Position numbers and translations under genes: made by a program. A stretch of 64,000 nucleotides of DNA from Bdellovibrionales bacterium (GTDB lineage Bacteria > Bdellovibrionota > Bdellovibrionia > Bdellovibrionales > Bdellovibrionaceae), in NCBI GenBank assembly GCA_018266295.1, contig JAFEAQ010000019.1, positions 310,001 to 374,000 on the forward strand, in the 5' to 3' direction. Below are positions 1-64,000 of the stretch, piece by piece. The stretch's first letter is position 1. The number at the start of each line of letters is the position of its first letter. The notes below the pieces were generated by a model. That model was not told the DNA's origin. It saw only the letters and a program-made list of their open reading frames with translations, and searched no databases.

Positions 1-642
1 GTTCGGATCTGCGATTGGAATATCCACTTTGAGAAGCTTGTCCGTTTGGACATTGTGGACGCCATCAGTCAGACCGAAACCTGCAAGAGTAACGGTCTGC
101 TGGGCCTTCAGCTCCTGTTCCTTAGGTAGAAGCTGCGCTAGCTGATATCCCTCTGGAAGTCCCCCTTCGAAGCGTAAGAGAGCGATATCACCCCAATCGG
201 ATTGTTGATTCTGAGTCAGTTTCGGCCACGCGCTGCCGACTTTGCCGCCGACCACCCGACGAACGAGAGGATCTTTCAACGAAAGTGTTTTCAGATCCGC
301 CGACTTCGACGAGAAGTACAAGAAGATATAATTTGGATTTGCAGCTGTACAGTGAGCTGCTGTCAGAACGATGTTGTTAGCAAGCAATGAGCCCGTGCAA
401 CCCGCGATGCCTGCAACTTTGACCTGACCGTTTTGATCCACCGTTGTTTGCAGAGTAAAGATTTGCACTGTGATCTTTGCGATGTCTTCCGTGGCAGCAA
501 CAGCAGAACCGCCGACGATGCCGCTTGTTTGTTCGGACTGATCACCACTGAGAACTTCGTCCCCAGTCGCATGCATCTTAGAGCAAGCTGTGAGCGCCAG
601 AACACTCGCTAGTAGCGTTGATGTTAAAAGTGATTTTGTCAT
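1..642 (-). CDS. Trypsin-like serine protease lipoprotein (S1 family), C-terminus outside window
   Basis: The reading frame is open from an ATG at 642 to the left edge of the window, giving 214 residues of an incomplete protein. Residues 1-20 are a lipoprotein signal ending in a lipobox (LTAC, Cys20), so the product is probably anchored to a membrane. IVGG at residues 42-45 resembles the mature N-terminus of trypsin-type zymogens, LTAAHC carries catalytic His97, and the DIALL motif carries catalytic Asp152. The expected GDSGGP motif with the catalytic Ser lies beyond the window, so activity cannot be judged. The architecture (lipobox, short propeptide, S1 domain) suggests a surface or periplasmic protease cleaved at Ile42. 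Trypsin-like exported proteases are numerous in predatory Bdellovibrio. The family call is firm; the target is unknown. Confidence 0.88.
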   Translation of the reverse strand, partial: MTKSLLTSTLLASVLALTACSKMHATGDEVLSGDQSEQTSGIVGGSAVAATEDIAKITVQIFTLQTTVDQNGQVKVAGIAGCTGSLLANNIVLTAAHCTAANPNYIFLYFSSKSADLKTLSLKDPLVRRVVGGKVGSAWPKLTQNQQSDWGDIALLRFEGGLPEGYQLAQLLPKEQELKAQQTVTLAGFGLTDGVHNVQTDKLLKVDIPIADPN

Positions 643-761
643 GAACCCCTCCCTCTCCCGTCATCTGTTTCATCAAGAAAGCAGAATGAAGTGAAGACGA
701 TTGTTTGGATCGGTCCCATAAGAATTGCTTATGTCGGGCCGTTCCGGGGTTCAGGTCGTTC

Positions 762-1592
762 TTATTTGCGGTGGGCTTGGAAATCCTCTTCTTCGCCTGG
801 CAAATCCATCATTGGGAATGCAGAATTTTCAGGGACCGGAGCGAATTCCTGACGCAAAGGATTTTCACCGGCGATTTTTTCAAGGCCTGGATAGTAGTGA
901 TAGATCATGGAACCGTTGCTCAGAGTCTCAATCAGCTTCGGCAGAGCTCGTGGTTCCACTGCCGGGCAACCCCAGCTCAGACCCAGGCGACCGTTGGTCT
1001 CAATAAATCTATCAGACACGTAATCCGCACCGTGCATGACGATGTCACGCTCGGCAGTGAGACTGTTGGTGGGCTCAAGGCCATAGAGATTCATCGAGCG
1101 GCCGTGGCCACCAACATAGGTATCGCCCCCCACCATGATTCCCAGGGAGGTCATCTTTGACATGTTGATATTTGAAAACTCCGTCGGCACGAGAGTGCCG
1201 GAGTTACGACCGTGGGCCACATAGAACTTTTCAACTTGTCCGGTTGAGAGGTCGATTAAGTAGAGTCTCTTTGAAGTCGACGGGCGCGAGTAATCGATAA
1301 TTGCCGCATACTTGCTTTGGATGGTGATCGGGCCGCGGGTCATGTAGGCGGGCGCACCTTTCGGACGGATCTTCTTATCGACGATGAGACTTTTGCCGGC
1401 ATAGGCATCCAGGAACACGAAACTGCGCGAAATGGCCTCTTCAGGGACGCCTTGATCTTTTAAGCGGTCATACAGGGACGCAGAGCCGACTTTATGGCTA
1501 AAGAGGGACGTGGTCTCCGGAGCGGGTGAGCTCGCGAAAGCCTGGGTTAAAAGCAATAAAGACGAAATGAAGCAAAAAAGCGCTGTTTTCAT
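762..1592 (-). CDS. Exported murein L,D-transpeptidase-like protein (YkuD_2 family)
   Basis: A 276-residue protein with a signal peptide (residues 1-20, cleavage after AFA). The catalytic domain, about residues 85-245, matches the YkuD_2 type of L,D-transpeptidase: the MHGAD motif supplies His187, and GLSWGCPAV supplies the nucleophile Cys209 in an SWGCPA context. Such enzymes act in the periplasm on peptidoglycan tetrapeptides, making 3-3 crosslinks or exchanging terminal residues; predatory Bdellovibrio is known to use L,D-transpeptidases on self and prey walls. The start at 1592 was chosen because the signal peptide begins there; a longer frame upstream adds 56 residues without signal character. 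The tail beyond residue 245 is acidic and proline-rich. It is monocistronic as far as can be seen. Whether the substrate is self or prey wall is unknown. Confidence 0.85.
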   Translation of the reverse strand: MKTALFCFISSLLLLTQAFASSPAPETTSLFSHKVGSASLYDRLKDQGVPEEAISRSFVFLDAYAGKSLIVDKKIRPKGAPAYMTRGPITIQSKYAAIIDYSRPSTSKRLYLIDLSTGQVEKFYVAHGRNSGTLVPTEFSNINMSKMTSLGIMVGGDTYVGGHGRSMNLYGLEPTNSLTAERDIVMHGADYVSDRFIETNGRLGLSWGCPAVEPRALPKLIETLSNGSMIYHYYPGLEKIAGENPLRQEFAPVPENSAFPMMDLPGEEEDFQAHRK

Positions 1593-1812
1593 GCTTGGGT
1601 CCGTTTGCAATTCTATGGCCAAAATGCCGTGTTTTGAGGGGGCCTTATAGCCCGCCGGATGCTCCAAGGTGCGTAAAACAATGCATTTTTTCGTCACATG
1701 TCCCAAATTTAGACACCCTTTGGTCGCTGAAAAGGCATTTGCTTTATTTGGGGATAGCACTTAATTTGCTCCACACATCCGCGGAATCACTAGTCCGTTG
1801 TTGGAGGTCCGT

Positions 1813-2256
1813 ATGAAAAAGCTGATGATTGGTATGACGCTGATGTTTGCCGGAGCCATGGCCCAGGCGAAGCTTTCAGATGCTCAATCGATGAAATGCA
1901 TCGATGGCGACAGACAAACCAAATCCGCTTTTCAAGATCTTCAAGCCGCCTACGAAATGAGACTCGTGACCGCCAAAGACTTTTTCAAAGTGATGGAAAA
2001 GCCTGCCAATTGCCCTCAACTCCGTAAAGATCTTAAAAAGCTTCATGCCAGTGCGATCGCGTCTTTCCCGCGTGCGAAGTCAGCTCCTCATATGGACTCT
2101 GGTTTCAGTGGCGGGAACAATGGCTTCGGTGCTCCGTCAGCGCCGAGCTTCCATAACGATGCGATGCCACCGGCTCCGGACTTCGGTGACTTCCCACCTC
2201 CACCGCCGCCAATGCCAGATTCTGACTTCGGCGACGATTTCAGTGATTTCCGCTAG
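1813..2256 (+). CDS. Small exported protein with proline/aspartate-rich tail
   Basis: A 147-residue protein with a clear Sec signal peptide (residues 1-20, ending AQA). GGAGG at 1803-1807 sets the ATG at 1813. The mature N-terminal half (about residues 21-85) is predicted helical, with two cysteines (KCIDGD and NCPQL) that could form one disulfide. The second half is low complexity, rich in Gly, Ser, Phe and Asn, then a polyproline run, and it ends in repeated Asp-Phe pairs (DFGDDFSDF). I do not recognise a family. The layout suggests an envelope protein with a flexible tail that binds a partner, but that is inference only. Confidence 0.75.
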   Translation: MKKLMIGMTLMFAGAMAQAKLSDAQSMKCIDGDRQTKSAFQDLQAAYEMRLVTAKDFFKVMEKPANCPQLRKDLKKLHASAIASFPRAKSAPHMDSGFSGGNNGFGAPSAPSFHNDAMPPAPDFGDFPPPPPPMPDSDFGDDFSDFR

Positions 2257-2307
2257 GATTTAGCACTCCCTCTTGACGAGCGCTTTGATTTCGCCGAGTT
2301 TGGTGGA

Positions 2308-3399
2308 ATGAAAGCAACTCAGTGGTTAAAAAATGATGTTCTGCCTCTTTGGTTGGCAAAAGGCATTGATGCGTCCAACGGCGGCTTTATTGAAGCTCTC
2401 TCTTTCGCAGACGGGTCGCCTCTTGATTTGCCTCGCCGGGCGATGGTGCAAGCTCGCCAGATTTACAGTCTCCGTACTGCTTGTGATTTGGGTCTCATCG
2501 AGAAAAAACGCACTCAAGATATCATTGCGCGCGCGACGGAATTTTTGCTGAATCACTACTCGTTGCCATCGGGTGCTTTCATTCATTCGGTTTCGCCAAA
2601 AGGTCTTCCTGAAAATAGAACTCCGGATTTGTACGGTCAGGCCTTTGCACTGTTTGGTCTTGCGCATAGCTATGCGATGAATCCGGTGCCGGAACTTGAA
2701 GAACGGGCCAAAGCGTTGGTGAATTATTTGAATTCAGAGCGCTCGTTACCGCAAGGTGGATTTACTGAACTGAGTTCTGCGGGCGTGATGTACGAAGCCA
2801 ATCCCCTGATGCACTTGTTTGAAGCGGCGATTGCGTGGATGACCGTGAGCCAAGATCCTCTCTGGAGAAATCTCGCGGAGCCGATTCTGGATTTGTGTCT
2901 GACGAAATTCATCGATGCCAAGACGGGCGGGTTGAGCGAGCACTTCGACGGCCTGTGGTCGCCGGTGCTGCAAGAGCGTGGCTCGGTGCTGGAGCCTGGT
3001 CACCACTATGAGTGGTCGTGGCTCATGTCGAAGTACGAAAAGCTCACGGGTGTGGATCTCGGCCGCGTCCGTGGGAAGCTTTTTGAGTTGTCAGAGAAAT
3101 TCGGCGTCTGTCCTGAGCGCAAAGTCGTGTACGACGAGCTCTGGAGTGACTTCAGTCCAAAGACCAAGTCTTCGCGTTTTTGGACTCAGTGTGAGCGCAT
3201 TAAGTGTGCTGCGGACCGTGGTGCTTTTCCGGAGGCCACCGAAGCTATGGAAGCATTAACTCTATTCTTCGAGACTCCTGTGCGAGGTTTGTGGCTTGAC
3301 CGTATGGCCGAGGATAAGTCGTTTAAGGGCGAAAATGCCAAGGCGAGCTCGCTCTATCACATTATTGGGGCTATCGCTGAATATCAAAACTATGTCTAA
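2308..3399 (+). CDS. AGE-family N-acylglucosamine 2-epimerase / mannose isomerase-like enzyme
   Basis: A 363-residue protein filling the whole (alpha/alpha)6-barrel of the N-acylglucosamine 2-epimerase / cellobiose epimerase / YihS family. Family-type features are RRAMVQARQIYS near residue 42, the HLFEAAIAW segment near residue 168, and EPGHHYEWSW near residue 230; the Arg and His residues in these segments correspond to the sugar-binding, acid-base positions of the family. It should act in the cytoplasm, isomerising or epimerising a hexose or N-acetylhexosamine, but sequence alone does not separate epimerase from mannose isomerase. Bdellovibrio lipid A carries mannose, so mannose metabolism is one plausible role (inference). 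A GGTGG ribosome site precedes the ATG. There is no signal peptide and no operon partner. Confidence 0.8.
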   Translation: MKATQWLKNDVLPLWLAKGIDASNGGFIEALSFADGSPLDLPRRAMVQARQIYSLRTACDLGLIEKKRTQDIIARATEFLLNHYSLPSGAFIHSVSPKGLPENRTPDLYGQAFALFGLAHSYAMNPVPELEERAKALVNYLNSERSLPQGGFTELSSAGVMYEANPLMHLFEAAIAWMTVSQDPLWRNLAEPILDLCLTKFIDAKTGGLSEHFDGLWSPVLQERGSVLEPGHHYEWSWLMSKYEKLTGVDLGRVRGKLFELSEKFGVCPERKVVYDELWSDFSPKTKSSRFWTQCERIKCAADRGAFPEATEAMEALTLFFETPVRGLWLDRMAEDKSFKGENAKASSLYHIIGAIAEYQNYV

Positions 3400-3509
3400 G
3401 GTGGGGTTTTGAGCCTCGACGGATTGCGTAAGTCCTGCTAAGGATTGAGCTTTCAGCTGATTTTCATTAAGATGAATTCGCTAAAAAAATCATTGAAATG
3501 AGGCTCATC

Positions 3510-5780
3510 ATGTCAGCAAAAATCGAGACCACTCCTGAGATGGTCAAAAATGTGTATGCAAAATCTAAAGAACGTTTGGCGATCGTTCGCAAGCGTTTGA
3601 ACCGTCCTCTGACTTTGGCTGAAAAAATTGTCTTCGGTCACTTGGATGATCCGCAAAACCAAGAACTCGTTCGCGGTTCTTCGTTCTTGCAACTTCGTCC
3701 AGACCGCGTAGCGATGCAGGATGCGACAGCGCAAATGGCGCTTTTGCAATTTATGCTTGCTGGTAAAGATGAAGCCGCAGTTCCTTCAACAGTTCACTGC
3801 GATCACTTGATCCAAGCTTACCACGGTAAAGCAGAAGACATGGCTGCTTCGAACAAAGTGAACGAAGAAGTTTTCAACTTCCTCGCGACTTCAACTTCTC
3901 GTTACAACATCGGCTTCTGGAAACCAGGCGCTGGTATCATTCACCAAGTCATCCTTGAGAACTACGCGTTCCCAGGTGGTTTGATGATCGGGACGGATTC
4001 TCACACTCCAAATGCGGGTGGCTTAGGCATGTGTGCGATCGGTGTGGGTGGCTCTGATGCTTCTGACGTGATGTCAGGTCTTGCATGGGAAGTTAAAAAT
4101 CCAAAACTTATCGGTGTTCATTTGAAAGGTAAAATGAACGGCTGGACTTCTGCAAAAGACGTGATCTTGAAACTTTGCGGAATGCTCACAGTTAAAGGCG
4201 GCACTGACAAAATCGTTGAGTACTTCGGTGAAGGCACTAAATCGATCTCTTGTACTGGTAAAGCAACGATCTGTAACATGGGTGCTGAGCTCGGTGCGAC
4301 TTGCTCTGTGTTCCCATACGATGAGCGCATGAAAGCTTACTTGAGCTCTACAGCGCGTGCAGAGTTGGCAGCGGTTGCTGATCAAAACATCGACCTCATC
4401 ACTGCCGATGCGGAAGTGTTCGCGGATCCTAAAAAATTCTACGACGAAGTTTACGAAATCGATTTGACAGCTCTCGAGCCACACTTGGTGGGTCCTCACT
4501 CTCCAGATATCGCTCGTCCGATTTCTGCGATTGCAAAAGAAGCGAAAGAAAAAGGCTGGCCGACAAAATTGTCTTCAGCACTTGTTGGTTCATGCACGAA
4601 CTCTTCTTACGAAGATATCGGTCGTGCCACTTTCGTAGCAAAACAAGCTTTGGACAACGGCACTAAGATGCAACAACCCTTCTTGGTAAGCCCTGGTTCA
4701 ACACAAATCCAAAACACAATTGAGCGTGACGGCCAAATGGCGGTCCTCAATCAAGTGGGCGCGACTGTATTGGCGAATGCCTGCGGTCCTTGTATCGGTC
4801 AATGGAAACGTGACGACGTGAAAAACGGCGAGAAGAACACCATCGTGACTTCTTTCAACCGTAACTTCCGCGGTCGCAATGACTCAAATGCAGAGACTTT
4901 GGCATTCATCGGCTCTCCTGAGTTGGTGATGGCTTTGGGCTTGGCAGGTCGTTTGGATTTCAATCCAATGACGGAAGAGCTTGAAACTCCAAAAGGCAAA
5001 ATCAAATTGAAAGCGCCTGAGGCTCCTGAGCTTCCAGCTAAAGGTTTCGTGCCAGACACTGAAGGTTACCAAAAACCTCAAGGTCGCGAAGCAAAAGTCG
5101 CTGTGAGCCCAACGTCAGATCGTTTGCAATTATTGCAACCGTTCACTAAGTGGGATGGCAAAGACTTCGTAGATCAATTGGTTGTGGCGAAAGCAAAAGG
5201 TAAGTGCACGACAGATCATATCAGCCCGGGCGGTCCTTGGTTGAAATACCGTGGTCACTTGGACAATATCTCTAACAACATGCTTTTGGGTGCGGATAAC
5301 GCTTTCACAGGCGAAATCGGTAAAGGTAAAAACCAACTCACTGGTCAAACAGGTCAAGAGTTTGCGAAAATCGCTCGTGAATATCAAAAAGCTCACAAGG
5401 GCTGGGTGATCATCGGTGATGAAAACTACGGTGAAGGTTCTTCTCGTGAGCACGCGGCGATGTCTCCAAGATTCTTGGGTTGTACTGCGGTGATCACGAA
5501 GTCTTTTGCTCGTATCCACGAGACGAACTTGAAAAAGCAAGGTGTGTTGGCGTTGACGTTCGCAAATCCTGCGGACTACGACAAAATCAAAGAAGACGAT
5601 CACGTTTCATTGTTGGACTTGGCGGCGATGGCTCCAGGTAAGAACATCAAAATGGAAATCAAACATAAAGATGGCTCTAAAGAGACCATCGAGTTGAAAC
5701 ACAGCTACATCGCTGAACAGATCAACTGGTTCAAAGCAGGTTCTGCCTTGAACTTGATCCGCGCTGCGAACAAAGCGTAG
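3510..5780 (+). CDS. acn: Aconitate hydratase, mitochondrial-type
   Basis: A 756-residue aconitase of the mitochondrial (ACO2-like) type, interconverting citrate and isocitrate in the TCA cycle. The [4Fe-4S] ligands are visible: Cys362 in [10 protein letters not shown], and Cys425 and Cys428 in ACGPCIGQW. The swivel domain carries the [15 protein letters not shown] motif, whose Ser-Arg loop binds substrate. Length and motif order are complete. TGAGG at 3499-3503 lies 6 nt before the ATG at 3510, so that start is preferred over an in-frame ATG at 3498. Codon use is strongly biased (for example many GGT, CGT and AAA codons), as expected for a highly expressed enzyme. A good terminator follows, so the gene is probably transcribed alone. 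Confidence 0.97.
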
Positions 5781-5807
5781 TTCTTGATAGTAATATCAGA
5801 TTTAAGA

Positions 5808-5837
5808 CCCGTACCGCGAAAGCTGTACGGGTTTTTT
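5808..5837 (+). terminator. Rho-independent terminator of the aconitase gene
   Basis: A perfect 7-bp stem (CCCGTAC/GTACGGG), extended inside by a short GC pair region around a GAAA loop, is followed at once by six T. It begins 28 nt after the aconitase stop codon. Confidence 0.9.
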
Positions 5838-5931
5838 ATTGCCTAAAACTAGTTGTGAATATGAACGTATCTTCATCTTTCGAGGACATTCCTGGGACAT
5901 CTCATTTTTAAGATAAGCAATGGGGGAATTT

Positions 5932-6435
5932 ATGTCTAAGGTCATTGCTTTAATATACGCAGATACACAAATCCCGGCTGAGATTTACGCCGAAGTTCGC
6001 CGCATGAAAAATGCGGGTTTAGTGGATTTGATCGACCTCACCGAGGTCGAAGTCAAAGACAACGGTAAAATCAAGTTCGAGCAAGCTATGACAGTGCCGC
6101 TAGTGGGAAGCACGAGTGGTCTTTTCTTGCCAGCGCTCATCGGCATAATTTTCTTTCATCCGCAGCATCCGGTGAACGATACCGTGCAAAGGACCTTGCA
6201 AGAAATTTCCCTCGACCAAAACTTTATTAGTACGATGACAACCGAAGTGTCGCCACGCAACTCAGTGCTCTTTCTGCATGTCCGAAATAACAATACGGCC
6301 CCATTGATAAAAGCCATGACGGAGCATGGAGGGCGCGCTGTTGAGATGTCTATTACTGGCGGGCAAGAGGACAAGCTCCGTCATCTTTTTAAAGGCCAGG
6401 CGCTGCCGGACCCACAATACACCATGCATATCTAA
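5932..6435 (+). CDS. DUF1269-family membrane-associated protein
   Basis: A 167-residue protein resembling the DUF1269 family. The N-terminal alpha/beta part (residues 1-55) contains EVEVKDNGKIKFEQA, a central Gly/Ala-rich hydrophobic hairpin (about 62-85, VGSTSGLFLPALIGIIFF) could dip into the membrane, and the C-terminal half ends in a regulator-like alpha/beta unit (SVLFLHVRNNN). The family normally shows such a ferredoxin-like pair around a glycine-zipper segment. Function is not established for the family. The run of G at 5922-5926 lies 5 nt before the ATG at 5932, which decides the start. It stands alone between the aconitase terminator and the SIMPL gene. Confidence 0.75.
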   Translation: MSKVIALIYADTQIPAEIYAEVRRMKNAGLVDLIDLTEVEVKDNGKIKFEQAMTVPLVGSTSGLFLPALIGIIFFHPQHPVNDTVQRTLQEISLDQNFISTMTTEVSPRNSVLFLHVRNNNTAPLIKAMTEHGGRAVEMSITGGQEDKLRHLFKGQALPDPQYTMHI

Positions 6436-6560
6436 TACGCTTCGCGGTGATCGATGAGGACACTGTAAATCGAAGCTGAGGCCTCGAGGGCAAAAAGAAT
6501 GAACAAAGGGATTGTCGAGGGCATATCTCCAATGTTTACAATCGAGACTCGGAGGTTTTC

Positions 6561-7271
6561 ATGAACAAATTTCTTCTTCTTTTTGCATTTCTCGCGTCGG
6601 TCTCTTCATACGCGGATGATAAACTCATCATCGTCTCTAGCTTTGCCGAAAAAGCGGTTGAGCCAAATATGGTGACTTTGAATATCGAAGTTTGGAGTAA
6701 AGCAAACTCCGCAAAACAGGCGCAGTCTTTGAACGCCGCTGAATTTCAAAAGGTGAAAAAGAACTTTGAAGCGTTCAAGGTCAAAAAAGAAGACATTCAA
6801 ACGGATACTTATTCTTTGAACCCGGAGTACGTTTACGATCAGAAAACTCAGCAAAATAAAATGGTCGGCTTCCGCGCTTTGCAAATCATGAAAGTCACTT
6901 TGCATAAAACTGAAGACCTCGGTGCTTTTTTAGATGCGGTGGTTTCTTCAGCTTCTAAGAACGAATCGGGTACGAATGTGAACTCGATCAACTGGGACAC
7001 GGATAAACGTCAGCAAATCGAATTGTCGGCGTTAGCGGATGCTGTGAAGAACGGCCGCGCAAAGGCGGATGAACTGGCGAAAGCAGCGGGTGTGCGCATC
7101 AAGGGAGTCTCTATGCTCAGTCACGGTGTGAACTCTTCAACCCCACCGATGCCGGTGCGTGGAATGATGAAAGCAATGGCGTTCGATGCCGGCGGCGGAG
7201 CTAACACAGAGGTCATGGCTGGCCAAGTGAAAGTCCGCGTCGACGTAACGGCTCAGTACGAAATCCAATAA
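6561..7271 (+). CDS. Exported SIMPL-domain protein (DUF541)
   Basis: A 236-residue protein with a signal peptide (residues 1-18, ending SYA) followed by a full-length SIMPL domain. Family-like features are the early VVSSFAEKAVEPNMVTL strand, the NAAEFQKVKKNFEAF helix, the DIQTDTYSLNPEY turn, and a C-terminal ADELAKAAGVRIKGVSML segment ending in VRVDVTAQYEI. SIMPL proteins are periplasmic and form ring-like oligomers; the cellular role of most is unclear, with oxidative stress protection reported for some. GGAGG precedes the ATG. The gene ends exactly where the convergent minus-strand gene ends (7271/7272). Confidence 0.85.
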   Translation: MNKFLLLFAFLASVSSYADDKLIIVSSFAEKAVEPNMVTLNIEVWSKANSAKQAQSLNAAEFQKVKKNFEAFKVKKEDIQTDTYSLNPEYVYDQKTQQNKMVGFRALQIMKVTLHKTEDLGAFLDAVVSSASKNESGTNVNSINWDTDKRQQIELSALADAVKNGRAKADELAKAAGVRIKGVSMLSHGVNSSTPPMPVRGMMKAMAFDAGGGANTEVMAGQVKVRVDVTAQYEIQ

Positions 7272-7832
7272 CTAGTTTGGATTTGGCGGAATCGGCAGAG
7301 GCGGGTTGTTGCTGCTGGGAGCATTATTCCAGCAGTAGCCATACACGCGCGGGTACATTGGCGCCATAGGGCCATAGTAGTCGCTCACTTCAACGTAGAA
7401 CAACAACATTGGATCGTTGGTTTCGTCGATACGGCCGTAGACATTCATTCTTCTCCACGGTGGACCATCGATGATTTGCTTAATTTCCGTTGGGCCATCT
7501 TGAACAACAGAGTGCTGAAAGAAAGACACGATGTTGTTATTTAAACTGTAATCATTGAAAACATCGATACGGTAATCACCGCCCCCAGGGAATAACGGAC
7601 CGTTATTTCCGTTTGTCATGTATTGCAAGGTGCGAACTTTTGTCTGACGGGTCATCATGGGGCTCGCAACATCTGAGAAAATACAATTATCCCAAGTGCC
7701 TTCGTCAAAATCCTGAATCTTTGCCGGTTCGCTGGCGTTGATAAAGGCCTCGCGGAGTGTATCAAATGGTGTTTTCATTTGTGCATGGGCTTGTGTGCCC
7801 AATAACAAAAGCGTGATGATGATGGACTTCAT
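7272..7832 (-). CDS. Exported protein of unknown function
   Basis: A 186-residue protein with a signal peptide (residues 1-17, ending AHA) and a strong ribosome site (GGAGGG, 3 nt before the ATG). The mature protein is rich in aromatic residues, Asn and Pro, with two cysteines (one in DNCIFSD, one in YGYCWNN) and a proline-rich end. No motif or family was recognised. It converges on the SIMPL gene with no spacer between the two stop codons, so antisense overlap of their transcripts is likely. Confidence 0.72.
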   Translation of the reverse strand: MKSIIITLLLLGTQAHAQMKTPFDTLREAFINASEPAKIQDFDEGTWDNCIFSDVASPMMTRQTKVRTLQYMTNGNNGPLFPGGGDYRIDVFNDYSLNNNIVSFFQHSVVQDGPTEIKQIIDGPPWRRMNVYGRIDETNDPMLLFYVEVSDYYGPMAPMYPRVYGYCWNNAPSSNNPPLPIPPNPN

Positions 7833-7966
7833 GTTCCCTCCTGGTTGCTTAATAAATTTTTAAAACGTCCTTTTTTGGATTGCAAATAAAATGGGCTGGT
7901 CCGAGCTTCGGACAGGCGACGAAATCGTCACTTGTTATTCGCCGTGGCGGCGCGAATACTTTTCCT

Positions 7967-8494
7967 ATGGGAAAATACCTTTTTATGTTGATTTTAAGCG
8001 GCTTTGCAGCGAATGCGGCAGCTCAAGGGACTAGCAGTTGGGTCGTTCCTGTGACCACCGCGCGATGGACTTACGATGTGGGCGCGGCTGTGGGGACGGA
8101 TCAGCTCGGCAATTACACCGAGATTCAAATCGGCGCCAACTGGCATCAGAACCAGTGGCTAGCGTGGCGAAATGCTCTCTTTACCCGCTTTGGCAATAAT
8201 TACGATTCGATCTTTGGCTTGGATACGTCCATTCGCGGTGAGATGAATCTGATCAAGCCGGGATCGAACTTTGGAGTGCAGCTGTATGCGGCGCCGGGAG
8301 CCCGCTTTGCGACACGTGATTCCAGCGCCGGCTTCTTAGAGGCGGGTGTGACATTGAAACTTGCAAGCCTATATGTGGGCGGGGCCGTGAAGCAGTTCTA
8401 TTACATGCAAGACCGCCAAGATCGCTTTGGCCGGGATTTGCCGAACGAAGAAACACAGACGTCGCTTATTTTAAGCGGTGGCGGGACGTTTTAA
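7967..8494 (+). CDS. Exported beta-rich protein, possible outer-membrane barrel
   Basis: A 175-residue protein with a signal peptide (residues 1-19, ending ANAAA). The mature chain shows alternating hydrophobic and polar residues with repeated aromatic belts (SWVVPVTTARWTYDVG, NQWLAWRNALFTRFG, LYVGGAVKQFYYMQD) and ends in LILSGGGTF with a C-terminal phenylalanine, a hallmark of outer-membrane beta-barrels. About eight strands could fit. No family was recognised. The ATG at 7967 is chosen because the signal peptide starts there, though its ribosome site is weak; the longer frame from 7880 adds a non-signal leader. It converges with the histidine-kinase gene, overlapping it by 4 nt. Confidence 0.65.
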   Translation: MGKYLFMLILSGFAANAAAQGTSSWVVPVTTARWTYDVGAAVGTDQLGNYTEIQIGANWHQNQWLAWRNALFTRFGNNYDSIFGLDTSIRGEMNLIKPGSNFGVQLYAAPGARFATRDSSAGFLEAGVTLKLASLYVGGAVKQFYYMQDRQDRFGRDLPNEETQTSLILSGGGTF

Positions 8495-10023
8495 GAATCT
8501 AAAACTTTGCGAACCTTTTCGAGGAGGGCTTCTTCTGAAAATGGTTTTTGCAAGTAATAGAAACTTTCAAGCGATCTCGCATCGGTGACCGAGGCGTCCT
8601 CGAAGTAGCCCGACATGTAGATGAATTTAATATCTTTATCGAGTTGCGAAGCGCGGCGATAGAGTTCGCGTCCGCCGATCTTTGGCATCACCATGTCAGT
8701 AATAACAAGGTGAATGTTTTTAGGATTTTTCTCGAGCACTTGCAAAGCAGCGACGCCATCAGAGGCCTCTATCACATCGTAGCCTTTGGCTTCGAGAGTC
8801 TCGACAAAAAGTGAACGCAATTCGAAATTGTCTTCAACCAGCAAGATGGTTTCTTTGCCGCCGTTGCTGGTTTCAGTTTTGACGGGCAGGCTTTGTGGCT
8901 GCTCGCGCTCGAGGGTTTCTGGTAGATAAATTTTGAAAGTCGTACCGCGGCCTACTTCGCTGGACACTGCAATTTCTCCGTTACTTTGTCGAATAATTCC
9001 GTAGATGATGGAGAGCCCCAGCCCGGTGCCGTCTTTCGCCGACTTGGTCGTGAAGAAGGGCTCAAAGATGCGGTTCAGGATTTCTTTGGTCATACCATGA
9101 CCGGTATCGGTGGCTTCAAGGACAATGTAGTTCCCAGTCAGAAATTCCGCGCCTATAAGTTGCGGCTCGGCAAAATGAATATTAGAGGTTGAAAAGCACA
9201 TGCGCCCACCGTCAGGCATCGCATCGCGGGCATTTACAGCAAGATTCATGATGACTTGTTCAATTTGTCCGCGGTCCGCTTTAACGTTGAACAAGTCATT
9301 GAAGGCATCAAGTCCGAGCTCGACGGATTCGCCGACCAGTCTTTGCAACATGTCTTGCATATCTTGCAGAACGTGACTGACATTGATCACACTCGCAGTT
9401 CCAGTTTGTTTGCGGCTAAAAACCAATAACTGCTTGGTCAGAGACACCGAGCGGTTTTGCACGCCGAGGATTTTGTCGACGTAGTAGTTCACTTGCGGAT
9501 TGTCGAATTCTTTCAATTTGCGACAGTAAATCTGCACAACAGAAAGCATATTGTTAAAATCGTGAGCGACTCCGCCGGCAAGCTGGCCGACGGCCTCCAT
9601 TTTCTGCATATGACGAAGCTGTTCTTCAGCGTCGTGCAAGCGCCTGCGTTTTTGTTTGGCTTGGAGTTCGCGGCGAATCGCGTGCATCAAACGACTTGTT
9701 TTACTTTTGAGAACATAATCACTGGCGCCGGCGCGCATGAGGTCCACGGCGGCTTCTTCGCCGATAGTTCCAGAGACAATAATCAGAGGAATATCGATTC
9801 CGGTCGACTTCAGTGTTTCAAGGGCAGCCATACCTGAAAAGTTAGGCATTGAAAAGTCGGAGAGGACGATGTCCCAAGTTTCCTTAAGACATTCCAGCAT
9901 GGCTTCGCGAGTATCAATGCGACGATAATCGACGGGAGAGAATTCTTTTTTCAGCTCTCGCACGAGTAAATCGCAATCATCGAGTGAGTCTTCGACTATT
10001 AGTACTTTCAATGATTCAGACAC
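8491..10023 (-). CDS. Hybrid histidine kinase: receiver - kinase - receiver
   Basis: A 510-residue soluble protein starting with GTG, preceded by GGAAAG. Domains: receiver 1 (residues 5-120, phosphoacceptor Asp56 in VLSDFSMP); HisKA (about 145-205, His154 in GVAHDFNNM); HATPase (about 255-370, N box NLAVNARDAMP, G1 DTGHGM, F box FEPFFTTK, G2 GTGLGLS); receiver 2 (about 392-508, Asp443 in VITDMVMP). It lacks membrane segments and PAS domains, so it must be driven by phosphate entering receiver 1 or by a partner. The kinase type resembles those with a flanking C-terminal receiver that acts as phosphate sink or phosphotransfer intermediate. It is divergent, 52 nt from the membrane kinase at 10076, so the two are probably co-regulated and may form one relay. 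No DNA-binding output is present. Confidence 0.92.
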   Translation of the reverse strand: MSESLKVLIVEDSLDDCDLLVRELKKEFSPVDYRRIDTREAMLECLKETWDIVLSDFSMPNFSGMAALETLKSTGIDIPLIIVSGTIGEEAAVDLMRAGASDYVLKSKTSRLMHAIRRELQAKQKRRRLHDAEEQLRHMQKMEAVGQLAGGVAHDFNNMLSVVQIYCRKLKEFDNPQVNYYVDKILGVQNRSVSLTKQLLVFSRKQTGTASVINVSHVLQDMQDMLQRLVGESVELGLDAFNDLFNVKADRGQIEQVIMNLAVNARDAMPDGGRMCFSTSNIHFAEPQLIGAEFLTGNYIVLEATDTGHGMTKEILNRIFEPFFTTKSAKDGTGLGLSIIYGIIRQSNGEIAVSSEVGRGTTFKIYLPETLEREQPQSLPVKTETSNGGKETILLVEDNFELRSLFVETLEAKGYDVIEASDGVAALQVLEKNPKNIHLVITDMVMPKIGGRELYRRASQLDKDIKFIYMSGYFEDASVTDARSLESFYYLQKPFSEEALLEKVRKVLDS

Positions 10024-10075
10024 TTTTCACGCTTTCCAATTGAAATATAAACATCGATAGTTTATACACAGCAGG

Positions 10076-12175
10076 ATGGGAGAATCAAGGTTGCCTCAAA
10101 CAAATAATAAAAATAGTTTTCAAGATGAAGCAGAAGCGGTCCCTCGTCCTCCCTCCGTCGCATTTCGTCGTTTTGCGGGTTGTTTTTTAATTTTTGTATC
10201 CGTGATCATTTTTTTAGGATGGTCGCTACATATATCGGCTCTCATTACGATTAAAGAAGCTTGGCCCCCTGTTGCGCCGCTATCTGCGCTAAACTTCTTT
10301 TGCATTGGCATTTTGATGCTGATAATGCCACGTCCTCTCCAGCGGACCGGAGTAGGTAAGGAGGGCGTTATTCTTGGCCTCTCCGGCACCGTGTTACTCA
10401 CGAGCGCAATTATATTAGGTCGCCACCTTCTGCACTTGGAAATTCCCGTCGATATTTTGATTTTCAAGGACGCGGCCAAGGAAATGGGCGTTGAATACAA
10501 AAGTCTGATGGCTCCGGCGACTGCGCTGAGTTTTTTCTTATCGGGTTTTTGGTTTATCGCTGATTTCGCGAAACCACGATTTGGAGTTTTAAAATCATTT
10601 ATTTCTTTATTTGTGCTTGCGATCGCGGTGTTGATGCTCGGAGCTTACGCTTATGGAGCTTCGTCGTTGTATGAAATGCCGGTTTTTCTAAAGATGTCTG
10701 CGGCGACGGCGACGATGTTCACCGTGATGTACATAGGGCTTATCAGCACAGATCCGCCCTTTGGATTTCATTGGCAGTCACCGATTCGGTTTTGGCAGGA
10801 CAAGAATACAGTCCGCGAACGCCCGTTGTATGCCAGTCTGTTGGTGGTGTTCTCTGTGTTTATTGTCGCGGGGATTGCGACCAGCCAGAGTTTGAATAGC
10901 CTGATCCGCACCATTCAAGATGTCGCTGAAACTCAGGCGCATATCGAAGAGCTTGATCGCCTGATGATGGGTTTGTTGAACGCAGAGTCTGGGCAGCGCG
11001 GATTTTTGCTGACGGGCCAAGATGAATATCTTGATCCGTATTTTGATGGATCCGAGGACTTCGAGCAGGCCCGCAACGATTTGCGAGAATGGATTCATCA
11101 AAACCCCCAGTACAGCGAAGCCTTTAAAACCATCGAGGACTCTGCGGCAGTAAAGCTGCATGAACTCGGAGAGACAATTGTTTGGCGTAAAGCCCAAGGC
11201 CTTGCCGCGGCCAACAAAGTTGTTCGTTCAGATGTCGGGCGCAATGCCATGTCTATTATTCGCGAGCGCACGCAGTTTATCAAAGACGATCAGTTGCGAT
11301 TGTTGTCTGAGCAGAAGGACGAAAACCGCCGTCAAACGGCGAAAACGATTAGTTCCATCACTGTCGGCAGTTTGCTTGCGACGATATTACTGTTGGCATG
11401 TTTGAACTTGTACATGCGTAACAGTTTAAAACGCAGCCGGGTAGAAGAAGAGGTTCGCCACTTGAATAAAACGCTTGAAGGCAAACTGCATGAAATTGAA
11501 GTGGTGAATAAAGAGCTCGAATCTTTTTCGTACTCGGTATCCCATGACTTGCGGGCCCCTCTGCGGGCGATGGCGGGATTCAGTAATATCCTTATTGAGG
11601 ACTACAAAGATAAACTCGACGAAACCGGCCGTGGGTATCTGAGCCGAATTATCGCTGCCTCAGATCGCATGGCTCGCTTGATTGACGGCATTTTAGATTT
11701 ATCCAGAATCTCGCGTCGTCAGGTGCGCCGTGAAGACGTCGATTTGGCAGTCTTGGCCGAACAGGTGATTTCAGAGCTCCGAGTTGCTGAGCCTGAGCGT
11801 CGGGTCGAGGTTGTGATTGAACCGCAAATGAAAGTGCGTGGAGATGTCGATTTGATCGGTGCACTGATGCAGAATCTTTTAGCCAACGCCTGGAAGTTTA
11901 CATCTAAAAGAGAGCTCGCCCATATTCACGTTGGCTCGCTCGTTAGAAACGGGCAGACCGTTTTTTTTATTCGCGACGACGGTGCGGGCTTTGATATGGC
12001 CTATGCCGAGAAACTGTTTGGAACTTTTCAGCGCCTCCACACCGAGGTGGAATTTAAAGGCACCGGCGTCGGTCTTGCGACGGTTCGCCGAATCGCTCAC
12101 CTCCATGGGGGCGAAGTCTGGGCGGAAGGTGCGGTTCATCAGGGTGCCACATTTTATTTTACATTAGGCTCATAA
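10076..12175 (+). CDS. Membrane histidine kinase with multi-TM N-terminus and CHASE3 sensor domain
   Basis: A 699-residue protein. About seven hydrophobic segments between residues 28 and 270 form an N-terminal membrane module, followed by an extracytoplasmic CHASE3 domain (about 272-425, with the typical ESGQRGFLLTGQDEYL motif), another membrane segment (about 424-447), a short coiled coil, HisKA (SVSHDLRAPLRAMAGFS, about 485) and HATPase (QNLLANAWKFT; DDGAGFD; GTGVGLATVRRI). The kinase core is of the phytochrome/CHASE3 type usually paired with Rcp1-like single-domain regulators, and such a regulator follows 12 nt downstream. The N-terminal multi-TM module is not one I can name; it resembles integral-membrane sensor regions. 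The ATG at 10076 has only a weak ribosome site (AGCAGG), so the start is less certain. Confidence 0.9.
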   Translation: MGESRLPQTNNKNSFQDEAEAVPRPPSVAFRRFAGCFLIFVSVIIFLGWSLHISALITIKEAWPPVAPLSALNFFCIGILMLIMPRPLQRTGVGKEGVILGLSGTVLLTSAIILGRHLLHLEIPVDILIFKDAAKEMGVEYKSLMAPATALSFFLSGFWFIADFAKPRFGVLKSFISLFVLAIAVLMLGAYAYGASSLYEMPVFLKMSAATATMFTVMYIGLISTDPPFGFHWQSPIRFWQDKNTVRERPLYASLLVVFSVFIVAGIATSQSLNSLIRTIQDVAETQAHIEELDRLMMGLLNAESGQRGFLLTGQDEYLDPYFDGSEDFEQARNDLREWIHQNPQYSEAFKTIEDSAAVKLHELGETIVWRKAQGLAAANKVVRSDVGRNAMSIIRERTQFIKDDQLRLLSEQKDENRRQTAKTISSITVGSLLATILLLACLNLYMRNSLKRSRVEEEVRHLNKTLEGKLHEIEVVNKELESFSYSVSHDLRAPLRAMAGFSNILIEDYKDKLDETGRGYLSRIIAASDRMARLIDGILDLSRISRRQVRREDVDLAVLAEQVISELRVAEPERRVEVVIEPQMKVRGDVDLIGALMQNLLANAWKFTSKRELAHIHVGSLVRNGQTVFFIRDDGAGFDMAYAEKLFGTFQRLHTEVEFKGTGVGLATVRRIAHLHGGEVWAEGAVHQGATFYFTLGS

Positions 12176-12187
12176 AGGAGATCACAC

Positions 12188-12637
12188 ATGCCGGATTCAC
12201 TGAAGAAATCAAAATACATTTTGCTTGTCGAAGATAACAAAGATGACGAGGATCTTACGGTGCGCGCGCTTCGTAAGGGCAATATTAGCAATGACATTCA
12301 AGTGGTGCGCGATGGTGCAGAGGCCTTGGATTACCTCTTTGCTCAGGGCGCTTACGTCGGCCGTGATGTGTCTCAGCGTCCACAGGTTGTGCTGCTGGAT
12401 TTGAAGTTGCCAAAAATCAACGGTCTAGAGGTGCTTAAAAAGATCCGCGAAACAGACTCGACGAAATCCTTGCCGGTGGTGATTCTGACATCTTCACGCG
12501 AAGAAAAAGACTTGTTGAATGGTTATAAACTCGGGGCGAACAGCTACATCTGTAAGCCCGTGGATATGAATCAGTTCACGACCGCAATTCAGCAGTTGGG
12601 CCTGTACTGGCTGGTTTTGAATGAAACTCCGGTCTAA
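12188..12637 (+). CDS. Single-domain response regulator, Rcp1-like
   Basis: A 149-residue stand-alone receiver. The acid pocket is LLVEDNKDDED (residues 12-22), the phosphoacceptor is Asp71 in VLLDLKLPKINGLEVL, the Thr/Ser switch is in VILTSS, and the conserved Lys is in ICKPVD. The inserted loop after helix 2 (DYLFAQGAYVGRD) is typical of the Rcp1 group that serves phytochrome-like kinases. AAAGGAG lies 8 nt before the ATG, and the gene begins 12 nt after the CHASE3 kinase, so the two form an operon. With no output domain it probably acts by protein contact or as a phosphate shuttle, possibly to the hybrid kinase at 8491. Confidence 0.92.
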   Translation: MPDSLKKSKYILLVEDNKDDEDLTVRALRKGNISNDIQVVRDGAEALDYLFAQGAYVGRDVSQRPQVVLLDLKLPKINGLEVLKKIRETDSTKSLPVVILTSSREEKDLLNGYKLGANSYICKPVDMNQFTTAIQQLGLYWLVLNETPV

Positions 12638-12669
12638 AACTAGACTGTAACGAGTTAACCTTTTACGAC

Positions 12670-12699
12670 ACCCCCTCTGTCTTTTTGATAGGGGGTTTT
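12670..12699 (+). terminator. Hairpin after the response regulator; also covers the next ribosome site
   Basis: A 7-bp stem ACCCCCT/AGGGGGT (12670-12676 with 12690-12696) encloses a 13-nt loop and ends in TTTT. It lies 32 nt after the response-regulator stop, so it can act as a modest terminator. Its 3' arm is also the only ribosome-binding sequence of the small lipoprotein starting at 12700, so folding would hide that site. Confidence 0.5.
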
Positions 12700-12834
12700 A
12701 TGACGGTTACAGAGTCTGTCATCTTTCGAGTTTCACTATTTTTACTGGCAATAACGGTATTTACAGCCTGTACGACCACAGGGTCGACAACTGAAGGGCG
12801 TCGCCCGCAATCGTCTGGGTACAACCGGCGTTAG
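12700..12834 (+). CDS. Very small lipoprotein (44 residues)
   Basis: An ATG at 12700, 4 nt after a run of five G, opens a 44-codon frame ending in TAG at 12832. Residues 8-24 are hydrophobic and end in a lipobox (FTAC, Cys24), followed by a short Thr/Ser-rich and Arg-containing tail that ends RR. It looks like a small lipoprotein or entericidin-like peptide, but no family is recognisable at this size. The first 24 residues form a lipoprotein signal, leaving a mature peptide of about 21 residues. It lies in an otherwise empty 310-nt spacer, and its ribosome site is inside the hairpin at 12670-12699. The lipobox argues for a real gene; the short length keeps doubt. Confidence 0.5.
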   Translation: MTVTESVIFRVSLFLLAITVFTACTTTGSTTEGRRPQSSGYNRR

Positions 12835-12896
12835 AGGCCTCTTTGCGACAGCCGGGGGAATAATTTACTTGATCGGCTGTTGACCCCTTGTGGAGT

Positions 12897-12932
12897 TTTT
12901 AATGAGGGCTTAGAAATAAGTCCTCATTAAAA
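12897..12932 (+). promoter_or_regulatory. Strong hairpin in the 5' leader of the next gene
   Basis: An 11-bp perfect stem (TTTTAATGAGG/CCTCATTAAAA), one G.T pair, then CTTA/TAAG around a GAAA tetraloop. There is no T run after it on either strand, so a terminator role is unlikely. It ends 15 nt before the ATG at 12948, just upstream of the GGGG ribosome site. It could stabilise the mRNA or bind a regulator. Confidence 0.55.
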
Positions 12933-12947
12933 CAACTGGGGTTTTTC

Positions 12948-13307
12948 ATGAAAAAAATGATCTTTGTTTTGGCCTCTTTGGCAGCTTCTTACGCTTCGGC
13001 GTTCACTTCCCAACCGACACTCGTTGCCTGTAACTTCGTTCAGCTCACAGATGCTGGCGCACGTTCTGTTGCAGCCGTGACTTTGAACTGCGAACAAAAA
13101 GACTTTAAAGTTCTTGGCACAAAAGATTTTGGCGTTGTGGCTTTTACCTGTGAGAACACGGCGGGTCGTATCGGCGTTTCTGTGCGCTTGCCTTTGACGG
13201 ATGTGACATTGTCTTCAGGCCGCTCTTTGCCCGCGACCGAAGCTTCAGAGTTTTCTACTTACTACGCGACGGTGGACGAAGCGTTGATGGTTTCTTGCCG
13301 TAACTGA
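12948..13307 (+). CDS. Small exported cysteine-containing protein
   Basis: A 119-residue protein with a signal peptide (residues 1-18, ending ASA). The mature domain of about 100 residues is beta-rich with four cysteines (VACNF, LNCEQ, FTCEN, VSCRN), enough for two disulfides. No family was recognised. A strong hairpin in the leader and a GGGG ribosome site precede it. It is the last plus-strand gene before a hairpin-rich convergent spacer. Confidence 0.72.
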   Translation: MKKMIFVLASLAASYASAFTSQPTLVACNFVQLTDAGARSVAAVTLNCEQKDFKVLGTKDFGVVAFTCENTAGRIGVSVRLPLTDVTLSSGRSLPATEASEFSTYYATVDEALMVSCRN

Positions 13308-13354
13308 TTTTCGCTGGCTGGTGGTGGCTCAGCACCTCTTCCTACATCCTGATA

Positions 13355-13374
13355 TTCGGGGCTTCCGCCCCGAA
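13355..13374. other. Short GC-rich hairpin in convergent spacer
   Basis: An 8-bp perfect inverted repeat (TTCGGGGC/GCCCCGAA) with loop TTCC. It borders the end of dispersed-repeat copy A. No T run follows on either strand. Confidence 0.6.
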
Positions 13375-13375
13375 C

Positions 13376-13556
13376 CCCGCTTCCTGCCGGCCGTCCAGGC
13401 CGTCAGGGTCCTGTAGATTTAGGATTCCTCCAACCTCATGTTCATATCTCGCTAAGGCGAATCGTCTATAATACGATACACTCGTCTTATAAACCATTTG
13501 TCCTGAAGACTCTCTGTCCGAAATATCAAACCAGTACTTGTATTCAGTCTTCATTC
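13376..13556 (-). repeat. Dispersed structured intergenic repeat, copy A
   Basis: Read on the minus strand, this spacer aligns with the plus strand at 22078-22233 over most of its length. Shared blocks include GGAATGAAGAC, ACAAGTACT, AGAGTCTTC, CAAATGGT, TTATAGACGATTCG, and near the far end GACGGCCTGGACGG and GCAGGAAGC. A 13-bp imperfect hairpin (13464-13494) is kept in both copies, and an outer GAAGAC/GTCTTC pairing is also kept. Both copies lie between the 3' ends of convergent genes. The 70-codon minus-strand frame across copy A is not conserved in copy B, so protein coding is unlikely. It may be a mobile palindromic repeat or a structured RNA. Confidence 0.75.
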
Positions 13557-13629
13557 CCTTCCGACCACGATGGTCGGAAGGCCCCGTTCACATGGACGGA
13601 CGGCCTTCGCCCAACTGGTACTGGGCGAA
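13557..13629. other. Two further hairpins in convergent spacer
   Basis: A perfect 11-bp inverted repeat CCTTCCGACCA/TGGTCGGAAGG with loop CGA (13557-13581) is followed by an 8-bp repeat TTCGCCCA/TGGGCGAA (13606-13629). They directly adjoin repeat copy A. No coding frame was found between 13308 and 13675. T runs are absent, so these are not standard terminators. Confidence 0.65.
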
Positions 13630-13675
13630 CGAAGACACTTATGTAGCTAAGAGGTGAACGATTCGCCGTTAGTTC

Positions 13676-14272
13676 TTATTTTTGGGCAGGAGAAGAGTCG
13701 GGTGTTGCGGCTGCCGGAGTTGCCGGCGCTGCAGGAATCGCGTACGGGAACAAATACGTCGTCGTCATCGCTTTTTCTGAGTGGATCACGTAGATCTCGA
13801 TGACGGCGCCATCTAAGGCCCATTGACGGTCTTTCAAATAAGTCTCGGCCTTCGGATACACCTTAATCGGTCCGATACCTGGCGAGCCTTCAAACACTGC
13901 CTGAACATATTTGCGCAGCGGAATTTCGCGGGATTTAAATCCTTCCGGAAGATTTGCCGGAATGTCTTTGACGATGCAGCCACCGCGACTTCTGAGGCGC
14001 GCTTCTTCAACCACGTTCGCATCATCAATGTATTCGCCGAAGGATTCTGAGCAGTCGATGTTTTTCGACTTCGCCCACTTTTCAACGTCTTCAATCACAG
14101 TCACGATTTTGTGATAAGAACCCGTGTGATCTTTGTAGATCATTTTCATCGGACCGCGCTCGGTTTCAGTGATGTCGACGGATTTGAAAGCACCAAGGTA
14201 ATAGAACAACCATACGGCGATAGTGACAACAACGAGCAAAACAGCGACTAAAAAACTTCTTAATAATTTCAT
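13676..14272 (-). CDS. Membrane-anchored GyrI-like effector-binding domain protein
   Basis: A 198-residue protein with one N-terminal membrane segment (about residues 7-27) and then a domain resembling GyrI / AraC effector-binding folds: an early ERGPMKMIYKDHTGSYHKI strand-turn, a GGCIVKDIP strand, a KYVQAVFEGSPG segment and a final EIYVI strand. The tail is Ala/Pro/Thr-rich. Such domains bind small hydrophobic or cationic molecules. The membrane anchor suggests that the domain faces the periplasm. The ATG lies 1 nt after the stop of the thioredoxin-like gene, so translation is coupled within the nadC-birA operon. Confidence 0.7.
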   Translation of the reverse strand: MKLLRSFLVAVLLVVVTIAVWLFYYLGAFKSVDITETERGPMKMIYKDHTGSYHKIVTVIEDVEKWAKSKNIDCSESFGEYIDDANVVEEARLRSRGGCIVKDIPANLPEGFKSREIPLRKYVQAVFEGSPGIGPIKVYPKAETYLKDRQWALDGAVIEIYVIHSEKAMTTTYLFPYAIPAAPATPAAATPDSSPAQK

Positions 14273-14273
14273 A

Positions 14274-14822
14274 TTACAACCACTTAATTGAACAGCCCAT
14301 TGAAGGAGTCTGTTGTTGTGGAGCCTGTTGTCCCGCAGCGAGGATTTTTACGGCTTCATACAGTTCACGTTTTTTTACTTTGCTTGCGTCTTTCCAGGAA
14401 TCATCCAGGCGGCCGCGGTAAGCAAGTTGATGGTTTTTATCATAGACGAAGAAATCCGGAGTGCACAAGGCGCCGAACTTCTTTGCCACCTCCTGCGTTT
14501 TATCGTGCAGATAAACGAACGGATAGTTTTTTTCTTCAGCACGCTTTTTGAGATTCGCGAGGCTGTCCTCTGGATAAGTTTCTTCATCGTTCGAGCAGAT
14601 TGCAATCACCGGAATTTTGAGCGCTTTGAGGTCATGGCCCAATTGAATGAGACGTTCTTCCACCGCTTGCACATACGGGCAGTGGTTACAGATGAACATC
14701 ACAACCAGTGGAGTTCCTTGGCCGAAATCTTTGAGTGAGTAAGCCTTGCCTTCGACTGAGTTCAGGCTGAAGTCAGGAATATTGAGGCCAATATCCGGAA
14801 ACGGAGTGATCGTCGTTGCCAT
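14274..14822 (-). CDS. Thioredoxin/peroxiredoxin-like protein (redoxin family)
   Basis: A 182-residue cytoplasmic protein of the thioredoxin fold. The AhpC/TSA-like N-terminus (PDFSLNSVEGKAYSLKDF) leads to the active site ICNHCPY with Cys45 and Cys48, a CxxC arrangement in the resolving position, and a later TPDFFVYD cis-Pro region typical of thioredoxins. This group is usually annotated as thioredoxin-family or alkyl hydroperoxide reductase/thiol-specific antioxidant-like. No signal peptide is present. The start at 14822 is preferred because it follows GGTGGGAG and lies 1 nt after the birA stop. An extra Cys near the C-terminus (MGCSIKWL) is conserved-looking. Confidence 0.85.
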   Translation of the reverse strand: MATTITPFPDIGLNIPDFSLNSVEGKAYSLKDFGQGTPLVVMFICNHCPYVQAVEERLIQLGHDLKALKIPVIAICSNDEETYPEDSLANLKKRAEEKNYPFVYLHDKTQEVAKKFGALCTPDFFVYDKNHQLAYRGRLDDSWKDASKVKKRELYEAVKILAAGQQAPQQQTPSMGCSIKWL

Positions 14823-14823
14823 C

Positions 14824-15579
14824 TTAAAGCTCCCACCAGTTGATTTTTTGACCGCTTTGCGTGCGCAATGTTCCGTTGGGCTCGAGGCCAATGTAAGACT
14901 CTTCCAGTAATGGATGTTCGTTCAGCGCCATTAACAGTGAATACTGATCTGACGGAGAAAGAGAATCTTCGCAATGAGAAATTGCATCGGTCATTTCAAA
15001 CAGCAGGCGATCCAAGCAGGCCGTCCAATCCTGACCGAGAAGAGGCACTCCCGGTGGCAAGCTTTCGAGAATCGAACCTGAGGTTGTGACTTCGGATGGT
15101 GATGATAAAACATTGACGCCCAGGCCGATGATCACACGCACTTCGTCACCTTGAATAACGGATTCAAGCAAAATGCCGGCAACTTTTTTATCACCGATGT
15201 AGATGTCATTAGGTGCTTTGATATTCCAAGCCAGAAAAGGCCACGTCGTTGAAAGCGCGCGGTACACCGCAAGTCCCACAAGGCATGAAGTTGTCGGCTG
15301 TGGTTTTGCGTTCAGCAGGTAGCTCCAAGAGCTTAGTAACGTACTGCCGGGCTTCGAATCGACCCAGATGTTTTTACCGCGGCCTCGGCCCGCCGTTTGA
15401 TGATCCGTCAGAAAAACGCAAAGAGCTTCTTCCAGCAGCGATTCGTCGAAAGCTTTCGCCTTCGCAAGATCGCTCGTGCTGGTCATCGCCGTTTCGTAGT
15501 GAACGTAAATATGATTATTCGCGGCCCACTTCTGCGTGACATCTCCGAGGCGGATGTCTGTGACCGGAGAGTCCTGCAT
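14824..15579 (-). CDS. birA: Biotin--[acetyl-CoA-carboxylase] ligase, without HTH domain
   Basis: A 251-residue monofunctional biotin protein ligase. The biotinyl-AMP loop DHQTAGRGRGKNIW, the PNDIYIGDKKVAGILLE segment and the GLGVNV motif are present. The N-terminal winged-helix repressor domain of E. coli BirA is absent, so it attaches biotin (mainly to the acetyl-CoA carboxylase carrier) but should not repress transcription. The usual KWPND motif reads KAPND, a Trp-to-Ala change in the core; other residues look intact. The start codon overlaps the nadC stop (TAATG), and the thioredoxin-like gene follows after 1 nt. Confidence 0.92.
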   Translation of the reverse strand: MQDSPVTDIRLGDVTQKWAANNHIYVHYETAMTSTSDLAKAKAFDESLLEEALCVFLTDHQTAGRGRGKNIWVDSKPGSTLLSSWSYLLNAKPQPTTSCLVGLAVYRALSTTWPFLAWNIKAPNDIYIGDKKVAGILLESVIQGDEVRVIIGLGVNVLSSPSEVTTSGSILESLPPGVPLLGQDWTACLDRLLFEMTDAISHCEDSLSPSDQYSLLMALNEHPLLEESYIGLEPNGTLRTQSGQKINWWEL

Positions 15580-16403
15580 TAGTCCTCCCAGTCAAAGACC
15601 AGGCTCACGTCGGCACAAGGTGCAGAGTGAGTCAAAGCGCCCACAGAAACGAAATCAATACCGATGTCAGCGACAGAGCGAACGCGGTCCAGAGTCATAT
15701 TGCCGCTGGCTTCTGTTTCGATCTCAGCAGGCACAAGCTCACGGGCTTTTTTGAGCATATCGTTATCCATGTTGTCGAGAAGGATGCGGCGAACTTTTTG
15801 CTCTACGGCTTTTTTCACTTCATCCAAAGTACGGGCTTCCACTTCGATCGGCAGCTGGCTGTGCTCACGCACGCGGCTGACGGCTTCAGCCAGGCCGCCC
15901 ATCACAGAAATGTGGTTGTCTTTGATCAAGATCGCTGTGGACAGATTCATGCGGTGATTCACGCCGCCACCGTGAAGAACGGCTTTCTTTTCAAGCTCGC
16001 GGAATCCCGGAGTGGTTTTACGAGTATCCAAAACCTTGGTGCGAGTGCCTTCAAGCGCTTTCACGAAACGGCGGGTGAATGTCGCAATCCCAGAAAGATG
16101 GCCAAGGAAGTTCAAAGCCACGCGCTCTGCTTTCAAGATCTGAACGAGGTCGCCCTCGATGGTGCAGAGGATTTGGCCTTTCAAGATTTGTTCGCCTTCT
16201 TCGAAGTGCCATTTCACTTTCGAGTTCGGCTCAAGGCTCAACATTGTTTGTTCAAAGGCCATGGCGCCAGAAAGCACGATGTCTTCCTTTGCTTTTAAGC
16301 GAGCACGGCCATGACGGGGCTTTAAAGCCAAAGCTTCGGTTGTGACATCGCCAGATGGCATGTCTTCTTTGATCGCAGCACGGATCAAATCAAGGAGTGT
16401 CAT
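15579..16403 (-). CDS. nadC: Quinolinate phosphoribosyltransferase (carboxylating)
   Basis: A 274-residue type II phosphoribosyltransferase that makes nicotinate mononucleotide from quinolinate and PRPP in NAD synthesis. Family motifs: EDMPSGDVTTEAL at the N-terminus, ERVALNFLGHLSGIAT, DTRKTTPGFRELEKKAV, GGGVNHRMNLS, LIKDNH, EVEARTL, LLDNM, and ETEASGN. Length is full. It is the first gene of a four-gene operon nadC-birA-thioredoxin-GyrI-like; pairing of nadC with birA is common in bacteria. Upstream, 45 nt separate it from the RomR-like gene on the same strand. Confidence 0.97.
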   Translation of the reverse strand: MTLLDLIRAAIKEDMPSGDVTTEALALKPRHGRARLKAKEDIVLSGAMAFEQTMLSLEPNSKVKWHFEEGEQILKGQILCTIEGDLVQILKAERVALNFLGHLSGIATFTRRFVKALEGTRTKVLDTRKTTPGFRELEKKAVLHGGGVNHRMNLSTAILIKDNHISVMGGLAEAVSRVREHSQLPIEVEARTLDEVKKAVEQKVRRILLDNMDNDMLKKARELVPAEIETEASGNMTLDRVRSVADIGIDFVSVGALTHSAPCADVSLVFDWED

Positions 16404-16448
16404 ACAAACCTCTTTTTCACAAAATGGGAGCTGTTTTCAAACCAAAAA

Positions 16449-17684
16449 CTAGTTTGATTTTTCGACGTCGCGGAGGATCTTATTGATCTCTTCGCGAACG
16501 ATTCTTTCAGCTATCTCTGGTATCACTTTCCAGCAGATACTTTCAATGACTTCTCGAGCTTCTTCACGAATGACTCGCTCAATCATCTCCGCATCGCCGG
16601 CAGCACCCGTAGCTGGAACGGCAGGGGCCTTCTTGGGAGAGGCCTTAGTGTGAACTTTTTCCATCGCCTCAGTAGAAAGGCGTTTAAGATCGTCGGCATA
16701 TTTTGGCGGGAGTGGGGCTACCTTGGTCGCTGCCAAATCGTCGCCAAAGTGGATTTCTTCGAATTCACCTTCAACTTCCACATGGGCGTTATCAATATCA
16801 TCCTGTGGAATGACGAATTTTTTAGCAAAATCGTCGTCGTTGGTGAAATTCGGAGAAGACACGGCCTCAACAGGCATGTCGATTTTGAACTTTTTAATAT
16901 CTTGGCGTTGCCAACCGTCATCTTCGAGTTGGTCTTTTTGCTGAGAAGAGTTTAGCGGAACAGACGCAAACTCTTCATCATCCGCAACGACTGCGAATTC
17001 TTCCTCATCAGGGTTTACATCCGGATTGTCGACCATTGGCAATGCATGACCCGTGCGAGTAATGCCGGAGTTCGTGCTCTCTTCCGGAATGCTGAAAACA
17101 TCATCATTTTCCAGGCCGTTCGGGTCGAAGTTGTCAAAATTCACAGGTGCGGAGTCCGGCAACTTGGCTTGCGGCTTTGTTGGGATCGCGTTTTTTGGCG
17201 CCCCCGTAGGAGCACCTGTTGAAGCCGCCTTAGGCGCCGAAGCCTGTGACGGCGGCGTCTCTTTGAACTCTGGCATTTTTGGGAACTGCAAGTACGAGCT
17301 GATCGGATTGCTTTGAGTTTTTGGAACTAAATCCTGAACCAGTTGGCGGAGAGCTTCAGCGTCGAAAGGCTTTTCAAGACGGGCATCCGGAGCGGATTGA
17401 TTGAGCTTTGCTTCGTCGACTTCCATGAAGCTGCTCCACATCAGAACAACAGGCACCGATTGCGTCTCGGCATCGGCTTTCAAGTCCGCACAAACTTCGT
17501 AGCCATTTCTTTTCACTAAAAGAACATCGGCAAACACAATGTCAGGTTGGAAAGTTTTGGCGACCGGCAGAACATCGAGACCCACAGGAACGGCTTTCAC
17601 CTCCACTCCAAAATCTTGGAGGGCCAGTTGCATAACTCGTTTAATTGTAGAACTCTCATCCGCTAGTAAGACGCGTAAAGCCAT
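16449..17684 (-). CDS. RomR-like response regulator with long disordered linker
   Basis: A 411-residue protein in three parts. Residues 1-122 are a receiver (phosphoacceptor Asp53 in VFADVLLVKRNGYEVC; the KPFD Lys late in the domain). Residues about 123-340 are low complexity, rich in Pro, Ala, Asp and Glu. Residues about 365-411 form a charged helix (EEAREVIESICWKVIPEIAERIVREEI) like the C-terminal helix of deltaproteobacterial polarity regulators. This plan of receiver, Pro-rich linker and short Glu-rich tail is that of RomR, which with MglA marks a cell pole and controls prey invasion in Bdellovibrio. The identity is by architecture and general receiver likeness, not alignment, so other stand-alone receiver proteins remain possible. 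It is divergent, with a 48-nt spacer, from the LptG-like gene. Confidence 0.7.
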   Translation of the reverse strand: MALRVLLADESSTIKRVMQLALQDFGVEVKAVPVGLDVLPVAKTFQPDIVFADVLLVKRNGYEVCADLKADAETQSVPVVLMWSSFMEVDEAKLNQSAPDARLEKPFDAEALRQLVQDLVPKTQSNPISSYLQFPKMPEFKETPPSQASAPKAASTGAPTGAPKNAIPTKPQAKLPDSAPVNFDNFDPNGLENDDVFSIPEESTNSGITRTGHALPMVDNPDVNPDEEEFAVVADDEEFASVPLNSSQQKDQLEDDGWQRQDIKKFKIDMPVEAVSSPNFTNDDDFAKKFVIPQDDIDNAHVEVEGEFEEIHFGDDLAATKVAPLPPKYADDLKRLSTEAMEKVHTKASPKKAPAVPATGAAGDAEMIERVIREEAREVIESICWKVIPEIAERIVREEINKILRDVEKSN

Positions 17685-17732
17685 AATGAAAGTAAAGTAG
17701 GAATTTAGACTTGAGTCAACAATAATAGTTTT

Positions 17733-18812
17733 ATGAATCGTATCGACCGCTACGTCTCTGGCTTATTCTGGGTTTCTTTTATTGGTGGCAGCCTTGTCTT
17801 CGTGACTATTTTTTTGGCGGTCGATGCCATGAGCACCATGGTTAGTCACAAGGATCTGAGCCTTACGGTTCTTGCAAATTACTATCTGTACTACGTTCCC
17901 GAGATCTTCAATAAATTGCTGCCGATCGCCTGTTTGTTGGGGGTGATTCTCGCGATTTCGGCCATGAATAAAGCCAACGAGCTTGTCGCTCTGTTTGCAG
18001 CGGGGATGAGTTTGTTTCGGATCACTTTGCCGCTGTTGATTTGGGTGATGGTGATTTCGGGGGTGGCGTTCTTCGCGATGGACCGCTTAGGTCCGACCAT
18101 GAACCGCAAGAAGAACTACATTCTCTATAACGACATCGAAAAGAAGCCGTCGATGTACTCGGTCGTGAAGACCAATAAGATTTGGTACCGTTCGAAAAAC
18201 GCCATTTTCAATATCAAAACTTTGAGTGCCCAGGGCGACAAAGCGCAGAGTCTGACCTTGTACTTCTTTAGCCCCGAGTGGGATTTGCTCCAGATGATTA
18301 CCGCGGACCGGGTAGAGCTCGGGCAGCAAACGTGGACGTTATTTGATGGCTCCGTCACCTTGTTCACCGGCAATTCGAGCTTTCCTCTGACCAGTCAGTT
18401 CAAAACCAAGAAGATCGCCATGGGGGAGGATGCTCAGGATCTGCAGTCCACCGGACAGACCTCTGATACTCTCAGTCAGTCGGAATTGGCTCGGTTTATT
18501 GAGCGCAATAAAGAGGCGGGGCTCGATACCGTTCGTTACGAGGTCGATTATCACTCGAAGTTTAGCTATGCGTTTGCCGGACTCGTGATGTGTCTTTTGG
18601 GCATTCCTTTTAGCGTCGGTAAAGCCCGTTCCGGCGGGACGATGGCGAATTTCGGTATTGTCATCTTGTTGGTTTTTGCCTACTGGATTTTGTTAAGCTC
18701 CAGTTTAACCCTCGGAACCCACGGTCATTTCAACCCGATTGTGGCGGCATGGGCTCCTAACCTATTGATGGCTGGTCTCGCATATTTCTTTCTGTTGCGG
18801 CTTAAAAGATAA
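17733..18812 (+). CDS. lptG: LptF/LptG-family lipopolysaccharide export permease
   Basis: A 359-residue inner-membrane permease of the YjgP/YjgQ family. Three membrane segments lie near the N-terminus (about 10-35, 55-75, 95-118), then a periplasmic beta-jellyroll domain (about 120-265, with SKNAIFNIKTL and DRVELGQQTWTLFDG), then three C-terminal segments (about 280-355). LptF and LptG form the LptB2FG ABC transporter that extracts LPS and passes it to the Lpt bridge. LptG is chosen over LptF on overall impression only; no partner gene is nearby. The ribosome site is weak. It precedes def by 90 nt on the same strand. Confidence 0.88.
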   Translation: MNRIDRYVSGLFWVSFIGGSLVFVTIFLAVDAMSTMVSHKDLSLTVLANYYLYYVPEIFNKLLPIACLLGVILAISAMNKANELVALFAAGMSLFRITLPLLIWVMVISGVAFFAMDRLGPTMNRKKNYILYNDIEKKPSMYSVVKTNKIWYRSKNAIFNIKTLSAQGDKAQSLTLYFFSPEWDLLQMITADRVELGQQTWTLFDGSVTLFTGNSSFPLTSQFKTKKIAMGEDAQDLQSTGQTSDTLSQSELARFIERNKEAGLDTVRYEVDYHSKFSYAFAGLVMCLLGIPFSVGKARSGGTMANFGIVILLVFAYWILLSSSLTLGTHGHFNPIVAAWAPNLLMAGLAYFFLLRLKR

Positions 18813-18869
18813 TGAGGTATTACCGCTATTTAGCATCAAAGATGCGGTGCAAAAAGGCACCCTTTGGTG

Positions 18870-18875
18870 TATAAT
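18870..18875 (+). promoter_or_regulatory. Possible -10 box upstream of def
   Basis: A perfect TATAAT lies 27 nt before the def start codon and 18 nt before its GGAGG ribosome site. No convincing -35 box is seen 16-18 nt upstream, so this is tentative. Confidence 0.35.
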
Positions 18876-18902
18876 GCTATCTGACTCTCGGAGGTCGTCA
18901 TC

Positions 18903-19532
18903 ATGGTCCTCGAAATTTTGAAATTCCCAGATCCTCGTTTGCGTGAAGTTTGTAAACCTGTCGACAAAGTCACTGAAAAGCATGCTCAGCTTGCGAAAGA
19001 CATGTTGGAAACTATGTACCACGCGCGCGGCATCGGTTTGGCGGCTCCGCAAATCGGTGAGTTGATTCGTATGCTCGTGATCGACACGCGTCCTCGCGAT
19101 AAAGAAGGCCGCCGTTATAACTACGATGAAATGACAGAGCTTGAAAAATCTGTGACTCAACCTTTGGTTTTGATCAATCCTGTGATCGTTAAAGGCGAAG
19201 GTAAAACAACTTTCGACGAAGGGTGCTTGAGCGTTCCTGGCTACTATGAAACTGTTGAGCGCTACAATTACGTTGAAATCAAGGCTTTGAATGAAAAGGG
19301 TGAAGAGATCTTGGTGAAAGCCGATGGTTTGCTCGCGATCTGCATGCAGCATGAGATGGATCATTTGGAAGGAACTTTGTTCATCGACCATTTGAGCTTT
19401 ATCAAGGGCAATAAAATTAAAAACCAAATCAAGAAACACGGTTACCCAACTCCGAAGGCTGACGATGATCAAGAAGAAGGCGCCGACGAGGAAGTTGAGA
19501 CCGAAGATGAAAAAGAAAGCGTTAAAGTGTGA
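18903..19532 (+). CDS. def: Peptide deformylase
   Basis: A 209-residue enzyme that removes the N-formyl group from nascent proteins. All three motifs are present: GIGLAAPQIG (motif I), EGCLSVPG with metal ligand Cys (motif II) and QHEMDHLEG with the HExxH metal site (motif III). There is a C-terminal extension of about 30 acidic residues (from DDDQEEGADEEVET onward) beyond the usual core. GGAGG precedes the ATG. The stop overlaps the fmt start (GTGA), placing deformylase and formyltransferase in one operon, a common arrangement. Confidence 0.97.
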   Translation: MVLEILKFPDPRLREVCKPVDKVTEKHAQLAKDMLETMYHARGIGLAAPQIGELIRMLVIDTRPRDKEGRRYNYDEMTELEKSVTQPLVLINPVIVKGEGKTTFDEGCLSVPGYYETVERYNYVEIKALNEKGEEILVKADGLLAICMQHEMDHLEGTLFIDHLSFIKGNKIKNQIKKHGYPTPKADDDQEEGADEEVETEDEKESVKV

Positions 19533-20479
19533 GCAAGGTTCGCGTTTGCTTCTTAGGAACTCCGGAATTTGCCGTGACTTCCCTCAAGGCCCTCATCGAC
19601 GACGATCATTTTGAAGTCGTCGGTGTGGTGACACAGCCGGATCGTCCTGCCGGCCGCAAAATGCAACTCACTCCTTCGCCAGTCAAAATGCTCGCCATGA
19701 ATCATGGCATGCATGTGATCACTCCTGAATCCCTGAAAAAAAATCCGCAACGCCTTGATGAAATCCGCTCTTGGGGAGCTGAAGTCGCTGTCGTTGTGGC
19801 CTTTGGCCAAATCCTCACTCAGGAATTCTTGGACATGTTTCCGTATGGCGCTGTGAATGTGCACGGCAGTATTCTGCCGCGCTGGCGTGGAGCGGCTCCT
19901 ATTCAACGGGGCATTGAAGCCGGCGATAAAGAGTCCGGCGTGACTCTGCAGAAGATGGTTAAAAAATTGGATGCCGGTGATATCATCGGTATTCGTCGTG
20001 TGGCTTTAGACGATGAAATCACGGCGATGGAGTTGCACGATAAGCTCGCAGTGTTGGGGGCGGATCTTTTGCGCGTGGAATTGATGGATTATGTGCGTGG
20101 CAACTTGGTGCCGCATCCGCAAGATGAAGCGCAAGTCACTTACGCTCACAAGATCGACAAAGCCGAGAGTGAGATCAAATGGATGCTGCCAGCGGTGGAA
20201 ATCCATAACAAGATTCGCGCCTTGACCATGGGCCCGGGGACTTATACTTGGCTCGGTGGTAAGAAATTGAAGTTGCATAAAACGCGTGTCAGTGAAAAAA
20301 GCGGTTCTCATCCTGAGGCCGGCTTTATCCACGATGCCAATGACGAATACATTTCTGTGCAATGTGGCGGCGGAATTCTAAATATCTTTGAAGTTCAGCC
20401 GGAATCGCGCAATCGTATGAAAGTCAGTGATTTCTTAAAAGGTCATCCGCTCAAAAAGGGAGATTTCATCGGTGTCTAA
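19529..20479 (+). CDS. fmt: Methionyl-tRNA formyltransferase
   Basis: A 316-residue enzyme that formylates initiator Met-tRNA with 10-formyl-tetrahydrofolate. The N-terminal Rossmann part starts VCFLGTPEFAV; the catalytic segment is NVHGSILPRWRGAAPIQRGI (Asn, His and SLLP-like loop), and LDAGDII provides the catalytic Asp. The C-terminal OB-like tRNA-binding domain spans about residues 205-315. It starts with GTG, overlapping the def stop by 4 nt, and its end overlaps rpe by 8 nt, so def-fmt-rpe are translationally coupled. Confidence 0.97.
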   Translation: MSKVRVCFLGTPEFAVTSLKALIDDDHFEVVGVVTQPDRPAGRKMQLTPSPVKMLAMNHGMHVITPESLKKNPQRLDEIRSWGAEVAVVVAFGQILTQEFLDMFPYGAVNVHGSILPRWRGAAPIQRGIEAGDKESGVTLQKMVKKLDAGDIIGIRRVALDDEITAMELHDKLAVLGADLLRVELMDYVRGNLVPHPQDEAQVTYAHKIDKAESEIKWMLPAVEIHNKIRALTMGPGTYTWLGGKKLKLHKTRVSEKSGSHPEAGFIHDANDEYISVQCGGGILNIFEVQPESRNRMKVSDFLKGHPLKKGDFIGV

Positions 20480-21110
20480 GCTCGTTGCCCCAAGTATCCT
20501 GTCAGCTGATTTTGCTAACCTTGAAAAAGAATTGAAAGCAATCTCGGTGGCCGGAGCCGATTGGGTGCACGTCGATGTGATGGATGGCCATTTCGTTCCG
20601 AATCTGACCATTGGAATTCCTGTTGTTGAGTCTCTTAAAAAAGTCAGTTCACTTCCCTTGGATGTTCACTTGATGATTGAAAAACCTGAGCGCTATGTCG
20701 AAGACTTCGTCAAAGCGGGCAGTGATTATTTAACAATTCACGTGGAAGCGACTGAGAAACCACACGAGGTTCTACGCAAGATCCGTTCGCTGGGTGCAAA
20801 GGCGGGGATTACTCTGCGTCCGGGCACACCACTGAGTGAAATTATGCCTTATTTGGGTGAATGCGATTTGGTGTTGGTGATGACGGTCGAGCCGGGCTTC
20901 GGCGGACAGAGCTTCATGATGGATCAAGTTGAAAAGATGAAAGCTTTGCGCGAAGAGCGCGAACGTCGTGGTTTGAAATATCTGATCGAAGTCGATGGCG
21001 GCGTGAATGAAAAAACGCTGGCGTATTGCAAAGACGCCGATGTCTTAGTTGCGGGGAGCTACGTTTTCCGCAATGATTACAAAAAAGCTATCGAATCTTT
21101 GAAGGTATAA
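20472..21110 (+). CDS. rpe: Ribulose-phosphate 3-epimerase
   Basis: A 212-residue TIM-barrel enzyme that interconverts ribulose-5-phosphate and xylulose-5-phosphate in the pentose phosphate pathway. Motifs: APSILSADFANLEKE, HVDVMDGHFVPNLTIG, LDVHLMIEKPERY, VMTVEPGFGGQSF, and EVDGGV near the end, which together supply the metal ligands, catalytic Asp pair and phosphate loop. It starts with GTG inside the fmt end. The next gene follows after 9 nt. Confidence 0.97.
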   Translation: MSKLVAPSILSADFANLEKELKAISVAGADWVHVDVMDGHFVPNLTIGIPVVESLKKVSSLPLDVHLMIEKPERYVEDFVKAGSDYLTIHVEATEKPHEVLRKIRSLGAKAGITLRPGTPLSEIMPYLGECDLVLVMTVEPGFGGQSFMMDQVEKMKALREERERRGLKYLIEVDGGVNEKTLAYCKDADVLVAGSYVFRNDYKKAIESLKV

Positions 21111-21119
21111 TTTGAAAGA

Positions 21120-22061
21120 ATGAAGATCGCCAATATCCTCTTAGCACTTTTAGTTCTTTGTATGGGACTTTCCGCTCTCGGAGAGAGTCAGTGGTTTTTG
21201 GATCTGTTCTCTCACTTTATGTTGCAATATGCGGTTTTGGCCTTGCTGCTAGCGATCTTTTACCGTGTTAAGAAGCAGAAAAATAACACCTACATCGCGT
21301 TGATTGCGTTTATCTATGCCTGCATCATGCTGGCCAATGTAGTCGATCGCCGTGCGCCGATGGTGAAGATTCCGAAGGAATCCGAACGCGTGCGTATTTT
21401 TGAATTTAACACTTCAGGAAATGTCGAAGTTCTGAAAAACTGGCTGCCGGTTCACGCCGGAGAGTTCGACGTCGTTGTTTTACTCGAGGCAGGTTTGCAC
21501 TTTGAGCCGTTACTGGAGCAACTCAAATCCCAATATCCCTATCAGGCGACGCATTTGGAAAACTCTCCATTCGGTATGGCGGTGTTAAGTCGCTGGGAAA
21601 TCACTGAAAACAAATCTTTTGAGTCCGAAGGTGGCAGCTTTCAGCAGTATGAACTTAAAATCAAACGTCCTGTGGGTGACGAGTTCTTACTCTATGCTTT
21701 GCATGCGCCACCGCCATTTGCTCCGCAATTGGCAAACGCACACGAAGCGATTTTAGGCGAGCTTTCAGAGAAGATTCATGACAAGCAGTTTCCGGCCATT
21801 GTGGTGGGCGACTTAAATACCACGCCGACATCGCATCGTTTTTTGAAGCTTGTGAAAAACACGGGCCTGCGTGACACCGCGGGGATTTCGCCATGGGCGA
21901 ACACCTGGCCTGCGCTGTCGGTGAATCTATTTTCGCTGTTGGGGATCCGCATCGATCACTGCTTGGTCTCAAACAGTTTCTCCATCGTCGAGCGTGAGCG
22001 CCTGACGGATTTAGGCTCGGACCACCTGCCGATTAAGTGCGTTCTGCAAGTTGAAAAGTAA
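21120..22061 (+). CDS. Membrane-anchored endonuclease/exonuclease/phosphatase-family protein
   Basis: A 313-residue protein with three N-terminal hydrophobic segments (about residues 3-20, 33-48, 56-78) and a C-terminal EEP domain (about 95-313). EEP-type motifs include VVLLEAG (metal Glu), VVGDLNTTP (Asp/Asn pair) and LGSDHLPI (catalytic Asp-His). The layout resembles YafD-like proteins, whose membrane part leaves the EEP domain outside or at the membrane face. Likely activity is phosphodiester or phosphate ester hydrolysis of nucleic acid or phospholipid headgroups; the substrate is unknown. It closes the def-fmt-rpe operon. Confidence 0.85.
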   Translation: MKIANILLALLVLCMGLSALGESQWFLDLFSHFMLQYAVLALLLAIFYRVKKQKNNTYIALIAFIYACIMLANVVDRRAPMVKIPKESERVRIFEFNTSGNVEVLKNWLPVHAGEFDVVVLLEAGLHFEPLLEQLKSQYPYQATHLENSPFGMAVLSRWEITENKSFESEGGSFQQYELKIKRPVGDEFLLYALHAPPPFAPQLANAHEAILGELSEKIHDKQFPAIVVGDLNTTPTSHRFLKLVKNTGLRDTAGISPWANTWPALSVNLFSLLGIRIDHCLVSNSFSIVERERLTDLGSDHLPIKCVLQVEK

Positions 22062-22077
22062 TGGGATGTAGGTCTGG

Positions 22078-22233
22078 GAATGAAGACAGAAGACAAGTAC
22101 TTCAATTGAAGGATTGATTAAAGAGTCTTCCCATCAAATGGTCTATTATACGACCGGGTCGTCTTATAGACGATTCGTTCTAAAGGGTCCTTAGGTGACA
22201 AGAAACTGACGGCCTGGACGGACCGCAGGAAGC
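22078..22233 (+). repeat. Dispersed structured intergenic repeat, copy B
   Basis: This is the plus-strand counterpart of the minus-strand repeat at 13376-13556. Its central hairpin (22141-22171) pairs GTCTATTATACGAC with GTCGTCTTATAGAC around CGG with two mismatches. GAAGAC at 22082 can pair with GTCTTC at 22125. The end block GCAGGAAGC abuts the stop codon of the convergent minus-strand gene. It fills the whole spacer after the endonuclease/phosphatase gene. No frame here matches the frame of copy A beyond a few codons. Confidence 0.75.
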
Positions 22234-23630
22234 TAAATCCCGTCCAGTGTCTTCGACCAGAAGAAAGGCGCCACGATCTTCTGAATCTTCTCGCCCTTGT
22301 ATTCGCGCAGCGGAGCCCATGTTCTGAGGAGCTTTGCGCGCTTGACGAGCTGACCTTCGAAAGTCACGGCGTATTCTAAGTCGCCGGTGATATTGGCAAG
22401 GCTCAAGAGATTGTACTGCTTTGAACTGCGCACGAGCTGGCCGCTCTTAGACCAATCTTTGAAACTCTTCCAGTCTTTCGGGAGTGGGTAGACATAGCCG
22501 TCATCGCCGACAACATAGAGCACGTTGTTTTCAACGAACTCGGATTTCGAAGTCAGCAAGAACTGGACGGGGCGGATGCTGATTGGGACATCGATATCTG
22601 GATCTGCGGCGTAGTTATCACCACAGCGAAGTTTTGTATCAAACAGCAAACAGCTGTAATCGTGAGCCGTGCCATAGTAAGTGTCGCGCAGGCTTTCGCG
22701 CTGAGAAGGGGCGTACTTTTCGGCATAGTCACGGGCATAGCCGCCCGGAGTGTCTTGCATGATTTTGTTGAAGTAGTAACTCTTCACGCTGCCAGCCGGA
22801 TCAAAAACCGTCGGCAGATCTTGGCGCGAAGTCAGGAAAGCCTTCGTGCTGGTCACAAACAGAGTGCTTTTGTTAGCGCCGTCATAGAATGAAACTTCGC
22901 CGTTTTCGTTATGGGCAACGAAGCCTGGTTTGATATCTAATGGTAATTTATTAAATCGCTGAATGAGGTCGACCACATACTGTGAGCGCGCCGCTTGTTT
23001 TTGCACGGGATCTTTTGTCGTGCGCAGAACTTCAGCTAAGAATCCTGCAGCCACTCCGTAAGAGCCTTGAGTTTCGTAACTATCATCACAGCTGCCGGTG
23101 CTGGTGTGGTCGTTGTCAGAGTTTAAGTAGAGTCCATGGGTGCAGTGAACGTGGCTGTAGCCCTCGGTGTGGCGGGCTTCGTGGACAAGCACCCAGCTCA
23201 TCATCAGCGGGGAGTCCATGCCAGTGACGCCTTCCGTGCAGATGTGCATGATGTCTTTTTCGCCGCGGAAGACATAGGCAATCACGCCCGATGGGCAGCC
23301 GAAGCCGTTCTTAGGTTCGATCACGATACGAGCGATGCGTTTTGTGAAGTAATGGCCAGCTCCTTCGCGGGTGACCACCGAAGGAGACTTTGGATCTTGC
23401 TGGCTATTGAGGCCATTCATGAACTGAACAGCTTTTGCGATACGCACGCTGAGGTCGTTGTTATCACAGAGATTGGCAATGCCGCGAACCGGAACATAGC
23501 TTGCTTGTTCGCGGGACCATTTAAAAACTTTGAAGGTTTTAAAGAACTCATCCGCCTGAGAAGAAGGCAGGCAATCAGCGGCAGCCATGAGGGGAGTCAT
23601 CAATAGCATCAACGACAGAATAAATTTCAT
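22233..23630 (-). CDS. Exported protein with HEARH motif, possible metallopeptidase
   Basis: A 465-residue protein with a signal peptide (residues 1-19, ending AAA). A helix near residue 150 reads VLVHEARHTEGYSHVHC, giving an HExxH-like HEARH and further His residues 6 and 8 positions on, which could bind zinc. The region around it has several Cys and a CDDSYETQGSYG segment. The C-terminal third (about 330-460) looks like a beta-rich accessory domain. No named peptidase family is recognised. The ATG at 23630 follows GGGAG by a normal distance. Its stop touches repeat copy B. Confidence 0.7.
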   Translation of the reverse strand: MKFILSLMLLMTPLMAAADCLPSSQADEFFKTFKVFKWSREQASYVPVRGIANLCDNNDLSVRIAKAVQFMNGLNSQQDPKSPSVVTREGAGHYFTKRIARIVIEPKNGFGCPSGVIAYVFRGEKDIMHICTEGVTGMDSPLMMSWVLVHEARHTEGYSHVHCTHGLYLNSDNDHTSTGSCDDSYETQGSYGVAAGFLAEVLRTTKDPVQKQAARSQYVVDLIQRFNKLPLDIKPGFVAHNENGEVSFYDGANKSTLFVTSTKAFLTSRQDLPTVFDPAGSVKSYYFNKIMQDTPGGYARDYAEKYAPSQRESLRDTYYGTAHDYSCLLFDTKLRCGDNYAADPDIDVPISIRPVQFLLTSKSEFVENNVLYVVGDDGYVYPLPKDWKSFKDWSKSGQLVRSSKQYNLLSLANITGDLEYAVTFEGQLVKRAKLLRTWAPLREYKGEKIQKIVAPFFWSKTLDGI

Positions 23631-23779
23631 TTCCAAACTCCCAACTCTAGCATCACGACCAATACGATAAACAAAACCGCCCCTAAAATGGCGAAAAACC
23701 AGGAAAATTTCATCCGGCGTCTATATCACGGAGGTCTTTTCCTTGAAAGCCCGATGGGGACTTGTTACAAGATTACACA

Positions 23780-25180
23780 ATGACTAAATTTACCGACCTC
23801 CCACTCGTTGCCCCGCTTCAATTCGCACTCAAAGAAGCTGGGTATGAAACTCCGACTCCCATTCAATCCCAGGCGATTCCTTTGATCCTTGAGGGCCGCG
23901 ATCTTTTGGGCGTGGCCCAAACGGGAACAGGAAAAACGGCGGCCTTCTGTCTGCCGATTCTGCAGCTTTTGGCTAAAAACCACATTCGCCGTGAACCTAA
24001 ATGCCCCCGTACTTTGATTCTGACGCCGACGCGTGAGCTGGCGATTCAGATCCACCAAAATCTTGAAACCTACAGCAAGCACTTAAAGCTTAAGCACGCC
24101 GTGATTTTTGGCGGCGTGGGGCAAGGCAACCAAGTCCGTGATCTTGCCGGGGGCGTGGATGTGCTCGTGGCGACTCCGGGGCGATTGATGGATCTTTTCC
24201 ATCAAAAGCACTTGCGCCTCGATAAGATTGAGATCTTCGTTTTGGATGAAGCCGACCGTATGTTGGACATGGGCTTCATTCAAGATATTAAACGCATTTT
24301 GCCGCTTCTTCCGAGAAAGCGTCATAACTTGTTCTTCTCAGCAACCATGCCGAAAGAAGTGCAAGAGCTTGCGACCCGCATTTTGTACGAACCCTTGAAA
24401 GTTGAAGTGACTCCGCAGGCGACAACGGCTGAGAAGATTGATCAGTCCGTGATGTTTGTCGAGAAAGCGAAGAAGTTTGATCTTCTGATGCACCTTCTTG
24501 AGGATAACAGTCTTTTCAAAGTCCTTGTGTTTATGCAGATGAAGCATGGAGCGAATCGTATCGTTGATAAACTCACGAAACAGGGAGTTCAAGCAGCGGG
24601 TATTCACGGTGATAAATCTCAAGGAGCTCGTCAGCGCGCTCTTGAAGATTTCCGCAGCGGTAAAGTTCGTGTCCTTGTGGCGACGGACATTGCCGCCCGT
24701 GGCTTGGATATCGATGGCATCACCCATGTGATTAACTTCGAGCTTCCGCATTTACCGGACAGCTACGTCCATCGTATCGGCCGCACGGCGCGGGCCGGTG
24801 CTGAAGGAAAATCTATTGCCTTCTGTACAGCGGAAGAGAAATCATATCTCTACGCGATTGAGAAAACGACTCGCCAAAAAGTGACGGTTGTCGAGGATCA
24901 CCCCTTCCATTCCGATGCGAGTGCATCGGCTTCTGTGATGAGCGTCGGTAAAGCCAAAGCGGCGATCGAAAAACAGGGACAGCACCATGGTGGCCGCGGT
25001 GGCGGTTCAGGTGGCAGACCTGGTGGACGAAGACGCAAAGGTGGCGGTGGGGGCGGCAAAGGCCCCGGCGGTCAACAAGCAAGTGGTCAAGGCGGAGACG
25101 GAAAACCGCAAAAGCGACAAAGTTTTTTCAAGCGCAGAAAACTGGCTCAACAGAATAAAAAACAAGGACCTAAGAAGTGA
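23780..25180 (+). CDS. rhlE: DEAD-box RNA helicase, RhlE-type
   Basis: A 466-residue ATP-dependent RNA helicase. Motifs in order: Q motif (YETPTPIQSQAIP), I (AQTGTGKT), Ia (PTRELAIQ), Ib (TPGRL), II (DEAD), III (SAT), IV-V (VLVATDIAARGLDID), VI (HRIGRTARAG). From about residue 375 the tail is highly basic and Gly-rich (repeats such as GGGGGGKGPGG), typical of RhlE-group helicases in RNA remodelling or ribosome assembly. The start at 23780 fits the family N-terminus; an in-frame TTG at 23762 is an alternative. Its end overlaps the MOSC gene by 4 nt. Confidence 0.93.
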   Translation: MTKFTDLPLVAPLQFALKEAGYETPTPIQSQAIPLILEGRDLLGVAQTGTGKTAAFCLPILQLLAKNHIRREPKCPRTLILTPTRELAIQIHQNLETYSKHLKLKHAVIFGGVGQGNQVRDLAGGVDVLVATPGRLMDLFHQKHLRLDKIEIFVLDEADRMLDMGFIQDIKRILPLLPRKRHNLFFSATMPKEVQELATRILYEPLKVEVTPQATTAEKIDQSVMFVEKAKKFDLLMHLLEDNSLFKVLVFMQMKHGANRIVDKLTKQGVQAAGIHGDKSQGARQRALEDFRSGKVRVLVATDIAARGLDIDGITHVINFELPHLPDSYVHRIGRTARAGAEGKSIAFCTAEEKSYLYAIEKTTRQKVTVVEDHPFHSDASASASVMSVGKAKAAIEKQGQHHGGRGGGSGGRPGGRRRKGGGGGGKGPGGQQASGQGGDGKPQKRQSFFKRRKLAQQNKKQGPKK

Positions 25181-25998
25181 CATTCGCCGGAACCGTTCAA
25201 GAGTTGAATATTTATCCGATCAAATCCTGCCAAGGGCAGCCTGTGAAAGAGATGAATATCACCTTGGAAGGTCCCGAAGGCGACCGTCAGTGGATGCTCG
25301 TTGATGAAAATGGCGGCTTCCTGACTCAGCGAACTGTGCCGAAGCTTGCGACGGTGCAAGTGCTGGTGAATGATTCAGGCCTCAGCATTGGGATCGGCAA
25401 GCAGTTCTTTGTGGTTCCTAAAAGCAATTCCTTTAAGCGTATGATCCGTGTGAAAGTCTGGAACGACGAAGTCGAAGCCGCCCTGGAGCCGGATTTATTT
25501 TCGCAAGCATTGTCTCAGTACCTCGGTGTGAATTGCCATTTGGTGCGCTACACGCCGACATCAAAACGCATGGTTCCTTGGCAGCAAGAGTCTGGTGCTT
25601 CACAAACCGACTGGCATCCGGAAGTGCGCTTTGCCGATGGCCGACCTTTGTTATTGCTCAACACGAAATCGCTCGAAGATTTGAATTCTAAACTGGCAAC
25701 TCCTGTGGGGATAGAGCGCTTTCGCGGTAACATCGTTTTTACGGGCAGTGCCGCTTTCGAAGAAGATCAATGGCAGCGCATTCGCATTGGTGAGGTGACC
25801 TTTGCTCAGCCAAAGAAATGCTCTCGCTGCAAGATCATCACGATAGACCAAAAGACCGGCGAGTCACCAACTCCAGAGCCTTTGAAAACTCTGTCGAGCT
25901 ATCGTCGCGACGGCAATAAAGTGAACTTCGGTGTTTTGTGGATTCCAGAAAACACCGGTCGCATTACTCCGGGAAGTTCCGTCGAAGTCCTCGCGTAA
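25177..25998 (+). CDS. MOSC-domain protein with MOSC N-terminal beta-barrel (mARC-like)
   Basis: A 273-residue protein beginning at GTG, which overlaps the helicase stop (GTGA). Residues 1-120 form a MOSC_N beta-barrel (GTVQELNIYPIKSCQG, GDRQWMLVDENGGFLTQR). Residues 125-272 form the MOSC domain (EVRFADGRPLLLLNTKSL, RFRGNIVF, CSRCKIITID). The Cys pair in CSRC lies where MOSC proteins carry the sulfur or molybdenum ligand. Relatives (mARC, YcbX) reduce N-hydroxylated compounds with molybdenum cofactor. No redox partner gene is nearby. Cofactor use here is inferred from the family. Confidence 0.87.
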   Translation: MTFAGTVQELNIYPIKSCQGQPVKEMNITLEGPEGDRQWMLVDENGGFLTQRTVPKLATVQVLVNDSGLSIGIGKQFFVVPKSNSFKRMIRVKVWNDEVEAALEPDLFSQALSQYLGVNCHLVRYTPTSKRMVPWQQESGASQTDWHPEVRFADGRPLLLLNTKSLEDLNSKLATPVGIERFRGNIVFTGSAAFEEDQWQRIRIGEVTFAQPKKCSRCKIITIDQKTGESPTPEPLKTLSSYRRDGNKVNFGVLWIPENTGRITPGSSVEVLA

Positions 25999-26002
25999 CG
26001 CG

Positions 26003-26047
26003 AGGCATTCTCTGAGGTTCCAGCGTGCCTTTCAGGGGCTTTTTTTG
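26003..26047 (+). terminator. Possible terminator after the MOSC gene
   Basis: A weak inverted repeat (AGGCA/TGCCT with a long loop, and an alternative pairing into AGGGGC) ends in a run of seven T. It lies between the MOSC stop and the hutH ribosome site. The stem is poor, so confidence is limited. Confidence 0.4.
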
Positions 26048-26061
26048 CTAGGTTCCCAGGA

Positions 26062-27603
26062 ATGAAAACACTCGTTCTAACTGGTGAGTCAATCACCCTC
26101 GAAAATCTATACGAAATTGCCAATAACTCTGAAATCAAGGCCGAGCTGGGTGCTGGCGCCCGCGCAGCCATGCAAAAGAGCCGTGACTACATCGAAGGCC
26201 GCATTAAAAACGGCGAAGTGATGTACGGCGTGAACACCGGTTTCGGAGCCTTTTCTTCAGTGCGTATTTCTGATTCTGAGATCGAGCAATTGCAAAGAAA
26301 CTTGATCCGTTCCCACTCTATGGGGATCGGCGAGCCGTTCACGAAAATTCAATCCCGCGCGATGATGGTTTTGCGTGCCAATGCTTTGGCCCGCGGTCAT
26401 AGCGGTATCCGTCCCGCGGTTGTCGACAAAATCTTGGAATTCTTGAATAACGACATCGTACCTGTGATTCCATCCCAAGGATCTGTGGGAGCGAGCGGTG
26501 ACTTAGCTCCGCTTTCGCATTTGGCTTTGGCAATCATCGGTGAAGGCGAAGTGTGGCAGAATGGTCAAAGCGTTCCGGTGCAAAAAGTTTTGGCTGAAAA
26601 GAAAATGCAGCCTCTGGATTTGAAAGCCAAAGAAGGTCTTTCGATGATCAACGGCTGTCAGGTGATGACGTCTGTTGGTTTGCTTGCGGCTTGGGAAGCC
26701 CGTCGCCTGTTGTGGATGGCCGATCTTGCCGGAGCGATGTCTTTGGAAGGCCTGCGTGGGTCACGTAAGCCGTTTGATCCACTCATCAGTGCGACACGTC
26801 CTCATCCAGGCGAATCAAAAACAGCCCGCAATTTGCTAAAGCTCGCGGGTGAAATGAGTGAAATCGGTCAGAGCCATTTGTCTGAAGATCACCGCGTCCA
26901 GGATGCTTACAGCCTTCGTTGTATGCCGGCGGTTCATGGTGCGGCTAAGGATGCTCTTCGCTATGTTGTAAAAGTTCTTGAAACCGAAGCAAACTCCAGC
27001 ACAGATAATCCTCTGGTGTTTGCAGACGACAATAAGGTCCTTTCGTGCGGGAACTTCCACGGAATGCCCGTGGCCCACGCGATGGATTTCGCGGGGATTG
27101 CGATCTCTTCGCAAGCAAGCATTAGTGAGTGCCGTATTTCTAAAATGATCTCTCATCAGATGAGCGAATTGCCGGCGTTCTTGACTCCGAACGGTGGTTT
27201 GAATTCAGGCCACATGATCGTGCAAGTGGCGGCGGCGTCGCTAGTCAGTGAAAACAAAGTTTTGGCACATCCGGCCTCTGTGGACTCTATTCCGACATCG
27301 GCTGAAAAAGAAGATCACGTTTCCATGGGAACGATTGCGGCTCGTAAATTTGAAAAGATTCTGCGCAATGCTGAAAACGTCGTGGCGATGGAAATGCTTT
27401 CCGCGTGCCAAGCCCTTGATTTGCTGGCGCCGTTGAAACCAAGTGCAGCGGTGAAAGCGGCTTACGATCAGATTCGTAAGACAGTGCCGTTTGCAAAAGA
27501 AGACCGTTACTTCGCCAAAGATGTTGAAGCTATTAGAAATATGATCACTCGAAACGAAATCCTCGCGGCTGCAAAGTCAGCTGTGGGTGAGCTTGAGTGG
27601 TAA
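26062..27603 (+). CDS. hutH: Histidine ammonia-lyase
   Basis: A 513-residue enzyme that converts histidine to urocanate, the first step of histidine degradation. The self-forming MIO cofactor motif Ala-Ser-Gly is seen in SVGASGDLAPLSHLA. Other family motifs: GVNTGFGAFSSVRI, NALARGHSGIR, EGLSMINGCQ, QDAYSLRCMPAVHGAAKD, and the C-terminal AHPASVDSIPTSAEKEDHVSMG. Length is full. AGGA precedes the ATG and a terminator follows, so it is transcribed alone. The next enzyme of the pathway, hutU, is about 29 kb away; hutI and hutG are not in the window. Confidence 0.97.
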   Translation: MKTLVLTGESITLENLYEIANNSEIKAELGAGARAAMQKSRDYIEGRIKNGEVMYGVNTGFGAFSSVRISDSEIEQLQRNLIRSHSMGIGEPFTKIQSRAMMVLRANALARGHSGIRPAVVDKILEFLNNDIVPVIPSQGSVGASGDLAPLSHLALAIIGEGEVWQNGQSVPVQKVLAEKKMQPLDLKAKEGLSMINGCQVMTSVGLLAAWEARRLLWMADLAGAMSLEGLRGSRKPFDPLISATRPHPGESKTARNLLKLAGEMSEIGQSHLSEDHRVQDAYSLRCMPAVHGAAKDALRYVVKVLETEANSSTDNPLVFADDNKVLSCGNFHGMPVAHAMDFAGIAISSQASISECRISKMISHQMSELPAFLTPNGGLNSGHMIVQVAAASLVSENKVLAHPASVDSIPTSAEKEDHVSMGTIAARKFEKILRNAENVVAMEMLSACQALDLLAPLKPSAAVKAAYDQIRKTVPFAKEDRYFAKDVEAIRNMITRNEILAAAKSAVGELEW

Positions 27604-27612
27604 TTGAATTTG

Positions 27613-27646
27613 AACGCCTGTCGCGATTTTTTGTGACGGGCGTTTT
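27613..27646 (+). terminator. Terminator of hutH
   Basis: AACGCC pairs with GGCGTT, and GTC pairs with GAC inside, around a T-rich loop; the 3' arm runs into TTTT. It begins 10 nt after the hutH stop. Confidence 0.75.
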
Positions 27647-27760
27647 ACGTCCCTTATCTTTTTAAATCTTAACCCGCCATTTTGTCTTTATACATCTTGA
27701 ACCCTTCCGTGTTTGTAAGAAAGTTGAACCACTCAACAAAACACGAAGAGGGGTTTCGAT

Positions 27761-29329
27761 ATGATTTCTAGATCGTCGTTATTGGTTTCGTCATTTGTTT
27801 TAGCCGCCACTCTGGCGGCATGTTCCTCTGCCGAAAAAAGAAATGCAGAACAGCAAAAGAAAGCGGCGGCTGAAGAACAAGCTCGTAAAGACGCCGCCGT
27901 TCAGGCGCAAAAAGATGCTGAGAAAAAACTCTTTACTCAGCTAAAGCCAGAAGAACTTCGTAACCTCGTGCAAGAGGGTGTTGTCTATGGTTATCCGCTT
28001 GTCGTTATGGATGCGACGAAAGATATTCTGATTAACCCCGATAGCCCGAGTCCGCACAAGGGCACGCTCAATCAATTCACTCATCTACGCCAATTTCCAA
28101 AGCCCGAGTTTCGTGAGGTCGTCAGTCCCAACGTAGATACTCTCTACTCGACAGCTTGGCTGGATCTTAGCAAAGAGCCTCTGGTGCTAACGGTGCCGGC
28201 GGTCGGCAATCGTTTTTACATGTTAGAAATTTTGGACGCTTGGACCAATGTGATCTCAACGCCGGGGACCCGCACGACAGGCACCGGGGCTGAGGAGTTT
28301 GCCTTGGTCGGTCCTCATTGGGATGGTCAGCTTCCGGCGAACTTACGCCGAATTCAAGCGCCAACTAATATGGTTTGGATCATTGGCAGAACATACACCA
28401 AAGGGGCGAAGGATTTGGAAGTCGTTCACGCAATTCAAGATCGCTATCGTTTGATTCCTCTGAGTCAGTTTGATCGCAGTTATACTTCGGCAGCAGCGGC
28501 CCCAGAGAAAGGTGAACCAGTTGAGGAAGTAAAAATGAAGTTGCAAACCAGTGCCAATGCGACGGTCGAGTCGTTGGATGCAAAAACATTCTTTATGAAG
28601 CTTAGTCAGTTGATGAAGGATAATCCTCCGGCGGCGGCTGATGCGCCGATGTTGGCGAAGCTCGCAAAGATCGGAGTGAGTCCTGGTCATACCGTCGATT
28701 ACGACAGTTTGCCTGCTGATATCCGTAATTCTTTGGATGAAGCAGTTCGTGGCGGTTATAAACGTGTTCAAGATCTGGCGAAAAATACTCCGGGCCGTAT
28801 GGTGAATGGCTGGGTGATGCATGAGGGCGTCGGCGACTACGGAACGGATTATGAAAACCGTGCCGGTGTTGCCTATTTTGGTCTTGGCGCCAATCTGCCG
28901 GAAGATGCGATTTACCCAACTGCGCACGTGGATGCGAATGGCTCACGTCTGAGCGGTGCTCATAAATACATTCTGACATTCTCAAAGGGCAATATGCCGC
29001 CGGTGAATGGGTTTTGGTCTGTGACGATGTATGATTCCAAGCAGGGCTTGGTAGCCAATCAAATGCATCGTTATGCGATCAGCAGTCGCGATAAGCTTAA
29101 AAAGAATAAAGATGGCTCGATCAGTCTTTTGATTCAAAACGCAAACCCTGGAAAAGCGAAAGCGGCAAACTGGCTGCCGGCTCCTAAGGGCGAATTTAAT
29201 TTGATGATGAGACTTTACTGGCCGAAGCAAGCGGCTTTGAGTGGGGAGTGGCAACCTCCTGGTATTCAAAAAGTTGGTAAGCCCATGCGTTTGACGCAAA
29301 GAACAGCAAAGCGAATCTCGAAGAGATAA
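27761..29329 (+). CDS. DUF1254/DUF1214 lipoprotein
   Basis: A 522-residue lipoprotein: signal residues 1-20 with a lipobox (LAAC), then a charged Lys/Glu/Ala-rich helix (about 25-60) and two domains found together in this family. DUF1254 spans about 85-240 (VYGYPLVVMDATKDI, SPNVDTLYSTAWLDLS, RFYMLEILDAWTNVIS), and DUF1214 about 390-505 (HKYILTFSKGNMPPVNGFWS, NLMMRLYWPK). The biochemical function of the family is unknown. The lipobox predicts membrane anchoring, with the N-terminal helix acting as a spacer. GAGGGG precedes the ATG. It is followed after 38 nt by another lipoprotein gene. Confidence 0.85.
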   Translation: MISRSSLLVSSFVLAATLAACSSAEKRNAEQQKKAAAEEQARKDAAVQAQKDAEKKLFTQLKPEELRNLVQEGVVYGYPLVVMDATKDILINPDSPSPHKGTLNQFTHLRQFPKPEFREVVSPNVDTLYSTAWLDLSKEPLVLTVPAVGNRFYMLEILDAWTNVISTPGTRTTGTGAEEFALVGPHWDGQLPANLRRIQAPTNMVWIIGRTYTKGAKDLEVVHAIQDRYRLIPLSQFDRSYTSAAAAPEKGEPVEEVKMKLQTSANATVESLDAKTFFMKLSQLMKDNPPAAADAPMLAKLAKIGVSPGHTVDYDSLPADIRNSLDEAVRGGYKRVQDLAKNTPGRMVNGWVMHEGVGDYGTDYENRAGVAYFGLGANLPEDAIYPTAHVDANGSRLSGAHKYILTFSKGNMPPVNGFWSVTMYDSKQGLVANQMHRYAISSRDKLKKNKDGSISLLIQNANPGKAKAANWLPAPKGEFNLMMRLYWPKQAALSGEWQPPGIQKVGKPMRLTQRTAKRISKR

Positions 29330-29367
29330 AACTTGCCAAAGGGCAAAGCTGAAAGTCTCATAGAGAT

Positions 29368-29931
29368 ATGAGATGTTTTCAGTTTCTATTAGTGCTGGGT
29401 TTGCTGGCGTCACTCTCTGGATGTGACAATGGCAAATCCAAAGCGGCTCGAGACAACGGTTCCGGCGGTCAGCAAAGCAACAATCCGAATTCGCCAAAGC
29501 CGTCGCCTGCAAAAATCGTTGAAGGAACGCGAGATCTGATCTTTCAACGGCCCACTCAAGATGAATCCGAGTTCATGAATATTATGAACTTGGGAGTTTC
29601 TGAAGGTGAGCGCGCTTATTTTAGTTTTAAATACGCACCTGACGAGGACGGCACATTTTATTTTACATTGGAGCAGGTGCGGCTCTATCCCAAAGATTGC
29701 AAGAATACGGGAGATCACAAATATACGATGGAGATCTACTGGCAGCGAGTTCAAGGCAATCAGCGGGTGGTATTGAAGAAATTTAGCCCGAACATCGATG
29801 ATTTCGATTATCAGCGGGGCAATAAGTACATTTTAACTTATGCTCTCATGGACTTAAAGCAGTTCGCGGATTGTCAGAGTGTGACTCTGAAGTTTGCGAC
29901 CTTCCAAAAAAACTACAAGACACAGAAATAA
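29368..29931 (+). CDS. Lipoprotein of unknown function
   Basis: A 187-residue protein with a lipoprotein signal (residues 1-19, lipobox LSGC), a short Gly/Ser/Asn/Pro-rich linker (about 20-50) and a beta-rich domain of about 130 residues with a cysteine pair (KDCKNT and ADCQSV). No family was recognised. It lies 38 nt after the DUF1254 lipoprotein gene and before a bidirectional terminator, so the two may be cotranscribed. Confidence 0.72.
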   Translation: MRCFQFLLVLGLLASLSGCDNGKSKAARDNGSGGQQSNNPNSPKPSPAKIVEGTRDLIFQRPTQDESEFMNIMNLGVSEGERAYFSFKYAPDEDGTFYFTLEQVRLYPKDCKNTGDHKYTMEIYWQRVQGNQRVVLKKFSPNIDDFDYQRGNKYILTYALMDLKQFADCQSVTLKFATFQKNYKTQK

Positions 29932-29956
29932 AAAAAGGCCCCGGTGGGGCCTTTTT
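29932..29956. terminator. Bidirectional terminator
   Basis: A perfect 11-bp stem AAAAAGGCCCC/GGGGCCTTTTT with a GGT loop, flanked by A and T runs on both sides. It lies between convergent genes ending at 29931 and 29977 and can serve both. Confidence 0.93.
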
Positions 29957-29976
29957 GTTTTTGAATCTTGCTCTCC

Positions 29977-30807
29977 TTATTGGCAAGAGTTGTTTTTTAC
30001 ATAACTATTCATCAAGGTCAGTTGGCTTACAATCGCCGTGCGACTTGCTGGCTGGATGCTCAGCACAACGTCTGCTTGAATAACAACCAGAGCGGCTTGC
30101 AACGTTTTTTGGGTTGCTTTGTTCGAAGTACGAAGCAACTCATAGGCTACGACTTCAGCAAGCAAACGAATGCGATCGAGGGTCGCTGTTTTTGCTCTGA
30201 TGTAAGCCGAAGCCGGGAGAGCCGAAATCATATTGTAAAGGCTTTCGCTGGCAGCACGGCATGAAGGCACTTGCGGCACCGGTGCAGCCGTTGTGAAGGA
30301 CAGGTCGTCGATCGCGAAGGATGCACCACCATCATGAATGGCCACTTTAGCGATCGGAGCTCCTGAAGAAGTCACCGAAAGCAATGTATTAGCAGGGGCG
30401 TTTGCGGGTAGCAATGCCTGACCCAAAAGATTGTCGGCAGAGTCGTACGCAAAAATTCCTACGTTCACAGGGCCTGTCACATAGGCAGAAACGGTTTTAA
30501 CGTCTGCTATACTGACCGATAAAGTGATAAGTCCAGAAGGCGCGTACGCGACTTTCGCACCGGACTTAGCGGTAAATCCGAGTGTCGCCGCCGTTACTGA
30601 ATTTGCTCCAGAAAACGACACTCCTTGCGCACTATATTGCGATGTAATCGGCGCATCCTCTCCGAGAGAATCAAAATTCAATGTGGTTGTGGTTTGTGCT
30701 AGAGATCCTTGAGCGAAAAGCCCCACTAGCACAATGCTGGTCAATCGGAGAGCCTTCATCCAATGGCTCTTTACAACAGTTACAGTCTTTCCAAATGGTG
30801 CTGTCAT
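29977..30807 (-). CDS. Exported beta-sandwich domain protein, tandem paralogue 1
   Basis: A 276-residue protein. GGAGGG just before the ATG at 30807 supports that start, which gives a long signal peptide of about 38 residues (ending SLAQ). Residues about 40-185 form a domain shared with the upstream neighbour at 30837; identical stretches include ANAPANTLLSVTSSGA and HDGGASFAIDDLSFTTAAP. The domain resembles the exported beta-sandwich domain of many PEP-CTERM-type and carbohydrate-binding surface proteins. The rest (190-276) is helical, contains two Cys, and differs strongly from its neighbour. No sorting motif is present at the C-terminus. The two genes are probably a recent duplication that diverged in the helical tail. 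Confidence 0.75.
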   Translation of the reverse strand: MTAPFGKTVTVVKSHWMKALRLTSIVLVGLFAQGSLAQTTTTLNFDSLGEDAPITSQYSAQGVSFSGANSVTAATLGFTAKSGAKVAYAPSGLITLSVSIADVKTVSAYVTGPVNVGIFAYDSADNLLGQALLPANAPANTLLSVTSSGAPIAKVAIHDGGASFAIDDLSFTTAAPVPQVPSCRAASESLYNMISALPASAYIRAKTATLDRIRLLAEVVAYELLRTSNKATQKTLQAALVVIQADVVLSIQPASRTAIVSQLTLMNSYVKNNSCQ

Positions 30808-30836
30808 GTTCCCTCCGAATTAAGAGTCAGTATTTG

Positions 30837-31610
30837 TTAACAACCGTTTGATTTAATCAGTGCAATGAGATCGTCGATTTGCTGCAGAATTGCTTTCGCA
30901 TTAGCTGCTTTGATATCGGACTTCACTTCTTTTTGAATGTCTTGCATTGCTGTCAGCAATTTCTTTTGGCCGGCAGCCGCTGCTCGTAGCTTTTCAAAAT
31001 CTGCGATCTTTTTAAGAATTGTAGATTTATTGCTTGCTGCGGATTTAGAGCAAACGAAGGCGCTGCTCGAAAGAGCATTCACAGCATCATAGAGTGCTTG
31101 ATCCTTACTGCGACAAGCTGGCACTGTTGGTGCTGCTGTCGTAAAGGAGAGGTCGTCGATAGCGAAGCTAGCGCCGCCATCATGAATGGAGATTTTTGTA
31201 ATAGCCGCCCCTGATGAAGTCACCGAGAGCAAAGTATTTGCCGGTGCATTTGCAGGTAAGACGGCCTGGCCCACGAGGTTGTTACTCACGTCATAAGCAT
31301 AGATGCCGACGTCTTGTGGCCCCGTTACATAGGCTGAAACCGTTTTCACATTGGCAATCGAAAGAGACATATTCATCAGACCGTTAGGTGCGTAGGCGAC
31401 TTGTGTCCCAGAATGAGACGCAAAGCCGAGAACCGCAGCATTGATTGCGTTGGCTCCAGAAACACTCACACCTTGTGCGGAATACTGATTAGTGATTGCC
31501 ACATCATCAGCGATGGTATCGAAAGTGAGTGTCGTGGTAGTTTGTGCGAAAGATTGTTGTGAGATAAGGCCAAAGAAAAACAGAGATGCGATTGCAAGTG
31601 TAGACTTCAT
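30837..31610 (-). CDS. Exported beta-sandwich domain protein, tandem paralogue 2
   Basis: A 257-residue protein with a standard signal peptide (residues 1-22, ending SFA). The N-terminal domain (about 25-165) is closely similar to that of the gene at 29977 (shared motifs TVSAYVTGP, LPANAPANTLLSVTSS and IHDGGASFAIDDLSF). The C-terminal part (about 170-257) is a helical, Lys/Ala-rich region with three Cys (PACRSK, VCSKS, SNGC), unlike its paralogue in detail but similar in layout. It is likely extracellular or periplasmic; ligand unknown. GGGGGG precedes the start. The two genes are 29 nt apart and form one transcription unit. Confidence 0.75.
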   Translation of the reverse strand: MKSTLAIASLFFFGLISQQSFAQTTTTLTFDTIADDVAITNQYSAQGVSVSGANAINAAVLGFASHSGTQVAYAPNGLMNMSLSIANVKTVSAYVTGPQDVGIYAYDVSNNLVGQAVLPANAPANTLLSVTSSGAAITKISIHDGGASFAIDDLSFTTAAPTVPACRSKDQALYDAVNALSSSAFVCSKSAASNKSTILKKIADFEKLRAAAAGQKKLLTAMQDIQKEVKSDIKAANAKAILQQIDDLIALIKSNGC

Positions 31611-31788
31611 TCATTCCCCCCGGAATAATAAAAGAATATCGTACACAGACCTAATTTCGCTAATATGTTTTGGTTTATGGATCTATAAGATACGTTGACT
31701 ATTGTTGTTATCGCGAACAATTTCAACACTTTGCGGAACTCTGAACAGCTGTCAAAAGCTTAGACACTACGAAAAAAAACTGGGATCG

Positions 31789-34700
31789 CTAGTTCGGAAT
31801 ATTTAACACATAGCCCGGAGTCAAATTGCTCACTCCCGTTTGATTGTAAGAGTTAGATCCCCAGCATTTCGCAGTTTGATCGGCTTGAATTCCGCAAGTA
31901 TTCGCCGGGCCCGTAGAGAGGACATTGAAGGTTGTCGCACTCAAAGCGCTGGCGGGTACCGGTGAATTGTTAGTATGACCGAGGCCGAGTTGACCATTTG
32001 AGTTCAGTCCCCAACATTTGATGGTTTTATCAGAAAGCAATGCACAGGTGTGGGAGCCACCGGTTGAAACGGCTATGGCGTTTGAAATGTTTAAGACATC
32101 TGAAGGCACCGGAGCGCTGGTTGTCAGTCCATTGCCAAGCTGATAGGTGACGTTGTAGCCCCAGCATTTGAGAGTTTGATTCGGCATCAGCACACAGGTG
32201 TGATTGCTGAGGGCATTTGATGATATGGCGACAACTCCTGAAAGTGAGCTGACACTGACAGGTGAGTTCGCAGTGGTGGCCGTGCCGTCGCCGAGCTGAT
32301 TCAAGCTGTTGATGCCCCAGCATTTCACAGTTTGATTCGATAAGAGAGCGCAAGAGTGATTGCCACCTGTAACAATAGCGATTGCATTTGTGATACCTGA
32401 GACATCGACTGGAATGCTTGAGTTCGCTGAAGCGGCATTTCCTAGCTGACCATTGGTGCCGGAGCCCCAGCATTTCACGGTTTGATTGGCCAAAAGAGCA
32501 CAAGCATGATTCGAACCCGTCGCAATGGCGATAGCGGTTGAGATACCGCTGACATCAACAGGAGTTGGGGACTGGGTTGTGGAGTTGTTCCCTAGCTGGC
32601 CAAAAGCGTTGTATCCCCAGCACTTGATGGCCTTTGAACTCAGCAGTGCACACGCGAAACTTGCTCCTGAAGATACGTAGGTTGCCGTGGTAATTCCAGG
32701 AACTGTACCAGGTATAGCTGTCGCGACGAGTGTTCCATTGCCGAGTTGCCCGTTGCCGTTGACCCCCCAACATTTCACGGTTTTATCTGTTAAGGCTGCG
32801 CAGGTGAAACCACTGCCTGGGCTGATGTTTGAAATCGAAGTAGGGTTTGAAATAGACGCAGGGACAGGGACGTTGATATTGTAGCCGTTACCGAGCTGAC
32901 CCGAGCTATTATTTCCCCAGCATTGAATTGTTTGATCTGTCAGAAGCGCACAAGTAAAACCATTGCTGCTATCACCACCGGCAGCAATTGAGGAAGCTGT
33001 TGTAATACCGCTCACATCTATGGGGACGGTGGAGTCCGTCATTGTATTGTTGCCAAGCTGGCCTGAAGCATTGAGCCCCCAGCACTTCATCGCCTTCGTA
33101 GAGAGTATGGCGCAGGTGTGAGCCCAGCCCAAAGAAAGGCCAATCGGTGAAGTGACGGCAAGAGATCCACTCGGCGAGGTGATATTGCTGGTCGAACCGT
33201 CACCAATTTGTCCTTTGGAGTTGCCTCCCCAGCATTTCATAGTCGAACTTGCAATCATGCAAGAGTGGCTTGAACCGGATCCGATCGCCGTTGCACCCGT
33301 TGATGAAGTCACTGCGGTTGGAGTGGTTGCATTGGAAGTACTGCCATTGCCGATTTGTCCGCTGCTTCCGGACCCCCAGCACTTGACACTGCTTGAGACG
33401 ATGGCACAGGTGTGATTGTCTCCGGCGGCGAGCGCTGTGGCAGTTCCTAACGAAGTGACCGTGACGGGAGTTGACGAGTTGGTCGTGCCGCCATTGCCAA
33501 GCTGTCCGCTGCTGCCCATTCCCCAACAGTAACCACCGGATGAGGAAATAGCACAACTGTGATAGAGACCTATTGAAATACCTGTAATCCCGGTAATCGT
33601 TGAAACGGCCACCGGAGTTGGTGACGTCGTTGTTGTTCCATTTCCGAGCTGGCCATAAGTATTCGCGCCCCAGCATTTCACAGTGCCCGAAGTCACCGCG
33701 CAGGTGTGATCACCTCCGGCGGCGATGGCGGTAACACCGGTTAAACCCGAGACCATCACTGGGACACTCGAGTCCACGTAAGTGCCATTTCCGAGTTGGC
33801 CTGAACCATTGGAACCCCAGCACTTCACGGTTTGATCAGAAAGAAGAGCACAGGCGTGATTAGAACCAGCGACTACTGCCGGAGTGGATCCCGCACTCAC
33901 GGTGAGAGTGAGTTGTGATTGTGTGAGACCCGACGCCTGCGCGGTCAACGTGACTGACTCGGCGACGGTGTCCTTCAAGTAGAATGTCGCCTGATTTGAA
34001 CCGGCTGGAATCGACAAGGCTGCGATCGTCATTTTGCACCCTTTGTCTGAATATAAAATAGTGCTGCCTGTTTTTGTCAGTGTGACAGCCGTCGCTGAAG
34101 TGACCGGTTGATTGTTGGATGAAGCATCCTGAGTATAAACTGTATAAGTCGTACAGCGGCTTGTTGTCGGACTCAAAGATCCGAACAAGCTCAGCTTTGT
34201 GACTGTGCCAGTAGAAATACCAACGGCCAGTGAGGCTGAAGAAGCTCCGCTTGTCGAGACCGTGAAAATAACCGGGTCCGTCGGCACGGTTGCCGGACCT
34301 TTATAATAAAATGTTGCTAATCCCGACGCGTTGGTTGCAACGGGTCCCGTACCAGAAATGGTCGTCGTACAGCCGCTATTTGAATAAAGAGTGCCGGTGG
34401 CACCATAGTTAATATCTACGTTCGTAACGCCCGCAGTGGATCCGGCCGCCGTCAGGTAATTAATTGTATAAGGACCAGCGCAAGTGGAACCATTATCGGC
34501 GGTTTGCGGGCCGGTGAGAGTGAGTTTATAGGCGGTTGCTGTGACCAACAAAGATCCGTCCACCACTTGACTTGCACTATCGCTAGCCTGAAGAACGAAT
34601 GTTTGTGCCATTGCATTTTTGTAATACACCGTCGTCTGGCTTGTGCTTGCAGCAATAGAGGTCGAGGTTATCGTCGTGCTGCAACCACTATCGCTGTAAA

Positions 34701-35286
34701 AAGATCCTGAGCCGACACCGGAGAGTTTGACACTGAGGGTGCTTGTCGGTGTAACAACACCATCAAACTGATCTCTTAAGGCGATATTGTAAGCCGTACA
34801 GACACTTGTTGGCAGAGCCGTGGGCCCAAGAATCGCGAGCTTAAATTGGGAAGCCGTCGGTGAGGGAGATACAGGCATTGAGACAATTATCGCCGGAGAG
34901 CAAACGGGTTTTTTCCCGGGTGCGGTGGCTTTAATATAGATTTTTTCGGCGTAATTATAACTGACAAGAGAAAATGTCGCTGTCCCTGAAGTTGCGGATT
35001 TAGGATTGGTCGGGATGCTGAGACTGCTTGATGCGGCTGTTGTACAGCGCGGATCTGAATACGCAGTCAGAGTGATCGCATCGGATGCAGTGCTTACCAG
35101 GCTGCCGTCAGGTTTTACAACAGAGACACTCGGTTGAATGGTGAAGGCGGCGCCAGTGATGGCGGTCATAGAGGGCATTGTGCTGAAGACGAGTCGTGGT
35201 CCTTGAATCATTGCGCCGAGATTGTAGTAGCCGGCTTTGGCAGAGGAAAACACGAGCAGCAGTGATAAGAAAACCAATGCTCTCAT
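31789..35286 (-). CDS. Exported RCC1-repeat protein with N-terminal Ig-like repeats
   Basis: A 1,165-residue protein with a signal peptide (about residues 1-18, ending AKA). Residues about 25-470 hold Ig/invasin-like beta domains, each with a cysteine pair and a YSDSGC-type motif. Residues about 475-1155 hold 14 RCC1-like repeats, each with the pattern HxCAL about 8 residues before KCWGxNxxGQLGNG. Fourteen blades equal two seven-bladed propellers. The two Cys of each repeat could pin each blade by a disulfide, which suits an extracellular protein. It probably binds a surface or extracellular ligand. The ATG at 35286 lies 2 nt after the stop of the giant fibre gene, so both are made together. 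A T8 run follows the stop codon. Confidence 0.9.
31820..33880 (-). repeat. Array of 14 RCC1-type coding repeats
   Basis: About 150 bp per unit, in frame, each encoding HxCA...CWG..GQLGNG. The units differ enough at DNA level to show old duplications. The array makes the region prone to unequal recombination. Confidence 0.88.
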
Positions 35287-35288
35287 GG

Positions 35289-38200
35289 TTAGAATCCAGT
35301 CACCCAAGTGATGTAGCAGTAGGCCGAGCCTCCGACAGTCACTTTTAAAATCGTATAAATAGATTGTGAACCAGCAGTGGTTACATCATTCGCCGGTACA
35401 TATTTTGAATTTGTACAATTAGCAAAGGTGTACTGGCGAGCCGTCGTGTCGGTAATAATCAATGTGTAAGAGCCGCCATCTTTCATGTTGTTCAATGTTA
35501 AGCTTGAAGATCCTGGCGATTGAACGACTTGGACGTTACCGTTATTAAAATCGACCGTGGCGCCTGTGCTTACAATGTATTGAGAAGCATACATCTGACC
35601 GGTATTCGTTTGAATATTTCCAGCAACTTCAAGCGTGCCGGTCATCGTATCGCCGATTTTGTTCACCGGAGTATAACCGAGTGATGGATTTGCGGACCAG
35701 CTCAGATTTCCTGAGGCATCAGAAACCATGATTTGATTGGCTGCCGGAGTTGAAGCCGGCAATCTCAAGACGTAACTGCTAGAAGCCGCTTGTGCTTGCA
35801 GAGTCACCGTGCCGGAGTTGACAAGACTTAAGCCCGTCATTGTACCAATACCCGAACCATCAAGGCTTAAGATTTTATTGGATTGGCCTGTTGTTGTTTT
35901 ATTGATTGTTACAGAGCCGGTGTTAGATACAGAAGAAATATCACCACCCAAAGACGTTGCTTGAGCGACGTTAGAGGCGCTACCAACCCAGATCTGACCG
36001 CCAGTCAGTGAGGTGCTCATTTTATTATTGAAGGTTACGTAGTCTGCATTGCTGAGCAAGCCGGCTGTCACTGTGCCCGAAGCTGAAGCCATCGGGATGT
36101 TCAGCGTGTGAGTTGAGGTCGCGAAGGACCAAGAGGGAGCATTGCCGGATGTGCCAGGCGTTGCAAATGTCTGAGAAGCACTCGTTAATCCATTTAATGA
36201 AGTGATGCCTGCGCCGGCTGCAGCAAGAGCCGTCCAGGTAGTGCCGTTGTTGAACTCCACATTACTATTCGTCGTGTTATAGCGGATCAAGCCGGCAGTG
36301 CTGGTAGGCTGTTGGGCGGTTGTCCCTGCAGGCAGACGAATGGCGTCAGTCTTACCATTGAAGTCCATTGAGTAGGACGGGGACGCGGTGCCGATACCAA
36401 TGTTACCTGCAGAGTTGATCGTCATGCGAGAGGTCGCACCAGTCATAAAGTTCAAACTGTACGTATCAATTAAACCTATCGTAGCATTGGCTCCGAAGCT
36501 GTTGCCGCCATTGACGAAGGCGTTAGCCGTGTTGGACAGTCCGAGTGTGCCCCAATCGACGTATACGGAAGTGCCGGCTTTAACGAATCGATACACTGTT
36601 GTTGAACTCGCAGTCCGAGTGCCGTTGATTGGAGAAAATACTCCATCAGCCAAAGTAGATCCAGCATCCTGAAATGTACACTTTGTCGTCGTAGCGCCGG
36701 TGACAACCACCGTGTAGTTACCACCTGATTGCATATTTAAAAGGTTTATCGAGGCAGAACAGTCATAGCTGGTAATCTGCGTGTTCCCTTTATTAAAGTC
36801 GATAGTATTAGTAGTTGAAGAGTAAGCACCGGCATAAATCTGACCGCCGCCGGATAAACTCGTTCCTCCACCACCTGCGGCGATATTGCCATTTCCAGCA
36901 CTTATTACAGTTGCGCCTGCGCCAGATGCAATGCTCGTATTGGCAAAAACACCATTTGAAATAGTCGTCGCACCATTGAATATCTTATTTCCAGTGATTG
37001 TTTGATTTGAACCATAGTCTACGAGGGAATTCCACGTCGAGCCATTGGTGTACTCAACTAAGTTGTTAGAGGTATTATATCGGAATAAGCCCGCAGCAAC
37101 CCCAGGCTGCTGCGCCGTCGTACCCGAAGGCAGACGAATTGCATCCGTTCGGCCAGTCATGTCCAGAGCGTAATTTGGAATCCCTGTCCCAATACCAACA
37201 TTTCCACCCGTACTCAGAGTCATCGTCGGGGTGCCATTGTTTGTAAAGAACCCGATGTGATGATTCGTGACGGAACCGAACTGGACTTGGGGGCCTCCGC
37301 TAATGGTGTTGTCGATAAAAATTGCAGCAGCCGCAGTGCCATCAGTCGCACCAAGTATATTGGTGTTAGCAGTTCCTTGGATAAGGGTTTTGTAGGTACC
37401 TGGGTTTGTGGTGCCAATTCCAAGGTTACCACTGTTTGTCAGCGTCATTCGAGTCGTGTTGTTTGTTGCGAAGTTCAAGTTGTAGTTGTCTTTTAAGCCA
37501 ATGGTCGCATTGCCCGCAAAGGAGTTACCGCCGTTAACGAAGCCAGTTGAAGAAGATAGGGGAGTAACCCAAGATAGGTTGCCAGCACCGTCAGTAGCCA
37601 TCACTTGGTTTGCTGAACCTGCAGTATTTGGCAATGTCAGTACGTAGTTCGTGAAGGCACCTGCTGTTTGCAGAGTAACACTGCCTGAGCCGGTCTGAAC
37701 ATTCAAACCTTTAACGTTAGCAACACCAGAGCCATCAAGACTCAAGATTTTATTCGAAGCTCCGGTTGTTGTCTTATCAATTGTTACGAGGCCTGCATTG
37801 GAAACAGAAAACACATCACCTGAAAGTGTGCGAGCTTCTGCAGCTCCTGAGGCATTACCAACCCAGAGTTGGCCAGAAGCAAGCACAGAGCTTTGCTTAC
37901 CCATCATTGAGACGTAATCAGCATTGCTGAGAAGACCTGCAGTGACAGTGCCAGAAGCAGAAGCCATTGGAATATTCAGCGTATGAGTGCCCGTGCTAGT
38001 GTTGCTTGACCAGCTTGGCAGGTTGCCGGTTGAGCCGATGGCGAGAGTTTGTGTGTTTACTGTCGCACCGTTAAAACTAGTGATTCCAGCGCCTGCAACT
38101 CCGAGAGTTTTTGTGGCAGAGCCGTCCCAATATTTAATGAGACCGGCGTCGTACCACATTTGACCGGCCACTGTTCCGGCAGTGCTAGTTGAACCGAGGC

Positions 38201-40841
38201 CGATATATTTACCGGCGGCCATCGAAAGATCGCCATTCATCACATCGCCGGCTTTATTGACCGGTGTATAACCCAAAGATGGCTGCACGGAGTTCCATCC
38301 AGAGCCGTTGTTGTATTCGACAACATTTGATGTCGTGTTGTAGCGAATCAGACCCGCCGCATTTGTCGGACGAGCCGCATCCGCACCCGAAGGCAGACGA
38401 ATCGCGTCTGTTTTTGAGCCTAGATCCAAGGTGTAAGCTGGCGCGGTGGTTCCAATACCAACATTTCCACCGCTGGCAATGGTCATTTGAATTGCACCGT
38501 TTGTCTTGAATCCCAAAGCGTAATTATCATTCAGACCAATTGTCGCGGCGGCACCAAATAAATTTCCGCCATTCACATAAGCCGTTGTTCCCGCCGTTGG
38601 TGTGAAACCCAATGCGGATACGACGTCGGCTGAAAGAAGGGCGCTTCCTGAAGTCACGCGGCCTTGAGCATCGGTTGCGACTTTAAAGTAGGTTCCTGCC
38701 GTGCCGGTATTTTTCAAAGACAGAACGCCCGAAGAGTCGATGGTGGCGTCTCCTCCGATGGTCTGAGCTTGCAACCCGTTGGCTGCATTACCGATCCAGA
38801 TTTTACCTTGCGATAAGGCAGGAAGTGAAAGCGAAGGAGTCGGAATCCAGCTCAGAGTTCCTGTCGCATCCACTTGCATAATTTGTGTTCCCGTCGGCGC
38901 CGTCGCAGGAAGTTTCAAAGTATAGCTATTAGAGGCCGTTGAGGCTTGAAGGGTCACGGCGCCGCTATTCACGAGCGCTAGTCCCGCCATTGTCCCGACG
39001 CCGGAGCCATCAAGGCCCAAGATCTTATTCGACTGACCGGTGGTTGTTCTGGTGACAGTGACGGCACCCGCACTGGTGATCGAAGAAATATCATTCGACA
39101 GGGTCATGGCTTCAGCGAAACCAGAAGCATTACCAACCCATACTTGACCCGCACCCAGTGTATTTGCTTGGCGGGATTTTAAGAACAAATAATCCGTATT
39201 GCTGATTAAACCGGCGTTGGCTCCGGCGTTGCCTGCGAGCGGAATATTCAATGTGTGCGTCGTGCCGGTTGAGGTAAACGCAGGATCGGTGCCCGTCGTA
39301 TTGACCGCTAGAGTTTGGGTTGAACCTGTGAGGCCATTGAAGCTCAAGATGCCGCCACCGGAAGTGCCGAGAGTTTTCACCGCAGAGCCGTCATAGTACT
39401 TGATCACGCCGCCGTCATACCAAACTTGGCCCGCCGTTGAGCTTGCTGCCGTCGTGTTTGGTAGAGTTAAATATCCGCCAGGCACCATAACGATGTTGCC
39501 GGCGTTGAGGATGTTGTTGCTATTCATGTTGATGGCACCGGACATCGTGCCGCCACTCAATGGTAAGCGACTATTGAATGAAACATAATCGGTGTTGCTG
39601 ACGAGACCCGCAGTCACCGAAGCCGTGCTCGCCATCGGGATGTTCAATGTGTGTGTGTTTGCTGCAAAAGTGTAGTTCAAAGCGGTGGCAGTGCCAGACG
39701 CAGCCGCCGCGAGGTTTTGAGCCGTGCCGGTTTGGCCATTCAGGCTGGTGATGCCGGTGGCAGCCGGTGCTTGGCAAGCCCAGCCTGTTGCGGTCCAAGT
39801 CAGAACTTCCGACGTCGTTGCACAAGTGAGATTCATGAATTTGCCAGAGGCATCTTTCAAAACCACGCCGGTGGTTGCGGCATTTGTGCCAGTGAAGTCC
39901 ATGTCGTTTGCGATGATCGTGCCGTCAAGGATGTTGGATGACGTCACTTTACCGACGCCGATCGTGACATTCACAGCACCTGTGCCAGAGGCAGTCACGT
40001 CGCCAGTCAGGCTCGTGATGCGATTCAGAAAAGTCGCGTATTCCGTATTGCTGATCAGACCGGCTGTGACGCCTGTGCCTGAAGCCATCGGGATTTTCAG
40101 AGTGTGCGTGCTAGTGGCAGAATTCCAAGCGGGAGCTGTCACCGAGTTGCCGGTATCGACAGCGCCGAAAGTTTGCGTCGTGGTTGTCAGGCCATTGAGT
40201 GAAGTCAGTCCTGTGCCCACGAGGTCATCGGCAATCACGAAAGTGCCGCTTTGGTATTTCAGAATTTTTCCGCTGGTGGCTCCGGTCATGTCGACAGGGA
40301 CGCCTTTGATTTTATCAACAACGACAGCCGTCTGCGTGCCGCTGACGTCACCGCTGAGCGCCGTGGTCAGGCGGTGAGCCTGACCCGCTTCAATCGCGTA
40401 AGGAACGGATTGAATATCCTGGCTGCTGAAAAGTTGTTGAGTAGTGCCGTCGTTGAACGACACGACGATCTTACGAGTTTCGGTTTTGGAAGATGGCGTG
40501 TAAGTACAGCTGCTGCCTGTGATGGTCGAGCCATCGTTCGAGAAAACTTTGTCGAGAGTTCCGCCGCTGGGAACCATGTTTGTTTGTTTCCCAATCACGA
40601 GAGAGAAATACCCGTTGGAGCCGGTCATGCTGACAGGGAATTCTTCGCGATAGAGAGTGCAAGTGCCGGTGGAGTCTTGAACGTCGACTCGGAAAGTGAC
40701 GCTGGCTGATTCGAGAGGTTGATTGCTAGAGTCGGAGATCACGCCATCAACGTTGAAGGTCAACGGCGACGCAAACGCGATGCTTTGAAAAAGCATTGCA
40801 AATGCAAAGACCTGAATGTTCACCCACGTTCTTGATAGCAT
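35289..40841 (-). CDS. Giant tail-fibre-like surface protein (possible MAT-type adhesive fibre)
   Basis: A 1,850-residue exported protein with a signal peptide (ending AFA, about residue 24). An N-terminal beta-domain (about 25-150, [20 protein letters not shown]) is followed by a long array of imperfect blocks: [51 protein letters not shown] and [15 protein letters not shown]. These resemble phage tail-fibre and collar repeats and Bdellovibrio proteins often named cell wall surface anchor. A beta-domain of about 100 residues ([11 protein letters not shown] to the C-terminus) occurs at the end and, in a second version ([14 protein letters not shown]), internally. This layout fits the mosaic adhesive trimeric (MAT) fibres that Bdellovibrio uses to recognise prey. 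That assignment is inferred from architecture. GGAG precedes the ATG. The RCC1 gene follows at 2 nt. Confidence 0.85.
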
Positions 40842-41139
40842 TAAACCGACTCCACTAGAGATCTTTTCGGTGAATTGTGGAGATTTGTTTAAGTGATCTT
40901 ATTGAAATTATGATAGTTTTAGAAAGAATCTCATCTTGAGACACCTCTAAGTATGCTCCCGACGAACAACCTGTCTAATTGAGCATTTCGAACAGATATT
41001 CGAGGATTTTAGAGCCACTCTGGGGCCTTTGTCTAAACTATGGACGGTCTAGGAGCTCTAAGAGAGGGCCAGAGTGTAGCAGGGTGGCTTGAGTACTGGA
41101 ATATTGATTGCTAATAATCCTTATGGAAGGATGTGTCCA
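40842..41139. other. Divergent spacer, no gene seen
   Basis: 298 nt between the divergent fibre gene and the lipid-kinase gene. It must hold both promoters, but no confident -35/-10 pair, repeat or RNA gene was recognised. The sequence is AT-rich next to the fibre start. Confidence 0.4.
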
Positions 41140-42156
41140 GTGAGAGTTTCCGTTGTCATCAACCCGAAAGCAGGGTCCGTAAATCCAGGTCTGATCGAGG
41201 AAAAGATCCGTTCGGCTCTTTTTCGCTGCGATTTGGTTTTCTCGAAGGCAAAGACTCTCGAAGAGATGGACCAGTTCCTGTGCGAAGAGCTCGCTCATAA
41301 AACCGACTTTTTCCTGATTTGTGGTGGCGACGGTACGGTTAACACGTGCCTGCAATACCTTGTTCGCGCGGAAGAGGACCTGACAAAAATTCCACCGATC
41401 GCGGTTGTGCGCTCGGGAACAGCGAATGACTTGGCTCACGAAATCGGCATCAGCCGCCGTATCGATCAAGCGGTTCGTAATATTCTTGAAGGTTCTGTTC
41501 GCAACATCGACATCATTCAAATTTCTTCTGGCGATAAAAAAGCGTTCATGCTGACAAACGGAGGCCTCGGGATTCCTGCGATGACAGCGGATTTGGCCAA
41601 CCAAGTGCGTTTCAGTTTGCAAAAAGTAGCGAACTGCCCGCAAACCGCCGGCTTCTTCAAATCGATTGCTAAAAACAGTTACCAACTGATCAAAAAAATC
41701 GGCCCCGGCGTTTACTCGTTGATGGTGGCTGAAGCTCTACGTACTTGGGATCCAAACGGCTGGGAGCTTGAGTTCGAACTTCCAGGCGATAAGAAATTTG
41801 CAACCAACGCACCGATCGTACTTGTGAACAATCAACCGAGCATCGGCAATAAATTCTTACCGGCACCATTTACTTCCAATACGGATGGCACTGTGAACTT
41901 GCTGTTGGCCGAAGGCCGCCGCGTTCGCGAACATCTTTCTTCATTCTTGCATTTAAGAAACGGAACCGTCAGCCAGTCGGACCGTTTCACTTCCTATGAA
42001 ATCACTGAATTCAAAGTCCGCTCTAAAAATCCGAGCCGTCCGATCACTTTCTTTGGCGATGGCGAGATCCTTTTTAAAGACGTGGCTGAATTATCCGTAA
42101 AATGCCTCCACAAAGGCCTTCCCGTCGTCGTGGGCTCTCCAGCATGGGAAAAGTAA
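41140..42156 (+). CDS. Lipid kinase of the diacylglycerol/sphingosine kinase family
   Basis: A 338-residue protein of the LCB5/DAGK catalytic family. VSVVINPKAG opens the nucleotide domain, FFLICGGDGTVN is the ATP-binding GGDGT motif, and AVVRSGTANDLA follows; the C-terminal beta-sandwich extends from about residue 160. It phosphorylates a lipid hydroxyl (diacylglycerol, ceramide, sphingoid base or similar). GGAAGG at 41125-41130 lies 9 nt before GTG 41140 but directly abuts an in-frame ATG at 41131, so the GTG start is preferred. The end overlaps the next gene by 13 nt. Together with the SDR and reductase genes downstream it suggests a lipid pathway; a ceramide kinase-like role is one option because SDR and LCB5-type genes also occur together in bacterial sphingolipid loci. 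Confidence 0.83.
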   Translation: MRVSVVINPKAGSVNPGLIEEKIRSALFRCDLVFSKAKTLEEMDQFLCEELAHKTDFFLICGGDGTVNTCLQYLVRAEEDLTKIPPIAVVRSGTANDLAHEIGISRRIDQAVRNILEGSVRNIDIIQISSGDKKAFMLTNGGLGIPAMTADLANQVRFSLQKVANCPQTAGFFKSIAKNSYQLIKKIGPGVYSLMVAEALRTWDPNGWELEFELPGDKKFATNAPIVLVNNQPSIGNKFLPAPFTSNTDGTVNLLLAEGRRVREHLSSFLHLRNGTVSQSDRFTSYEITEFKVRSKNPSRPITFFGDGEILFKDVAELSVKCLHKGLPVVVGSPAWEK

Positions 42157-43160
42157 AAATCTTGCTGACAGGTGGAACGGGCTTCCTTGGCAAACAAGTT
42201 TTGCCAAAGCTGCGTGAGTTTGCTGACGTCGATGTGATTTCGCGCTCGGCAAAGGCAGAGGTGCGCGGTGATCTGACTCGCTGGAACGCGGGCTTGGATC
42301 TCGAAGTTCTTAAAAAGAAAAACTACGATATCTTTATTCACCTAGCCGGTTTGTATGATCTTGGCGCCAGTCACATGGATGCTTTCCAGCAGAATGTGGT
42401 GGCAACGGGGACTGCTCTGAAAATCGCGCGGGAATTGCAAATCCCGGTTTTCATGAACGCAAGCTCGGTGGCGGCGGCGGTGAATTCGCCCCTGAAGGTG
42501 GTTCGTCCGTTTGATTTAAATTTTAGCCGCCCTTTTCCGGATCCTTACTCTGAAAGCAAGGCCCTGGGCGAGCAAATGATCCTGAATCAATCTCAGCATT
42601 TCAAACTGTGCATTAATATGCGCTTAGGTGTGCTTGTCGGTGATACGACCGATGGCAAGATCGAACGTATCGATGGACCATATCACGCGCCCCAAGCTCT
42701 GGAGCGAGTTCGTAAATTTATTGAAAGTTTTCCGGCGTCTTTCCCGTTGCCGGGTAAGAAACTGGGCCGTCTTCCACTGGTGCCGGTGGATAAAGCTGCC
42801 GAAGCCGTTGCAGGCTTTGCCAAGTGGTCGCAAGAGACGGAGGCTTTTGGTTATCAAAGTTTTCATGTCACTCCAAAAGAGGGTTTGATCGCTCGGGATT
42901 TATATCTCAAAACTCTGAAGCATCTTTTTATTCCACATCGTGGAATTACATTCGTGAATCGCGTGCCGAAGACCTTGCTGACAAAGGTATCGAAGTGGGC
43001 CGTGAAGTTCCCTGAAGAGCAATTGAATTATCTTTTGATGTTCCCGAAGTATGACTCGGCCTCGACCTGCGATGTACTTGGTGAAGGCTGGTGTCCTGAG
43101 TTTGACAGTTACGAAAAATCTTTCTGGCGAGGTTACAATGAGTACATTTCGAATCGCTGA
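42144..43160 (+). CDS. NAD(P)-dependent epimerase/dehydratase-like SDR
   Basis: A 338-residue extended short-chain dehydrogenase. ILLTGGTGFLG (residues about 5-15) is the NAD(P)-binding motif, HLAGLYDLG follows, and YSESKALGE contains the YxxxK catalytic pair. The domain resembles the N-terminal fatty-acyl-CoA-reductase/male-sterility type and OleD-type enzymes that act on long-chain substrates, as well as ceramide reductase-like SDRs. Its real substrate is unknown. The ATG at 42144 lies inside the lipid-kinase end (13-nt overlap), and its own end overlaps the acyl-ACP-reductase-like gene by 23 nt. This tight coupling suggests an ordered pathway. Confidence 0.85.
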   Translation: MGKVKILLTGGTGFLGKQVLPKLREFADVDVISRSAKAEVRGDLTRWNAGLDLEVLKKKNYDIFIHLAGLYDLGASHMDAFQQNVVATGTALKIARELQIPVFMNASSVAAAVNSPLKVVRPFDLNFSRPFPDPYSESKALGEQMILNQSQHFKLCINMRLGVLVGDTTDGKIERIDGPYHAPQALERVRKFIESFPASFPLPGKKLGRLPLVPVDKAAEAVAGFAKWSQETEAFGYQSFHVTPKEGLIARDLYLKTLKHLFIPHRGITFVNRVPKTLLTKVSKWAVKFPEEQLNYLLMFPKYDSASTCDVLGEGWCPEFDSYEKSFWRGYNEYISNR

Positions 43161-45273
43161 GATTAGTTTCGGACGCTCTCACTGGGATGATTCTTTTAGC
43201 TATGAATATGCGGGACACCGTTTTGAAGTTCAGCGCTTTGGCGTGAATTTCTCGGTGGATCTTGTAAAAAAACTCATTCAAGACCTGCGCACGGATGTCG
43301 ATGCTTTTGCCCTCAGCAGCCTGCCGCCGGTGATTAAACTCGACGAAAAAACCTACGTGCATCGCCAGTATCTTGAGATTATGGGGATGCCTAGCTCTGT
43401 GCCTTTGTGCGACGGTACAGGCCTTCGCGAAATTTCAAATCTGAATTCTATTATTAAGTTGATTGAATCCGGCAAAATCAGCCCGGAAGAAGGCGTCTTC
43501 TTCCCGGCGGCGATGCTCAGCACGGAACTCGAAGAGTTCTTGCGTAAGTCCTATCCTGGAAAAGTCTTCATCGGGGATGCGTACTCGATGCTGGGTTTGC
43601 CCTTGATGATTAAGGCTCCGGTACCGGGTTTGATGGCGTTCTCAAAGCTCGCGCTGAATGTGGCGAATTTTAAAGATCTGCGTAACAACACTCCGCTTGC
43701 GGAAACGCAGATTCAGAAAATGGGACGCTCGGTTTTGGCCTCACAAGTTGAAAAAGTTCAGTATGTGGCCAGCGACTATCCTTTCTTATTGCTCTTTGAT
43801 TCCGCGGTGGAATTTGTTCGCGGAAAGGACCTGATTGTTTGGTCTCATCATCCGGCAGCGGAAAAAGAAGCGCAAAAATACGGTCCGCGCTCTGTGATTA
43901 ATCTCTTCCCGGAAGAGTACAAGATGAGTCCGTATATGAATTACTCTGTCTTGGATGCGACCCTGCGCCTAGTGCACGGTAAGACGGCGCCATTGTCGGT
44001 GCCTGAGTGGGAACAGCTGATTAACCCACGCACAGAGGTCCGTCAGATGACTCGTCAGTACACGGTCAGTCATCGTACGTCGACGCAAGCGAAGATCTCT
44101 CATGGTATTAATCGTGTAAAAAATGTTTTATTGAAGAAAAAAGAACCGGACTTTGCGTTCGTGATTCATGCACTTTCCCATCGCGATTTATTGCGTATTC
44201 CAGGCTTGAATCTGCTTCATAATATGCCTAAGAAATTCAACGATCCTTTTGATCGTATTGTCTCAAAGGCTCCGCCGATTATTTACGGCAATATTCAGCA
44301 TGTGATCAGTAAAGAAACAGGCCGCGAAGTAAATGGTTTGATCTATGGTCTTTTCTCGACGCCAAAGGTTTTGAAGGAAGAAGATCCCGAGGTCACCTAC
44401 GCGAAAATCGAAAAGATCTGCTACGATGCCGCGAACCGTGGAGCAAAGATCATTGGTCTTGGAGCTTACACGAAAGTCGTGGGTGATGCGGGTGTGACGA
44501 TCAATCGCAATTCGCCAATTCCTGTGACCACAGGCAACAGTCTTAGTGCGAGTGCGACGCTGTGGGCTTTAGCTGAAGTCGTTAAAAAAATGAACCTTGT
44601 TAAGAGCGACCCGAATACAGGCTTGGTCGACGGGATGGCCATGGTCATCGGTGCCACGGGTTCTATTGGCAAAGTGTCTGCAAAACTCTTGGCTTTGACG
44701 TTTAAGAAAGTGTGCTTGGTGGCGCCTCGCCAAAACCGTTTGGATGAGTTGGCTGCAGAGATTCGTCAACTAGCGCCACGCTGTGAAATCCTGACGGCGA
44801 CGGATGCGAATGAACTGGCCGGTCAAGCAGATGCGCTGGTGACAGCCACATCGGCGTTTGATCAGAAGATCATTGATGTCATGAGATTAAAACCGGGCTG
44901 TGTGGTTTGTGACTGTTCTCGTCCGCTGGATTTTGATAAAGAAGACGCCAAGAAGCGCCCGGATGTTTTGATTATTGAATCCGGTGAAGTGCTTCTGCCG
45001 GGTCCGGCGCAAATCAACTGTGACTTGGGTCTTCCAGGTAAAGCGGTTTATGCGTGCTTAGCTGAAACGGCGTTACTTGCACTCGAAGGACAGTTTGAGT
45101 CTTTCACCATGGGCCGCGATATTGAGTGGAATAAAGTAAAGGGCATCTACAAAATGGCCCGTAAGCATGGCGTGGAACTCGCTGCTATTCAGGGCCATAT
45201 GGGCATCGTCTCAGATAAAGAGATCGAGCTCACTCGATCTCTTGCACTTTCGCGCCTGCGCGCAAAAAGTTAG
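43138..45273 (+). CDS. Long-chain acyl-ACP reductase-like protein with extra N-terminal domain
   Basis: A 711-residue protein, about twice the usual length. The C-terminal part (about residues 345-700) resembles cyanobacterial acyl-ACP reductase (AAR): the IIGLGAYTKVVGDAGVT and VTTGNSLSASATLWAL segments, a Rossmann motif VIGATGSIGKVSAK (about 503-516) and the catalytic Cys640 in VYACLAETALLALEG, which matches the FACFAE motif of AAR. AAR reduces fatty acyl-ACP or acyl-CoA to fatty aldehyde. No aldehyde deformylating oxygenase is nearby, so alkane production is not supported. Residues 1-345 are not recognised; they contain WSHHPAAEKEAQ and similar motifs and may activate or bind the acyl substrate. 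The ATG at 43138 follows GGCGAGG and overlaps the SDR end by 23 nt. Confidence 0.8.
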   Translation: MSTFRIAEISFGRSHWDDSFSYEYAGHRFEVQRFGVNFSVDLVKKLIQDLRTDVDAFALSSLPPVIKLDEKTYVHRQYLEIMGMPSSVPLCDGTGLREISNLNSIIKLIESGKISPEEGVFFPAAMLSTELEEFLRKSYPGKVFIGDAYSMLGLPLMIKAPVPGLMAFSKLALNVANFKDLRNNTPLAETQIQKMGRSVLASQVEKVQYVASDYPFLLLFDSAVEFVRGKDLIVWSHHPAAEKEAQKYGPRSVINLFPEEYKMSPYMNYSVLDATLRLVHGKTAPLSVPEWEQLINPRTEVRQMTRQYTVSHRTSTQAKISHGINRVKNVLLKKKEPDFAFVIHALSHRDLLRIPGLNLLHNMPKKFNDPFDRIVSKAPPIIYGNIQHVISKETGREVNGLIYGLFSTPKVLKEEDPEVTYAKIEKICYDAANRGAKIIGLGAYTKVVGDAGVTINRNSPIPVTTGNSLSASATLWALAEVVKKMNLVKSDPNTGLVDGMAMVIGATGSIGKVSAKLLALTFKKVCLVAPRQNRLDELAAEIRQLAPRCEILTATDANELAGQADALVTATSAFDQKIIDVMRLKPGCVVCDCSRPLDFDKEDAKKRPDVLIIESGEVLLPGPAQINCDLGLPGKAVYACLAETALLALEGQFESFTMGRDIEWNKVKGIYKMARKHGVELAAIQGHMGIVSDKEIELTRSLALSRLRAKS

Positions 45274-46313
45274 AATGAAAAATAGCCGATGAGTTTGCCT
45301 TTGCTGTTTGAAAGCGGCAGGGCAAAGATGTCTTCAAAATTTTGAGCAGCGCCGAAATCAATATAAAGATCTTTGATCAGTTTTTCTGGATTATTCCGAT
45401 CGCAGAGACCGGGCTCGGTCCAATTTGCCCAAATGCTATAAAGCGGCTGAGAAAGTTCATCAGCGAGGGCCCTATAAAAAAGCGAATTTTGCTTTTGAGT
45501 ATAGTTAAAGCGCATCTCAAAATACAGCTCGCGGCTGATGCGTTTGAAAGAGTCCAATGCGCCTGCATTGGTACAAATGATGCTTTTCATAAAATTCTCG
45601 CCAAAGAAATCTTTAGCTAGCATCTTTTTCGAAGCCATCACAGGCGCCGGAAATCTTTGATTCTGAAGATCAAAAGCAAGAGACGCTTTCAGAGTCAAGA
45701 AACGGTCGGTGCGGATTTTATTCAGAACTCCGAGGAACGCATAAAACTTGTCAGGACTGCTTTTATTTTCCAAGTAAGCTTGAGTGATTTGTTCCCCATC
45801 GACAACATCATTATAAGTCGTAAACGTCGCGGAAAGCCACAAAGACTCATGCATTAAGATCGCTGATTGCTCGGCCGTGCGCAGAGTATAGAACTCCGGC
45901 AAAAGGACCGTGGCTTTTTCTTGATCATTCGTTACGGCAAAAATAACTACTTGTTCTTGAGGGATCTTATACAAGCGTGAATATTCGCTCACAATTTCCT
46001 TACGAATTTCTAGATCGAGATCTCCTTGGAGGCGGTAGTACTGATGATAAGGCGAATTGTCGATGACATTAAGAATATCGCTCTTTGCAGCGGTGGAAAG
46101 AGGCAAAGAGACTATTTCACGAAGTAAAAGATCGAGACCCGGGATGTTCTGTGAAGCTTCTACCGGTTGACGGAGAGTCTTGCCGGTGGCGGAGTAGTAA
46201 GTAAGGTAAGAGCCATTAATACTGATACCACCGCCGCCATTTTGTACTTCACGGGCCGCGTAGCTTTGCAGTCCAAGCAGACATAGAAAAGTGGCAGTCA
46301 AAATCCATTTCAT
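45270..46313 (-). CDS. Exported protein partnered with TIGR02147 regulator
   Basis: A 347-residue protein with a signal peptide (residues 1-19, ending SYA). The mature sequence begins REVQNGGGG. An internal segment reads SAILMHESLWLSATF, HExxx-like but lacking the second His, so a zinc protease role is not supported. Two Cys occur late (IICTNAG and GLCDRNN). No family name is known to me. Its ATG overlaps the stop of the TIGR02147 gene (ATGA). A TIGR02147 gene directly upstream of an exported-protein gene is a recurring pattern in Bdellovibrio. The stop overlaps the convergent reductase gene by 4 nt. Confidence 0.75.
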   Translation of the reverse strand: MKWILTATFLCLLGLQSYAAREVQNGGGGISINGSYLTYYSATGKTLRQPVEASQNIPGLDLLLREIVSLPLSTAAKSDILNVIDNSPYHQYYRLQGDLDLEIRKEIVSEYSRLYKIPQEQVVIFAVTNDQEKATVLLPEFYTLRTAEQSAILMHESLWLSATFTTYNDVVDGEQITQAYLENKSSPDKFYAFLGVLNKIRTDRFLTLKASLAFDLQNQRFPAPVMASKKMLAKDFFGENFMKSIICTNAGALDSFKRISRELYFEMRFNYTQKQNSLFYRALADELSQPLYSIWANWTEPGLCDRNNPEKLIKDLYIDFGAAQNFEDIFALPLSNSKGKLIGYFSF

Positions 46314-47098
46314 TCCGAAATTTCCTCCGTGAGTGAGAACATATTTAATGATAGGCAATAAACTTTATCTTTCCCCGGGATGCTTTCGAGCTCCTTTACC
46401 AGGCTTCTGCGAAATTCACGCAGTCTTTCTTTGGCATAGGCGAGCTGATTTGAGTTCATCGCAAAGACCATCGAAGAAAACTCGCGCTTCTCCACCGAAT
46501 CGTGGTGAAGAGCTTCTTGAGCTTTCCCGAGCATCTGCGCATGAAATTTGCGGATGGTCTCTGAAGGAGTTTCTCGGGTTGTTGTCGAATCTGGCTCAGT
46601 CGCGATCCAGCGTGAACCTTCGCGCTTGAGGAATCCCATTTCTGTCAGCTGATGGATGCTTTTTTCAACAGCTTCTTCTGGCAATTGCAACTTATGGGCA
46701 AAGGCGGGAATAGAGTGCTCGAGGTTTTCAAGCAAAAGGAGTTCCAGAACGGCCAGGTGATGCCATTCGTTGAGCAAATCCATTTCGCCTTCTTTAAGCA
46801 CGGGAGCCTCTATGAAACGAGCCTTCACGCGAATTTCTGCCGCGGCACGCACTACAGCGCTACGTGAATGTTCACTTTCAACCATGTCGATAAAAAGATG
46901 TTTCGTTGCTTCATCGAGCTCAAGGCGCTCCGCCAAAGCAGCGGCTTTCTTTTCGGAAAGACCGACTTTGCCATGCAGGATTTCGCTCAGGCGAGAAGAG
47001 GCAATGCCGATATCCCGCGAAAAGGCTCGCATGGAGTAGGCACGGTTTTTTTGTTGTCGCTTATAAAGTTCTTCTTTTAAAAAACGGCGGTAATCCAT
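46310..47098 (-). CDS. TIGR02147-family putative regulator
   Basis: A 262-residue cytoplasmic protein of the TIGR02147 family, which is common in Bdellovibrio and Fibrobacter. An N-terminal helix-turn-helix lies at about residues 20-65 (YSMRAFSRDIGIASSRLSEI), followed by a winged-helix-like second domain (about 105-165, LQLPEEAVEKSIHQLTEMG) and a helical C-terminal domain. DNA or RNA binding is inferred from the helix-turn-helix resemblance. AAGG lies 5-6 nt before the ATG at 47098, while an in-frame GTG at 47104 has no suitable spacing. It overlaps the exported gene by ATGA, so the two are translated together; it may regulate its own operon. Confidence 0.8.
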   Translation of the reverse strand: MDYRRFLKEELYKRQQKNRAYSMRAFSRDIGIASSRLSEILHGKVGLSEKKAAALAERLELDEATKHLFIDMVESEHSRSAVVRAAAEIRVKARFIEAPVLKEGEMDLLNEWHHLAVLELLLLENLEHSIPAFAHKLQLPEEAVEKSIHQLTEMGFLKREGSRWIATEPDSTTTRETPSETIRKFHAQMLGKAQEALHHDSVEKREFSSMVFAMNSNQLAYAKERLREFRRSLVKELESIPGKDKVYCLSLNMFSLTEEISE

Positions 47099-47204
47099 TA
47101 ACACCTTTTTTGAAATGCAGTCTAAGACGTTGACCTAGCTTTGCTGTTCTCATTTCAGTTTGCAAAAAGTATTTTTGGATTCTGATCCATCACGATCCGT
47201 GAAT

Positions 47205-47239
47205 AGCAACGCTCCCTCAGTAAATGAAGGAGCGTTGCT
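47205..47239 (-). terminator. Strong hairpin after the exported-protein gene
   Basis: A perfect 11-bp stem AGCAACGCTCC/GGAGCGTTGCT with a 13-nt loop begins 12 nt downstream of the minus-strand stop codon at 47251. The following sequence on the minus strand is not T-rich, so termination may be imperfect or the hairpin may protect the 3' end. Confidence 0.5.
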
Positions 47240-47250
47240 GAAAATAAAAC

Positions 47251-47778
47251 TTAGTCTGGTTGAACTGGGTTGCTGTCGTCGCGAAGAGTGATTCTCAGTT
47301 GATTGACAGAGAGGTCAAAGCCGAAACCTTTTTGCACGTTGATAGAAAGTGCCAGAGCTAATTGAGGATTGCCCAATTTCACAGCTGTAATTGCACCAAC
47401 GCCGCCAAGAATAGTCGCATGAGCTTGTCCAATCATATATTTGCCGAGCAATTCATCTGGATCGCAGTTAAACAGAGAAATCTCTCCGGACTGACCGTAG
47501 ACTTTATATTTACCGATTGCGACGCCCGGTGAAAGCGGCAATGCATTCATGGTGAGCCACACAGGATAGTGAACTGTGTGCCCGAGGATGCTTACGCAGT
47601 TCATATTACCGGCAGCTTCGAATTTATATTTGCCGAAGAGAACTTTGAAACCTTTTGCTTCACCTTTGAAACCGATCTGACAAACCCAGAGAGGTCCGCC
47701 GGCCTCCGCTGCTTCTGCTTTGTGTGTGAAGCCAATACCACATGCAAGCGTTAGTGCGAGTACTAATAACTTCTTCAT
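47251..47778 (-). CDS. Exported protein of unknown function (beta-rich, Cys pair)
   Basis: A 175-residue protein with a signal peptide (residues 1-23, ending AEA) and a strong AAGGAGGG ribosome site. The mature domain is beta-rich and glycine-rich, with cysteines at LWVCQIG, NMNCVSI and LFNCDPD. The repeated short strands (YKFEAAG, GKYKVYG, GKYMIG) and late VNQLRITLRDD are reminiscent of DUF992-like exported proteins, but the likeness is too faint to assert. Flanked by hairpins on both sides, it is probably a monocistronic, well-expressed gene. Confidence 0.7.
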   Translation of the reverse strand: MKKLLVLALTLACGIGFTHKAEAAEAGGPLWVCQIGFKGEAKGFKVLFGKYKFEAAGNMNCVSILGHTVHYPVWLTMNALPLSPGVAIGKYKVYGQSGEISLFNCDPDELLGKYMIGQAHATILGGVGAITAVKLGNPQLALALSINVQKGFGFDLSVNQLRITLRDDSNPVQPD

Positions 47779-47910
47779 TGGAAAACCCTCCTTGTTAGGT
47801 TAAGGGAGAGCTTATTCCTTGTTTCGATTGTTTGCGAAGCTGTGTTGTTGAAAGTGCAATCAAACATTGAAACGCGATTTGCATTTCAGGATTCACGGAA
47901 AAATATTTCG

Positions 47911-47946
47911 GCGTGTGAACAACATCATCACATGCAATTCACACGC
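47911..47946 (-). terminator. Terminator of the PEP-utilising dikinase operon
   Basis: A perfect 9-bp stem GCGTGTGAA/TTCACACGC around an 18-nt loop starts 8 nt after the minus-strand stop at 47954. A TATTTTT tract follows shortly after the stem. Confidence 0.6.
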
Positions 47947-47953
47947 TCCTAAA

Positions 47954-50635
47954 TTACTCCAAAATTTTAATGGTACCGGCTTTGCCATCCATACGAATGC
48001 GCATGCCCGTCTTCAAAGTCTTTGTCAGACCGGGAATGCTGACGATGGCAGGAATTGCCATTTCACGGGCGACGATGGCGGAGTGTGAAAGTAAACTTCC
48101 GCGTTCCACAAGCAACCCAGAAATGGCCGGGTAGAGTGGGACCCATCCTGGATCTGTTCTCGCTGTTACGAGAATTTCGCCGTTGAGATCCAGATTATCT
48201 GTTGGATTCAAAATCACTTTCACAGTTCCTTCGAGAACACCCGGGCAGCACGGTAATCCCTTCAGATCGCAGTCTTCGCCTTCAGCAATCGTCATTGAAA
48301 CTTCCTCTTCTTTCACGAAAGGATTGTTCCAGTACACCGCTCCGCGAGTCATAATGCGTGGATCTGTGTCCTCTGTAAACTTCGCGTAATCCGCTTTGCG
48401 CAAATTTACAAAGGCCTGAAGATTGTAAGAGGGCAATGTTCCATTATAGATCCCGAAGACCTCTTCAATGGTGAGCCAGAAAATATCGCGACCGTTTTGA
48501 AGAGCGCCAAGATTCGCCAAATCTTCGCCGATATTTTGGAAGATCGTGCGGGCAATTCCATAAATACGTGTCCGAGCAAAACGGGTGTTTTCACGATTCT
48601 TCACGGCCTTGCGGGCGTGCTTGAGAACCCAGAAGTAAATCTTTTTACGCACTCCCGAGAGATGTTCTTCGACTTTCTTTTCAGAGGCCGCACGCAGAGA
48701 TTTCTCACGAGAATCATCGTGGACTTCCACTTTGCCGGCCTTTAGGTAGTTTTTCAGGCAGACAAATAAGTAAGACGGGTCGGTTAGCAAATCAATTTCT
48801 TCGAGCTTCATCTCACTCATGCAGCGGAAACCGAAACGATCGAGATAGTCGAGAACCATATTATAGAAATTGCGGTGCTTCGATTGATTCAAGGCTTCGA
48901 GGCCATCTTTTGGATCTGTGGTTTCGATGATTCGCTTCAGATCCGCATCTTTGATCGCCTCCGCGGCTAAACGTAGCAAAGCTTTCGTCGGCTCCGCACT
49001 TTCAAGCCCGCCTTCACCCGCAAGCAAGTCATTCTGGATGGTCGAATCCAATTCTGACAACCACGTGGTCGTGAGCTTACGTAAAAGACCGAAGTGAACC
49101 ATGCAAAGGAAATCATTGATGATCGGTGCTTTCCAACGGCCGAGCATATTGCGCTCGACATCCAAGTACACGCGGAGGAGCTGATCTCCGCGCATGCTTG
49201 CCAGCGGCATCGCACGGTACTTGTCGTAGTCGCGGTGGAAGGTCTTTAGGAAGTCATCCACCACCGTTTGGATCGTGAAGTGATACTTAATAAAGTTAAA
49301 GCCCGTCACCATTTTACGGAGTTTGCCCGTGAAAGTGTCCCAAGACGGATGGGGTTTAATACGATTTGCGATTTCATCCGTCAGGCCTTCAGAAACGCCC
49401 ATCATGGTTTCCATGAACTCGCGGTTCTGTTTAAAGCCCGGAAGAACACCGACCAGTTTGTACCAGTTAAAGAGATTGTAATAAACGCGGCCATCGATAC
49501 TTCCCAACATGTAGCTGAGATAAGAATCCATGTCCTTGATGATTTCATTCGGCACGCCCAAAACTTCACAGAACTGAACGTAAACGGCTTTATAGTTTCT
49601 GAGCGCGAAGCTAAAGCTCAACGGTGACGTCAAACCACCGTATGATTCGATGATATTGGAGTTGTCCCAAAGATTCGGATAACCAACCAGGTCTGATTTC
49701 AAGTTTGTCACAGGACGTGTTTGCAGAATATAAAACGTACCGTTTTCAATCGCCCACTCGATATCTTGTGGACGGTGATACTGTTCATGAATCAAATGAC
49801 CGAGCTTATATAAACCACGCAGTTCTTTGTCATTTAAAGACGGTTGAAGGACGAGCTCTGCGGACACAGGATGCAAGCTGCAGTGGCCAGAGCTTGATTT
49901 CTTCATCATCTCTTTCTTTTCGATGATCTCAGATTTCACAAGATCACCGGTGTGCTGGTGCAACCAGTAAGAATCCGCATCCAGAGCGCCTGAGACAAGG
50001 CCTTCACCAACGCCATACACAGAGGACACTACATAGTTATCAAGCTTGCCGGTCACAGGATCGCAGGTAAACATCACACCGGATTTTTCCGGATCAATCA
50101 TGCGTTGAAGAACCACTGAAACCGAAATCTTGTGCGGATCGATCTTGTTTTCTTTACGGTAAATAAGACCACGCTCAGAGAACGCTGAAGCCCAGCACTT
50201 TTTAATGTACCTTAAAATGTCTTCTTTGCCATTGACGTACAAGAAACTAGAGAGCTGGCCGGCAAAGGAGTGCGAAAGACCGTCTTCGTCCGCCGCCGAA
50301 GAGCGCACAGAAAAGATTTTATCAGCTCCCAGCATTTGCAACGCCTGATCGATGCTCGAAGACAGCATGGCGGTTGTATTGCTATCGGCGAAGAGTTTTT
50401 CAATTGCGGCTTCGGCCTCTTTGGCAGTGATATGGCCGTGAACGAACTTTTCTACCAACTGGTAAAGATCTTGATGGATGCCGGCACTCTTCACAAAATC
50501 TTGGAAGTAGCGACGGCCAAAAACCACCCACTCAGGCACGGGGATCCCGGCTTTCGTCATCAAGTACAGGTTAAAGCCCTTACCGCCGGATTCATTTTTG
50601 GCAAAGAAGTGCGTGGAGTTTTTCGTTACAAGCAT
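47954..50635 (-). CDS. PEP-synthase / rifampicin-phosphotransferase-like dikinase
   Basis: An 893-residue protein. The N-terminal ATP-binding domain of the PPDK_N type (about 1-310) shows SVRSSAADEDGLSHSFAGQL, SGVMFTCDPVTG and IEWAIENGTFYILQTRPVT. A middle domain (about 320-790) is not one I recognise. The C-terminal swivelling phosphohistidine domain (about 800-893) carries His851 in GSLLSHSAIVAREM. The PEP/pyruvate TIM barrel of true PEP synthase is missing, so the order of ATP domain, substrate domain and His domain is that of rifampicin phosphotransferase. It likely transfers the ATP beta-phosphate via His to a small molecule, or has been adapted to a biosynthetic step. The ATG lies 1 nt after the UbiA stop and is preceded by GGGAG. 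Drug resistance is possible but the context favours biosynthesis. Confidence 0.82.
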   Translation of the reverse strand: MLVTKNSTHFFAKNESGGKGFNLYLMTKAGIPVPEWVVFGRRYFQDFVKSAGIHQDLYQLVEKFVHGHITAKEAEAAIEKLFADSNTTAMLSSSIDQALQMLGADKIFSVRSSAADEDGLSHSFAGQLSSFLYVNGKEDILRYIKKCWASAFSERGLIYRKENKIDPHKISVSVVLQRMIDPEKSGVMFTCDPVTGKLDNYVVSSVYGVGEGLVSGALDADSYWLHQHTGDLVKSEIIEKKEMMKKSSSGHCSLHPVSAELVLQPSLNDKELRGLYKLGHLIHEQYHRPQDIEWAIENGTFYILQTRPVTNLKSDLVGYPNLWDNSNIIESYGGLTSPLSFSFALRNYKAVYVQFCEVLGVPNEIIKDMDSYLSYMLGSIDGRVYYNLFNWYKLVGVLPGFKQNREFMETMMGVSEGLTDEIANRIKPHPSWDTFTGKLRKMVTGFNFIKYHFTIQTVVDDFLKTFHRDYDKYRAMPLASMRGDQLLRVYLDVERNMLGRWKAPIINDFLCMVHFGLLRKLTTTWLSELDSTIQNDLLAGEGGLESAEPTKALLRLAAEAIKDADLKRIIETTDPKDGLEALNQSKHRNFYNMVLDYLDRFGFRCMSEMKLEEIDLLTDPSYLFVCLKNYLKAGKVEVHDDSREKSLRAASEKKVEEHLSGVRKKIYFWVLKHARKAVKNRENTRFARTRIYGIARTIFQNIGEDLANLGALQNGRDIFWLTIEEVFGIYNGTLPSYNLQAFVNLRKADYAKFTEDTDPRIMTRGAVYWNNPFVKEEEVSMTIAEGEDCDLKGLPCCPGVLEGTVKVILNPTDNLDLNGEILVTARTDPGWVPLYPAISGLLVERGSLLSHSAIVAREMAIPAIVSIPGLTKTLKTGMRIRMDGKAGTIKILE

Positions 50636-50636
50636 C

Positions 50637-51512
50637 TTAAGCTCCCATCACAAAACAGATTAGAACGTAATGTAAAAGCAGATAAACCCCGGTGCCGTCA
50701 CGGAAGATTTTAGCCATCTTCAATTGGGGATTCAGCGCATAGCCAACGCTCATTAAAGTATAAAGGACAGCCCCGGCAATCAGCCAATAAAAGCGCGAGT
50801 GATTGCTGAGCGCGACCCAAGAAAGGATAATGCCGATCAGAACCTGCGACCACGACAGCAACCAAGCACCTTTAGGATTAAAGATATTGCTATAGCTAGG
50901 AACATGCGGGCGTTCCTCGTTCGGTGCGAAGGTTTTACGGGCAAATTCAAACAAATTAAAGAAACACCAGTTCATCAAGAAGAAACAAACATCTGCGAAT
51001 TGAATTTTTTGAGGATTGAAGTTCACGATCGCGGTGGCTGCGGAAACTCCTAAAAGAACGCTGACGAAGGTGTGAGTCACGGCATAAGTGGTCAAGTGAG
51101 GTCTCAGGATATCGCCGATAAAGAACTCTTCGTACATCAGCAAACTGTAACCAATGGCCATCACATGGATTAAGAACGGCCAGAAACCCAAGAAGGCTGC
51201 AAGGACCACTTCAAAAAGGATCATCCAGAAGAGGCCCTTTTTAACTTGCGGCACAGTCAGCACTCCGCGGGCCAGGGGGCGGGTGGGGTTTACTTTCAGA
51301 TCCACTTCGTAGTCTTTGATTTCATCAAAGCAGCGCATACGAAAGAAAAAGCTCAGCATCAACATCAGCACGCAAATAAAACGGCCGGTGTCGAAGGTGT
51401 AGCTCGCGGCCTTCGACAAGTACAGGCCGTTTGCCAGAGTAAAAATGAAAATCATCGGAAGGTAACTTCCGGGACTAAAACGCTCTTTGATGAGAATCAG
51501 CCAGTTACGCAA
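50637..51512 (-). CDS. UbiA-family prenyltransferase
   Basis: A 291-residue integral membrane protein with about eight hydrophobic segments. The first Asp-rich motif, FDEIKDYEVDLKVNPTRPLARG (residues about 62-83, Asp63, Asp67 and Asp71), is that of UbiA-type prenyltransferases; the second, usually DxxxD-like, is weak (near residues 190-200). These enzymes transfer a prenyl chain to an aromatic, phosphoribosyl or glycerol-type acceptor. The acceptor here is unknown. It overlaps the hydrolase-ligase gene by 8 nt, and the dikinase gene follows after 1 nt, so all are coupled. Confidence 0.87.
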   Translation of the reverse strand: MRNWLILIKERFSPGSYLPMIFIFTLANGLYLSKAASYTFDTGRFICVLMLMLSFFFRMRCFDEIKDYEVDLKVNPTRPLARGVLTVPQVKKGLFWMILFEVVLAAFLGFWPFLIHVMAIGYSLLMYEEFFIGDILRPHLTTYAVTHTFVSVLLGVSAATAIVNFNPQKIQFADVCFFLMNWCFFNLFEFARKTFAPNEERPHVPSYSNIFNPKGAWLLSWSQVLIGIILSWVALSNHSRFYWLIAGAVLYTLMSVGYALNPQLKMAKIFRDGTGVYLLLHYVLICFVMGA

Positions 51513-53916
51513 TGATCGCTCCCGGGTCTTTCAGTTGATCACGCAAAACTTTGTATTCCACTTTCGAGTGATGGCGAGGATCCATTGGAACCGCTTTGAC
51601 GAACTTGATTTGATCTACCGGGATTTTGTTCTTGGCAAAAACACGGTTGATTTCTTTTTTTGCCGCTTCAAAATCAAAAGTCGCTTTGTCGATGTCAGCT
51701 TTCAGCTCCACACATGCATAAGTCGCTTGGCCGAGGGATTTGTCATCCATACCAAGGAACGCGCAACGATAAGCAAACGGCATACGCTTCAGCAAGACCT
51801 CGGCGCGAACCGGGAAGTAGTACTTACCACCACGCTCAATCGCGTTGTTCGTGCGGCCGACGATCCAAAGATCTTTCTTAGAGTCGATATAAGCCAAATC
51901 ACCGGTTCTATGCCAAACGCGGTTTTGACCGTCCATAATTTTAGTGGTCTTAAACGCGTCGGTATTATTGTAATAATCACGGCAAACGTGGTCCCCCGTA
52001 CAGATGAATTCACCCACTTCGCCATTGGGAACTTCGATTTGTGACCAAGAAGAGCCTTTGAGCTCAACCGGACCGTCTTTAATACGGATAAATTTGTAAT
52101 CGATATCTTCGCTGATATGACCTACATTCACGCCTTCCTCGATGATCTCAGGATCCGCTGAAGGATTCTCTTTCAGCATGTCGCGGCCTTCGATGTGAGC
52201 CATCGGTTCTGCCTCTGTCGAACCGTACAGGATCCAAAGATCTGTTTGGGGTGCGATCTCATAGAAGTTCTTAACGTCATCTTTAGAAATCGGTGCGCCG
52301 CCTGTAACAACTCGGCGGAGCTTATCAAGTTTAATGCCGTTTTCTTTGCAGTAACGAGCTAAGCCCACAAGCATGCTCGGTGAAAGTGTCGTGCAATTGA
52401 TGCCTTCATTGATAATCTGACAAGCCAAGATCGCCGAGTCGCGCTCGGAAGGGGCCGCCAAATCAACCGCTGGCAAGATCGTCGTCACACCGCTTGCCAA
52501 GTTGTTCAAACTGAAGATCGGAAATGCCGGCATGTCTTTGTCTTTCTCTGTGTAAGGAATGACGTGAGAAAGCGCGTGATGCTGAGCCGACAAGAAACGA
52601 TGAGTGCGGTTGGCGCCTTTTGGCTTCCCTGTAGAACCAGTTGTGAAAGTAATCAAAGCTGTGAACTCACTTTCAACCGAGGCAATCGGCGAAGCCGTTG
52701 GTTTCAATAATTCAGGGAAGCGGTGAGTGCACTTGTCACCCGGGCCGTAGAGAACACGGATGGGCATTGATTTAAATTCTGGAACTTGATCGACGAGCGC
52801 AAAAGCCTGCTGGAAACTAATCATCGCTTTCGGGCCCACGCATTCGGCAGAAGCTCCCAAGTGGTGGCTGCGCGCCCAAGAATCCAAGAACACGGCAATC
52901 GCGCCGATACGCTGAACCGCGAACATCGCCGTGTACATATCAAGGCTCATCGGCAAGAAGATGATCACGCGATCACCTTTTTGAATACCGATATCCAGCA
53001 GTCCTTGGGCAAAAGAATTAATTCTGGCGGCAAAGTTTTTGTAAGAGATCTCATCGTGTTTAATCGGAGTTTTCGGTGAACCGTCCCATTGGGCCATGGA
53101 TTCACGGTTGGCCCAGCGAAGAGCGACGCGGTCCGGGAACTCCCGCAAATGCTTTTCCATGTAGTTAATGACGTTGTTACGTTCATCACTTCCAGGGTAG
53201 TAACCGATTTTTTGATTGCTAGTGCTCACAGTGGCTCCTTCAGCGGAAATTTCAGAAATAATCTTCTCAGGGTGGCTCCAGAGGAGTCCGTGGCCCGTCG
53301 CAGGAATGGTTTTCATCTTCGCCTGTGGGTATTTACCCAGCACGGCAGTTTGGATCTCGTTACTAGAGATCTTATCAAGCTCTCCGTACAAAACGGTGAG
53401 TGGAACATCGGTGATGTCCGCTTCACGCCATGGGTTGTCTTGCATTTTGATTTTGTTGACGACCGTCTTTTGCCAAACCGTCCAGTCTTGAAAGTGATTG
53501 TGCAAAGTCTGAAAGTAAGGAAGGTCTTTCAGCGTATTTGGGTGAATCAGGTCACTGACAAAAGCGTCTTTAGCTTTTTTGTGGTTGGATTTAATCAAAG
53601 TATCGCCAAGGCCTGGCATTTTCAGCAAAGTCGTCGCGAGTCCCGAAAGTGTGCGCTCGGGTTTTACATAGGGAGCCACCAAAATTACTTTTTCGATGTG
53701 GTTTTTAAGCTCTTTTAGATTTTTCAAAATCAAATAAGAGCCCCACGAGTGGGCCACGATGATTTTCTTGTCACTTCCGCGAGTGACTTCTTGTTTCCAG
53801 CCATCGCTGTAAGCGTCGACCGCTTTGAATTGGAATTGTGAACCGATTTTGTCGCGTAAAATGTTCCAGTCGGCCGGAGAACCGGGGTTTCCGTGCAGGG
53901 CAATAATGGTTTTCAT
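51505..53916 (-). CDS. Alpha/beta-hydrolase fused to OleC-like adenylating enzyme
   Basis: An 803-residue two-domain protein. Residues 1-235 are an alpha/beta-hydrolase (oxyanion HGNPGS; nucleophile Ser57 in VAHSWGSY; His in ATGHGLLW). Residues about 245-803 are an acyl-adenylate-forming enzyme with the P-loop-like TFTTGSTGKPKG (about 420), YGSTEAEP, HRTGDLAYID, and a C-terminal MDPRHHSKVEYK segment. The ligase most resembles OleC, the beta-lactone synthetase of long-chain olefin synthesis (motifs FPIFSLNNLASGVTT, VVTGGAPISKDDV, PxDxRHxxK). OleBC fusions are known, but OleB uses an Asp nucleophile, while this hydrolase has Ser, so a different chemistry is likely. OleA is absent. The start overlaps the formyltransferase stop (ATGA). 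Confidence 0.83.
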   Translation of the reverse strand: MKTIIALHGNPGSPADWNILRDKIGSQFQFKAVDAYSDGWKQEVTRGSDKKIIVAHSWGSYLILKNLKELKNHIEKVILVAPYVKPERTLSGLATTLLKMPGLGDTLIKSNHKKAKDAFVSDLIHPNTLKDLPYFQTLHNHFQDWTVWQKTVVNKIKMQDNPWREADITDVPLTVLYGELDKISSNEIQTAVLGKYPQAKMKTIPATGHGLLWSHPEKIISEISAEGATVSTSNQKIGYYPGSDERNNVINYMEKHLREFPDRVALRWANRESMAQWDGSPKTPIKHDEISYKNFAARINSFAQGLLDIGIQKGDRVIIFLPMSLDMYTAMFAVQRIGAIAVFLDSWARSHHLGASAECVGPKAMISFQQAFALVDQVPEFKSMPIRVLYGPGDKCTHRFPELLKPTASPIASVESEFTALITFTTGSTGKPKGANRTHRFLSAQHHALSHVIPYTEKDKDMPAFPIFSLNNLASGVTTILPAVDLAAPSERDSAILACQIINEGINCTTLSPSMLVGLARYCKENGIKLDKLRRVVTGGAPISKDDVKNFYEIAPQTDLWILYGSTEAEPMAHIEGRDMLKENPSADPEIIEEGVNVGHISEDIDYKFIRIKDGPVELKGSSWSQIEVPNGEVGEFICTGDHVCRDYYNNTDAFKTTKIMDGQNRVWHRTGDLAYIDSKKDLWIVGRTNNAIERGGKYYFPVRAEVLLKRMPFAYRCAFLGMDDKSLGQATYACVELKADIDKATFDFEAAKKEINRVFAKNKIPVDQIKFVKAVPMDPRHHSKVEYKVLRDQLKDPGAIIA

Positions 53917-54659
53917 ATTTTCGTCCCTTTGAATTTAAGCTTAAAGAAATCCAAGATCGTAGGGTTTGAGCGGTAAATGGTTTTCTCTGTTTTATTATTT
54001 TCCATTCCAGTGACGGCTCCGGCCTGGGCGATATCCGCGAGAACCTCTTTCGCGGCAAGAACCTCTTGCTTTGAGCCATGATAGATCGACTCAAGATAGT
54101 CGGTCTTTGCGGTTTTCACTTCGACCACCTTCAGAATCGCTCCGGCATCGAGCTTTGAAGTCATTTGGTGAATCGAAAAGCCGGAAGGTGTTTTTTCCAA
54201 GTGCGCCCAGAAGTCGCACATGAGTCCTCGTTGGTCTGGAAGCAGCCCATGGTGGATATTGATACAACCCAAGCGGGGAGTCGCCAAAAGTTTTTTCTTA
54301 AAGAACGTGCGAGTGCGCGCATTCAGAATCAAATCAATATTTTCGCGACGAAGAATCTCGAGAGCCTCTTCAGAGTTGAGATCATCAACGATAAAGAATT
54401 TTTTAGAATGACCCGTGTAGGCTGATTCTTTATGAGAAAGAAGATCGTTGAAGTAGTTTTTCAAAAGCTGCAGGCCCATGCGTGGGCCGGCGCCGGTCAG
54501 CACCAAGGCCAAACCTTGAAGAACCATTTTCCAATCGCGGTTGTCGATGATCATGCAGCCGACAATATGCGGAGCCTCAGCAAGTCCGCAGACAAGCTGA
54601 TTGTAATTCTCCGGTACAAAAGTCACTCGCGACGTGACAAGAAGTGCACGCAAACTCAT
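53913..54659 (-). CDS. Formyltransferase-fold enzyme
   Basis: A 248-residue protein with the formyltransferase hydrolase-like fold of Fmt, PurN and sugar N-formyltransferases. The catalytic segment NIHHGLLPDQRGLMCD has the Asn and His of the N-H-D triad, and SKLDAGAIL has the Asp. It is shorter than Fmt and lacks the tRNA-binding OB domain, so it is not a second Fmt. It may formylate an amine from 10-formyl-tetrahydrofolate; the acceptor is unknown and could be an amino-lipid made by the neighbouring genes (inference). First gene of the minus-strand operon; the ATG is preceded by GGAGAAAG. Confidence 0.8.
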   Translation of the reverse strand: MSLRALLVTSRVTFVPENYNQLVCGLAEAPHIVGCMIIDNRDWKMVLQGLALVLTGAGPRMGLQLLKNYFNDLLSHKESAYTGHSKKFFIVDDLNSEEALEILRRENIDLILNARTRTFFKKKLLATPRLGCINIHHGLLPDQRGLMCDFWAHLEKTPSGFSIHQMTSKLDAGAILKVVEVKTAKTDYLESIYHGSKQEVLAAKEVLADIAQAGAVTGMENNKTEKTIYRSNPTILDFFKLKFKGTKI

Positions 54660-54776
54660 GAATCTGGTCTTTCTCCGAGATGCTTTTTCAAAATTCTCTC
54701 GTTAGAGTATTATAGGCAAGATCGTGGACTAGATCACTATGAAATTGCCTTATCTGACCTTAGAAAGGACACCCTT

Positions 54777-55874
54777 GTGGCTCAAGAGTATTTTTCGGAT
54801 TTAAACTATACGTTGGCCAATGAAGACACCCGTGTTGAGTTCGACTTATTGCCAGAAAAAGTGTCCCGAGTTTTCAGTATCGCGGGATCGGGTGCGCGTT
54901 GCATGCCTCTCATTGCCAAACATCCGAAAGAACTCGACGTTGTTGATATGTCGGTGAGTCAGAATTATCTCTGTGAATTGCGTTTTGAGGCGATGAAAGT
55001 CCTGAGTTACGAAGAGTATCTCTTCCTGATGGGCTATCGTGGGGCGCTTCAGTCGAGTCCACAAGAAGGTGATGATCGTAAAGCGGTTTTCGAAAAAGTT
55101 CCGCTCAGCCCCGAGGCGAAAAAATACTGGAGTGAACGCAGTGCCGGCTGGGCCCCGCGCGGATTCATTTTGCTAGGACGTTGGGAATCTCACTTCCAAA
55201 AGTTGGGGTTTCTTTTCCGTGAAGTTCTTAAATGCGATTTCTCAAAAGTTTTTGAAGCTCAGTCTCTCGCGGAACAAGTTGAGTTGTATGAAAAGTACTG
55301 GCCTCACGTCCGTTGGAAGAGTTTCATTCGCGTGGCGGCCAGTGAATATGTATTTAATAAATTCCTCTACAAGGGCCACTTCAGCGGCCGCAGTGAGGCA
55401 AAAACCGAAGCGCGTGCTCCCTGGGAGTTTGTCACTCAGGAATTCGACCGTATTTTCCGGACGCAACTCGTTCGTAAAAACTATTTCATGCAGATTCTTT
55501 TCCTCGGAAAAATCGCCTACGAAGAGGGTCTTCCCCTCGAGGCACATCAGCATGTGTTTGAGCGAGTCAAAACGGCGCCGACAAAAGTGAATTACTTGCT
55601 CGGAAATCTGCTCGAGCATTTGCCGAAAAAGAACTACGATTTTATCTCGCTGTCGGACACGATTTCTTACCTTCCGCAAGAAGACGCCAATCAGATTTTA
55701 CAGCGTCTGCACGCGGAAACGAAATCCGGATCACAGATGGTGATTCGTTCGTTCATGCGCGCGCCAACGGCTCCGGATTTGAAGGGCTGGCAGGACTGCC
55801 GAGATAAAGATTTATGGGCTCAGAAAATCGATGGAACAGGTGTCTATCAATTTCACATTTTCAAAAAGTCTTAG
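54777..55874 (+). CDS. DUF3419 / BtaA-like 3-amino-3-carboxypropyl transferase
   Basis: A 365-residue protein starting at GTG 54777, preceded by AAAGGA at 54764-54769. YFSDLNYTLANEDTRVEFDLL at the N-terminus, with LNY and NED, is characteristic of DUF3419. FSIAGSGA (residues about 33-40) and LDVVDMS (about 53-59) form the SAM-binding part. The family includes BtaA, which moves the aminocarboxypropyl group of S-adenosylmethionine to diacylglycerol in betaine-lipid synthesis; no BtaB-type methyltransferase is next to it. It diverges from the formyltransferase gene, suggesting a shared regulator. Longer upstream frames run antisense to the formyltransferase and are not preferred. Confidence 0.8.
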   Translation: MAQEYFSDLNYTLANEDTRVEFDLLPEKVSRVFSIAGSGARCMPLIAKHPKELDVVDMSVSQNYLCELRFEAMKVLSYEEYLFLMGYRGALQSSPQEGDDRKAVFEKVPLSPEAKKYWSERSAGWAPRGFILLGRWESHFQKLGFLFREVLKCDFSKVFEAQSLAEQVELYEKYWPHVRWKSFIRVAASEYVFNKFLYKGHFSGRSEAKTEARAPWEFVTQEFDRIFRTQLVRKNYFMQILFLGKIAYEEGLPLEAHQHVFERVKTAPTKVNYLLGNLLEHLPKKNYDFISLSDTISYLPQEDANQILQRLHAETKSGSQMVIRSFMRAPTAPDLKGWQDCRDKDLWAQKIDGTGVYQFHIFKKS

Positions 55875-56018
55875 ATTCCATTGTGGTCTGATTTCCATAG
55901 TGTCCACGGGAACATAGAGGCTGGGCTTTCGTAAGGAAGCGGAGTCCAGTTTTTCGTTGAAATACTGTTCAAAAAATCGGCAATTCATTTTCTCGTAGGG
56001 GGCGATGCGGTCCTGTTG

Positions 56019-56024
56019 TATAAT
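56019..56024 (+). promoter_or_regulatory. Possible -10 box before the AgmX/PglI-like gene
   Basis: A perfect TATAAT lies 19 nt before the ATG at 56044. No good -35 box is seen at the usual distance, so the call rests on the -10 match and position. Confidence 0.35.
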
Positions 56025-56043
56025 ATCCACAGGATGGTGTCTT

Positions 56044-56445
56044 ATGAAAAAAGGAATTTTAAAGAGGCTCCTTTTCTTCTCGAGTCTACTTCTTTGTATT
56101 TCCAGTTTAAGCCTAGAAGCCTCCGCCAAAACAAAAAAAGAATCCGCAGGTCCTGAGAAATTAAATCTCAATGCCGTGAAGCAAGTGGTGAAGAGCCACC
56201 TCACTGAAGTGCAAAAGTGCTACACCGATTTGATCATCGAGGGCATGGCGACAAAGGGCAAAGTCACGGCTCAATGGGATATCGACGATAAAGGGGCTGT
56301 GCAAAATCTGACGATCAAGGACAATACCTCGAAAGATCAAGCTCTCGAAGGCTGTGTTACTGAGCGGGTCATCAATTGGACATTCCCTCCAGCCGAGGAA
56401 GGAAAGACCTTCCCCGTCACATATCCGTTTGTTTTCGGCAGCTAA
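56044..56445 (+). CDS. Exported AgmX/PglI C-terminal-domain protein
   Basis: A 133-residue protein with a signal peptide or anchor (about residues 1-29, ending ASA). The rest is a single AgmX/PglI-type domain: VKSHLTEVQKCYTDLI with the conserved Cys-Tyr, KGKVTAQWDIDDKGAVQNL, LEGCVTERVINWTFPP, and VTYPFVF. The two Cys are family-conserved and may form a disulfide. The domain is like that of TonB-like and gliding-motility proteins of deltaproteobacteria, where it sits in the periplasm; its exact role is unknown. The ATG at 56044 follows AGGATGG at a suitable distance. Confidence 0.82.
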   Translation: MKKGILKRLLFFSSLLLCISSLSLEASAKTKKESAGPEKLNLNAVKQVVKSHLTEVQKCYTDLIIEGMATKGKVTAQWDIDDKGAVQNLTIKDNTSKDQALEGCVTERVINWTFPPAEEGKTFPVTYPFVFGS

Positions 56446-56555
56446 AAAGTGCCAGGTCCTGTTTCTTGTTGCGGCGCACTGTTTAAAGGCCTCCGTACTT
56501 CTTGAAAAGTGAGTTTTTACTCCGTATTTTCTCCTCCTAATCGGAGGAAATTCCC

Positions 56556-58208
56556 ATGTCACAATCCCGCGTGGTGCGCGCACCTACTGGTAATAAACTT
56601 GTTTGCAAAGGCTGGCTGCAAGAGGCTGCTTACCGCATGATCCAAAACAACTTGGACCCTGTGGTGGCTGAGCGTCCCGAAGATCTTGTTGTCTATGGCG
56701 GGATCGGTAAAGCAGCACGTAACTGGGAGAGCTTCGATAAAATTTTGGAAGCTTTGAAAACTCTCGAAAACAACGAAACGTTGCTGGTTCAATCCGGTAA
56801 GCCCATCGGTATTTTGAAAACGCACGAAGATGCTCCGCGTGTTTTGCTTGCGAACTCTAACCTCGTTCCGAAATGGGCGACGTGGGAAGTTTTCAATGAG
56901 CTCGATAAAAAAGGTCTCATGATGTACGGCCAAATGACGGCGGGCTCATGGATCTACATCGGCACTCAAGGCATCATCCAAGGTACGTACGAAACTTTCG
57001 TCGAAGCGGGTCGACAACATTTTGGCGGGAGCCTCAAAGGCCGCACGATCCTGACAGCGGGTTTGGGCGGTATGGGCGGAGCGCAACCTCTTGCGGGTGT
57101 GTTCGCCGGTGCCTGCGTGCTCGCGGTAGAGATCGATCCGACTCGTATTCAAAAACGTCTTGAAACAAAGTACATCGACGAAGTCGCAACGGACCTCGAC
57201 GATGCATTGGCGAGAATCAAAAAATATACGGCGGCAGGCGAAGCAAAATCCATCGCCGTTCAAGGCAATATGGCGACCGTGATCTGGCAGCTGATCGAGA
57301 AAAACTACACTCCTGATCTGTTGACGGATCAAACGTCGGCGCACGATCCACTCGTGGGTTACATTCCTGAAGGTTACACTGTAGAAACCGCAGCAGAGTT
57401 CCGTAAGAAAGATCAAAAAGCTTATTTGGCAGCAGCTTACGCATCAATGGCAAAACACGTGCGTGGCATGCTGAAGATGAAAGACAAAGGCGCAATCACG
57501 TTTGACTACGGTAACAACCTCCGTGCCCGTGCGCAGGAAGCCGGGGTTGAAAATGCGTTTGACTATCCAGGCTTCGTTCCAGCTTACATCCGTCCACTTT
57601 TCTGTAAAGGCAGCGGTCCATTCCGCTGGGTGGCTTTGTCAGGCGATCCAAATGATATCAAAGTGACAGACCAAGCCATGCGCGAACTCTTTCCGCACAA
57701 GAAAGATCTTCTCCGTTGGCTGGATATGGCCGAAGAGCGCATTGCCTTCCAAGGTTTGCCGGCACGTATTTGCTGGCTCGAATACGGCGAGCGCGCAAAA
57801 GCGGGTCTCATGTTTAATAAACTCGTTGCTGAAGGCAAAGTGAAAGCGCCGATCGTGATCGGCCGTGACCACTTGGATTGTGGCTCTGTGGCAAGTCCAA
57901 ACCGCGAAACTGAAGCGATGAAAGATGGCTCGGATGCTGTGAGTGACTGGGCCTTGCTGAACGCCATGGTGAACACGGCTTGCGGCGCGACTTGGGTGAG
58001 CTTGCATCACGGCGGTGGTGTGGGCATGGGTTACAGCCAGCATGCGGGACAAGTGATCGTTGCTGACGGAACCCCGGAAGCAGCGGCGCGCCTCGAGCGC
58101 GTCTTGACTGCCGATCCGGCAATGGGTGTTTTCCGTCACGTCGACGCCGGCTACGAAGACGCGGTTGCGGTGGCTCGCGAACGCGGTGTTAAGAGCCTTT
58201 GGGTTTAG
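56556..58208 (+). CDS. hutU: Urocanate hydratase
   Basis: A 550-residue urocanase converting urocanate to imidazolonepropionate, step 2 of histidine degradation. Family motifs include [61 protein letters not shown], and the catalytic [20 protein letters not shown] with the active-site Cys. The NAD-binding motif GGMGGAQ is intact. GGAGG lies 7 nt before the ATG. It sits apart from hutH (26062) and other hut genes; its 3' end overlaps the convergent lipoprotein gene by 4 nt. Confidence 0.97.
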
Positions 58209-58579
58209 TTCTTTTCTAAAATCTTTTTCGCCAGCGGCAAGAAGTCTTTTTCAGACTGAGGGCCCTGGCGATTTTTGAAATCTGCTCGCACCATCAAGAG
58301 CTTTTCCGGCTCGCCCATATATCTTAACTGTCTGAGTGCAAATCCTAGCAAATAGTCCATTTCAAGATTCGTACTTTCAGCTTTGACTGACTCCTGCCAA
58401 ATTGCGTAGCTGGACGCGAGAGTTTTTGTTAGCTCTTCCGCGAGTCGCTGAGAAGGTGTGGGACCCGCCGGTGGATTGTCCTGCCCATGAGCTGTCGGAT
58501 CCGCAGATGTTGAACTTGTGGAGCTTGTACAAGCCGCGAATACAAAAGATAAAATTAAAAGAATCAAGAGTTGTTTCAT
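58205..58579 (-). CDS. Short lipoprotein, module copy 2
   Basis: A 124-residue lipoprotein with a lipobox (FAAC) at about residue 16, a Ser/Thr/Pro linker and a helical domain of about 75 residues. It resembles the lipoprotein at 61574 in length, signal, and the central helix ([15 protein letters not shown]... against SQTYATWKSETAALAW...). In both cases the gene is immediately downstream of an exported-protein gene of about 340 residues, here at 58583 with 3 nt spacing. The function is unknown; a lipoprotein partner or plug of the exported protein is plausible. Confidence 0.75.
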
Positions 58580-58582
58580 GGA

Positions 58583-59632
58583 TTACTGCTCCTCGCTCAT
58601 GGGGCGGATGGCGATTCCATCATAGGCTTCTAGAATAACAAGATCTTGCTTTTCATTGCGTTGATTAGGGACCGAGAATTCCGCAGTCATAGTTCTGTTA
58701 TCTTCCGTATTCAAAGTCGTCCATTGATCCTGCGAGAGTGTTTTGAGCTTGTCGATATTAACAGTCAAAGATTCCATCAGGCGCGAGAGACGTGTGGGTT
58801 TTCCTTTAACGAGATTTGCAAAATCCAGTGAGGATTTGTAGCCCAAAATAAATGCGCGATCCTCCGCGCTGACATTTGCTGAGTCATTGAAAAAGAGAGG
58901 CTCTGTTTGCCAATAGATTTTAAGTAATTCAAGATACTCAGTCGTGTTGAGCCAATCGGATCTTCTCGGCGCACCGGTTTCATAGAGCGCCTGTTGAGTG
59001 ATCTTAATCGCCAGCCCTCCGGTCATAATGTCGCAAGCAAAGCCGTTTTTATCAGATAAATCGATAGAGGCCTGAACTTGATTTGGTTTCGCAGCTTCGG
59101 TATTCAGAAGATCATGGTAGTAGTCCAAAACCTCCCAAGCAAAGGGGCGATCATAGTCGGGGCGTCCTGGAATACGGCTGTATTTTAGTTTCGTGTTTTC
59201 AAAGTCCACATGAACTGGGGTGAAACTAAAAGGATTATCAAAAATCATGTTCTGCAAAGATGCTTGGTTATGGGCCCAGGCATCCACCGTAAACTTCATT
59301 TTTGCTTTAAATGTTTTACCGTTTTCAGTGGATTCTTTGCAGAGCTTGGCCACAGAGTCTGGCCCTTGGTAATTCTCGATGTAGATTCGTGGCTTCAACG
59401 GCGCCATGTAATCGAGGAAGCGGATTAAGCGGTAGTGCCCATTCGGCATTTTCAGGGCGTACGCAGTAATGTGTCCGTCTTTATCGAGCTTCAATTGAAC
59501 ATTTTTTGAGTAAGGGGCGATTTCAGCGAGCTTCTGCCAGTCCGTTGTCGCAACCGCGAATGCAGCCGTAGTAAAAAAAAGCAGGGCGATTGAATATTTT
59601 TTCAAAGCATTCTTAGAGGATATTCTTAACAT
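58583..59632 (-). CDS. Exported protein, module copy 2
   Basis: A 349-residue protein with a signal peptide or N-terminal anchor (residues about 1-28, ending AVA). The mature start TDWQKLAEIAPYSKNVQLKL matches TDWQNLIDLAPNLKKETMTL at 61962. Further matches: MPNGHYRLIRF against LPSGQYRFLGF, VLDYYHDLLNTE against LLTDYYEEIMNA, and DLSDKNGFACDIMTGGL against DLSNMNAFACDLMQGKL. The two are clear paralogues. A conserved Cys in FACDIM pairs perhaps with one in KLCKE. Function unknown, probably periplasmic. GAGGAC lies about 10 nt before the ATG. Confidence 0.75.
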   Translation of the reverse strand: MLRISSKNALKKYSIALLFFTTAAFAVATTDWQKLAEIAPYSKNVQLKLDKDGHITAYALKMPNGHYRLIRFLDYMAPLKPRIYIENYQGPDSVAKLCKESTENGKTFKAKMKFTVDAWAHNQASLQNMIFDNPFSFTPVHVDFENTKLKYSRIPGRPDYDRPFAWEVLDYYHDLLNTEAAKPNQVQASIDLSDKNGFACDIMTGGLAIKITQQALYETGAPRRSDWLNTTEYLELLKIYWQTEPLFFNDSANVSAEDRAFILGYKSSLDFANLVKGKPTRLSRLMESLTVNIDKLKTLSQDQWTTLNTEDNRTMTAEFSVPNQRNEKQDLVILEAYDGIAIRPMSEEQ

Positions 59633-59752
59633 AGCGGTTCTAGTCCTCAGCTCCCACGTATGAGAGATGAGAATCCTTTTTCAAAGAGATAGAGTCATTC
59701 TGACTTCGTTTTTGTTTATCCTACTTAAATTAGCAATGTTTATGCCACGAAG

Positions 59753-60325
59753 TCACAGCAAGTTACGATTCAGCTGGGCCTGCATCGTGAGGGTGTCTCC
59801 ATGGTCATTCGTCAATCGGAGAGCGACATTCACCGGGGCCAAGCAAGCCTCCATGTAAGTCATTTTGTAGGTCAAACGAGCGACACTCATGTCAGGTTTC
59901 ATAGTTAGAGCCATGTGATCCGGGAACAGCCCTTGATCTGTCTGCCATTGCAAGTACGTCGAATTGATTTCAACCAAAACCGGAGGCTGCTCAAAGAATG
60001 GCATGGCCGCGCGAGTATCGAAATCCAAAGTCCAAACAATGTTTTCTTTCAAAAGCTCCAGTGGCACATCAGCGCGTTGAAGAAGATCCAGAACGCGGCG
60101 AGTGTCATTCAAGCTAACACGGTCTTCATGGACTGCGGCCGCAACAGCCGCTTCATTCACGCGCTGAAGAAATTGCTCAACACGTTTGCGGTACAGACGG
60201 CAGCTCGTCGGAGTGCCGGTTTCGCCGACAACTTGGGCGGTTTGACCAATCAAACCACCCACGATGTTTTCTGCCATGGCCTGCGCCCCCAATAAGATAC
60301 TCAGCATGAAAAGAATTGCTTTCAT
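59753..60325 (-). CDS. Exported protein of unknown function
   Basis: A 190-residue protein with a signal peptide (residues 1-18, ending AMA). The mature chain is helical at first (about 20-95, rich in Ala, Val and Arg) and then beta-rich with two Cys (one in PTSCRLYR, one in MEACLAPV). No family was recognised. The ATG at 60325 lies 13 nt downstream of the preceding stop, with GAGGA between. It belongs to the minus-strand operon; 120 nt separate it from the next gene, where a promoter may lie. Confidence 0.7.
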   Translation of the reverse strand: MKAILFMLSILLGAQAMAENIVGGLIGQTAQVVGETGTPTSCRLYRKRVEQFLQRVNEAAVAAAVHEDRVSLNDTRRVLDLLQRADVPLELLKENIVWTLDFDTRAAMPFFEQPPVLVEINSTYLQWQTDQGLFPDHMALTMKPDMSVARLTYKMTYMEACLAPVNVALRLTNDHGDTLTMQAQLNRNLL

Positions 60326-60338
60326 CGCCGTCGTCCTC

Positions 60339-61577
60339 TTACTTGCCAAAGCCCATGATGCCAGAGAATGCGACCGGAGTTGTTACGTCCACGCGTTCTT
60401 CAGACACATGATCATTGGTTGAAATGTAGGTATCCGTTTTCGAGCTGCCACCGAAAGTGGCCGAAGCGATATCCAAAATAACCGCGCCAGCCTGACAGTA
60501 AGGATGAGCACACTTACGAAGGCCATCGGCCGCCGTCGAAGCTCCATTCTTACCTGGAGTTCCGGACTCAACCGGTGCCATCGGCACACCAAACTTTGCC
60601 AAAGCAATTCCATCGAGAACTTCTTGCATCAAACGTTGTTTGATCTGCAAAGCGGTTTCAGTCTTTGCCTGATCGCAAACGCGGGAGTCATCACACTTCA
60701 TTTCAAGACTGAACCAGCCGGTCGATTCCGCTGTTTCAATCAACGAAGAAGAGGTGCTGGTTTTAAAGAATCCACCGGAAGACGAGCTCTCGCGGATTTT
60801 TCTTGCTAAAGCACCGCGATTATAACGAGCCACATAAGTGTAGTTCGCGCCGACTTCATATTTGTAAGACACATTCGGAGTCACGAGGCCTGCAAGGTCG
60901 CTGGCACGAATACGCTCCGGCATTTCTTTGGTGAAGGGATCACGAAGCGGACAGGCGCCAAAAAGACTCAAGTCCAAACGAGCTGAGAAGCTGCCGGAGC
61001 CGATATTGTTGGCATCTGCCACAGGCAAATCCTGATTGAATGCAACACGCATATCGGGATCCTGATCAGGCTTCTGATTCCATTTAAGTTTAAGCTCTTT
61101 CAATGAAACAGGAACGATGTTCACACCAAGTCCGTCATTGTATTGACGGAATTTTTGCAAGTTCGCATCCACGGCCATGTCGAAATTGATTTCAACAGAG
61201 GCCCCAAGCGTGTTTGAAAGATCACCGTATTCAGACAGAAGCTGTTTTCTTCTTTTATAGAGATCCGTCAGCACAGCGTCTTCGATTTTACCTTTGATCG
61301 CGGTTTGAATTTGTTTATTGATCTCACCCAAAGATTTATTCAGCGTGCGTACTTCTTGGCAACGATCTAAGTTCCCGCTGGTACGACCTGTAACCGTCTC
61401 CGTGCCTTGGGCTGGCGGCAGAACAAAAATTGTTTTGCAGTCAGAGCTCATAAAGAAGCCCTGGCTATTGCCGGGAACGCGAACGTCCTTTGCAACCTCA
61501 CAAGTGGTTGAGAACTGAGGCCCTGCCGCCATGGCTGAGCCGGAAAGCAAAATTGAAAAGAGAGCCCAGTGTTTCAT
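60339..61577 (-). CDS. Large exported protein of unknown function in module cluster
   Basis: A 412-residue protein with a signal peptide (residues 1-18, ending MAA). It has at least ten Cys, several in CxxC-like or paired settings (TTCEVAK, DCKTIF, FGACPLRD, KCDDSRVC, RKCAHPYCQ), a Gly/Ser-rich stretch SSSSGGFFKTSTSSS, and predicted helices at about 65-115. Family unknown. The start overlaps the stop of the lipoprotein gene at 61574 (ATGA). The last third contains ICTND-like hydrophilic loops rich in Thr/Ser. It may be an extracellular adhesin or toxin-like protein, but nothing proves this. Confidence 0.7.
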   Translation of the reverse strand: MKHWALFSILLSGSAMAAGPQFSTTCEVAKDVRVPGNSQGFFMSSDCKTIFVLPPAQGTETVTGRTSGNLDRCQEVRTLNKSLGEINKQIQTAIKGKIEDAVLTDLYKRRKQLLSEYGDLSNTLGASVEINFDMAVDANLQKFRQYNDGLGVNIVPVSLKELKLKWNQKPDQDPDMRVAFNQDLPVADANNIGSGSFSARLDLSLFGACPLRDPFTKEMPERIRASDLAGLVTPNVSYKYEVGANYTYVARYNRGALARKIRESSSSGGFFKTSTSSSLIETAESTGWFSLEMKCDDSRVCDQAKTETALQIKQRLMQEVLDGIALAKFGVPMAPVESGTPGKNGASTAADGLRKCAHPYCQAGAVILDIASATFGGSSKTDTYISTNDHVSEERVDVTTPVAFSGIMGFGK

Positions 61578-61960
61578 AGATTTAGATCCTTATTGATATA
61601 GGCCTTTGCCAGTGCCTTCATTTCAGAGCTATCCGGCGCAGGGTTTTGAAGGGTTTTAAAATTTTCTAAAAGCCAAAGCAGAGTTGCCGGTCGGGTGGGG
61701 CCCAAATACTTCGGACCACGGAGGCCTAAGATGTAAGCCTCCGCCAGTTCGTAGGCGTGAGGATCCGATTCTTTCCAAGCAAGTGCTGCGGTTTCGCTTT
61801 TCCAGGTCGCGTAAGTTTGACTTAAAAGACCTGCGTTGTAGTCAATATCGTCAGACGATACCGGAGGAACGGGAGCTGCCGGCGAAGAAGTGTCTTTGCC
61901 GGGTTGAGCACAGGCAGTAAAAATCAAGCAAAGCACTAGAAGTTGCGAAAGCGTTTTCAT
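61574..61960 (-). CDS. Short lipoprotein, module copy 1
   Basis: A 128-residue lipoprotein with lipobox FTAC near residue 17, a Pro/Ala/Ser linker and a helical domain (TYATWKSETAALAW, YELAEAYILGLRG). It is a paralogue of the 124-residue lipoprotein at 58205. The ATG lies 1 nt after the stop of the upstream exported-protein gene (61962), and its own stop overlaps the next start (ATGA). Such strict coupling points to a fixed stoichiometry or a shared complex. Confidence 0.75.
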   Translation of the reverse strand: MKTLSQLLVLCLIFTACAQPGKDTSSPAAPVPPVSSDDIDYNAGLLSQTYATWKSETAALAWKESDPHAYELAEAYILGLRGPKYLGPTRPATLLWLLENFKTLQNPAPDSSEMKALAKAYINKDLNL

Positions 61961-61961
61961 A

Positions 61962-62972
61962 TTAGTCCTTGAAGTTTGAATAAACAGGATCGCTGCCGAC
62001 AGTCAGGTTCTGCTTGACGGTCGCGGCCGCTGGCTTTGTGAATTCGGTGTTCTGCATCCAGTTGTCAGTGACTTCCGTAGAACGAACCGCTGCTTTTTGC
62101 GTCGGGCTTAATCCTTTGGCGTCCATTTTCACAGACGCCAAAAACTTCTGCAGGCGGGAAGGGGATTTCAAAATCTCTTCACCGGTTACTTTCGTGCGAG
62201 CAATCACACCCAAAGTCACTGCTTCAGCAAGCTCATTCTGTTTTTGGCTTAAGCGTGCGTCCACAACTTGGGGCTGCAATCTCCAGAAAGATTGAAAGAT
62301 GGAAGTGAACTGATCCAGCGCCAACCACGTTTCTTTCGCAGGCATGCCCGGTTCGAATTCCGCCGTGCGAGTGACACTGAAAACAAGCTTTCCTTGCATC
62401 AGGTCGCAGGCAAATGCATTCATGTTAGAAAGATCCATACGCAAAACACCATCGGCAGATTGCTGCAATTGAGCATTCATGATCTCTTCGTAGTAGTCCG
62501 TGAGCAAACGGCCTTTGGACTTTGAAATCGCATCGACGTCATTGATAGACCAAACGGCCCCTTTTTTATCGAAGGTGATCTTTGCTGGGCCGATCGTCAC
62601 AGGGTTTTCAAAGCTGTTCATATCCGGGCCAAAAAGAGGCTTATTGTTTGTGATCAACGGATTGGTTTGAACTACAAGTTGGGCCTTAAATTTTTTATCG
62701 AGGAAGACCGCGTTTTGGCAAAGGTCATTCGTATCTTTGCCGTCGGCTTCGACAGTTAGAACCGGTCTTTTAGCAGCTAAAAAAGTATTAAAACCCAAGA
62801 AGCGATACTGTCCGCTCGGAAGTTTCACGACGTCCGCCTTGATGTAGCCGCCGCTATCCAGTGTCATCGTTTCTTTTTTCAAGTTCGGAGCAAGGTCGAT
62901 CAGGTTTTGCCAGTCGGTCGCAAAAGCGGCCGAGCTGACAAGGAATGTTGAAATAATAAGAGTGGTTTTCAT
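61962..62972 (-). CDS. Exported protein, module copy 1
   Basis: A 336-residue protein with a signal peptide (residues 1-18, ending AFA). It is the paralogue of the gene at 58583 (DLAPNLKKETM, PSGQYRFLGF, MNAFACDLMQGKL). Cys residues are few (NDLCQN, AFACDL). The N-terminal half is beta-rich, the C-terminal half helical and charged (PSRLQKFLASVKMDAKGLSPTQ). No known family. CGGAGC precedes the ATG by about 9 nt, and the gene follows the partial gene at 62988 by 15 nt. Confidence 0.75.
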   Translation of the reverse strand: MKTTLIISTFLVSSAAFATDWQNLIDLAPNLKKETMTLDSGGYIKADVVKLPSGQYRFLGFNTFLAAKRPVLTVEADGKDTNDLCQNAVFLDKKFKAQLVVQTNPLITNNKPLFGPDMNSFENPVTIGPAKITFDKKGAVWSINDVDAISKSKGRLLTDYYEEIMNAQLQQSADGVLRMDLSNMNAFACDLMQGKLVFSVTRTAEFEPGMPAKETWLALDQFTSIFQSFWRLQPQVVDARLSQKQNELAEAVTLGVIARTKVTGEEILKSPSRLQKFLASVKMDAKGLSPTQKAAVRSTEVTDNWMQNTEFTKPAAATVKQNLTVGSDPVYSNFKD

Positions 62973-62987
62973 TCTAAGCTCCGTTCA

Positions 62988-64000
62988 TTAGTACACAAAG
63001 GTTGAAGAGTGCAGAACAGTGCTTGTTTGGTTTGTCTCAAACAAGATTTGTTCTTCGATGTAAGAGTTATCCGCTTGGTTTTGCGCCAATTGGCTGACAC
63101 CGTCGCGGTCCATTTGCACGATGATTGGCTGCGTACTGCAGCTCGAGCTTGCGCCGATACCCAAGAAGCCAGAGTTGCTGTGGCAAACACGGCGTTGGCC
63201 AACAACCACGTCCTCAGATCCATTCGCAACTTCTTTCGCGCGAGGGGCCGGGTCGTCCGAGAAGATACCCATTTGCTTTAACTTGTCTTCGGCGCGTTCA
63301 AAGTAGTTTTTGATCACTTTAGCAACCAAGGCAGAAACCGGACTGACTTCGCCGTCTTCAGTGTTTGTCATCAGGCTCATCAAGTCATACTCTTTACCTT
63401 TGTCATCTAAAGAGATGTTGATGCTGCCTTCAAGACCGCCGGTGATAACATCTTCAGTGAATTCGCGGCGCTGGAATTTGCCTTTTTGAATCACGCTGCT
63501 GATATTTCTGAGGAAGTCCGCTGTTTTGATTTTCGCATCAACGAAAAGCTTGATACCGGTTTGCACTTTCACATTGTAGTACATGTTAATCGCCACCGAC
63601 TGAGAGATGATGTCGTTGATGTTGGCTGTTTTTTGTCTATTGCGGCAGTAAACCGAGGTTGAGATGTCTACGATCCCGCTCAAGCCGCCACCCATTGAAA
63701 CGTAAGTCGCGTTGGGATCTTCTGATGCCACATTTGTTGAGGCGGGTTTGTAACCAGGGAAGTTCACTTTCAAAACCGCGCGGCCCGCGTAGCTACCGGC
63801 ATCTGGATTAGAAATAACCAGCGTTGAATCAGCAAGCTGCGCCGGCATAAAACGAACCGGATAAGTTGCGCCGGTGTTTTGACCTGGAACAAGGTTCGCC
63901 GTTTGGAAAGCAAGCACACTGTTCATCACATTGTTAGCCAGAGAATACTTTACGCGAACCGCAGCCATGTCGTCATAAGGCTTAAAGATACCGCGAATTT
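62988..64000 (-). CDS. Exported-cluster protein of unknown function, N-terminus outside window
   Basis: The frame is open from the right edge of the window to the stop at 62988, at least 337 residues. An in-frame ATG occurs at 63968, but upstream codons (IRGIFKPYDD) remain open, so the true start is probably outside. The chain is mostly beta-rich and Thr/Ser/Asn-rich, with a cysteine pair (VYCRNRQ) and another set near the C-terminus (RVCHSNSGFLGIGASSSC). It is first in the seven-gene minus-strand run and may be exported; the signal peptide cannot be checked. Some spacing of Cys and Ser-rich motifs recalls the protein at 60339, but homology is not shown. Confidence 0.7.
   Translation of the reverse strand, partial: IRGIFKPYDDMAAVRVKYSLANNVMNSVLAFQTANLVPGQNTGATYPVRFMPAQLADSTLVISNPDAGSYAGRAVLKVNFPGYKPASTNVASEDPNATYVSMGGGLSGIVDISTSVYCRNRQKTANINDIISQSVAINMYYNVKVQTGIKLFVDAKIKTADFLRNISSVIQKGKFQRREFTEDVITGGLEGSINISLDDKGKEYDLMSLMTNTEDGEVSPVSALVAKVIKNYFERAEDKLKQMGIFSDDPAPRAKEVANGSEDVVVGQRRVCHSNSGFLGIGASSSCSTQPIIVQMDRDGVSQLAQNQADNSYIEEQILFETNQTSTVLHSSTFVY

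What the first reader, a model, noticed from the sequence alone, without database searches (positions are those of the whole stretch)
41140..45273. Overlapping operon of lipid kinase, SDR and acyl-ACP reductase-like enzyme with unknown extra domain
The three genes overlap by 13 and 23 nt. The last encodes an AAR-like domain with Cys640 in the expected place, plus about 345 N-terminal residues that I cannot assign. Acyl-ACP reductases are well known from cyanobacterial alkane synthesis, but no deformylating oxygenase is here. A fatty aldehyde could instead feed an ether lipid, plasmalogen-like lipid or sphingoid product, with the SDR and lipid kinase acting on it.
Basis: partly seen in the sequence, partly recalled or inferred. 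Interest (0 to 1): 0.72.

Follow-up and report, generated by a model that had tools for sequence, protein, structure and literature searches.

The report
Fatty-aldehyde enzyme in predator lipid locus
Predatory Bdellovibrio-type bacteria carry a three-gene operon that probably turns fatty acids into aldehydes or alcohols; it is inherited together with other lipid-making genes, which points to a membrane lipid nobody has described, whose structure is still unknown.

Summary
Lipid kinase, SDR and reductase genes overlap by 13 and 23 nt. The third protein (711 aa) carries an acyl-ACP-reductase (AAR)-type domain at residues ~335-708, with the dinucleotide motif GATGSIG and catalytic Cys640 invariant in 36 aligned sequences. 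Its model matches solved AAR and the carmabin TAD domain at Z 34-35. It is closer in sequence to PigE than to cyanobacterial AAR but belongs to neither curated family. The "unassignable" N-terminus is best read as a second, degenerate AAR-fold domain: AAR is its best solved match (Z 10.7) and the one local profile match falls in register. It lacks the Cys and the glycine motif. No deformylating oxygenase was found in the genome. The larger result is context: across Bdellovibrionota the trio is co-inherited with a BtaA-like DUF3419 transferase, a UbiA-like protein, a PEP-synthase-like dikinase and, usually, a hydrolase-ligase, all present elsewhere in this window. Two genomes show them as one operon. 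Most likely a fatty acyl thioester is reduced to aldehyde, then alcohol, for an unusual lipid with a homoserine-type head group. The chemistry after the aldehyde is inference. Plasmalogen or sphingoid products are neither supported nor excluded.

The parts
41140..42156 (+). YegS/DgkB-type lipid kinase (338 aa), GGDGT and DGE motifs present
   Evidence: Pfam DAGK_cat 1.9e-20 and YegS_C 6.9e-8; TIGR00147 77.6 bits, under its cut-off; motifs in 22-23 of 23 family members
42144..43160 (+). Extended SDR (338 aa), TGGTGFLG and YSESK motifs; matches the N-terminal half (3-352) of the 657-aa model PRK07201; likely fatty aldehyde/alcohol step (inference)
   Evidence: Pfam NAD_binding_4 2.3e-19; NF005539 1.2e-33
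43138..45273 (+). Two-domain acyl-thioester reductase (711 aa)
43138..44073 (+). Residues 1-312: AAR-fold domain without the catalytic Cys or GxxGxxG motif; invariant D147 and P258, near-invariant D55, H75, K230
   Evidence: model pLDDT 84.7 / pTM 0.86; best solved match AAR 6jzq Z 10.7, 237 residues, 5.0 A; motif loss; stand-alone relatives of ~318 aa in L056-L060
44140..45261 (+). Residues 335-708: catalytic AAR/PigE-type domain; GATGSIG 505-511
45055..45057 (+). Codon of Cys640, equivalent to Cys294 of S. elongatus AAR
   Evidence: alignment to 6jzq; invariant in 36 sequences
47954..50635 (-). PEP-synthase-like dikinase (893 aa): PPDK_N and PEP-utiliser phosphohistidine domains found, no PEP-binding barrel domain reported by Pfam; acceptor unknown
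   Evidence: co-occurrence
50637..51512 (-). UbiA-superfamily membrane protein (291 aa)
   Evidence: Pfam UbiA 38.4 bits, cut-off 34.2; co-occurrence
51505..53916 (-). Alpha/beta-hydrolase fused to AMP-forming acyl ligase (803 aa), OleB/OleC-like; split into two genes in some relatives
54432..55874 (+). DUF3419 (BtaA-like 3-amino-3-carboxypropyl transferase) protein; homologues begin near 54768
   Evidence: PF11899 7.6e-58, profile 4-385 of 385; co-occurrence

Best explanation
The third gene encodes an NAD(P)H-dependent acyl-thioester reductase of the AAR/PigE kind. A fatty acyl group moves from ACP or CoA onto Cys640 and is reduced to a fatty aldehyde. The N-terminal 312 residues are a degenerate, non-catalytic domain of the same fold, probably a docking, dimer-like or regulatory partner. 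The overlapping SDR most likely reduces the aldehyde to the fatty alcohol (or acts on the next intermediate), and the lipid kinase phosphorylates a lipid hydroxyl. Together with the co-inherited DUF3419/BtaA-like transferase, UbiA-like protein, ligase-hydrolase and PEP-synthase-like dikinase they form one lipid pathway, whose product probably carries a homoserine-type head group and an aldehyde- or alcohol-derived chain. Shown: genes, motifs, predicted folds, conservation, co-inheritance. Inferred: every reaction, and the product.
For: NCBIfam PigE 7e-47 and AAR 4.5e-16 over the C-terminal half; alignment to 4ppm and 6jzq through Cys640 and GATGSIG; both invariant in 36 sequences; fold Z 34-35 to AAR and carmabin TAD. 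PigE and TamH domains of this kind have been shown or argued to reduce thioesters to aldehydes (PMC8341465, PMC9594044). N-domain: best solved match AAR; parallel order of strands and helices; profile match in register, above 100 of 100 shuffles. SDR matches the N-terminal half of PRK07201. Co-occurrence in 40 carriers vs 40 non-carriers: SDR 40 vs 0, DUF3419 39 vs 3, UbiA 39 vs 3, dikinase 40 vs 5. Operon order LIPK-SDR-AAR-DUF3419-formyltransferase-like-hydrolase-ligase-UbiA-dikinase in L051 and L064. Pairwise distances of LIPK, SDR, AAR and DUF3419 correlate at r 0.87-0.96, 0 of 500 permutations as high.
Against: The domain scores far under both curated equivalog cut-offs (59 vs 449.7; 160 vs 850), so substrate and product are not fixed by homology. 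No pathway known to me uses this gene set. The lipid kinase and SDR families are broad. I found no report of ether or homoserine lipids from Bdellovibrio in the held papers, which are an open-access subset. Distance correlations and co-occurrence partly reflect shared ancestry.
Confidence: 0.6

Rival explanations
1. The operon feeds a secreted secondary metabolite (prodiginine/tambjamine-like logic: AAR-type reductase plus PigC/RedH-like dikinase) rather than a membrane lipid.
For: Closest curated family of the reductase is PigE, and the dikinase also matches RedH/PigC models after PEP-synthase models; separate PigE-like proteins beside dikinases exist in the same phylum (L061-L063).
Against: No aminotransferase domain is fused here and no pyrrole genes were seen; lipid kinase, UbiA-like protein and BtaA-like transferase are membrane-lipid types; the set is widespread and its genes share one history across many families, unlike most secondary-metabolite clusters.
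Confidence: 0.2
2. The product is an ether, vinyl-ether (plasmalogen-like) or sphingoid lipid.
For: A fatty aldehyde or alcohol is a classical precursor of ether lipids (general knowledge); DUF3419/BtaA forms an ether bond to a glycerolipid (PMC3972451).
Against: No CarF-type desaturase hit, though that search had no working control; no alkyl-DHAP-synthase-like or serine-palmitoyltransferase-like gene was seen in the conserved set, but these were not searched genome-wide.
Confidence: 0.25
3. The reductase is a free-standing source of fatty aldehyde or alcohol (for example wax ester), with the lipid kinase and the wider gene set unrelated neighbours.
For: AAR plus SDR would together equal a fatty acyl reductase; all three families are broad.
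Against: Strict co-inheritance of SDR (40 vs 0) and of genes that are unlinked on the chromosome in several genomes.
Confidence: 0.1
4. The N-terminal domain is a separate active enzyme or nucleotide-binding sensor of another family that only shares a Rossmann-like arrangement.
For: Invariant D147 sits just after the second strand of the Rossmann-like part; invariant P258, near-invariant H75 and K230; malic enzymes score nearly as well (Z 8.9) as carmabin TAD (9.1) and better than AAR by Foldseek; stand-alone copies exist.
Against: AAR tops the second aligner's list across the whole domain, and the only sequence match is in register with the C-terminal domain.
Confidence: 0.25

Closest known systems
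Cyanobacterial acyl-ACP reductase (AAR, TIGR04058; PDB 6jzq)
   Same: Fold, GATGxIG motif, catalytic Cys (C294 = C640)
   Different: 59 bits against a cut-off of 449.7; fused to a second AAR-fold domain; no deformylating oxygenase found in the genome
PigE / TamH thioester-reductase domains (NF053554; PMC8341465, PMC9594044)
   Same: Best curated sequence match (PigE); same predicted Cys mechanism
   Different: No fused aminotransferase; 160 bits against a cut-off of 850; different gene neighbourhood; long separating branch
Carmabin TAD domain (PDB 9e4s)
   Same: Best fold match of the C-terminal domain (Z 35.2)
   Different: Taken from a carmabin biosynthesis protein numbered near 1900-2300; only 17% identity
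Fatty acyl reductases of the PRK07201 kind (from memory: Marinobacter FAR, Rv3391)
   Same: The SDR resembles their N-terminal half; the AAR-SDR pair could do the same overall acyl-to-alcohol reduction
   Different: Acyl reduction would be done by an unrelated AAR-type domain
BtaA (betaine-lipid synthesis, DUF3419)
   Same: DUF3419 across the whole profile
   Different: No BtaB identified (not sought); sits with fatty-aldehyde, UbiA-like and dikinase genes
OleB/OleC olefin pathway
   Same: Hydrolase and AMP-ligase pair resembles OleB/OleC
   Different: Far under the OleC cut-offs; no OleA seen in the conserved set

Membership tests
AAR/PigE-type acyl-thioester reductase (C-terminal domain) | Catalytic cysteine at the position of AAR Cys294 | tested here: met
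   Cys640 invariant in 36 of 36
AAR/PigE-type acyl-thioester reductase (C-terminal domain) | GxxGxxG dinucleotide-binding motif | tested here: met
   GATGSIG 505-511, all three glycines invariant
AAR/PigE-type acyl-thioester reductase (C-terminal domain) | AAR fold | tested here: met
   predicted model, Z 34.3 / 2.8 A / 325 residues to 6jzy
AAR/PigE-type acyl-thioester reductase (C-terminal domain) | Reduction of acyl thioester to aldehyde | not testable with these tools
   needs an enzyme assay
Cyanobacterial long-chain AAR (TIGR04058 equivalog) | Score above the curated cut-off | tested here: not met
   59.1 vs 449.7 bits
Cyanobacterial alkane pathway | Aldehyde deformylating oxygenase in the genome | tested here: not met
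   PF11266: no hit in own genome, control Synechococcus elongatus rang
PigE (NF053554 equivalog) | Fused aminotransferase and score above cut-off | tested here: not met
   160 vs 850 bits, match to profile 2-345 of 837 only
AAR fold, N-terminal domain | AAR fold over the whole domain | tested here: inconclusive
   AAR ranks first, Z 10.7, residues 4-297 to 1-335; malic enzyme Z 8.9; Foldseek TM only about 0.4 for AAR
AAR fold, N-terminal domain | Catalytic Cys and GxxGxxG | tested here: not met
   equivalent positions 269-271 hold no Cys in any of 36 sequences; 122, 124 and 126 hold no Gly
YegS/DgkB lipid kinase | DAGK_cat domain and GGDGT motif | tested here: met
   but TIGR00147 77.6 under 118.65
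Extended SDR | TGxxGxxG and YxxxK | tested here: met
   window protein has both; YxxxK in 25 of 26 family members
BtaA (betaine lipid synthesis) | DUF3419 domain, full length | tested here: met
   196.9 bits vs cut-off 28.2
BtaA (betaine lipid synthesis) | Partner methyltransferase BtaB | not tested
   no BtaB query was run
OleC beta-lactone synthetase | Score above curated cut-off | tested here: not met
   219 vs 900 and 204 vs 850 bits
PEP synthase | PEP/pyruvate-binding barrel besides ATP-binding and phosphohistidine domains | tested here: inconclusive
   Pfam lists only PPDK_N and PEP-utilizers at E <= 0.01, while NCBIfam PRK06241.2-2 scores above its cut-off (1282 vs 883); best solved relatives 5fbs/5hv1
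CarF/TMEM189 plasmalogen route | PF10520 desaturase | tested here: inconclusive
   no hit, but no control genome rang either

The most novel reading that the evidence does not exclude
A phylum-wide pathway to an undescribed lipid class in predatory bacteria: a fatty aldehyde or alcohol made by a fused AAR is joined to a homoserine-bearing glycerolipid through an ATP-driven (dikinase) and UbiA-catalysed step, giving an ether or vinyl-ether lipid by a route unlike any known.
Probability: 0.2. Interest if true: 0.85.

Novelty: new variant of a known kind. Interest (0 to 1): 0.6.

Why it matters
It turns an odd operon into a testable claim: a co-inherited lipid gene set, present in B. bacteriovorus and many other Bdellovibrionota and missing as a unit in some close relatives, whose product is unknown. 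If right, it would give these predators' membranes a new biosynthetic route, and add a reductase built from one active and one inactive copy of the same fold.

Tried and rejected
Alkane synthesis: no deformylating oxygenase in the genome. Sequence search for the N-domain in the PDB: nothing at E <= 5 even with a 41-row profile. Whole-domain homology of N and C halves by profile alone: only a 32-column match, weak by probability (3.7-11%), so it is used only together with fold and register. Fold search of the whole 711-aa model: filled by the C-terminal domain, so the N-domain was folded alone. Foldseek of the N-domain: best hits are malic enzymes at E 4e-4 with AAR at 1.2e-3 and low TM-scores, so the claim rests on the second aligner and on register. 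Literature: no held paper joins Bdellovibrio with acyl-ACP reductase or betaine lipid; of the four with plasmalogen the one opened had nothing bearing on this. A search for further fusions around the Desulfobacteraceae relative failed because L033 has no genome handle. Placement of AAR and PigE in the tree is unsure: very long branches.

Full report
CHECK OF THE OBSERVATION. The three ORFs lie where stated: kinase 41140-42156, SDR 42144-43160, reductase 43138-45273, overlapping by 13 and 23 nt with these starts. Longer starts exist in all three frames, but homologues of the third gene align from the shorter start. The trio keeps its order and strand in about twenty other loci of the phylum. 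The window belongs to a 4.2-Mb genome of the phylum Bdellovibrionota; a named relative is Bdellovibrio bacteriovorus strain kdesi (L032, 72% identity over the reductase).

THE REDUCTASE DOMAIN. Residues 339-691 match PigE (7e-47) and 375-680 match cyanobacterial acyl-ACP reductase (4.5e-16), both far under the curated equivalog cut-offs. The alignments to solved PigE and AAR entries run through GATGSIG and through Cys640, the equivalent of AAR Cys294. The three glycines and the Cys are invariant in 36 aligned sequences, down to 31% identity to the window protein. The predicted structure of this half matches the carmabin TAD domain (Z 35.2) and AAR (Z 34.3, 2.8 A over 325 residues). In PigE such a domain reduces a thioester to an aldehyde before transamination, and the same is argued for TamH (PMC8341465, PMC9594044). 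I therefore take acyl-thioester to aldehyde as the likely reaction; it is not shown here. In a tree all fusions form one clade on a long branch apart from AAR and PigE (support 99/97), though the reference branches are so long that their own placement is unsure.

THE N-TERMINAL DOMAIN. Pfam and a profile search of the PDB find nothing. Folded alone with an alignment of 41 sequences it gives a confident model (pLDDT 84.7, pTM 0.86). Its best solved match is AAR (6jzq, Z 10.7, 237 residues, 5.0 A, running from residue 4 to 297 against 1 to 335), above carmabin TAD (9.1) and malic enzyme (8.9). Foldseek alone is less clear: malic enzymes first, AAR third, low TM-scores. The order of strands and helices parallels the C-terminal half. 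A profile comparison of the two halves finds one 32-column match, VPLCDG at 88-93 against PIPVTTG at 460-466, in the same register; its score exceeded all of 100 column shuffles (26.2 vs at most 24.3) although its formal probability is low, and the N-domain profile finds that same C-terminal segment again in several relatives. In that register the positions of the catalytic Cys and of the glycine loop hold other residues. D147 and P258 are invariant; D55, H75 and K230 nearly so. So it is most likely a degenerate copy without the reductase chemistry that has kept some other, conserved role. Stand-alone ~318-aa relatives occur in other genomes (L056-L060), and one lineage (L049) has the reductase without the N-domain.

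THE PARTNERS. The kinase is a YegS/DgkB-type lipid kinase. The SDR is an extended SDR that matches positions 3-352 of PRK07201, a 657-aa family. From general knowledge this family includes Marinobacter-type fatty acyl reductases; the related mycobacterial FCR1 has its acyl-CoA reductase activity assigned to the C-terminal part (PMC3522743). Reduction of the aldehyde to the alcohol is therefore my preferred role for the SDR, as inference.

THE WIDER LOCUS. Elsewhere in this window lie a PEP-synthase-like dikinase (47954-50635), a UbiA-like protein (50637-51512), a hydrolase-ligase (51505-53916) and a DUF3419/BtaA-like protein (54432-55874). In L051 and L064 relatives of all of these follow the trio on one strand, with a formyltransferase-like gene added. 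Co-occurrence was tested in 80 genomes that I chose as 40 carriers and 40 non-carriers of the reductase fusion: SDR 40 vs 0, DUF3419 39 vs 3, UbiA 39 vs 3, dikinase 40 vs 5, three of the five lying near PigE-like genes. The close form of the ligase (E < 1e-100) is in 28 vs 0, and some other carriers have a diverged ligase next to UbiA and the dikinase. Five genomes of one genus (g3, which holds the close Bdellovibrio relatives: G065, G118, G130, G142, G148) lack all four families together. In several genomes the genes sit on different contigs or far apart and both are still present (for example G008, G181, G086). One exception, G015, has DUF3419, UbiA and dikinase but no reductase hit. Pairwise distances of the genes correlate (r 0.59-0.96, at most 1 of 500 permutations as high), as expected under joint vertical inheritance; this and the co-occurrence partly reflect shared ancestry.

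MECHANISM. [quoted passage not shown] SDR to alcohol; kinase acts on a lipid hydroxyl; DUF3419 adds a 3-amino-3-carboxypropyl (homoserine) group from SAM as BtaA does (BtaA activity: PMC3972451); ligase, UbiA-like protein and dikinase assemble or join the parts. Only the genes, motifs, predicted folds and co-inheritance are shown. The dikinase acceptor and the UbiA substrate are unknown. Some related loci also carry LolCDE-like transporter genes and a LolA-like protein beside the set, which would fit delivery of a lipid to the outer membrane, but this was not followed.

COMPARISON. It works like AAR/PigE/TamH reductases; it is not a member of the curated AAR or PigE families, nor part of the alkane pathway. 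The DUF3419 protein meets the family test, but betaine-lipid synthesis was not shown, and BtaB was not sought. OleC membership is not met; PEP synthase and plasmalogen desaturase tests are inconclusive (see table).

NOVELTY AND VERDICT. The reductase is a new variant (active plus inactive copy of one fold) of a known kind. The pathway appears undescribed in the papers searched, which are only an open-access subset.

Noticed in passing
window 35289-40841 (-): 1850-aa repetitive protein with repeats like [23 protein letters not shown] and no convincing Pfam domain; may be a predator surface fibre protein (from memory, unverified).
   Followed up: no
window 31789-35307 (-): 1172-aa protein made largely of RCC1 repeats.
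   Followed up: no
L056-L060: Stand-alone ~318-aa versions of the N-terminal AAR-fold domain, highly conserved among themselves, in genomes that also carry the fusion.
   Followed up: partly
L061, L062, L063: Separate PigE-like proteins (AAR-type domain at the C-terminal end of 858-912 aa) near PEP-synthase-like dikinases in the same phylum: possible prodiginine/tambjamine-type clusters.
   Followed up: no
L033 7995-10382: Full fusion in a Desulfobacteraceae MAG, without the other pathway genes in 17 kb; several neighbours are housekeeping genes.
   Followed up: partly
L032, L036, L038, L031, L039, L042, L043: LolCDE-like ABC transporter genes, and in several of these loci a LolA-like protein (PF17131), recur beside the trio.
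   Followed up: no
L055 5466-7663: Cytochrome P450 and lactonase-like metallo-beta-lactamase-fold genes between the reductase and a ligase-like gene in one lineage.
   Followed up: no

Follow-up and report, generated by a model that had tools for sequence, protein, structure and literature searches.

The window, by which we mean the whole 64,000-nucleotide stretch of Bdellovibrionales DNA analysed here, contains a gene in which an alpha/beta hydrolase and an adenylate-forming ligase are joined in one protein (Table 1). Pfam matches place the alpha/beta hydrolase at residues ~30-220 of this protein and the AMP-binding domain at residues 254-649. The fusion gene lies second in a coupled operon, after a formyltransferase gene and before genes for a UbiA-like enzyme and a PEP-synthase/PigC-like enzyme, and the stop codon of the formyltransferase gene overlaps the start codon of the fusion (ATGA). 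The UbiA-like protein retains the first Asp-rich motif and has a diverged second one (25 rows), and the sequence LSHSAIVARE is conserved in the PEP-synthase-like protein; we take the residues of these motifs, and the conserved N-H-D residues of the formyltransferase, to have their usual roles. On the opposite strand, the open frame of the BtaA-like DUF3419 gene begins at 54432, upstream of its homologous part, and the acyl-ACP-reductase/PigE-like protein has an N-terminal part of unknown fold, its homology starting near 43174.

Table 1. Positions in the window of the fusion gene, its domains and motifs, and the neighbouring genes
Feature	Position	Strand	Basis or remark
YegS/DAG-kinase-like lipid kinase	41089..42156	+	PF00781; part of conserved block
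SDR reductase (NAD_binding_4)	42102..43160	+	PF07993; part of conserved block
Acyl-ACP-reductase/PigE-like reductase	43051..45273	+	NF053554 160 bits, TIGR04058 59 bits; 4ppm, 6jzq
PEP-synthase/PigC-like phosphotransferase with mobile-domain His	47954..50635	-	NF004881 1282 bits, cut-off 883
UbiA-superfamily membrane enzyme	50637..51512	-	PF01040 over cut-off; overlaps end of fusion
Hydrolase-ligase fusion ORF	51505..53916	-	803 aa, ATG start, one unbroken frame
Adenylate-forming ligase domain, residues 246-797	51526..53181	-	PRK09274 model match; trees
D-P-R-H-H-S-K segment, residues 779-785	51562..51582	-	OleC-type C-terminal motif; alignment
Alpha/beta hydrolase domain, residues 1-230	53227..53916	-	Pfam, structure model, fold comparison
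His209 codon, predicted triad base	53290..53292	-	22/22 rows; invariant in 14 fused homologues
Asp181 codon, predicted triad acid	53374..53376	-	22/22 rows; invariant in 14 fused homologues
Ser57 codon, predicted nucleophile	53746..53748	-	Kept in 22/22 hydrolase rows
Formyltransferase	53913..54659	-	PF00551; N-H-D residues conserved (24 rows)
BtaA-like DUF3419 gene, homologous part	54777..55874	+	PF11899 E 7.6e-58; co-occurrence

The same join is present in 16 of the 25 cluster-bearing loci, the window counted, one of which (L061) has a frameshift in the ligase part. The fusion is therefore not an assembly artefact, and a sequencing artefact was likewise set aside. In six further loci the hydrolase is a separate gene, and it is absent from three. 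Both the AHSWGS motif with Ser57 and the C-terminal DPRHHSK segment named in a preliminary description of this DNA were found in the translated reading frame. Since S57, D181, H209 and D779/R781/H782/H783/S784/K785 are all invariant in an alignment of 14 fused homologues, these motifs are not due to chance. An AlphaFold2 model of the whole fusion protein had a mean pLDDT of 54 and was set aside.

The preliminary description likened the ligase half to the beta-lactone synthetase OleC, and named branching inside the ordinary acyl-CoA ligases as the result that would speak against this. Such branching was observed in neither of two trees. In these trees the OleC reference rows, from the same phylum, were named by operon context and the LstC rows by operon resemblance. 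In the first tree an OleC-like superclade was separated from 12 ANL rows with support 100/100, the lineage of the ligase had 100/98, OleC 99/96 and the union of OleC and LstC 93/77. A second, quick tree comprised 8 of the 23 rows of the ligase lineage, 9 of the 18 OleC rows, all 4 distant rows, all 3 LstC rows, all 12 outgroup rows of the first tree and 23 further ones, after removal of rows that scored above 310 bits with the ligase profile, fell outside 330-650 aa or repeated others. Here the superclade stood apart from all 35 ANL rows at 100, with 97 for the ligase lineage and 98 for OleC plus LstC. The ligase profile had absorbed the OleC of locus L063, whose profile score is thereby inflated; the profile was not used for tree placement.

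Residues D345, F424, P571, G595, K659, H669, D779, R781 and H782 are common to the ligase, OleC and LstC, and in the tree alignment the DxRH motif is shared by these three groups and absent in 12/12 other ligases. Several positions kept in OleC are replaced in the ligase, which has R437 for Tyr, E570 for Leu and N471 for Phe. The likeness to OleC thus stands as regards the trees and shared residues, but not as membership: in the trees the ligase is a separate lineage, sister to OleC plus LstC and outside the OleC branch. Its best model is PRK09274, matched at 365 bits over residues 246-793 (366.7 on repeat; the cut-off of 478 was not reached) and 146 bits above the next. The generic ligase model PRK06187 gave a weak match of 201 bits. 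Two OleC equivalog models gave 219 and 204 bits, short of their cut-offs of 900 and 850, and an oleABCD-encoded OleC of the same phylum likewise fell below both (404 and 444 bits). When an OleC of this phylum was compared with solved structures (E 1e-20), ordinary adenylate-forming enzymes alone were matched.

The hydrolase half is a serine alpha/beta hydrolase with a conserved, predicted Ser57-Asp181-His209 triad. The claim that its nucleophile is Ser rather than Asp was borne out by all 22 rows, which include fused and separate-gene hydrolases. The accompanying view of an OleB with a swapped nucleophile was not: the hydrolase scored 17 bits with the haloalkane-dehalogenase model, versus 168 bits with a genuine OleB from this phylum. 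A displaced OleB was set aside, the hydrolase being of a different kind. Its top model matches, all weak, were to MenH/BioH/BioV/esterase models, and among solved structures its best sequence match was also weak (E 1e-4, to an epoxide hydrolase). The structure model of this half has a mean pLDDT of 68 and a poor cap region. Foldseek returned a mixed list of dehalogenases, thioesterases and esterases with rmsd near 10. In a second fold comparison the top neighbours were CurM TE (Z 17.9 over 154 residues, rmsd 2.1), SABP2/hydroxynitrile lyases, KAI2 and TesA, with ClbQ also among the neighbours; in this ranking rows less than 1 Z apart count as tied, and fold does not settle the chemistry.

The gene neighbourhood is conserved. 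The formyltransferase is encoded in 24/24 core loci, and the UbiA-like and PEP-synthase-like proteins in 23/24, the contig ending in the remaining one (L039). In one locus the ligase and UbiA form one protein and a GNAT acyltransferase replaces the formyltransferase. The ligase itself is patchily distributed within one genus and was detected in 27 of 144 genomes when counting matches at E <= 1e-120 and leaving weaker OleC-type or distant matches uncounted. All 27 ligase-bearing Bdellovibrionota genomes sampled carry DUF3419 (vs 19 of the 117 others) and the acyl-reductase (vs 12/117); the corresponding p-values are uncorrected for kinship. A four-gene LolA/FtsX-type exporter (LolA, permease and ABC families) adjoins the cluster in five loci (L052, L053, L055, L056 and L062); the cluster in the window itself yielded no Lol-like gene. 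In addition, two Akkermansiaceae genomes contain the formyltransferase-ligase-UbiA-PEP-synthase set. A search without positive control found neither DUF3419 nor the reductase in these two genomes, and the DUF3419 product would therefore not be the sole substrate.

The genes surrounding the fusion are not an ole set, and no oleA, oleB or oleD was found near it. No OleA or OleD partner scoring above 60 bits was found in the 25 cluster loci; by comparison, OleA and OleB accompany OleC in 18/18 OleC loci and OleD does so in 17/18 (in the 18th the contig ends). The reported absence of OleA extends to the whole genome, in which an OleA query from the same phylum found at best a partial-length match of 25% identity. 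True oleABCD sits elsewhere in related genomes.

The established domains, triad, phylogenetic place, operon and co-occurrence allow a pathway to be proposed, whose chemistry we infer step by step. We tentatively favour, as plausible rather than probable, that in the fusion a serine hydrolase stands in cis to a carboxylate-activating ligase from a third lineage within the OleC/LstC clade, and that the pathway leads to an N-formylated amino-acid-type envelope lipid. The BtaA-like enzyme would transfer the 3-amino-3-carboxypropyl group of SAM to a lipid acceptor, perhaps one other than diacylglycerol, that comes from the kinase/SDR/reductase block. The formyltransferase would cap the amine and the ligase would adenylate the carboxylate, the acyl-AMP then being captured by a nearby oxygen or a UbiA-bound partner. 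The PEP-synthase-like enzyme may contribute a phosphoryl-driven step. Since several lineages encode the serine hydrolase separately or lack it, it would be an accessory enzyme, perhaps for editing, trimming or ring opening of the product, which in some lineages the Lol-like transporter might carry to the outer membrane. A bolder version, which we consider quite improbable, is that the ligase represents a third class of OleC-type ring-forming synthetases: the formyl or another internal oxygen would attack the acyl-adenylate of an N-formyl amino-acid lipid to give a ring, either oxazolone or lactone, with an acidic carbon that would serve as nucleophile for the UbiA-like partner, the fused hydrolase would open the ring, and the product, moved by the Lol-like exporter, would be a new outer-membrane lipid class of predatory bacteria.

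Other explanations were weighed against this envelope-lipid pathway. One, which goes back to the preliminary description and is in our view unlikely, is an OleBC-like action with different chemistry, in which the ligase would cyclise a beta-hydroxy acid to a beta-lactone that the serine hydrolase would then open by hydrolysis, not by decarboxylation. The sister position of the ligase, the pairing of an OleC-type ligase with a formyltransferase in lipstatin-type operons too, and a join of the same kind as in the OleBC fusions described in PMC7064751 are consistent with such action; the missing Ole partners, the replaced OleC residues and a hydrolase that is both unlike OleB and dispensable argue against it. 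Neither do we see much likelihood in a ligase that links its substrate to an external partner as amide or ester (e.g. an N-formyl amino-acid lipid to an amine or alcohol), with the hydrolase serving as a type II-thioesterase-like editor. The hydrolase is optional and at times a separate gene, as editing hydrolases often are, and CurM TE, TesA and ClbQ are among its fold neighbours, but family models found no carrier protein or condensation domain among the proteins of the operon, and OleC, which with LstC is closest to the ligase, acts within one molecule according to PMC7158056. An ordinary acyl-CoA ligase and esterase with a housekeeping role is very improbable: the general AMP-binding fold and the generic PRK06187 match would suit it, but the exclusion from all ordinary ligase rows, the lead of PRK09274, the patchy distribution and the conserved biosynthetic neighbourhood do not.

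Two outcomes, olefins and natural products with a beta-lactone, have been linked to OleC-type enzymes (PMC7064751). The lineage described here is a third one of OleC type, and its conserved cluster, which also encodes a formyltransferase, a UbiA-like and a BtaA-like protein, suggests a third outcome, probably a membrane lipid, that would be common to predatory Bdellovibrionota and some Verrucomicrobiota. The conserved gene set looks built to make and export a membrane lipid, not the hydrocarbons of its OleC relatives. Judged by titles and the beginnings of abstracts, with subscription literature mostly outside reach, no publication describing the cluster was found.

Several known systems share parts with this locus. 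The OleBC fusions of the ole olefin pathway (Micrococcales, Granulosicoccus) also join an alpha/beta hydrolase to an OleC-clade ligase, and their domain order is of the same kind; OleB, however, belongs to oleABCD and uses an Asp of the dehalogenase type, whereas the window encodes a Ser hydrolase of another kind within a different gene set. With OleC itself the ligase shares sister-lineage status, the DxRH motif and other residues, but it lies outside the OleC branch and below the model cut-offs, lacks several OleC-kept residues and occurs without OleA/D. In the gene order of the lst (lipstatin) operon, an OleC-clade ligase is likewise encoded near a formyltransferase. That operon has two KASIII proteins and an NRPS, neither of which is among the proteins of the window's operon, and the window instead has UbiA-like, PEP-synthase-like and DUF3419 proteins; LstC, which acts within one molecule, forms a branch separate from the window ligase. 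The neighbouring full-length DUF3419 protein resembles the betaine-lipid enzyme BtaA. A sequence search of solved structures gave no match for DUF3419 at E 1. Unlike in the BtaA system, no BtaB methyltransferase was identified among the genes of the cluster. Finally, the neighbouring PPDK_N plus mobile-domain protein resembles PigC/RedH and PEP synthase, but falls in the separate PRK06241.2-2 model.

The fusion is a single-frame, 803-residue open reading frame on the minus strand, present as one copy in the window's genome (4.2 Mb, rated 99.99% complete), and the named relatives, sharing about 75% identity, belong to Bdellovibrio. By Pfam, the N-terminal ~225 residues contain an alpha/beta hydrolase, and residues 254-649 match an AMP-binding enzyme. 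The top NCBIfam model was PRK09274 (365 bits, residues 246-793, below its cut-off of 478). Two OleC models gave 219 and 204 bits, short of their cut-offs of 900 and 850, and PRK06187 was the highest-scoring generic ligase model (201 bits).

The affiliation of the ligase half was analyzed in two trees. The first contained 60 rows: 48 of OleC, LstC (both named by operon context) and the fusion lineage, and 12 ordinary adenylate-forming enzymes. A branch with support 100/100 separated the 48 from the 12; the fusion lineage with its four distant rows (100/98) and OleC (99/96) were each recovered. A second, quick-search tree, in which the ordinary enzymes numbered 35 (among them FadD-type, acetyl-CoA-synthetase-like, NRPS, EntE, MenE and CaiC enzymes), gave an unchanged outcome (100, 97, 97). 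D345, F424, P571, G595, K659, H669, R670 and a C-terminal D-x-R-H are common to the fusion lineage and OleC, and absent or rare in other ligases. Residues R437, N471, S566 and E570 are fixed in the fusion lineage and differ from OleC; position 437 is Tyr in OleC and Arg in all four distant rows too. Given both trees and the residue comparison, the ligase half does not branch inside ordinary acyl-CoA ligases, the outcome named as refuting its proposed likeness to OleC.

The hydrolase half is another matter. Its Ser57, Asp181 and His209 are conserved in 22/22 hydrolase rows. Six OleB rows were aligned over this site, and in these an Asp, within HDWGG, serves as nucleophile. OleB has been described as a beta-lactone decarboxylase of the subfamily III haloalkane-dehalogenase type, a family with an aspartate nucleophile (PMC10503415). 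The dehalogenase model gave 17 bits for the window's hydrolase versus 168 for OleB; weak matches of this hydrolase and five homologues were to MenH, BioH, BioV, PHA depolymerase and esterase models. The predicted structure has a mean pLDDT of 68 with a poor cap, and its nearest solved folds in a second comparison were CurM thioesterase, hydroxynitrile lyases, methylesterases, KAI2 and TesA, at Z scores of about 16 to 18, near one another.

Genuine ole genes do occur in the phylum. PRK09274 matched above its cut-off in 19 of 97 genomes scanned; the fusion lineage scored 348 to 390 bits, below it every time. Among 18 OleC loci whose neighbours were read, OleA and OleB are present in all and OleD in 17; in the remaining one the contig stops before the OleD position. 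L107, which belongs to these 18, scores 457 bits and falls short of the cut-off. Complete or near-complete oleABCD operons (L063, L094-L108, L112, L113) are common across several families and often share a genome with the fusion cluster; many genomes of one family group (f14) hold both an ole OleC and a fusion-lineage ligase. No relatives of OleA, OleB or OleD above 60 bits were found in any of the 25 cluster loci, and the best matches in the window's genome have 25%, 23% and 30% identity, respectively. The observation made in the preliminary description holds, including the absence of OleA. Its term OleBC-like is apt by analogy and with regard to the clade of the ligase, but wrong for the hydrolase and the pathway. 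Separately, a distant OleC-like ligase in genome G071 (L109) adjoins a KASIII-like gene and two more AMP-binding genes, with ole partners absent around it; this group is possibly a separate natural-product cluster.

A genome scan gave matches at E <= 1e-60 in 32 of 144 phylum genomes, 27 of which, spanning 14 genus groups, hold the fusion's ligase lineage (E <= 1e-120). Nine families were mapped across 26 loci and the window. The core ligase is present in 24 of these 27 loci, always accompanied by the formyltransferase, and in 23 by the UbiA-like and PEP-synthase-like genes; in the exception, L039, the contig ends. A distant 25th cluster locus, L062, has ligase and UbiA as a single protein and a GNAT acyltransferase at the formyltransferase's place; family mapping found no hydrolase there. 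L043 (an unrelated ligase) and L063 (a true ole locus) make up the rest of the 27. Among the 25 cluster loci, 16 have the hydrolase fused to the ligase, one of them with a frameshift in its ligase part; in 6 the hydrolase is encoded by its own gene next to the ligase, and 3 lack it, including two Akkermansiaceae. The window's ligase is 64 and 62% identical to the hydrolase-less Akkermansiaceae ligases, with which it shares a branch (99/94), and fused f14 forms are more remote. This position indicates that the operon probably moved between phyla, and that fusion probably had more than one origin or was lost; the 60-row tree requires three changes of fusion label. In Bdellovibrio relatives (L038, L040, L044, L045) a second, 593-aa AMP-binding ligase lies immediately upstream of the formyltransferase; the two placed in the tree (L040, L044) cluster with ordinary ligases.

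In the window's operon the formyltransferase stop overlaps the fusion ATG (ATGA), the UbiA-like ORF starts within the 3' end of the fusion, and the PEP-synthase-like gene begins 1 base past the UbiA-like stop.

Coordinates of the operon and of other features (window positions unless a locus or contig is named)
Feature	Position	Strand
Operon: formyltransferase, fusion, UbiA-like, PEP-synthase-like	54659 down to 47954	-
Fusion ORF	51505-53916	-
Genes around operon: YegS-like lipid kinase, SDR, acyl-reductase, DUF3419 (BtaA-like)		+
Acyl-reductase	43051-45273	+
1172-aa protein, 11 RCC1-type repeats	31789-35307	-
1850-aa ORF adjoining the RCC1-repeat protein	35289-40841	
Acyl ligase beside KASIII-like gene, elsewhere in window's genome (loci L002, L004, L115, L117, L132)	G000:C4:608565-610928	
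593-aa AMP-binding ligase	L038:6486-8267	
OleC-like ligase group, G071	L109:4285-11396	
Two hypothetical proteins, Roseinatronobacter	L121:3853-6014	

DUF3419 is present in 27/27 ligase-bearing genomes versus 19/117 others, and the reductase in 27/27 versus 12/117 (Fisher p 3e-17 and 3e-20, both uncorrected for kinship). Genomes G083 and G112 (genus group g3) have DUF3419 and reductase, with the ligase match missing at the threshold used; it therefore seems that, within the phylum, the ligase requires the lipid block, whereas the block does not require the ligase. For residues ~40-368 of the acyl-reductase, sequence comparison with Pfam, NCBIfam and PDB gave no match, yet this part is conserved throughout the phylum. 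On a Roseinatronobacter plasmid, UbiA-like, PEP-synthase-like, DUF3419 and AMP-binding genes form a single run; its ligase groups with the distant rows. Two proteins there (439 and 281 aa, without Pfam match), between DUF3419 and ligase, may stand in for formyltransferase and hydrolase. A four-gene transporter-like set (LolA-like protein, FtsX-type permeases) adjoins the cluster in L052, L053, L055, L056 and L062; in B. bacteriovorus kdesi (L038) a LolA-like gene lies inside the block of reductase and DUF3419, and a partial one is present at the end of L044.

Judged by its family, the DUF3419 enzyme would produce a lipid in which both an amine and a carboxylate are free; the neighbouring formyltransferase would formylate the amine and the ligase would activate the carboxylate. 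By OleC-type logic an N-formyl amino acid would give an oxazolone, which we propose, speculatively and by analogy, as a suitable carbon nucleophile for the UbiA-type enzyme. That L062 has a GNAT enzyme in place of the formyltransferase is consistent with capping of the amine. Neither DUF3419 nor reductase was found in the two Akkermansiaceae genomes with the operon; the substrate must therefore sometimes have another origin.

Literature searches at listing level returned no paper on the fusion's cluster. OleC is described as joining a carboxylate to a hydroxyl within one molecule (PMC7158056). Both Micrococcales and Granulosicoccus are reported to have OleBC fusions, and where an ole cluster has no oleB, its products are beta-lactones (both PMC7064751). 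Lipstatin-type operons, observed in Streptomyces and on Rhodococcus plasmids, provide a precedent for the pairing of an OleC-clade ligase with an adjacent formyltransferase, although their ligase lineage is separate from that of the fusion.
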